Shown one piece after another: positions 1 through 22,911 of a stretch of DNA of 22,911 nucleotides. The stretch spans positions 1-22,911 of IMG/VR virus record IMGVR_UViG_3300043773_000908; one strand, 5' to 3'. The notes below the pieces were generated by a model that made no database searches, was not told the DNA's origin, and saw only the letters and a list, made by a program, of their open reading frames with translations. The position numbers and the translations under genes were made by a program. Within the stretch, counting starts at the first letter, position 1. The number at the start of each line of letters is the position of its first letter. This DNA comes from a virus.

Positions 1-1
1 C

Positions 2-802
2 AAGCCGGAAGGTGAAGGCTCCGGTGATGGAGTCAAAGACGAAGGGTTTGAGATGATCGGCGGGGGCTCTGCCTCTGACGGCCAGCCCCGAGACTACGAG
101 GAAGAGCCCGATCCCAACTGGGATGCCTTCCGGGAAGACCGTCTGCTGGAGATGGTCGAGCAGAAGATCGAGGAACTTGAGAAGGACCGTGAGTGGACCG
201 GAGGTATCGGGACTGTCCCGGGCGAACTGAAGCGGATCATCAAGCAGAAGTTGCGGCCCCAGCCGAACCCTTGGGACCGGCTCAAGGCTACCGTTGCCCG
301 GTGTGCTGCCAACCATCGGGGTGCCCCGGACTACACCTACCGACGGATCAGCCGACGGCAGGATGCTGTTCCTGATATGCCTCGGCTGAAGGGCGTGAAG
401 AAGTATTCGCCCAAGGCAGTGGTTGGGGTTGATTCCTCTGGCTCAATGACCGCTGGCTGCCTTCGGAAGGCAATCGGAGTCATCAAGGACGGGCTCAAGG
501 CTCTCGGTCAGGTTCCAACCATCACTTGTGATGCTCGGGTCGGCCAAGATCGGACGGTTACACACATCTCCGAAGACTTTGACTTCCGGGGTGGGGGCGG
601 CACCGATCTCCGAGTGCTTCTGGACTACGCCGAAGACAAGCATCGCCCTGACGTAGTTGTCTTGGTCACTGACGGCGGAACGCCTTGGCCCGACAAGCCG
701 ACTCGATACCAACTCGTCATTGCTCTTACTCAGGACTGCTACACCCCAAGTTGGGCAACGACCGTCAGGATTCCAGACGACCCAAGCAAGGAGGAGTTGT
801 GA
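2..802 (+). CDS. VWA-like (MIDAS) domain protein, 5' end cut by window edge
   Basis: The frame is open from base 2 with no stop before the first ATG at 53, so the gene very probably begins outside the window. Numbering from the Met at 53, a charged, acidic N-terminal part (about 1-115) precedes a von Willebrand factor A-like domain. It has a metal-ion-dependent adhesion site: D127-x-S129-x-S131 (VDSSGSM), T184 after a glycine run (GGGGTDL) and D207 in VLVTDGG. This matches the C-terminal VWA-like domain of the DUF2201 / putative metallopeptidase-VWA family, which commonly pairs with MoxR-type AAA+ ATPases. No HExxH is visible in the part present. The partner ATPase would be expected just upstream, outside the window (inference). 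The next gene starts on the last base of the stop codon. The role in the phage is unknown; assembly or remodelling of a protein complex is possible. Confidence 0.85.
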   Translation, partial: KPEGEGSGDGVKDEGFEMIGGGSASDGQPRDYEEEPDPNWDAFREDRLLEMVEQKIEELEKDREWTGGIGTVPGELKRIIKQKLRPQPNPWDRLKATVARCAANHRGAPDYTYRRISRRQDAVPDMPRLKGVKKYSPKAVVGVDSSGSMTAGCLRKAIGVIKDGLKALGQVPTITCDARVGQDRTVTHISEDFDFRGGGGTDLRVLLDYAEDKHRPDVVVLVTDGGTPWPDKPTRYQLVIALTQDCYTPSWATTVRIPDDPSKEEL

Positions 803-1248
803 TGGGCATGACCGAGCAGATTGACTGGTCCGATCTTCGTGAACTCTACGAAGTGAAGGGCCTCGGGCGGAGGACCATAGCCAAGTTAAAAGGCTGCCAC
901 CCTCACACGGTATTGGCGGCGATGAAGCGGCACGGAGTCCGGCCAAGGTCAGTTCTGGAAGCACAAAAACGAGGGCCGTCTCACCACTCGTTCAAGCACG
1001 GAAGAATGAAGGGCGGCTACCTGAGAGGGACCTATCGGGGGCGACGTGTCCGTATCCATCGCCTTATCGTCGCGAAGGTTCTCGGCAGGCCGTTGACAGC
1101 GAAGGAAGTGGTTCACCACACGACGACAACAGATGACGTAGACCCAACCAATATGTGGGTGTTCCCAAGCCAAGGTGCCCACATCACCTACCACAACAAC
1201 GGGACCATCCATCCCGACACAATCTTCCTCAAGGACTATTTGAAGTGA
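802..1248 (+). CDS. HNH-type endonuclease-like protein with N-terminal helix-turn-helix
   Basis: This is a 148-residue protein. The start at 802 is chosen over an in-frame start at 685 because a strong AGGAGG lies just upstream and the ATG overlaps the previous stop by one base (TGATG). Residues about 10-48 look like a helix-turn-helix (LGRRTIAKLKGCHPHTVLAAMKRHG), similar to the resolvase/HTH modules attached to homing-type nucleases. The C-terminal half has an HNH_3-like pattern: H86, the pair H105-H106, then D114, N117 and F121, and H127/H131 (VVHH...DPTNMWVF...H). The threonine-rich loop after HH is unusual. The gene sits inside a tightly coupled operon rather than interrupting a gene, so it may be a resident DNA-binding nuclease and not a mobile homing element (inference). 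Moderately sure of the family, unsure of activity. Confidence 0.72.
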   Translation: MGMTEQIDWSDLRELYEVKGLGRRTIAKLKGCHPHTVLAAMKRHGVRPRSVLEAQKRGPSHHSFKHGRMKGGYLRGTYRGRRVRIHRLIVAKVLGRPLTAKEVVHHTTTTDDVDPTNMWVFPSQGAHITYHNNGTIHPDTIFLKDYLK

Positions 1249-2675
1249 GAACCACGACGACGAGGAATGAAGTCAAGAAGATTCCGACGATGACTTGGCT
1301 CCTGCGTAGGGCCGAGACTCTCTACCGAAAAGACCCGGCTGAATACAAGAAACTTCGGAGCGATGGCAGCGACAAGTTCTTGAAGGGGTGCATGACCAAG
1401 ATGGCCCTTCAGGACACGAACTACTGCACCACGTTCCAACTGATGTCTCCCGGCAAGACTGACCCGTATGCCCAGATCAACGGGTCTAAGGTGGGGGAAG
1501 AGTTCTACACCACTTACTACCTGTACTTCACCACCACACAGTACAGGAAGCGGATGCACAAGTACCTGCCGGTGTCCATGCCTGTAGGGGTGAAGGCAGG
1601 ACTTGAGACTACCGCGACCTACCACAATGCCGATGGCTCAGTGGCTCGCGTTGGTCGTTGGCATGGCGGAAGGCCTCGTCGCAGAGGGGGGCCGGACTGT
1701 GCTGGCCTTGTGATCCGGGACCGAGACGGCAAGTTCATGGACTCAGTTCAGGACTTTTCTGGAGTCCAGAACATTCTGGGAAACAGCCACTCCTCCCAGC
1801 CCATCGACTTGATGCACGGGTTCCTGCCGGGAACGTGCCTTTCCAAGATGGATTGGTATGCCAGCATGGTTCCCCCGGAGTGGGACAACCATGACGTTTC
1901 GACTGTGGCCAAGGACGCTGTCCTTGGCGGCACGGCATACAAGGTTGCCGATCCGGTCTGGGACAAGGATCGCATGAGGGCTCTGGCCACAAGGGTCCAT
2001 GCCGATGCGATCAAGATGACCAAGCAGTTCCCCTACCTGAAGGTTGCCCTGTACCCCGGCGGGACCTTCACCGGGTCACGCGAAACCGAGAGGGTCAGGT
2101 TCGGCGGGGCAGTCAGGATGGATGTTGTGGTTGGCCGGAACGGTCAGGCTGACCCGCTGTTCTACCGGCTGCCCGAACTGGTTCTCCACTGGATCGAGCC
2201 TTCAAAGAACACCGCCCACAAGATGCACCCTGAGCCTCGATGGATCAGGGTTGTCATTCCTCCGGCTGGGTCAAGGCAGTTGATGTCCGATGGGTACTCG
2301 GCGTTCTCGGCTGACTATCTGTGGGGTAAGTCAATGGACTCCAACCGATACCGCCGAGAAGTTTTCGACCGGAAGCGTCCGCTGGCTCGGGCCTTCCGGC
2401 AGTTGCCTTGCTACCGGCTCGGGATGTTGCCCAACAACAGCCTCAGGTCTGCCACAAGAATGAAGATGCTTGGTGGCCACGCCTACGCGAAAGGAGAAGT
2501 TGAAAGCGAGAAAGACCTTCACGATTGGTCCGACTCCCAATCTGTCGTAATGGTTTGGGAGTTGTCCGACCATAGCCAGACCTTCGGGTACGACGAGGCC
2601 CGAGTCATGAAGCCCGAAGGCATTTTCAACAGCATCGAGGAGCGGGAGTTGGTTAACTCGCTCCCTCTGTGCTGA
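1245..2675 (+). CDS. Unrecognised 476-residue phage protein
   Basis: I do not recognise a family. The start is taken as GTG at 1245, which overlaps the preceding stop (GTGA) and has AAGGA about 9 nt upstream; the longer reading from 1155 would run inside the HNH gene. The protein is rich in aromatic residues, Arg, Gly and Pro, soluble, without signal peptide or membrane segments. It has few Cys and no obvious Walker, HNH or PD-(D/E)XK motif. Segments such as PPEWDNHD (about residue 210) and PEPRWIRVVIPP (about 330) look like ordered beta-rich structure. It is the largest gene of the plus-strand operon and lies directly after the VWA and HNH genes with coupled starts, so the three could work together (inference). 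Confidence 0.85.
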   Translation: MRTTTTRNEVKKIPTMTWLLRRAETLYRKDPAEYKKLRSDGSDKFLKGCMTKMALQDTNYCTTFQLMSPGKTDPYAQINGSKVGEEFYTTYYLYFTTTQYRKRMHKYLPVSMPVGVKAGLETTATYHNADGSVARVGRWHGGRPRRRGGPDCAGLVIRDRDGKFMDSVQDFSGVQNILGNSHSSQPIDLMHGFLPGTCLSKMDWYASMVPPEWDNHDVSTVAKDAVLGGTAYKVADPVWDKDRMRALATRVHADAIKMTKQFPYLKVALYPGGTFTGSRETERVRFGGAVRMDVVVGRNGQADPLFYRLPELVLHWIEPSKNTAHKMHPEPRWIRVVIPPAGSRQLMSDGYSAFSADYLWGKSMDSNRYRREVFDRKRPLARAFRQLPCYRLGMLPNNSLRSATRMKMLGGHAYAKGEVESEKDLHDWSDSQSVVMVWELSDHSQTFGYDEARVMKPEGIFNSIEERELVNSLPLC

Positions 2676-2702
2676 ACGAATGACCATTGACTGACTAGCC
2701 CG

Positions 2703-2975
2703 ATGGCATCAGAACAAGGCTTGGTTATTGCGTCGATTCTGTTCATTTTGTTTTGGATGTGGACGCTGGATGAAGGCCACTCTTCCCTCCTTGGCTATGC
2801 CATGAGGAGCGTGGTGGTTGTGGCCTACCAGATACTCGTCATCGAGTACGACCGAACGTCGATCACAGTGTCGGAATGGATAGCCAACTTCCTTGTCTGG
2901 AGTCATTGGGCTAGTGCTGTGACCGTGTTCCTGTTTCCTGATCCACGCTTCAAACGAAAGAGAATCTATGCTTGA
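2703..2975 (+). CDS. Small membrane protein with 2-3 predicted transmembrane segments
   Basis: This is a 90-residue protein. Hydrophobic stretches lie at about 7-21 (LVIASILFILFWMW), 30-47 (GYAMRSVVVVAYQILVI) and 60-77 (ANFLVWSHWASAVTVFLF). The tail is basic (PRFKRKRIYA), which suggests a cytoplasmic C-terminus. The size and topology would fit a holin or another small phage membrane protein, but there is no adjacent endolysin and no family motif, so no function is assigned. A 27-base gap separates it from the preceding gene, and its end overlaps the next start by 8 nt. Confidence 0.65.
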   Translation: MASEQGLVIASILFILFWMWTLDEGHSSLLGYAMRSVVVVAYQILVIEYDRTSITVSEWIANFLVWSHWASAVTVFLFPDPRFKRKRIYA

Positions 2976-3243
2976 CGATGACACCCTCAACACGACTGAC
3001 AAGCATCCCGTTGGACTCAAGGTCTATGGGTACTGCATTGCCTACAGAAAGGACGGCCAGTGGCAGATTGACCAGTGCGACGAGTACCGAAACCTCCCCG
3101 CCCACTACCCATTCGCAATCGAAGCATCCGACCGAGCAGTATTCCTCCGAAAGAAGGGCATTGAGTGCCGCATCGTTGCACTCCTTGCCGAAAAAACAGA
3201 CACCCCCGAAGAGTTTGAAAGGAACAAGATAGACCATGAGTAA
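2968..3243 (+). CDS. Small hypothetical protein
   Basis: A 91-residue acidic protein with no recognised family. It has an alternating beta-strand-like part (KVYGYCIAYRKDGQWQIDQC, about 19-38) followed by a helical, charged C-terminus. Its ATG overlaps the preceding gene by 8 nt, and its end overlaps the next gene's ATG by 8 nt, so it belongs to the same operon. An alternative frame in the same interval is Ser/Thr/Pro-rich and looks like a shadow. Confidence 0.6.
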   Translation: MLDDDTLNTTDKHPVGLKVYGYCIAYRKDGQWQIDQCDEYRNLPAHYPFAIEASDRAVFLRKKGIECRIVALLAEKTDTPEEFERNKIDHE

Positions 3244-3580
3244 GAAGATTCCCCTTGAGACTTTCCTCCCTGCCTACATCAATGCCTACGAGCGTGGCCT
3301 GACCAAGGAGGAGTTCGCAGAAGAGATTGGGCTCAAGCCCAACACGGTGTACCAGCGTATCTACGAACTGAGGAAGGACGTTGATCCGACGATCCCGCTT
3401 CTTCCGACCCGGCATAAGCAGAGCATTTCCGAGAGGGCCAAGGCGATCCTTGACCAGATCAGGAAGGGCGAGCCGACGAAAGCCAAGCCCAAGGCAAAGA
3501 AGCCTGAGGCTGCACCGGCCAGCGACGGCGAGGACCTGACCAAGGAAGAGCAAGAGGCCCTGTCCGAACTGTTCGGCTGA
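3236..3580 (+). CDS. Small helix-turn-helix-like DNA-binding protein
   Basis: A 114-residue protein. Residues about 8-50 fit a helix-turn-helix (AYINAYERGLTKEEFAEEIGLKPNTVYQRIYELRK, where LKPNTVYQRIYELR would be the recognition helix). A Lys/Pro/Ala-rich linker (about 80-95) and an acidic C-terminal tail follow. This is the style of small phage regulators and terminase-small-subunit-like HTH proteins, but no large terminase is next to it, so a regulatory role is only inferred. It is the last gene before a strong terminator at 3597-3633. Confidence 0.6.
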   Translation: MSKKIPLETFLPAYINAYERGLTKEEFAEEIGLKPNTVYQRIYELRKDVDPTIPLLPTRHKQSISERAKAILDQIRKGEPTKAKPKAKKPEAAPASDGEDLTKEEQEALSELFG

Positions 3581-3596
3581 CCTCGACAGAAGTTCC

Positions 3597-3633
3597 GGGG
3601 GGTACTGGCAGCCCCTGCCAGTACCCCCCTTTT
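3597..3633 (+). terminator. Intrinsic transcription terminator, perfect 15-bp stem
   Basis: The arms 3597-3611 and 3615-3629 are exact reverse complements with a three-base CCC loop, and TTTT follows on the plus strand. It starts 16 nt after the stop of the HTH gene. It should end the first plus-strand transcription unit. The minus-strand reading has only C/G-rich flanks and no T-run, so it is directional. Confidence 0.92.
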
Positions 3634-3661
3634 CGATTCACTCCCCAAGGACAACTGACAA

Positions 3662-4081
3662 ATGGACTTTGATTTTGCCCCCACTTGCAACCGAGTGCAT
3701 GAGTCTGACTTGGTTGTTTACATGAGCCAGAACCCCAACTCCCGTGACGGGAACGGCAGGGAGTATGCCGTGTCCTGCAACTTCTCCAGTTCGATTGCCC
3801 AGCAACTCGGCTGGCAGAAGGGCGACCGTCTGGTTGCCAAGTGGTCCGACAAGGACAAGACATTCACGTTCACCCGGGTTGGGATTGACGATCCGACCCC
3901 TGCCTACAAGGTCACCTTCCGGGAGTCGCAGGCCAAGAAGCGTCCTCGCCGCCGCCCCAGTGCCCATGTCCGTCTCGGCTGCCCCCTTGAAATCGTGAAG
4001 TCAATCGTCGGAGACGGTGAGCGTCGAGTGTTTTCCTTCTTTGAGCAGGCCGGTAACAAGGCCCTGTTCGTCAGCACCTAA
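3662..4081 (+). CDS. Hypothetical protein with AbrB/SpoVT-like central segment
   Basis: A 139-residue protein that starts 28 nt after the terminator and has AAGGA about 8-10 nt before the ATG. Residues about 40-72 (SSSIAQQLGWQKGDRLVAKWSDKDKTFTFTRV) resemble the swapped-hairpin AbrB / MazE-type fold, in which a strand is followed by a helix ending in LGxxxGDxv and further strands. A basic patch (KKRPRRRPSAHVRLG) lies at about 91-107. DNA binding is a reasonable inference, not proven. It opens the second part of the plus-strand gene run, so an unseen promoter must lie within or just after the terminator region, or else some read-through occurs. Confidence 0.6.
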   Translation: MDFDFAPTCNRVHESDLVVYMSQNPNSRDGNGREYAVSCNFSSSIAQQLGWQKGDRLVAKWSDKDKTFTFTRVGIDDPTPAYKVTFRESQAKKRPRRRPSAHVRLGCPLEIVKSIVGDGERRVFSFFEQAGNKALFVST

Positions 4082-4090
4082 GGAGGTCCC

Positions 4091-4354
4091 ATGCAGACCA
4101 TCGAACTGACGGCAAGGCAGCACGAACTGCTTGACTTCATTGTGTCCTACCTATCCCAGCACGATGCCCAGCCCACCTATCGAGAGATGGGTGCGGCTCT
4201 GGGTATCGGCAACGTCAATGGCGTCGTCTGCCATATCAACTCCCTTGTCGAGAAGGGATACCTGAAGAGGCGGGCCAAGAACGTGTCGCGTTCGCTGTCG
4301 ATTGATTGGGATAAGTACCAGACCGTCACCGCAAAGAAGAAGAAGAAGCGATGA
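4091..4354 (+). CDS. LexA N-terminal-domain-like DNA-binding protein (no peptidase domain)
   Basis: An 87-residue protein preceded by AAGGAGG. It matches the LexA winged-helix domain from its start: LTARQHELLDFIVSYL, then QPTYREMGAALGI and the recognition region NGVVCHINSLVEKGYLKR, ending RSLSI. In LexA this domain is followed by an S24 autoprotease of about 120 residues with Ser/Lys catalytic residues; here the protein ends with a poly-lysine tail (TAKKKKKR) instead. It could be a repressor that cannot be cleaved, or an antagonist that occupies LexA-type operators (inference). Its last four bases overlap the next start (ATGA). Confidence 0.85.
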   Translation: MQTIELTARQHELLDFIVSYLSQHDAQPTYREMGAALGIGNVNGVVCHINSLVEKGYLKRRAKNVSRSLSIDWDKYQTVTAKKKKKR

Positions 4355-4548
4355 GCGACAAGGCACCGACACCAGAAGACGAGGCTGTCTCCCTGTCTGG
4401 CTTAGGCCTTAGCCCTTGGGTTGCCGAGCGGGCCAAGGTCGAGAGGGAAAAGCACTATGCCCAGCGTCGTAGTGAGACAGACCGGGCGTCCGACTCCAAG
4501 GTTAGCAAGTGGAACAAGGGCCTCTATTCACCGCAGGGAGGGCGATGA
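4351..4548 (+). CDS. Small hypothetical protein
   Basis: A 65-residue, highly charged protein (EREKHYAQRRSETDRASDSK) with no recognised family and probably little fixed structure at the N-terminus. It is coupled at both ends by ATGA overlaps to its neighbours, which supports it being a real gene despite its size. Confidence 0.55.
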   Translation: MSDKAPTPEDEAVSLSGLGLSPWVAERAKVEREKHYAQRRSETDRASDSKVSKWNKGLYSPQGGR

Positions 4549-4751
4549 GCAAGCCAGCGTGGACTGAGAAGGTCGAGCGGGGGATGTGGTTGATCGTTGC
4601 CCGGTCGGCCACGGTCATGGCGGCAGAGTTGGGCGACACGTTCCTTGGAAAGGAGGACACCCAAGCCGTACTCGCCGCCTCAAGATATGCCGATTACCAC
4701 TGGGGAAAGCACCATGGCAAAGACGCGAAAGACAAAGACGAAGTGGAGTGA
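4545..4751 (+). CDS. Small hypothetical protein
   Basis: A 68-residue protein. The start at 4545 is preferred over the in-frame ATG at 4509 because it overlaps the previous stop (ATGA) and GGAGGGCG lies just upstream. A mostly helical core (EKVERGMWLIVARSATVMAAELGDTFL) is followed by a charged tail. No family recognised. Confidence 0.55.
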   Translation: MSKPAWTEKVERGMWLIVARSATVMAAELGDTFLGKEDTQAVLAASRYADYHWGKHHGKDAKDKDEVE

Positions 4752-5085
4752 CGCAGAGATTCTGCTGTACGAATCCCTTGTTTGCATGATCCGGTTCCGG
4801 GAAAGATCGCTCTGCTATCTGGATGGCAAGCGATTTGAGGGGCCGGAAGAGGGCGAAGTCTGCGAGGTTTTCGACGACATCATTGTCTCGATCATGCACT
4901 CCCGGGATTCTGGCATCATGACCCGGCAACTGATGCTGCTGATTGCCCAGCGACTTGATGAGGCATCGGCAATGACGCCCTTCTTGAAAAGAAAGTACGG
5001 TGCAATGCTGGCAGAGAGTGCAGGCAGGATTGCCAACGCCGCCCGCAAAGCATCGCAATCCATGCCTAATGCAGAGAAGGAGTAG
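4714..5085 (+). CDS. Hypothetical helical protein
   Basis: A 123-residue protein. The start at 4714 (MAKTRKTKTKW) overlaps the preceding gene by 38 nt; the longer in-frame reading from 4597 is Arg/Pro-rich and looks like a shadow. A basic N-terminus is followed by helices predicted at about 13-30, 52-80 and 85-115 (MTRQLMLLIAQRLDEASAMTPFLKRKYGAMLAESAGRIANAARKA). No motif recognised. The stop is 2 nt before the serine recombinase start, so co-expression is likely. Confidence 0.6.
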   Translation: MAKTRKTKTKWSDAEILLYESLVCMIRFRERSLCYLDGKRFEGPEEGEVCEVFDDIIVSIMHSRDSGIMTRQLMLLIAQRLDEASAMTPFLKRKYGAMLAESAGRIANAARKASQSMPNAEKE

Positions 5086-5087
5086 CC

Positions 5088-5966
5088 GTGCCTAAGTTCT
5101 TTGGATACTGCCGAGCCTCTACTGCCGGTCAGGAATACTCGATTGAGGCCCAGCAGAAAGCCATCACCCATGCCTATGAATCGAAGTACAAGCCTGAGGG
5201 GTACGAGTTCGGCGGCTTCTATGAGGACAAGGCTACGTCTGGCGGCAAGCCATTCACCGAACGAGAGAAAGGCCTAGCCCTTTGGATCGTTGCCCAGAAG
5301 GACGACGTAGTCTGCTGGTCCAAGATGGACCGGGCATTCCGTAACGTCCTTGATGCAGCCTCTCTCCTGCAAATGTTCCAGACCAAGGGGGTCTGCCTCC
5401 TGTCTCTGGACATTGCCCTCGATACCAACACGGCCCTCGGCAAGTTCGTCATGCACTTGCTTGCCTCAGTGGCCGAGATGGAACGGGAGTGGATCAAGGC
5501 CCGGACTCGGGATGCCTTGGCAATCCGGCAGGAGAAGGGGCTGCCTCATGGGGGCAGGCCACCGGCTGGCTGGTGGAAGGACAAGGCTGGCATCTGGAGG
5601 CCGGACGAGGCCGAGAGGAAGGTCATCGAGTGGGCCATCCTCCAGAACAACAAGGGTATGTCTTGGAAGAACATTGCCAGACTGCTCATCAAGAAGGGAA
5701 TCAATAGGGCCAATGGCCACAAGTATCACCAACCCTTCTTCCACTATGCCCTGAAGGCTAGGGCGGCAGGCTATCCCGGGAAGGATGGCTGGAAGGAGAA
5801 GTGTGCCTACGGCGGGTCGATCAGGCGTGAGAAGTGCAGGCCGTTCCGGCGGAAGATCAAGGCTGCTCTTCGACAGCAGACCTCAACTTGTCCAGATGGG
5901 ACTTCAGAATCTTCTTCGCAGTCCGAGGGTCCTTCCCGGACTGACGGCCAAACGCCCGGTAACTAG
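5088..5966 (+). CDS. Serine recombinase (resolvase/invertase family), shortened C-terminus
   Basis: A 292-residue protein with a GTG start and GAAGGAG upstream. The resolvase catalytic domain occupies about 3-145: nucleophile S11 in YCRASTAGQ, arginines R82 and R85 in SKMDRAFRN, and the long helix MEREWIKARTRDAL (about 131-144) that links to the DNA-binding part. A start of the 'recombinase' domain follows (GRPPAGWWKDKAGIWRPDEAERKVIEWAI, about 156-184). The zinc ribbon and coiled coil of large serine integrases (usually 450-700 residues) are missing, while it is longer than small resolvases (about 185). The last about 36 residues are Ser/Gln/Thr-rich and are encoded opposite the sigma-factor gene. 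Possible roles are invertase, resolvase or a decayed integrase. A tyrosine integrase is also present in this window. Confidence 0.88.
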   Translation: MPKFFGYCRASTAGQEYSIEAQQKAITHAYESKYKPEGYEFGGFYEDKATSGGKPFTEREKGLALWIVAQKDDVVCWSKMDRAFRNVLDAASLLQMFQTKGVCLLSLDIALDTNTALGKFVMHLLASVAEMEREWIKARTRDALAIRQEKGLPHGGRPPAGWWKDKAGIWRPDEAERKVIEWAILQNNKGMSWKNIARLLIKKGINRANGHKYHQPFFHYALKARAAGYPGKDGWKEKCAYGGSIRREKCRPFRRKIKAALRQQTSTCPDGTSESSSQSEGPSRTDGQTPGN

Positions 5967-6369
5967 CACCTTCAAAGACGTACTGCTCGATCCAATCTCT
6001 TTCCTCGTCGGTCAACTGGAGCAGGGCAGGGAGGGCCGACTCTCCCTGCTCTCGCTTCGGTGCCTGCCTCCTATGGATTTCCTCTAGGGGTATCCGCCTT
6101 ATGGAGTGGGCTTGGGTTTTTATTTCCTTCTGCACCTCTCTAAGCATGGCATTCTTGATGGCCACGGAGAAGTAGGCAGACACGCCGACGCCCCGTGTTG
6201 GGTCATACGTCTTGGCGGCACGGCAGCAGGCGTAATAGGCGGCACTCTCTAGGTCGCAGCACTCGGCCACCTGACGGATGCAGGGCATGGCCTTGAGGAA
6301 GGTCCTGACGCAAACAGGGACCAGCCTCATGGCTTCCTCGGCCACCGCCTGCTGCTCAGGGGTAAGCAT
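5857..6369 (-). CDS. RNA polymerase sigma factor of the sigma-70 superfamily, phage type
   Basis: A 170-residue protein. Residues about 38-82 fit sigma region 2 (DLESAAYYACCRAAKTYDPTRGVGVSAYFSVAIKNAMLREVQKE; compare the family pattern of an acidic start, YDPxRG and fSxYa...ixnaml+e). Residues about 117-163 fit a region-4-like helix-turn-helix (LTDEERDWIEQYVFEGASYRAFGRQ... RTAKKILKSHLDKL). It lacks region 1 and much of region 3, as in short alternative and phage sigma factors. It is the last gene of the long minus-strand run, directly after a TAG/ATG junction. It may drive later phage promoters, possibly the repeated element at 8583 and 10137 (inference). Its 3' end overlaps the convergent recombinase by 110 nt. 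Confidence 0.87.
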   Translation of the reverse strand: MLTPEQQAVAEEAMRLVPVCVRTFLKAMPCIRQVAECCDLESAAYYACCRAAKTYDPTRGVGVSAYFSVAIKNAMLREVQKEIKTQAHSIRRIPLEEIHRRQAPKREQGESALPALLQLTDEERDWIEQYVFEGASYRAFGRQSGKDPRTAKKILKSHLDKLRSAVEEQP

Positions 6370-6564
6370 CTACGGCACCCCGTACCGGATGAATACGTCT
6401 TCCCGAATCACCGTTCGGCAGGCCTTCTCATGGCAGTCCCGGCAACGCCAGTTCTCAGACACGACCCCGAAGGTATCGGTTCCGTACACCCCCGGACGCC
6501 CGCACTCATGGCAGGGCTGGGGCTTGCGGGGCTTCGGCTTCTTCTTGGGTTGCTGCCGGAACAT
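6370..6564 (-). CDS. Small zinc-ribbon protein
   Basis: A 64-residue protein with two CxxC knuckles, C18-x2-C21 and C41-x2-C44 (CHECG ... CRDCH), preceded by a basic Lys/Pro-rich N-terminus. This is a typical single zinc ribbon, likely binding nucleic acid or a protein partner. Its stop codon abuts the sigma-factor ATG, and GAGG lies just before its own start. No specific family. Confidence 0.65.
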   Translation of the reverse strand: MFRQQPKKKPKPRKPQPCHECGRPGVYGTDTFGVVSENWRCRDCHEKACRTVIREDVFIRYGVP

Positions 6565-6574
6565 GGACCTCAGG

Positions 6575-6940
6575 CTAATCGCCGGATGCCCATTTCGTCA
6601 GGGAAGTTTGGGCTCCCCTTTGCATGAAGGGGGGCTCTCTCTTTCTCTCTTCGCACCACTGCATGATCTTCTCTCGGGTCCGGTCTGGCTCGACCCCCAT
6701 GGCTTCGCAGCAATCCTCAAAGGTGACGAGACCTATACGTCCGTAGAACCAGTCTCTTGCTTGGGTTCGCTGCTTAAGAAGTTCCTTATCCATCCCGCCG
6801 CTACCTAGCATCTTTACTTTGGCACCCGGCTTGAAGAGTTTGCTGCTGGCCTCCACCCTTTGGACTGCCTGAAGCAGCACCCCAATGCAGAGAGACCGCC
6901 AGCCACCCTCGACAACTTCAGACTCAAGGCTGTCCAGCAT
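6575..6940 (-). CDS. Conserved phage-type hypothetical protein
   Basis: A 121-residue protein. GGAGG lies 6 nt before the ATG. The middle (about 61-95: ARDWFYGRIGLVTFEDCCEAMGVEPDRTREKIMQWCEE) resembles a widespread phage protein of unknown function with the pattern A..W..........F...C..LG.dp...R..I, which looks like a helix-turn-helix. A regulatory role is possible but not shown. It overlaps the preceding coiled-coil gene by 17 nt. Confidence 0.65.
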   Translation of the reverse strand: MLDSLESEVVEGGWRSLCIGVLLQAVQRVEASSKLFKPGAKVKMLGSGGMDKELLKQRTQARDWFYGRIGLVTFEDCCEAMGVEPDRTREKIMQWCEERKREPPFMQRGAQTSLTKWASGD

Positions 6941-7199
6941 TGACCGCCTCCAACTTGTTGGCCAGTTCCGCGTTCAGGATGTCCGCCTTGAGGAGTGCCT
7001 CCCGTGCCAGAGCCAGAGCGTTATTGGCTGCCTTCAGGTCCCGCTCCAGTTCCCACACCCGGCCCTTAAGGTTGATGGCCTCGACCCTGTAGTGGTCAGC
7101 CTGCATGGCGTGGCTGTTCGACAGGTCCATCCAAGAGTCCCGGCTCTCCCTGAGGGCGTCGACCTTTGCTTGCAGGCAGGGGATGCTGTCTTCAGTCAT
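6924..7199 (-). CDS. Small coiled-coil protein
   Basis: A 91-residue protein. The start at 7199 (MTEDS) is chosen over upstream starts at 7211 and 7214 because GAGG precedes it at good spacing and it overlaps the preceding stop by 8 nt. The whole protein fits one long amphipathic helix with regular hydrophobic heptads (LQAKVDALRESRDSWMDL, then NLKGRVWELERDLKAANNAL). No enzymatic motif. Probably a structural or partner-binding protein of unknown role. Confidence 0.6.
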   Translation of the reverse strand: MTEDSIPCLQAKVDALRESRDSWMDLSNSHAMQADHYRVEAINLKGRVWELERDLKAANNALALAREALLKADILNAELANKLEAVNAGQP

Positions 7200-7449
7200 C
7201 TCCCACCTCATCAAAGTGGCAAGCCATCATCAGGTTGGCGACTGCATGACCGAGATGGTCGTCGCTCCGGTCGCCTTCTAGGTAGTTGAAGATGTGGGCT
7301 AGGGCATGGTTGAGGACATGGCCGATGGGCATACCCTTCATCCAGTTGTGTTCCCCGTACCGCTCGGCCCCGTGACCCATTGCTTCAGCCGCCCGACGAG
7401 TCCCGGCTGTGGGCAGCAAGTCGTATCTTCCAGAGAGGGCGGATCGCAC
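7192..7449 (-). CDS. DUF5664-like (dATP/dGTP diphosphohydrolase N-terminal-like) protein
   Basis: 85 residues if the GTG at 7449 is the start. The sequence SGAVRSALSGRYDLLPTAG, then AMGHGAERYGEHNWMKGMP and HALAHIFNYLEGD..DDHLGHAVANLMM, follows the conserved pattern of the phage dATP/dGTP diphosphohydrolase-type domain (GxVR..... RYDLlP ... GA.kYG..NW..G.. .....H......G...D......HA..N), an all-alpha fold that would act on nucleotides. The similarity begins four residues before the GTG, but no other in-frame start exists nearby. The frame stays open upstream to 7869 across the whole resolvase-like gene, with shadow-like composition. AGGAG lies only 2 nt before the GTG. The true start is therefore uncertain. 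Confidence 0.65.
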   Translation of the reverse strand: MRSALSGRYDLLPTAGTRRAAEAMGHGAERYGEHNWMKGMPIGHVLNHALAHIFNYLEGDRSDDHLGHAVANLMMACHFDEVGDD

Positions 7450-7799
7450 GGCTCCTGAGGGGTAGGCATGGAGTCCACCATGTCCATCAGAACCATCAGG
7501 TCCTCCAGCCGGATGGTCAGAAGCCAGCCCGCCTTGCTGCGATTGGTCCTGTGGAATAGCAGCGGCGTCTTCTCTTGGGCCTGAGCCATTGCCTTCTGCA
7601 TGGCCTCCACCACGTTCAGCCTCTCCACCCTCTTCACTTCCGGGAATACCAGCGGTAGCCCCTCGATCACAACGTCCGCGTCCCCCGCATCCCCGCAATG
7701 CTGCTGGCTTCGCCTTGCTTCCCATCCGAATAGAGCCTTCAGTTCGTGGCACAGTTCCAGTTCCCCCTTCTTGCCTTTGGTCCTGCTGTTGATCGGCAT
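7338..7799 (-). CDS. PD-(D/E)XK nuclease, Holliday-junction-resolvase-like
   Basis: A 153-residue protein. The N-terminal 105 residues carry a PD-(D/E)XK core as in Hjc-type resolvases and related phage nucleases: GKKGELEL with E13, then ADVVI with D42, and PEVKR with E54-x-K56, followed by a helix and a strand (AMQKAMAQAQEKTPLLFHR). It would cleave branched or double-stranded DNA during phage recombination (family knowledge). The last 40 or so residues (from about 112) are Pro/Thr/Gly-rich and unlike the family; they overlap the next gene by 112 nt, so they may be dispensable or the product of an extended frame. A 56-nt gap separates the start from the HNH gene upstream. Confidence 0.75.
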   Translation of the reverse strand: MPINSRTKGKKGELELCHELKALFGWEARRSQQHCGDAGDADVVIEGLPLVFPEVKRVERLNVVEAMQKAMAQAQEKTPLLFHRTNRSKAGWLLTIRLEDLMVLMDMVDSMPTPQEPCDPPSLEDTTCCPQPGLVGRLKQWVTGPSGTGNTTG

Positions 7800-7855
7800 T
7801 GCCTTTACCCTCTGCTGCTAGGAGTTGCTTCCGTAGACACCGGAAGTGGAAAGCA

Positions 7856-8233
7856 TCACTTGCCTTCATTGATCTTTCTTTCTTCTAAGGCCCACTGAGG
7901 AAGGTCGGTTGGGTCCTCTCGTAGCCCGACTCGCCCCATGAGTTTTGCCAAGAACGGGATGTCAACCTCTCCGTCCTCGTCTTCCTTTGCCCTTAGGATT
8001 TGGCCTAGGGAAAGAGACTTCTGCCCGCCCGAGTGGTAGCCGTAGTGGCACTCGTTGCAGACCATGATGAGGTTGCGGTGGTGATGAGGGTCGTGCCCCC
8101 GCCGTCCGACAATGTGGTGAAGTTCGCACCGCTTCCCCGGCCTGAACTTCCTCCACCAGCAGACGGCACAACGGACGGAGTTGAAGGCATAGACCTCTAG
8201 GTTGGATCGGTTCCTGTCCTTCTTCTTGCTCAT
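7856..8233 (-). CDS. HNH endonuclease
   Basis: A 125-residue protein. The start at 8233 (MSKKKDRNR) overlaps the previous stop (ATGA); the longer in-frame reading from 8329 lies within the zinc-ribbon gene. It shows a classical zinc-stabilised HNH: C22-x2-C25, then H39-H40 (CELHHIVGR), N54 (HRNLIMVC), C59-x2-C62 and H63. HNH proteins of this size in phages are often linked to packaging or recombination, but no terminase lies next to it here. Catalytic residues look complete. Confidence 0.85.
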   Translation of the reverse strand: MSKKKDRNRSNLEVYAFNSVRCAVCWWRKFRPGKRCELHHIVGRRGHDPHHHRNLIMVCNECHYGYHSGGQKSLSLGQILRAKEDEDGEVDIPFLAKLMGRVGLREDPTDLPQWALEERKINEGK

Positions 8234-8424
8234 GCCTCTTCCTGCCACTGAAGTTTTGTGCCGCAGTCGGGGCACCAGCCAAACGAGCGGGCGATATTGG
8301 TTTTCCCGCAACTCGGGCAGCGATACCACTGGTCATACCACTCGTCGTATCCCGTGTTCTGCGGCCCTCCGATACACACAAAGCCAGCGGGGGATGGAAT
8401 GGACTGCTCGTCTTCGTCACTCAT
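8230..8424 (-). CDS. Small zinc-ribbon protein
   Basis: A 64-residue protein with C36-x2-C39 and C51-x2-C54 (CPSCG ... CPDCG), a rubredoxin-like zinc ribbon, preceded by an acidic N-terminus and a Tyr/Trp-rich stretch. AGGAG lies 6 nt before the ATG. It overlaps the HNH start by 4 nt. The partner is unknown. Confidence 0.65.
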   Translation of the reverse strand: MSDEDEQSIPSPAGFVCIGGPQNTGYDEWYDQWYRCPSCGKTNIARSFGWCPDCGTKLQWQEEA

Positions 8425-8449
8425 GCGCCGCTCCTGATCCTTGTCGTTC

Positions 8450-8548
8450 TCATGGTGTCCCCAAACTCATGGCGCACACAGGGCGGTCGGTCAACGTCGT
8501 TCCGCTCCTGCTATCGAATGCTCTCCGATTGCTCGGCATATTGACCAT
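8450..8548 (-). CDS. Possible 32-residue leader peptide in a 189-bp gap
   Basis: A short frame (MVNMPSNRRAF...) runs from 8548 to a stop at 8450 that overlaps a 10-codon frame beginning MRTTR. That one ends in an ATGA overlap with the zinc-ribbon gene. The chain of stop/start overlaps is suggestive of translation coupling, but the ribosome-binding site of the first frame is weak and the peptides have no features. Low confidence; the gap may simply be a 5' untranslated leader below the element at 8583-8614. Confidence 0.2.
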   Translation of the reverse strand: MVNMPSNRRAFDSRSGTTLTDRPVCAMSLGTP

Positions 8549-8582
8549 CGAATCAACACCCTGAGAACCACGCGATGCTTTC

Positions 8583-8614
8583 GTTGTAAACCCCGTGTCA
8601 AGTCTGTGTATCTT
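8583..8614 (-). promoter_or_regulatory. 32-bp repeated element, copy A (putative promoter/operator)
   Basis: Read on the minus strand it is AAGATACACAGA, one pyrimidine, TTGACA, six variable bases, then TTACAAC. Copy B at 10137-10168 matches at 26 of 32 positions, with all spacings equal. Copy A begins on the last base of the stop codon of the metallopeptidase gene and is followed by about 160 bp without a clear gene before the zinc ribbon. TTGACA equals a sigma-70 -35 box, but no good -10 box lies 16-18 bp downstream, so a phage sigma or activator site, or an operator, is possible. Confidence 0.55.
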
Positions 8615-9306
8615 TACTTCTTCAGCATCTCTTCGGTGGCAAGGGCTATGTCTTCGGGGCCTGCCAGATAACGGACCCGCTTGGAGTGCCACTCAATGAA
8701 GTTGTTCAGGTCGTCGATGCCTTGATACTCAGGGTCCTTGGCAGCAAGCCGAGCCATGTATCGGACGTAGACTTCCATCTCCAAGGCAAACCGGACCGTG
8801 TCAATCCGGTCTTTCCCCGTCTTGTTCAAAGACTTCCGACAAGCCGTACCATTGCCATAGGCGACCCATTCATCGAGGAGGTAGAGCGGCCTGTCGTCCC
8901 ACCACTGGCGTTGCTTGACGAGGTAGGTGTCATAGATGGTGCGGCGGTCATGCTCGGGGATGTAGTCAGCGATCTGCTTGAGGGTCAGGTCGGGCTGCTC
9001 CAGCAGGACGGCTCTGCCTTCAGTCAGGTAGAACCCGGGCCTGCCATGCTCCTCGCCCACCCTTGAGTTCAGGTAGTGGGTTCCTTCGTGGACCCAAGTG
9101 ACCAAGTCTTCGTCCCGGCAGGGATGCTTGTGTGGCAGCCGGGACTCGATGTCCACGACCATGGTGGATTCGTGGCTGAACTGCTTGGTTGTGGTCAGTT
9201 CCACCCACTTCAAGCCGTCTGCCCTAGCCATAGGCGGGTCGTTAGAGATGCCTACTTGTCGGCACCCCATCACGAACACCGCCATGGCTAAGACTGCTGG
9301 ACGCAT
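8614..9306 (-). CDS. Predicted lipoprotein metallopeptidase (HEGTH)
   Basis: A 230-residue protein. The N-terminus (MRPAVLAMAVFVMGCRQVG) has a basic residue, a hydrophobic stretch and a lipobox VMGC, so C15 would be lipidated after export. A zinc-protease motif H73-E74-G75-T76-H77 lies in LVTWVHEGTHYLNSR. E146 in LLDEWVAYGNG is a plausible third zinc ligand, giving a gluzincin-like H-H-E set. Its presence in a phage replication region is unusual. Possible roles are a morphon that alters the lysogen's cell surface, superinfection exclusion, or cell-wall modification; these are inferences. A 5-bp inverted repeat lies just upstream (9308-9324). The start has no close Shine-Dalgarno sequence. Confidence 0.75.
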   Translation of the reverse strand: MRPAVLAMAVFVMGCRQVGISNDPPMARADGLKWVELTTTKQFSHESTMVVDIESRLPHKHPCRDEDLVTWVHEGTHYLNSRVGEEHGRPGFYLTEGRAVLLEQPDLTLKQIADYIPEHDRRTIYDTYLVKQRQWWDDRPLYLLDEWVAYGNGTACRKSLNKTGKDRIDTVRFALEMEVYVRYMARLAAKDPEYQGIDDLNNFIEWHSKRVRYLAGPEDIALATEEMLKK

Positions 9307-9307
9307 A

Positions 9308-9324
9308 CAGGGTTTATGTCCCTG
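9308..9324 (-). repeat. Small inverted repeat in front of the metallopeptidase start
   Basis: CAGGG and CCCTG arms are separated by 7 bases and end 2 nt before the ATG at 9306. The only purine-rich patch upstream (AGGG) is inside the far arm, so folding could hide the ribosome-binding region. Short, so possibly by chance. Confidence 0.3.
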
Positions 9325-9342
9325 CCTTCGTCCAGTGATGCA

Positions 9343-9690
9343 CTAAAAGGGTTCGATCTCCCTCTCCTGCTTATGGGACTGCCACTTAAGCCAGCCATTG
9401 TTGTCCAGATAGGAACCGTCCTTGCCCTTCTTCTTCGGGAACAGACTTCCATCTGCCCTCTTCTGACCAAAGGCAAGGGATGCCCCACAGTCTTGGCACC
9501 TCATCTCGTAATAGGTGTTCCCATCATGTTCACGGACAAGGGGGATAGTCCTCTGGGAATCACAGGCACCACAGACTGAGTTGCCGAACACCTCAGTCGA
9601 GGATGCCACTTGGGCAAAGCAGTCCTTGGTGTCCTTGCCCTCCACCTCAACCTCAAACCGACCGTCAGCCGACTTCATCCGAACCTTCAT
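9343..9690 (-). CDS. Zinc-finger-containing phage protein, function unknown
   Basis: 115 residues from ATG at 9690. This start has GGGAGG at ideal spacing; an upstream in-frame TTG at 9744 would add a Pro/Glu-rich segment without a ribosome-binding site. Residues 40-43 (CGAC) and 65-68 (CQDC) form a zinc ribbon, followed by FGQKRADGSLFPKKKGKDGSYLDNNGWLKW. The arrangement (VFG...CG.C......VR..DGN.YYE.RC.DC......G....GSLFPK) resembles a conserved phage protein often found near recombination genes. Likely nucleic-acid binding (inference). It follows the 460-bp hairpin-rich gap. Confidence 0.7.
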   Translation of the reverse strand: MKVRMKSADGRFEVEVEGKDTKDCFAQVASSTEVFGNSVCGACDSQRTIPLVREHDGNTYYEMRCQDCGASLAFGQKRADGSLFPKKKGKDGSYLDNNGWLKWQSHKQEREIEPF

Positions 9691-10136
9691 CTGACCCTCC
9701 CGGGATTGCTCTGGCTCTGGCTCTGGCACTGAAAAGTCCGTCAAGAAAAAAGAGGGACAACCCCTTTTCTCTAAGCCGAGAGGTGAAGCATTGGCCTTTC
9801 TTAAGGGTCAAGCCCATCCGGCAAGCGGTGTCGTCTCTCCCTCAGGCTCGCCAGCAAGGTTCGTTATGCTGGGTTGAAGCCGTCTGGTCTTTCCCACCGC
9901 TGGGTCACAGTCTTTGGCAACAGGGCCTGTATGGGATGTATGACCGTCATCCCGTGACTCCGTGGTGGGGCTGGCCTGCCACTGCTAACAGGGCCACCAC
10001 GAAGGCTTCGTCGCTGGAATGAGAGGGGCGTATCGAGTCGGGGTAATCCCCGATTTCTCTTGTGACCCTAGTGACGGTTGCCCGTGCTATTGGCCCGCAC
10101 CGCCCGGCGTTTCCCTCTGATTCCTCCGTCAGTTCG
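9691..10136. other. Non-coding, hairpin-rich gap (possible structured RNA or leader)
   Basis: No convincing gene lies here on either strand; a plus-strand frame running to 10022 is Trp/Pro/Ser-rich and lacks coding character. Inverted repeats include a 7-bp stem (9962-9968 with 9994-10000, followed after a 2x2 mismatch by 3 more pairs), GGGATG with CATCCC (9933-9938 and 9948-9953), and a perfect 6-bp stem with TAAT loop (10038-10053). Copy B of the repeated element sits at its upstream (right) end, and an imperfect hairpin plus T-run at its downstream end. Near 9709-9727 CTCTGG repeats three times, in the start region of the next gene. Confidence 0.4.
9745..9772 (-). terminator. Weak intrinsic terminator-like hairpin
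   Basis: On the minus strand AAAAGGG and CCCTCTTTT form an imperfect stem (one A:C mismatch) with a GTTGT loop, and a T-rich run TTTTCTT overlaps and follows it. It could end a short transcript from the element at 10137-10168 before the zinc-finger gene. The stem has only three G:C pairs, so the call is weak. Confidence 0.3.
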
Positions 10137-10168
10137 GTTGTAATGGCGATGTCAAATCTGTGTATCTT
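10137..10168 (-). promoter_or_regulatory. 32-bp repeated element, copy B (putative promoter/operator)
   Basis: Same layout as copy A on the minus strand: AAGATACACAGA, T, TTGACA, six variable bases, TTACAAC. The first half encodes the last residues of the nuclease gene (QDTQI and stop), so the element and the gene end overlap. Followed by about 440 bp without a gene. The identical position at a gene end, ahead of a gap, argues that it works in the minus direction. Confidence 0.55.
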
Positions 10169-10637
10169 GACATTTAGCGGGGCCCAAGCAGGGCGTCAGC
10201 CTCTTTGCCAGTTCCGACATCGGCTTTAGTTTTTCTCTTGGGATGTAGTGGCTAACAATCCCACGGCCAAAGTCTTTTGTGGGGGCCTGCTTGAGAGTTG
10301 AGCCCCACTCCCAGCCAACAAGCCGTGCGTTGTTGCCACTGTCGTCGGTCTGGGCCAAGACGTAGATGTCGCAAAACTCTTTGCCGACTTCGTGCAAAAG
10401 GTTGAACGCCTTCTCGGCCGTCTTGACATCGACGGTGAACACAAGGGGCAAGTGAAAGTCCACGCCGCCATCGCCAGTTGGACGCTCGCTAAGGTCTGGC
10501 ATGATTCCCGTTAAGCGGCCAAATGCAAACTCGCCCGCAAGCCCTATGGTTTCGTAGTTGGGAGACAGTGGGCGAGAAGAAGCATGGTTCTTGTGAAGTT
10601 CGTGGCGACGTTCTGCAACCTTGATGATTTGGTTCAT
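10152..10637 (-). CDS. PD-(D/E)XK-type nuclease
   Basis: 161 residues from ATG at 10637, which overlaps the helicase stop (ATGA); a longer in-frame reading lies inside the helicase. Core motif: E36 in GLAGEFAFG, D60 in GDGGVDF, and D70-x-K72 in FTVDVKT, followed by helix and strand (DIYVLAQTD). This is the pattern of restriction-endonuclease-like phage nucleases. It is coupled to the SF2 helicase, so the pair may process DNA ends or branched DNA together (inference). The C-terminal end lies within regulatory element B. Confidence 0.75.
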   Translation of the reverse strand: MNQIIKVAERRHELHKNHASSRPLSPNYETIGLAGEFAFGRLTGIMPDLSERPTGDGGVDFHLPLVFTVDVKTAEKAFNLLHEVGKEFCDIYVLAQTDDSGNNARLVGWEWGSTLKQAPTKDFGRGIVSHYIPREKLKPMSELAKRLTPCLGPAKCQDTQI

Positions 10638-12208
10638 GCCCCGTACCTCTTCATCTCTTGCCGCCGCTCCAGTTCCTGCTGGTACACACGGAACCAGAAG
10701 GGCGTGAGCCGTGCCTTCTCGATTGCCCATTCCAGATAGGAGTCGGGAATGAGGGGTGAGTTCAGGGGATAGCCCTTCCACTTCCCAAAGATGGCCCGGT
10801 AGGTGCGGACGTTGGGCCGCTTGGCCGTGGCCGGATCGAACAGGTCACGCTGCCGGGAGTCGAAGGTGACGCCCACGATGAGTTCAGCACGACGCTTCTT
10901 CTCGGCCTCCTTGGCCAGCCGCTCCATCTCCTTATGGGCCTCGATCTCCTCGGCCAGATCGGCGTCCAGTTCCTCGATGGTGGCTGGCTCCTCGTCGTCC
11001 TGCTGGTCTTCCTTGATCTTGTCGATGATCTCCTTGGGCCCAGCCAGAAGAACGTCGATTGCCACGATGGGCTGGTGAAACTCACAGGTATTCGTGATGT
11101 CGTGGATCACGAAGTCCGGCTTGGCCGAGGCGGCAATGGCTGCCTTCCTCTCCTCAAGGGTCATGGCGTTGGCCAGCACCCCGCCCAGAGTCCTGAGCCC
11201 ACGGCCGATGGCTTGGAGGTAGCGGGCCTTGGACTTGGTCGGACGGGCGTTGAAGATTTCGTTGATCTCTGGGATGTCCACGCCTCTACCTAGGACGTTG
11301 CAGTTCACGATCAGGGAGTTCTCCCCTGACTTGAACTTCTTGATCTCGTCGTTCCGCTCGTCCTCGTTCTGGGTGCCCCACACACAACTCACCTTCTTGC
11401 CGTGGCGGGTGACCAGCAAATCCCTAAGGGCCTTGGCCTGAAGGACGCTGGCACAGAACACCACCCCATGGCTCCGCTTGTGGTGCTGGTTCACCAAGGC
11501 GGCGATGTCATGCAGGCACTGCTCCTTGGTGAGCAGGGCGTCGAGTTCGGCAGGGGAGAAGTCCGTCTTGGTCTTGGACAGGGACGAGAAGTCCACTGAC
11601 TTGACCCGATGGACGTAGACCTTGGGCCGGACCAGCCAGTGCTGATCCAGTGCGTCTCTCAACTCAAGGCAGAAGGGAACGTCCTCGTAGAAACCGAAGA
11701 GGGCGGACTCGTTCTTGCCTCCCCGGAATGGTGTCGCGGTTACACCAAGGACTCTTGCCCCATTGGCAATGAAGTCCTGCATCATGTCGCGGAACTTCTT
11801 TGAGAACTTGTCATCGCACTCATCAACAATCACTAGGTCGATCTTGCCCAAAAACTTTTTGTATCGACCCTCTGCGATGAGGCTCGCATAGCAGGCTACT
11901 GCCCAATCCTCTCCGTCCCACCTCAGGCTTGCCTGCTCCAGCCCAGCGACACGACGACGCAGGGCACGGATGGTGTCAGAGGTCTGACGTACCAACTCGA
12001 TCTGTGGGCAGATGACAAGGACCCTCGCCCCATCCCGAGGCAAGACGGTAAACAACCTCGTTTTCCCCATGCCCGTGGGCAAGACTGCCATCACGGCCTT
12101 GTGCCCACGGGCGAAGGAGGAACGAATCTTCAAGATGCCTTCCCTTTGGTACGGCCTGAGTTGGTCGTCAAAGAGTGGCAGATGTTCTTCAGCGTATGAC
12201 CTTGGCAT
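10634..12208 (-). CDS. SF2 DEAD/DEAH-type DNA helicase
   Basis: 524 residues from ATG at 12208, which has GGAGG upstream at good spacing and overlaps the csrA gene by 20 nt; the in-frame extension to 12391 runs through csrA and is a shadow. Motifs: LRPYQ (18-22), Walker A LPTGMGKTR (43-51), DECD (129-132), TATP (157-160), motif V region GRGVDIPE (307-314) and motif VI QAIGRGLR (332-339). It belongs with UvsW/RadD-type phage helicases, which use ATP to unwind branched DNA in replication and recombination. A long acidic helical insert (about 410-460, DDEEPATIEELDADLAEEIEAHKEME) precedes the C-terminal region. Confidence 0.93.
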   Translation of the reverse strand: MPRSYAEEHLPLFDDQLRPYQREGILKIRSSFARGHKAVMAVLPTGMGKTRLFTVLPRDGARVLVICPQIELVRQTSDTIRALRRRVAGLEQASLRWDGEDWAVACYASLIAEGRYKKFLGKIDLVIVDECDDKFSKKFRDMMQDFIANGARVLGVTATPFRGGKNESALFGFYEDVPFCLELRDALDQHWLVRPKVYVHRVKSVDFSSLSKTKTDFSPAELDALLTKEQCLHDIAALVNQHHKRSHGVVFCASVLQAKALRDLLVTRHGKKVSCVWGTQNEDERNDEIKKFKSGENSLIVNCNVLGRGVDIPEINEIFNARPTKSKARYLQAIGRGLRTLGGVLANAMTLEERKAAIAASAKPDFVIHDITNTCEFHQPIVAIDVLLAGPKEIIDKIKEDQQDDEEPATIEELDADLAEEIEAHKEMERLAKEAEKKRRAELIVGVTFDSRQRDLFDPATAKRPNVRTYRAIFGKWKGYPLNSPLIPDSYLEWAIEKARLTPFWFRVYQQELERRQEMKRYGA

Positions 12209-12401
12209 CCCGTGCCCTCCAGCCTGCTTCGTCCCTGTAAAGCAGTTCCTCTCGGATAACTTCAACGGTCTTGGGTGCCTCGATTGCCAGACGGACAACC
12301 CGTCCCGGACCAATCCCCTGCACCACGATCTTGCAACTCGTCCCGTCCGGCATCCGCAGGACGATGGACTGTTCAGGTCTTCTTGTGACACACAAAGCCA
12401 T
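12189..12401 (-). CDS. csrA: CsrA-family RNA-binding translational regulator
   Basis: A 70-residue protein. It follows the CsrA pattern from end to end: ALCVTRRPEQSIVL (strand 1), then a strand KIVVQGI, GRVVRLAIEAPKTVEVIREELL. L3 and R50 correspond to the RNA-binding Leu4 and Arg44 of E. coli CsrA, and the core IEAPK..V.REE is intact. CsrA dimers bind GGA-containing loops near ribosome-binding sites and block or activate translation. GGGAGGG lies before its own start. Here it could regulate phage messages or redirect host carbon metabolism and motility (inference). The middle has a 2-3 residue insertion (MPDGTSC) relative to the bacterial proteins. Confidence 0.85.
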   Translation of the reverse strand: MALCVTRRPEQSIVLRMPDGTSCKIVVQGIGPGRVVRLAIEAPKTVEVIREELLYRDEAGWRARDAKVIR

Positions 12402-12760
12402 CAGCCGGTCCCTCCCATAGACCTAAGGGTTTTGGAAAAAGCCTCACCGAGGGTCTCGGGCCTCGATAGGTAACGACCCACCCATCTCCGGCTCGCTACT
12501 TCGTGCGGCCACCCCTCCTTGATCCTGTCCCTTTCGGCGGCGATTTCTTCCTCCGACGGGTCGCTCTTGCTCGGCCCCCCGTGCGGCCTCACCACCTTGG
12601 CCAGCATCTGCCTGATCTCTGATTGGCTCACCAGACTGCTGTACTTCATCCGCAGGGCCCAGATGCTGGCCCCTGCCAGATACTCGCTCACTATCCGCTC
12701 CATCAGTTCGGTGCCCCTCTCCTTGATCTCGGGCACCATCTCTTTGTTGGGGGCGATCAT
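12401..12760 (-). CDS. Hypothetical protein with HTH-like segment
   Basis: A 119-residue protein with no recognised family. Residues about 19-56 (LMERIVSEYLAGASIWALRMKYSSLVSQSEIRQMLAKV) look like a helix-turn-helix. A charged helix follows (EEEIAAERDRIKEGWPHEVASRRWVGRY), a pattern that occurs in other phage and bacterial small DNA-binding proteins. TAGGAACAG precedes the ATG. Its stop overlaps the csrA start by one base. It is fully protein-like, unlike the second frame that runs across it. Confidence 0.65.
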   Translation of the reverse strand: MIAPNKEMVPEIKERGTELMERIVSEYLAGASIWALRMKYSSLVSQSEIRQMLAKVVRPHGGPSKSDPSEEEIAAERDRIKEGWPHEVASRRWVGRYLSRPETLGEAFSKTLRSMGGTG

Positions 12761-12932
12761 CTGTTCCTATTCCTTCAAGAAAGTTGTTGACCTTTGAATC
12801 GAGGGTCGCCTTGACCAATCGAAGTTCTGAAAACAACACGGGGATCGCTCTCGACAGGATCAGTGGCAACTGGTCCATGGTTGAGAACACGATCAGCCTC
12901 TCCAGTTCGTCGATCTGCTCGTCACTTAGCAC
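12444..12932 (-). CDS. Small helical protein whose frame runs on across the next gene
   Basis: The frame starts with GTG at 12932, with GGAGG/AAGG upstream and an 11-nt overlap with the ERF gene, and is 162 residues long. Only the first 55 or so residues look like a real protein (LSDEQIDELERLIVFSTMDQLPLILSRAIPVLFSELRLVKATLDSKVNNFLEG: helical, hydrophobic, acidic). The rest is Arg/Gly/Gln/Glu-rich, lies inside the next gene in another frame, and looks like a shadow reading. Either the natural stop was lost, or a frameshift joins it to the next frame. Unknown function. Confidence 0.4.
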   Translation of the reverse strand: MLSDEQIDELERLIVFSTMDQLPLILSRAIPVLFSELRLVKATLDSKVNNFLEGIGTDDRPQQRDGARDQGEGHRTDGADSERVSGRGQHLGPADEVQQSGEPIRDQADAGQGGEAARGAEQERPVGGRNRRRKGQDQGGVAARSSEPEMGGSLPIEARDPR

Positions 12933-13596
12933 TGGCCTTCTCCTCCGGGACGGGGTACTGCTCCTTCAGCCACTCGGCATCGGACTCACGCATATCCCCG
13001 TCAGTCACCAACTGATCGAGGCGAGCGTGGTACTCGGCCAACTTGGATGGCTTCTTGGCAACCAGCCGCAGGGCAGCCTCGGCCTTGGCCTTGATGGCGG
13101 CGAACCGCTGGGACTCCTCGTCAATCTCCTGCACTTGCTCGGAGACCTTGGCCGCGTCCTGCTCCTCAACCTCGTCGCCCTCTGCCCATCCCCCGGCAAG
13201 GGTCAGGAGCAGAGTCTTCTTGGCGTAGGTGCAGCCGATCTCAAACGACTGCGGGTCAATCCGCTGGCCATGACCGTCGATGGAATCCCTGATCGGACAG
13301 GTCGAGGTAACCCATTCCCCGGACTCGCCGTGGCAAAGGGTGCCCACCATGACCCAGCCATCTGGAGTCCTGCTGATACGCGGCAGGAACACCAATCCAT
13401 TGGCATTCAGGGACGGGTACAGGGCTTCGCAGATGTCCTTCCAAGTCGAATACCAATAGGACTTGGCATCGCTGATCCTGTACTGCTCTGACTTGGCGAC
13501 AGGCTTGTAGCCAGCCTGTGCCTTGCACAAAGCCTGAATCAACTGCCCGATCTCGGGGCTACTACTGCACCCAACGTGGTGCGAATCCAGCATCAT
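12922..13596 (-). CDS. erf: ERF-family single-strand annealing protein
   Basis: 224 residues from the first of two adjacent ATGs at 13596, with GGAGG upstream; the longer reading lies inside the exonuclease end. The core matches ERF recombinases: LIQALCKAQAGYKPVAKSEQ, YWYSTWKDICEALYPSLNANGLVFLP, a GWVMVGTLCHGESGEWVTST strand pair, PQSFEIGCTYAKKTLLLTLAGGWAEGDE. The C-terminal tail is acidic and Lys-rich. In phages ERF anneals complementary single strands produced by a partner exonuclease; the exonuclease is the gene just upstream, overlapping by 35 nt. The pair forms a lambda-Red-like recombination module. Confidence 0.88.
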   Translation of the reverse strand: MMLDSHHVGCSSSPEIGQLIQALCKAQAGYKPVAKSEQYRISDAKSYWYSTWKDICEALYPSLNANGLVFLPRISRTPDGWVMVGTLCHGESGEWVTSTCPIRDSIDGHGQRIDPQSFEIGCTYAKKTLLLTLAGGWAEGDEVEEQDAAKVSEQVQEIDEESQRFAAIKAKAEAALRLVAKKPSKLAEYHARLDQLVTDGDMRESDAEWLKEQYPVPEEKASAK

Positions 13597-14584
13597 TGCT
13601 TGCCTCCATGTATCTCTCCGGGACATACAGTTCGGTCACCTGCCCGGAGTCCTCAGGTGTCCAAAGGTCCAACTCCAACCGGGCCTGAAGTTCCGCAATG
13701 GTGTTGCGGACTTCGGCCTTGGCCTTGCGGATGTGCCTTGCCGGAAGAGTCACGGCATGGCAGGCGTATGGGGCTACAGTGCTAGTGACCAAGAACACGA
13801 ACTGGTCAGCACGGAACCCGGCAGCCTCAAGCCCCATGAGGTAGAGGACTTGCTGGAACCCATAGCCGTAATCGACTACTGATTTCCAGAAGGTGTCTAA
13901 GGGCTTGGCTTCTCTGGTGGTCTTGATGTCCCAGATGCAGGAGTCTGTGACGGCGTCAGGCCTGCACTTCAACTTCAGGCCCGATGAGTCGATCCACCTG
14001 ATCGACACTTCCCGTGCAATCGTCTGCTCGGTCAGTTGCCTGAAGGCATCGTTCTCAAGGATGGCCCTGAACTGTGCCCGGTAGGCGTCTTCTTCATCAG
14101 ACTTGAGGAAGATCGCATTAGGCTTGGCCGACAGAGTCTCGGCCTCAAACTCGGCAGTGGCCTTCGTCCTTCTGCCACCAGCCCCTAGTGCGGACTCGGG
14201 GATCGTGACTACCCGAGACCACCACTCAACATTCCCGACCTCTGCCCATTCGTGGACATAGGTTCCCTTTCTCAGGGCCTCGCTGTCCCCGTACAGTTGG
14301 GGGGTGCCGAAGTAGCGGCTACGGAATGCTGCTGGCCCCTGACTCTGGAGCGTCCAGAGTTGGGACTTCGACCACCACTCCCTGTCGGAGTGGTAGGAAG
14401 TGATCGGTTCGTCGTGTTGAACGAGACCAGAAGTAGCGGCGGCCGGACTTGAACCGGCGACACCCGGCTTATGAAGCCGGTTGCCCACCCCATCGGAAGT
14501 ACCCGGCTCGGGCGGGTTGATGGGGGGGGTGTGCCAACTATTTTGGTCTCGTTCTGCATGAGCCGCAGAACGGAGCGTTTCCAT
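13562..14584 (-). CDS. PD-(D/E)XK (RecB/Cas4-like) exonuclease; start uncertain, frame contains the tRNA-like attP
   Basis: 340 residues from ATG at 14584, or 308 from GTG at 14488. Catalytic pattern (numbered from 14584): H111 (KGTYVHEWA), D210 (KCRPDAV), D219-x-K221 (CIWDIKTT), then the helix motif YGYGFQQVLYL (240-250), as in phage exonuclease VIII / PDDEXK-1-type enzymes. It would digest DNA ends for the ERF partner. The conserved part begins near residue 62 (TSYHSDREWWSKSQL), and no ATG, GTG or TTG lies between it and the tRNA-like block. The residues in between (VGNRLHKPGVAGSSPAAATS) are a translated tRNA. Any canonical start is therefore beyond the attachment core. Confidence 0.82.
   Translation of the reverse strand: METLRSAAHAERDQNSWHTPPINPPEPGTSDGVGNRLHKPGVAGSSPAAATSGLVQHDEPITSYHSDREWWSKSQLWTLQSQGPAAFRSRYFGTPQLYGDSEALRKGTYVHEWAEVGNVEWWSRVVTIPESALGAGGRRTKATAEFEAETLSAKPNAIFLKSDEEDAYRAQFRAILENDAFRQLTEQTIAREVSIRWIDSSGLKLKCRPDAVTDSCIWDIKTTREAKPLDTFWKSVVDYGYGFQQVLYLMGLEAAGFRADQFVFLVTSTVAPYACHAVTLPARHIRKAKAEVRNTIAELQARLELDLWTPEDSGQVTELYVPERYMEASNDAGFAPRWVQ
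14419..14554. repeat. Inverted repeat flanking the putative attP
   Basis: GAACGAGACCA at 14419-14429 is the exact reverse complement of TGGTCTCGTTC at 14544-14554. The 11-bp arms are 114 bp apart and lie either side of the tRNA-like core. This layout is what integrase arm-type or accessory-protein sites look like, but arm sites are usually also directly repeated; no third copy is seen. Confidence 0.5.
14434..14480 (-). other. Putative phage attachment site (attP) identical in form to the 3' half of a tRNA-Met(CAT)
   Basis: Read on the minus strand: anticodon arm 14480-14464 (CCGGC / TTCATAA / GCCGG, anticodon CAT), a 5-base variable region, T arm 14458-14442 (GCCGG / TTCAAGT / CCGGC), then CGCCGCT and discriminator A at 14434. 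There is no matching AGCGGCG acceptor strand and no D arm upstream, and no CCA follows, so it is not a complete tRNA. An integrase gene starts 102 bp away. Tyrosine integrases commonly use the anticodon-to-3'-end part of tRNA genes, so this should restore the host tRNA after integration. Confidence 0.78.
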
Positions 14585-15401
14585 GGTTAACCTAGCAATC
14601 TCCTATTGCGACGAGAGAGAAGTCACCCGTGATTACCGGCAGGCTTTGCTGCGTGTCGCCCGCTCAATGGAGGCGGCAGGCATCACTCCTTCGATGCTGA
14701 CAGAATCCTTGGTGAATCAGTGGCTGTTGAGCCTGCCGCAGTCGGCAACAACGAAAAGCAACTATCGGCGGATGGCCAAAAGTCTGCTTCGATTTGCTGC
14801 CGAACGCGGACTGATCGAGGGCCAGTATAGCGGTCGCATTGTGCGAGTCAAACCACGCATGGCACCGCCGGTTGCATGGTCCATGGCCGAGTTGTCCACG
14901 CTGATTTCTGCTGCCAAGCAGATGCAGGGGACCCTGAGAAACGGGTGTCCCGAGTCGCTGTATTTTGAGGCATGGATCAGGGCCGGGTTTGAGACGGGCC
15001 TCCGCTTTTCCGACCTACTGACCATGAAGTGTTCGTGCCTGCGGGGAGACCGACTGTATGTGGTCGCCAACAAAACGGGAGTCCCGATTCCGAAGGTCCT
15101 GTCCGCCCGCTGTGTGCAGATTCTCACGGAACTAAGTGTCTACTCGGGAGGGGTGGAGTTCTTCCGTCCGATCCTGTCGGAGCGGTGGCTGCGGATACGG
15201 TTCGCCCGCCTGTGCAAGTCAGCGGGACTGAACGGAACACCCAAGTGGCTTAGAAGAAGCGGGGCCACACACTGCGAGATCAGGCAGCCCGGGTCAGCCA
15301 AGCGATTCCTCGGGCACCTGTCTGATGGTTTGGCCCTCAAGCATTATGTGGATCAGACCCTGCTGCCCGACCAGTGCCCAGCCCCTCCACCAATCCCTTA
15401 G
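14583..15401 (+). CDS. int: Tyrosine recombinase / phage integrase
   Basis: A 272-residue protein with GGAG 7 nt before the ATG. A SAM-like core-binding domain (about 1-90) is followed by the catalytic domain: R141 (TGLRFSDLL), K164 (ANKTG), box II K221-W-L-R224 (TPKWLRRSGATH; the usual first His is Lys here), H245 (LGHLSD) and the nucleophile Y255 (LKHYVD). It is shorter than lambda integrase and lacks an obvious N-terminal arm-binding domain. It would recombine attP with the host tRNA gene. The ATG lies in CCATGG, which is also a possible start for the divergent exonuclease; its stop overlaps the stop of the convergent virion gene by 3 nt. Confidence 0.9.
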   Translation: MVNLAISYCDEREVTRDYRQALLRVARSMEAAGITPSMLTESLVNQWLLSLPQSATTKSNYRRMAKSLLRFAAERGLIEGQYSGRIVRVKPRMAPPVAWSMAELSTLISAAKQMQGTLRNGCPESLYFEAWIRAGFETGLRFSDLLTMKCSCLRGDRLYVVANKTGVPIPKVLSARCVQILTELSVYSGGVEFFRPILSERWLRIRFARLCKSAGLNGTPKWLRRSGATHCEIRQPGSAKRFLGHLSDGLALKHYVDQTLLPDQCPAPPPIP

Positions 15402-18400
15402 TAGTTCATGGGGTTGTAGACATCGGGCTTCACCTTGGACATCTGCCTTCGCTCTTTCCGTAGTTGCCTATCCAGCAAGTACATCTTCTGGGTTTCCTCG
15501 TCCACGAAAGGCAGCATCTCTGCGGGAATGTAGGTGGACTCGTAACTACGGGTGGCGGGATGGGCGTCGAGCAACTCCTTGATGGTCTCAAGGGCGTCTC
15601 TCTGCTTCTCGGCATCGTCAATGTTCTCGATCTTCACCCCAGCCGTGGCGTTGATGAGGTTTTGTAGCAGGGCCGCCTGAGGGTCTTGGATTCTCGGGTC
15701 CGTGCCCTTCCTCGCCGCCTGCATAGTCCGGCTGTAGAACGGCATAAGGAACTGCAACGCTTGGTCCACGCCCCCAAGCCGAGACATGGTGTCGTAGTTC
15801 TCGTTGGGGTCGAGCAGTCCAAGCCGCTCTGCCAGCACGGGCATGGTATTGCGGGCGTAGTTCTTCTTCAGGCCGGTGTATGAGTCCTGCCCTGTGCCAG
15901 CCTCGTAGGCCATCTTGATGAGCGGGTGCGACCCTTCAGCGAAACTGCCGATGGTGTGCCCCAGCGAGGACGCCAACTTGATCTTCCCCTCGGAGTCGGT
16001 CTTGACCTTGATCTGATTGATCTGGTCAATGCCCGGGAGATCGAAGTCGGAAGCCCACGAAGAGATGCCAGTGGTCTGGGGTGCGACGGCGTCAACGATT
16101 CCGCCCAGCCCCGGAATCTTTCGGATCGGCTCCAGTGACAGGCCGTACTTGTCGGAGATGCGTCGAGGAACGTAGTCAGACTGAGTGTCGTTTTCCGACA
16201 GCCTCTTGGGCAGCCTGAGCCCGAGTTGGGTGTACGCCCCACCCGGCTTCTCCGCGATCTTGGTCAGCACCCACTTGGATATGCGGGATTGGTACGCCCA
16301 GAAGGGCAGCATATTCCGCATGAACCCACGCTCAAACTTGGTCAGAGAGTTGTAGTCAACGTGGGCAGCCATGATCCTTTTGGCTGCTTCCTCGGGGGAG
16401 ATGCCTTGGAGTAGGAGCCCGTTGTACCCGGCAATGCGGTTGATCTTGTCGGTCGTGTCCCCAAGTCTGGCCGACCACCTGAGGATCGGATTGGTCGTCT
16501 CGGTGGGCTTGATCCCCTTGATGGTGTTCCAGTAGCCCGTAAGCCCCTGAGAAATATTGCTGGGGAGTTTCATGGGATTCAGGGTGCTGCCGAGCCCGAG
16601 CAACTCACGCTCCGGCAAGTACCTCATCGAGGCACTCTTGTCCATCAGTTTGCTGCCAGAGATGGTGTCCCAAATCTGGTAGCCAAGCGTGGTTTCGGGG
16701 GCAGCCCCGGCCATCAGTTCGCTGCGAAGACCCTGACTCGTCTGCCTGCTGGTCACCGAGGTCCCGATGTCGTCCAGTTGCCTGCCCCTTGAAATGCCTT
16801 GGGCGGCAAGGTCATCGAGGTAGGCAGACAGCCTCTCTTCTGGCGTGGCGTACCTCATGTACCGGGGCATCCGGTTCACGATGCGGATGAGTTCGCCCTC
16901 TTGCCCATGCAGTAGATGCTTGGCCCCTGAGTATCCAGCCATCAGGTCGTTGAGATTTCCGACCTCGATGGTATTGGAGAACATCCCTGAATACCAATCC
17001 CTCACGAACCTAGCGGGCCAACTTAAGACACTGGCTTTCCACATAGACGTTACCGCGTCCAGAGTCTTGAAGAGTTGGCTTTGGACTTCAGGTACTTGGT
17101 AGTAGTCGGCTACTCGGTTCAGTCTCTGGAGCAGGCGTCCGTCTACGGCAACTCCGTTCAGTGCGTCGTATCCGGCATTGGCGAACTCGGGGATGCCGTT
17201 CTTGATCCCAATGTCCCGCAGGCGATCCAGCACGTTCTGCTTGGCACCCTCGGTCAGCGGCACTCCGGCAGGCAGCGGCCCCATGAAATCCCGCCGGTCG
17301 GTGGACTTCAGGCCCAGTGCATTCAGGACATCCGGCAAGTCATTGGCTTTTCCGCCAACTGCATGGGCAGCCCCTGAGTACCAGCCCGCCTGCGGAGAAG
17401 ACTCCATGGCCGAACTGGCGATCATGTTGGTCAGGGTGCCAGCCCGACGAATGGACTTCTCCCTGCCAAGGATGTACTTGTTGATCGCCTCGGTGGGGTG
17501 CATCCCAAAGATGGGCAGGCCCTTATCCACCGACTCCTTAGAGGTCTTGTGCAGGGTGCGGGCAAGGGCCAGTGCCTGCTGCCGGTTGTAGGTGACCGGG
17601 TTCCCGTTGTTGTCTACGGGCAGGCGACCAGCCCTAGATAGTTCTGCTTCTTTGCGGGCGGTCTGCTGAAGAATGTAGTTGGCGGCTGCGTCATCCGTGG
17701 CGGCGAGCCGTTCTGGCCCAGACACCATGCGGTCAAGGCTTAGTTCTTGAAGGGTCTTGGTCCCGCCCGGGACATGGAACGACGCCTCTCGGGCCATCTG
17801 GTCCCCGGTCATCACCGAGAACGTCCGGCCTCCAGTGGGTGCTTGGTTGGACCCACCGAAGGTCATGTCGTCCAGAACGCGGGGGAAGTACCCGTGCCCG
17901 AACTTGTCGGCCAGTTCGTCTGCCCCGATGCCAGCCTGCCTGCTACGGGCAAGGTAGTCCCGGGACATCTCTTGCCACCTGTCCACGAACTCGCCAATCC
18001 GGGCAGCATCACCAGTGGCGGTTCCGGCCCGGTAGTCCGTCAGGGCCCTGAGGACTTCGTCGTGGGCAACAAGGTCGTCGCCTCTAAGTGTCGGCCCTAC
18101 TTCTTCGATGACGTTGCGGATGGCACTGCCAAGCCGGATGTCTTGGGTTGCGTCTTGGAATCTCGGGAGGATGTCAATGAGTTGGCGAGACCTTCTTCTG
18201 GCCACTGCCTCGGCTGCGTCGTCTCCTCGGGACAGAGCCAAGGTGGCTACCTGACTTCCGGCGTCCGGTGCCCCGTGCAGTGGCTTGGAGACCATTGCGG
18301 CTGCCCGGGTTCCCACCGGAGACCAGCGGGCCCAAGAGCCAAACCTGTCCAACTGCTTGGCCATCGTCCCGCCACCGGGAAGGTTGATGCCAAGGCCAAA

Positions 18401-19222
18401 GAAGTCGATGTCGCTGGCAAGCCTCTGACCCCTAAGGTCGTTCAGTTGCCGAGTCGGATTGGGCCGCCAGCCGCCCTGCCGGTAGAGGTAGTCTTGAAGG
18501 TTCTCTACGGTCTGGTCGTAGTGTTCCTGCCCCCAATCCCTCTGCCTGTCCAGAAGATCGCCAAGGGTCTGGTCACGCCTTGCCTCTCTCCATCCAGTAA
18601 GAGGTCGAGCATACAGGTCTTCGTCGGTCAGCCGGGTAACGTCCTTGCCGTACTCCTTGGCCCAGAAGTCTCGGGATTGGGCCCCGACTCCGCGAAGGTC
18701 CTCTGACCTTGAGGCACCGCTGATGATGTCGTCCACCACGTTCCGAGACATGGCCCGGGACGCATCGTCCAGAATGCCGACAGCCTTGGCCGCCTTGCCA
18801 GCCTTGCCGAGCCCGCCTCCTAAGGCACCGAACCCGGTGTAGGTCAGGGGGTCTGTCGCTACCTCGGTCGCAAACTTGGCAAGCGGACGGCCGTATCCAC
18901 CAAGGGCATTCTCGCCAACGGTGATCCCGTGGGCCCCGAGTACATCCAGACCGTCGGGTGCGGAGCCGTAGTCTTTCCCGGCCAGCACCTCACGACTGCG
19001 GGCACCCAGCCAATCAATGCCGCCCAGCAAGTACGACCCAGCCGAGACGGCAGAGTTGGACAGGTTCTGAAGCAGTTCGCTTCGCTCTGCCTCGGACAAA
19101 CTGCCTTGGGCTACTGGGTCATCGACGCCGTTGTAGGCAAGTCCGTACTGAGCCCCATAGCCAATGGGTGCCTTGCGGACACTGGCCGGACTCTGAGTCG
19201 AGTATGACCGTCCGTATGTCAT
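15398..19222 (-). CDS. Very large virion/ejection-type protein with LPD38-like block
   Basis: A 1274-residue protein with an ATGA-coupled start. The Gly/Ala-rich stretch at about 112-150 (EVATDPLTYTGFGALGGGLGKAGKAAKA) could touch membranes. Near residues 905-1005 lies a block that resembles the LPD38-type domain of phage internal and polyvalent proteins: DKINRIAGYNGLLLQGISPEEAAKRI, VDYNSLTKFERGFMRNMLPFWAYQSRI. In podovirus-type phages such proteins are packaged in the capsid and enter the cell with DNA. No lysozyme or transglycosylase motif is visible. The overall length, tail-to-tail overlap with int and position in a row of giant genes fit a virion ejection protein (inference, not proof). 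Confidence 0.75.
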   Translation of the reverse strand: MTYGRSYSTQSPASVRKAPIGYGAQYGLAYNGVDDPVAQGSLSEAERSELLQNLSNSAVSAGSYLLGGIDWLGARSREVLAGKDYGSAPDGLDVLGAHGITVGENALGGYGRPLAKFATEVATDPLTYTGFGALGGGLGKAGKAAKAVGILDDASRAMSRNVVDDIISGASRSEDLRGVGAQSRDFWAKEYGKDVTRLTDEDLYARPLTGWREARRDQTLGDLLDRQRDWGQEHYDQTVENLQDYLYRQGGWRPNPTRQLNDLRGQRLASDIDFFGLGINLPGGGTMAKQLDRFGSWARWSPVGTRAAAMVSKPLHGAPDAGSQVATLALSRGDDAAEAVARRRSRQLIDILPRFQDATQDIRLGSAIRNVIEEVGPTLRGDDLVAHDEVLRALTDYRAGTATGDAARIGEFVDRWQEMSRDYLARSRQAGIGADELADKFGHGYFPRVLDDMTFGGSNQAPTGGRTFSVMTGDQMAREASFHVPGGTKTLQELSLDRMVSGPERLAATDDAAANYILQQTARKEAELSRAGRLPVDNNGNPVTYNRQQALALARTLHKTSKESVDKGLPIFGMHPTEAINKYILGREKSIRRAGTLTNMIASSAMESSPQAGWYSGAAHAVGGKANDLPDVLNALGLKSTDRRDFMGPLPAGVPLTEGAKQNVLDRLRDIGIKNGIPEFANAGYDALNGVAVDGRLLQRLNRVADYYQVPEVQSQLFKTLDAVTSMWKASVLSWPARFVRDWYSGMFSNTIEVGNLNDLMAGYSGAKHLLHGQEGELIRIVNRMPRYMRYATPEERLSAYLDDLAAQGISRGRQLDDIGTSVTSRQTSQGLRSELMAGAAPETTLGYQIWDTISGSKLMDKSASMRYLPERELLGLGSTLNPMKLPSNISQGLTGYWNTIKGIKPTETTNPILRWSARLGDTTDKINRIAGYNGLLLQGISPEEAAKRIMAAHVDYNSLTKFERGFMRNMLPFWAYQSRISKWVLTKIAEKPGGAYTQLGLRLPKRLSENDTQSDYVPRRISDKYGLSLEPIRKIPGLGGIVDAVAPQTTGISSWASDFDLPGIDQINQIKVKTDSEGKIKLASSLGHTIGSFAEGSHPLIKMAYEAGTGQDSYTGLKKNYARNTMPVLAERLGLLDPNENYDTMSRLGGVDQALQFLMPFYSRTMQAARKGTDPRIQDPQAALLQNLINATAGVKIENIDDAEKQRDALETIKELLDAHPATRSYESTYIPAEMLPFVDEETQKMYLLDRQLRKERRQMSKVKPDVYNPMNY

Positions 19223-21504
19223 TCAGTCGGAGTTCCGGCCATTGCATTGGGTGAGAACCCGTTGCCGAACAGCCAGCCCATACCGGCTGCAAGGTTGCCC
19301 ATGATCCCTGCGGACGGCGGCTTACCGTGGACCTCTTGATAGAGTTGGGCCGCCCTCGGGTCAGCCTGTGGGATGCCGACCGCTGCCGAGAAGTCTCCAA
19401 AGTCCACTGGCATGACCGACCGCATGAACCCAACTTCGTTTTGGTTTAGGGGTTCGCCGCTGGCCAGACGCTGCTGAATCTGTGGCATGGCATACCGTCG
19501 CACCTCGGCCTTGATCTGGTCGTCGGTGGCCTTCTCAAATCCCGGCATCGACCGAACGTGGTGCTGCCACTGGGCGTAGGTGTCCATGCCCATGGGGGAG
19601 TTGTTGATCCCCTGCACGGTCTGGGCGATCTGGTCAGACGGGTTCTTGTTGCCCTGCATCTGGGCTGCCCACTGGCTCATGGCGTTGTTGTCGATCTCGC
19701 CCTTCATCAGCATGGCAGCCATCTTGTCCCAGCCCATCTGGGGTGCGTTGGCGTGTGCCAGCATCAGGAGGTTCGCCCTTTCCTCCGGGCTCTGGGCTGC
19801 CTGCAAGGAATCGAACATCGAGATCGTGCCTCGGCTTGTGCCGTAGACTTGAGCCCTGCCCGTCTGGTCTCGGAACTTCTTCATCCGAAGCCCCTCGTCC
19901 TGCTCCTTGTTCAGGCGCAGGCTGTCCAGATACCCACGCTCGACATACTGGGCAGCCCCAACGTAGTCGCCCGGATGCTTTGCCAGCCAATCAAGGTAGG
20001 CAGTCTTGAGGCTGTCGGCCGGGACGCCTGCCTCCTGCAACTCCTTGGCGAACAGTTTGGCCCGGTGGGCAGCGTACTGCTGGGCCCGCTTGTAGTCCTG
20101 CCGCTGCTGCCCCTGCTCGTTAAGAACCAGCCGCTGGCCACCACCGGCAACGGGAGAAGCCTTGTAGTTGCGGGCAAGTTTCTCATGCCGCTGGCGAGCC
20201 CGTGCAATGTCGGCTTCCAGTTGGGGAAGGTTGTCCCCATAGGCCATGTGGTCAATGCCAAACGCAGCGGCTTCACCACGGAGGTCGCCGCTCTCTCGGG
20301 CAGCATTGGCCGCATCGAGGTCGGCAGCCCTAAGGACGTAGCCGCCTTCGCCCTCCTTGCCGCCAAGGGGGTCATAGACATAGTCGCCGCCACGGGCAGT
20401 TCTCGGGGAGCCGTCCCGCCCGGTGCCCAGCCGCATCCTCTGCTCCTCGCTCATCAGGTCGAGCGGGGTGCCATCGGCCAGTGCTTCCCGGCCAGAAAGG
20501 ACAGAGTCGTCCCGGCGGTTGACCCGGGGGTCGTACTTGATTCCCTCGCTGAGTGGGTCGTGGTCGGGGAACTGGCTCATGTTCTGGGAGACGATCCGCT
20601 CCAGAATGGCCTGTGCTTCCATGGGCGGGGTGTCAGGGTCAAGTCCCTTGCTCTCCACCCACTGCTCAAAGGTCATGCCCGGGGGTACGGCTTGGCTCTT
20701 CTGCTCGATGTCATAGGCCGTGCGGAGTTGGCTTAGGCCATCGCCCCTGCCTGCCGAGGTGCGGGTCTGGTTCCACTGAGCGACCGCCGGGTGCAGGGTT
20801 TCCTCTCCGGGCAGTGGTGCTTCAGCCGGGTCAGACCATGCTCTTTCGGGGGCTCGGGCCGGGGCCCCTGATCCACCCTTGCGTCGGGCCTCCCTGATCC
20901 GTGCGGCATCACCACGGCGATGGCTTTCACCAATGGGGGCAATGGGTCCGGGCGGCTGTTCGGGGATGTTTGAAGCCTGCTGGCTTATGGCTTCTTCCAT
21001 CATTTCCTTCTGGGTGGCGGCGGTCTGCTGGCCAGCGTTGTGCTGCTCCCAATCGTCCGCGACCACGGGAGGCATACCCTCTGACCGTGCGGCTCCCTGA
21101 CTAAGGTCGGCAGAAATCCCTGCCGCCTGCTGGTTCATCCACTGCTGTGCCTGCTCGGCGTTGAAGTCTCTAGCGGAATCGCTGAAGGTCGTGGGAGACG
21201 GGTACTGCCAAGAATCTTCAGCAGCAGCGGGCATTGGGGCCGGGTAGTCAGCCGGGGCCGGGTTCGGTTCACGGGCGTCTCTGGTGGCCTCAAAGGACCG
21301 CCAAGCATCCTCGGCAACCCCGCCACTGGTAGCGGCAAAGACATCCTCGGCACTGTACTGGGGCTGTGCCTGTGCCTGCTGGGCAGCCCGAATCCGGTCA
21401 ATGGATTCCTGAAGTGGATTCCGGCTGGGCGGCATCGGACCCCTAGGTGCAGCGGGAGCCGGGACCCTAGGGGCAAACGGATGGTTTGGAGGCAGGCTGC
21501 TCAT
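19219..21504 (-). CDS. Large Gln/Ala/Pro-rich protein, probable internal virion protein
   Basis: 761 residues from ATG at 21504 (GGAAC upstream; an in-frame TTG at 21516 lies within the previous gene). The N-terminal about 270 residues are Pro/Ala/Gln-rich and probably unstructured, followed by a more ordered, helical C-terminal part (KRAQQYAAHRAKLFAKELQEAGVPADSLKTAYLDWLAKH; KFRDQTGRAQVYG). No family recognised. The 3' end shares ATGA with the next giant gene. Long disordered, Gln-rich proteins beside LPD-type proteins are common among ejection proteins, hence the call. Confidence 0.65.
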   Translation of the reverse strand: MSSLPPNHPFAPRVPAPAAPRGPMPPSRNPLQESIDRIRAAQQAQAQPQYSAEDVFAATSGGVAEDAWRSFEATRDAREPNPAPADYPAPMPAAAEDSWQYPSPTTFSDSARDFNAEQAQQWMNQQAAGISADLSQGAARSEGMPPVVADDWEQHNAGQQTAATQKEMMEEAISQQASNIPEQPPGPIAPIGESHRRGDAARIREARRKGGSGAPARAPERAWSDPAEAPLPGEETLHPAVAQWNQTRTSAGRGDGLSQLRTAYDIEQKSQAVPPGMTFEQWVESKGLDPDTPPMEAQAILERIVSQNMSQFPDHDPLSEGIKYDPRVNRRDDSVLSGREALADGTPLDLMSEEQRMRLGTGRDGSPRTARGGDYVYDPLGGKEGEGGYVLRAADLDAANAARESGDLRGEAAAFGIDHMAYGDNLPQLEADIARARQRHEKLARNYKASPVAGGGQRLVLNEQGQQRQDYKRAQQYAAHRAKLFAKELQEAGVPADSLKTAYLDWLAKHPGDYVGAAQYVERGYLDSLRLNKEQDEGLRMKKFRDQTGRAQVYGTSRGTISMFDSLQAAQSPEERANLLMLAHANAPQMGWDKMAAMLMKGEIDNNAMSQWAAQMQGNKNPSDQIAQTVQGINNSPMGMDTYAQWQHHVRSMPGFEKATDDQIKAEVRRYAMPQIQQRLASGEPLNQNEVGFMRSVMPVDFGDFSAAVGIPQADPRAAQLYQEVHGKPPSAGIMGNLAAGMGWLFGNGFSPNAMAGTPTE

Positions 21505-21506
21505 GG

Positions 21507-22910
21507 TCAGTTCCAATCCTGTGCAATCAGTGATCGCCCGTTAGGCATCATTCCCCGGAGACGCTGCATCTCCCTAATCCTGTCAGCCGACGAGATGCCG
21601 ACACCGTAGCCGTCGCTCGTTGGCACTGCATCTCCCGGGCCCATCCCTCCGGGGCCCATTCCGCCCGGACCTAAAGGATCAGCACCCGGGGCTGCACCCC
21701 GTGCGGCGTTCTGGTTTACCCGGTGGCCAACGCTGTTCAGGCTGAAAAGGCCAGCACCAACAGCAGCAGCACCGATGCCGATTGCTGTCTTGGTCGGAAA
21801 CTTGCCTTGCTTGGCTGCCTTGTCAGCCTCTTGCTTCTGTCTCTTGGCCACAGACTTCGGGTCATTGTCTGGGTTTTGGCTGTCGGGTGTGGTCGCTGAC
21901 TCTTGGTCTGGCCGTACAGACTCTGCGTCTCGGGGTGCCTCTGCCTCGTCCACCTTGGCGGCTGCCTCTGCCTCGGGGTTGTCGTATCCATCTCGACCCG
22001 TGCCAATAGAATCGACGGCGTCGGCCTGATCCATGGGCGTAGGGTGGGCACTGTCGAGCGGGTCAATGGCGTCGTCCATGCCCAACTGAGAAGGTGCGTC
22101 TGCCTGAGTCACCGGAGCCGGTGCAGCAGCGGCGGCACTGTCCTCCGATTCAGCGAGTAGCCGTGCGGCCTCTGCCTTTTCCTCAGGGGTCATGACATCC
22201 ATAGCAGACTTGGGTGCCGGGTCTGGCCTGCCCTCGATGACAGGGGCGTCACTCTCGGCCTTCACCTCGGTCGGCGGCGTCACGGGCTGGGTATCAGCCG
22301 GGTTGGTGTCCGTCTTGACCGGGGCCTTGTCCTTAGGGCCCTTGACCTTGCCGGACAAAGGGCTCTTCCTCCGGGACTGAATCCCGGTCAGTTGGTCGGC
22401 ACTGTGGGCCTTGCGAAGTTCGGACTTGAGTGCCGCCAGTTTCTCTTCCATCGGGGCAATGCTGGCCTCATGCTCGGCGTACATGGGCTTGAGTTGGTCC
22501 CGAATCTCCTTGGCCCTAGCCGGAGTGAGACCCTCGGCCTGAAGTTCGGCCTCCAGTTTGGCGACCGCCTCGGGCTGGTTGTTGATCGAGTTCTCGATCT
22601 CGTCAATCTGCTTGAGGATTTCGGAAGTCCGGCCAGCACCCTTAATGTCTGGGAAGTATTCCGACAGTTGGTCAACCCGCTGCGACCGAGAGTCCAAGTC
22701 GCTCTGCTGGACCATTGGGTAGCGGCGGTTGAAGTCGGAGTAAACGTCCTCAAACGTGGAGCCAGTAGGCTTGCCGTTTTCGTCATAGGTCCCATACAGC
22801 CTCTGGTGCTGCTCGCCCGCATCCAGTTCGTTCCATGTGCGACCGGGCTCCTCCCCGGTGTACTCGGGGCGTGGCGGCCTTGGGTCCCGGGCAGTGAACG
22901 TGCCGTCGCC
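21507..22910 (-). CDS. Large acidic Ala/Pro-rich protein, 5' end cut by window edge
   Basis: The frame is open to the last base (65 extra codons before the first internal ATG at 22715, including a plausible coding stretch TFEDVYSDFNRRYP), so the real start is outside. After a coiled-coil-like part (about 30-110 from the 22715 Met; EILKQIDEIENSI, AKLEAELQAEGL) comes a long acidic Ala/Pro/Asp/Glu-rich, disordered middle. A Gly/Ala hydrophobic segment near 318-338 (TAIGIGAAAVGAGLFSL) may be a membrane or fusion-like helix, followed by a Gly/Met/Pro repeat (GPGGMGPGGMGPG). Such features fit a virion protein that reaches the membrane on entry (inference). No family recognised. Confidence 0.65.
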   Translation of the reverse strand, partial: GDGTFTARDPRPPRPEYTGEEPGRTWNELDAGEQHQRLYGTYDENGKPTGSTFEDVYSDFNRRYPMVQQSDLDSRSQRVDQLSEYFPDIKGAGRTSEILKQIDEIENSINNQPEAVAKLEAELQAEGLTPARAKEIRDQLKPMYAEHEASIAPMEEKLAALKSELRKAHSADQLTGIQSRRKSPLSGKVKGPKDKAPVKTDTNPADTQPVTPPTEVKAESDAPVIEGRPDPAPKSAMDVMTPEEKAEAARLLAESEDSAAAAAPAPVTQADAPSQLGMDDAIDPLDSAHPTPMDQADAVDSIGTGRDGYDNPEAEAAAKVDEAEAPRDAESVRPDQESATTPDSQNPDNDPKSVAKRQKQEADKAAKQGKFPTKTAIGIGAAAVGAGLFSLNSVGHRVNQNAARGAAPGADPLGPGGMGPGGMGPGDAVPTSDGYGVGISSADRIREMQRLRGMMPNGRSLIAQDWN

Positions 22911-22911
22911 G

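Follow-up and report, generated by a model that had tools for sequence, protein, structure and literature searches.

A phage attachment site within the reading frame of a predicted RecE-type exonuclease points to a gene switch coupled to integration

The 3' half of a tRNA-Met gene, 47 bp long, is embedded in frame in an exonuclease gene, beside a divergently oriented integrase gene, in a 22.9-kb linear virus record from IMG/VR (the whole stretch analysed, which is called the window below). We consider it likely that integration strips the start codon, the leader and probably also the promoter from the operon that this exonuclease opens, and that excision restores them. Four observations carry the proposal, all read directly from the sequences of the metagenome contigs and MAGs compared: the embedding itself, the identity of the host attachment site, the conservation of the layout over different tRNA targets and reading frames, and a natural attL in which the gene is left without a start.

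Gene organisation of the window

The exonuclease gene (13562..14584, minus strand, 340 aa) is the first of a minus-strand operon. Its end is overlapped by the start of a gene for an ERF single-strand annealing protein (12922..13626, minus strand, identified by Pfam and PHROG searches). The remainder of the operon (5857..12932, minus strand) contains a CsrA-like regulator (12189-12401, minus strand, identified by PHROG), which sits within the recombination operon, a DEAD/ResIII helicase (about 12256 to 10634, minus strand) and further small genes. Divergent from the exonuclease, on the plus strand, is a tyrosine integrase gene (14583..15401), recognised as an integrase by PHROG and with Pfam PF00589 below the cut-off. 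In the integrase profile (A1) the catalytic residues R141, R224/R225 and Y255 are invariant, and H245 is nearly so.

Some other genes of the window may be mentioned here. A small LexA-type DNA-binding protein (4091-4354, plus strand), annotated by PHROG as a transcriptional repressor, is a candidate for the phage repressor. There is a second recombinase besides the tyrosine integrase, of the serine resolvase/invertase type (5088-5966, plus strand, 292 aa). A protein of 1274 aa (15398-19222, minus strand), which adjoins the integrase in the relatives L006 and L007 too, has no match in Pfam or PHROG, and a distant blastn search with the integrase-exonuclease region of the window found no match among GenBank phages.

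The exonuclease reading frame matches Pfam DUF3799/PDDEXK_1 and PHROG exonuclease VIII. It is similar to the RecE nuclease of E. coli (PDB 3h4r) both by sequence (E 1.7e-28) and by fold (Foldseek, E 7e-12, TM 0.81 by target length), and the catalytic D...DxK residues (D210, D219 and K221) are invariant in 26 sequences. On this evidence the protein is predicted to be a RecE-type PD-(D/E)XK nuclease. An AlphaFold2 model based on 26 full-length sequences has pLDDT mostly above 90 in the exonuclease domain and below 50 in residues 1-49, which correspond to the leader and the core, except for two single residues. Relatives of the exonuclease in other planctomycete elements usually have their own ATG 10-20 aa before the YH motif. 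Since these relatives start near the YH motif, the N-terminal tail is an addition of this phage group.

The attachment core and the exonuclease start

The common core of attP lies at 14434..14480 on the minus strand, and corresponds to tRNA-Met(CAT) from the anticodon arm to position 73. Its 47 nt read CCGGCTTCATAAGCCGGGTGTCGCCGGTTCAAGTCCGGCCGCCGCTA on the minus strand, and are translated in the exonuclease frame as RLHKPGVAGSSPAAA. It is preceded by a leader (14481..14584, minus strand), which runs from the ATG at 14584, or alternatively the GTG at 14488, up to the core, and is followed by a linker (14396..14433, minus strand) to the conserved domain at the YH motif, with no in-frame ATG, GTG or TTG. 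These two codons, both upstream of the core, are the only in-frame starts ahead of the nuclease domain; the next one after GTG 14488 sits 131 codons into the domain. An earlier note on this DNA had claimed that the tRNA-Met-like core is read within the exonuclease frame, and that no start codon lies between it and the conserved part of the enzyme, and both statements hold.

The tetranucleotide CATG at 14582-14585 holds both the ATG of the integrase (14583) and that of the exonuclease (14584), and the latter is therefore no independent evidence for a start. Its Shine-Dalgarno match is weak, and the ATG of the window with the best Shine-Dalgarno sequence is out of the exonuclease frame. The evidence for a translation start upstream of the core thus comes from the relatives rather than from the ATG at 14584. 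The core stands outside the integrase gene, 102 bp ahead of its ATG.

Related phages

Relatives were gathered by a scan of viral contigs for the core and by searches with integrase and exonuclease profiles, which together yielded 36 non-redundant integrase/exonuclease junctions. A tRNA 3' half is present in 29 of these (the window and 28 others), and in every one of the 29 the core is part of the exonuclease ORF and is preceded by an in-frame start. The leader codons of these junctions contain no stops in the exonuclease frame (0/807), whereas stops make up 22/806 and 37/799 of the codons of the other two frames, a result that is partly built in because the starts were chosen within the open frame. 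A less biased measure takes, whatever its frame, the ATG that forms the best anti-Shine-Dalgarno duplex; this ATG falls in the exonuclease frame in 23 of the 29 junctions; all such counts overstate independence, since the junctions are related to each other. Clean combinations of Shine-Dalgarno sequence and ATG stand upstream of the core in several junctions, among them L166 (AAGGAGAGATACATG) and L010 (GGGAGGATAACGATG).

The core is derived from tRNA-Met in 19 junctions, tRNA-Val in five, tRNA-His in four and tRNA-Gly in one, and across the junctions cores are read in all three frames. The Met core is translated as FISRVSPVQV in L010 and L168, and is read in the same frame in L134, while the sisters L154 and L172 have their Val core in different frames despite close exonucleases. 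Mapped on the exonuclease tree, the types and frames of the core call for seven changes or more, and the leader and linker of the relatives contain in-frame indels. With so many core types and frames, and always an upstream start, the core peptide itself is irrelevant, and what matters is the continuity of the frame from an upstream start. No other argument weighs as heavily against a start past the core. The relatives, with the core in three different frames, thus agree at the sequence level with the start upstream of the core on which the earlier note had relied.

Other junctions have a different arrangement. In L116 the tRNA 5' half is inside the exonuclease gene, and likewise in L123, where it is reversed. 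In L161 and L175 the tRNA 5' half is outside the exonuclease, in a small membrane-protein-like ORF ahead of it, so that it would be the leading gene of the operon, and not the exonuclease, that is split. The junctions of L115, L145 and L177 contain no recognisable tRNA piece. An exonuclease start downstream of a tRNA 3' core was found in none of L161, L175, L115, L145 and L177. One further candidate, L004, was dropped as a chance match to the leader.

The host attachment site

The core was looked for in 84,980 species genomes and turned up in 33 contigs. In 32 of these it forms the 3' half of a complete tRNA-Met gene, identical over the 47 bp. The contigs carrying it are nearly all Planctomycetota MAGs, many of lake origin according to their titles, and 30 of the 32 core-carrying genomes searched belong to one family. 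The attB site evidently lies inside the tRNA-Met gene of freshwater Planctomycetota, and the possibility raised in the earlier note, that attB might be outside any tRNA gene, does not agree with these MAGs. Of the other types of core, the His type is found in the tRNA-His gene of 21 genomes of the order, ten of which were inspected and have no exonuclease behind the tRNA-His. The Val type was not found in 297 genomes of the order.

The integrated state

A natural attL is present in contig C271 of the MAG G038 (L097), in which the host tRNA-Met directly abuts the exonuclease frame. Homology to the attB regions of sister genomes (86% to L040 and 87% to L054) ends at the 3' end of the tRNA. The exonuclease frame is intact over 309 codons and is closed upstream by a TAG within the tRNA; reading on from the core, one first meets a start codon, a GTG, after 163 codons. 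The suggestion that after integration the exonuclease would follow a host tRNA and lose its start is thus seen realised in this contig. A rebuilt tRNA at attL, together with an attB inside a tRNA gene, is what is found with a tyrosine integrase that uses tRNA genes. The comparison of attachment sites that had been proposed could be made in part: the attL of a relative is there, and its attR is absent from the assembly. Searches with the exonuclease for further attL sites, in a phylum sample (392 genomes) and in the host family (72 genomes), gave only G038.

Directly 3' of the tRNA in this contig, inside the exonuclease frame, there is a GC-rich hairpin of 16 bp (-38 kcal/mol), possibly a terminator or an RNA-processing signal.

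In addition, attL sequences were built in silico with Met and His hosts (n=22). The TAG closes the exonuclease frame in all 22, and in 15 of them, the window included, no start is left before the domain. In the modelled attL of the window, 148 of the 279 domain residues remain. The other seven retain a GTG or TTG before the domain, with no obvious Shine-Dalgarno sequence.

The one remaining contig of the 33 with the core, L030 (contig C205 of G003), lacks the tRNA 5' half; its core is flanked on one side by an integrase and on the other by host DNA. It is the only attR seen, and appears to be the attR of a more distant relative, its integrase being more distant also. It contains two tandem integrases of the window-integrase family. 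Upstream of the core there is a TTG with GAGGAG, which could start a short peptide running through the core into host DNA.

The promoter-like site and the start hairpin

Within the integrase gene, and directed at the exonuclease, there is a promoter-like site of the form TTGACT-16-TATACT (14824..14851, minus strand). It is kept at the same place (-266/-269 from the integrase start) in nine relatives, with a TTGA-type -35, a -10 of the form (T/G)A-N-N-N-T and a spacing of 16 nt, although the encoded amino acids differ. Sites of the TTGAC type are also found upstream of the core in most of the other core types. In the 8.8 kb of the operon there is no sigma-70-like site of this form, compared with 2.1 expected from shuffled sequences. 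By its match to the consensus, the site is thus a candidate for the promoter of the operon, and is on the same side of attP as the integrase. Given that it is kept upstream and that none is present in the operon, integration probably parts the whole exonuclease-ERF-helicase operon, and not only its first gene, from the promoter. The loss of the promoter on integration, which the earlier note had also claimed, therefore becomes probable, on the basis of a conserved promoter-like site on the far side of the core.

Just past the exonuclease start of the window is an inverted repeat, CGTTCTGC-N7-GCAGAACG (14550..14572). A hairpin of about 7-11 bp is found just after the exonuclease start in most relatives of the tRNA-Met type (L010, L021, L101, L102, L106, L107, L166 and others). 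Its sequence varies and its pairing is kept (CGTTCTGC/GCAGAACG, GTCAGGGT/ACCCTGAC, CTCTCCTGC/GCAGGGGAG and CCCTTTCCG/CGGAAAGGG). It is not evident in phages of the His and Val types. This hairpin could be an operator, a site for a directionality factor or an mRNA structure.

Alternative explanations

That the tRNA-like sequence is a chance overlap of ORFs, or an artefact of assembly, has next to no probability. Spurious ORFs that cross the 3' end of a tRNA typically yield peptides of the VAGSSPA kind, which counts for a chance overlap, but this explanation is refuted by the 28 other junctions, with four tRNAs and three frames, and by the attL in a host genome. We also regard as very improbable that the exonuclease is translated from a non-canonical start (ATT, ATC, CTG or CTC) past the core, the alternative offered in the earlier note, by which integration would have no translational effect. 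It is true that in most junctions the domain begins 13-20 codons past the T arm of the core, near the start of the relatives. However, a Shine-Dalgarno sequence with ATG stands upstream of the core in many relatives, whichever frame crosses it, the leaders are free of stops, and the indels in leader and linker are in frame. Because such upstream starts exist, and because continuity is restored after each change of frame, a start after the core is disfavoured.

Two further explanations accept the layout and dispute its role. The crossover site may simply happen to lie at the integrase/exonuclease junction, with the exonuclease extended through it as a matter of compaction and not of regulation; loss of the gene on integration would then cost nothing, because a conventional repressor already silences the operon. 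Phage genomes are compact, the LexA-type HTH protein at 4091-4354, a transcriptional repressor by PHROG, could repress the operon, and a disordered tail would accept any core peptide. Against this, over at least seven changes of core type or frame the start is never downstream of the core in the 29 junctions, when one new ATG would suffice and exonuclease relatives in other elements start at an ATG shortly before the domain, and the promoter-like site is on the far side as well. We think this explanation somewhat unlikely. It is distinctly unlikely, in our view, that integration hands the operon over to the host, the tRNA-Met promoter giving low constant transcription and hence ERF and helicase without exonuclease. 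The tRNA and the operon are indeed adjacent and co-directional in attL, ERF and helicase keep their own starts, and read-through from a strong tRNA promoter could transcribe both, but the 16-bp hairpin (-38 kcal/mol) after the tRNA in the natural attL could end such transcripts.

Comparison with known systems

In the integration-dependent immunity of mycobacteriophages of the BPs type, attP is located in the repressor gene, and integration removes a 3' ssrA-like degradation tag so that the protein becomes active (PMC4557955; also PMC9934374). As in those phages, the attP core of the window is inside a phage ORF beside a tyrosine integrase. In BPs, integration changes the product and so couples the state of the DNA to the decision between lysis and lysogeny. 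Here, by contrast, the gene that is split encodes a RecE-type exonuclease and not a repressor, and it is the 5' end, with the start codon and the promoter-like site, that is removed, rather than a C-terminal tag, and one would expect this to leave the gene off. In its logic the proposed switch mirrors that of the mycobacteriophages.

Integration of Tn916 separates its replication and transfer genes from their promoter (PMC9956884). In Tn916 the promoter and these genes are on opposite sides of the recombination site, and only the excised circle joins the two; the phage would have the same arrangement if the promoter-like site is indeed the promoter of its operon. Unlike Tn916, which is a conjugative transposon, the element here is a phage, the cut also deprives the first gene of its start codon, and the target is a tRNA gene, with a TAG that closes the frame.

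The suicidal archaeal integrases of the SSV type have the recombination target in the integrase gene, so that the integrase splits itself (PMC8371274). There too the target is within a coding sequence and a gene of the element itself is split, whereas in the window the integrase is left intact, and it is the adjoining nuclease gene that is divided. The present case thus shares a principle with the BPs, Tn916 and SSV systems, and lacks the defining feature of the BPs and SSV types. Compared with RecE/exonuclease VIII modules, it has the same nuclease domain and fold, the invariant D-DxK and an annealing protein (ERF) next to it, but in place of the short N-terminus usual there it has a disordered tail, with residues encoded by the tRNA. 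In the open-access literature searched, no account turned up of an attP located within an exonuclease gene, or an early-operon gene, of a phage.

Proposed mechanism and significance

Our preferred reading is that the operon is switched by integration and excision. The window would be a temperate phage of freshwater Planctomycetota, with its attP core forming part of the 5' coding sequence of the exonuclease gene. In the free phage, transcription would start from the promoter on the integrase side, probably the promoter-like site described above, and translation from the ATG upstream of the core; the product would be a RecE-type exonuclease whose disordered N-terminal tail contains the peptide encoded by the tRNA. 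The integrase would recombine attP with the host tRNA-Met, so that the tRNA is rebuilt at attL with the exonuclease frame directly behind it, and the start codon, leader and promoter-like site remain at attR with the integrase. Translation of the exonuclease at attL would then be impossible, because the tRNA has a TAG in its frame and offers no start, and lysogens would be expected to lack the enzyme. The exonuclease-ERF-helicase operon would at the same time lose its phage promoter, which may silence ERF and helicase in the lysogen too. Excision would rejoin both parts.

Selection may maintain this layout as a switch. We hold with somewhat less than even confidence the stronger proposal, that this recombination and replication operon is shut down chiefly by integration and not by a repressor, through the loss of its start codon and promoter, and that selection has kept attP in the first gene of the operon while the tRNA target and the frame of the core changed.

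A possible reason is that active RecE/ERF would be hazardous to a host that carries the prophage, and a gene that is unreadable while integrated would be leak-proof. If this is true, it would represent a third class of switch coupled to integration, beside attP in a repressor gene and the separation of an operon from its promoter, with a recombination nuclease as its target. A tRNA half inside an ORF beside an integrase provides a signature by which other such switches may be searched for. It also follows that a start-less exonuclease behind a tRNA gene should be annotated with caution, as it can be the functional state of a prophage and not a pseudogene.
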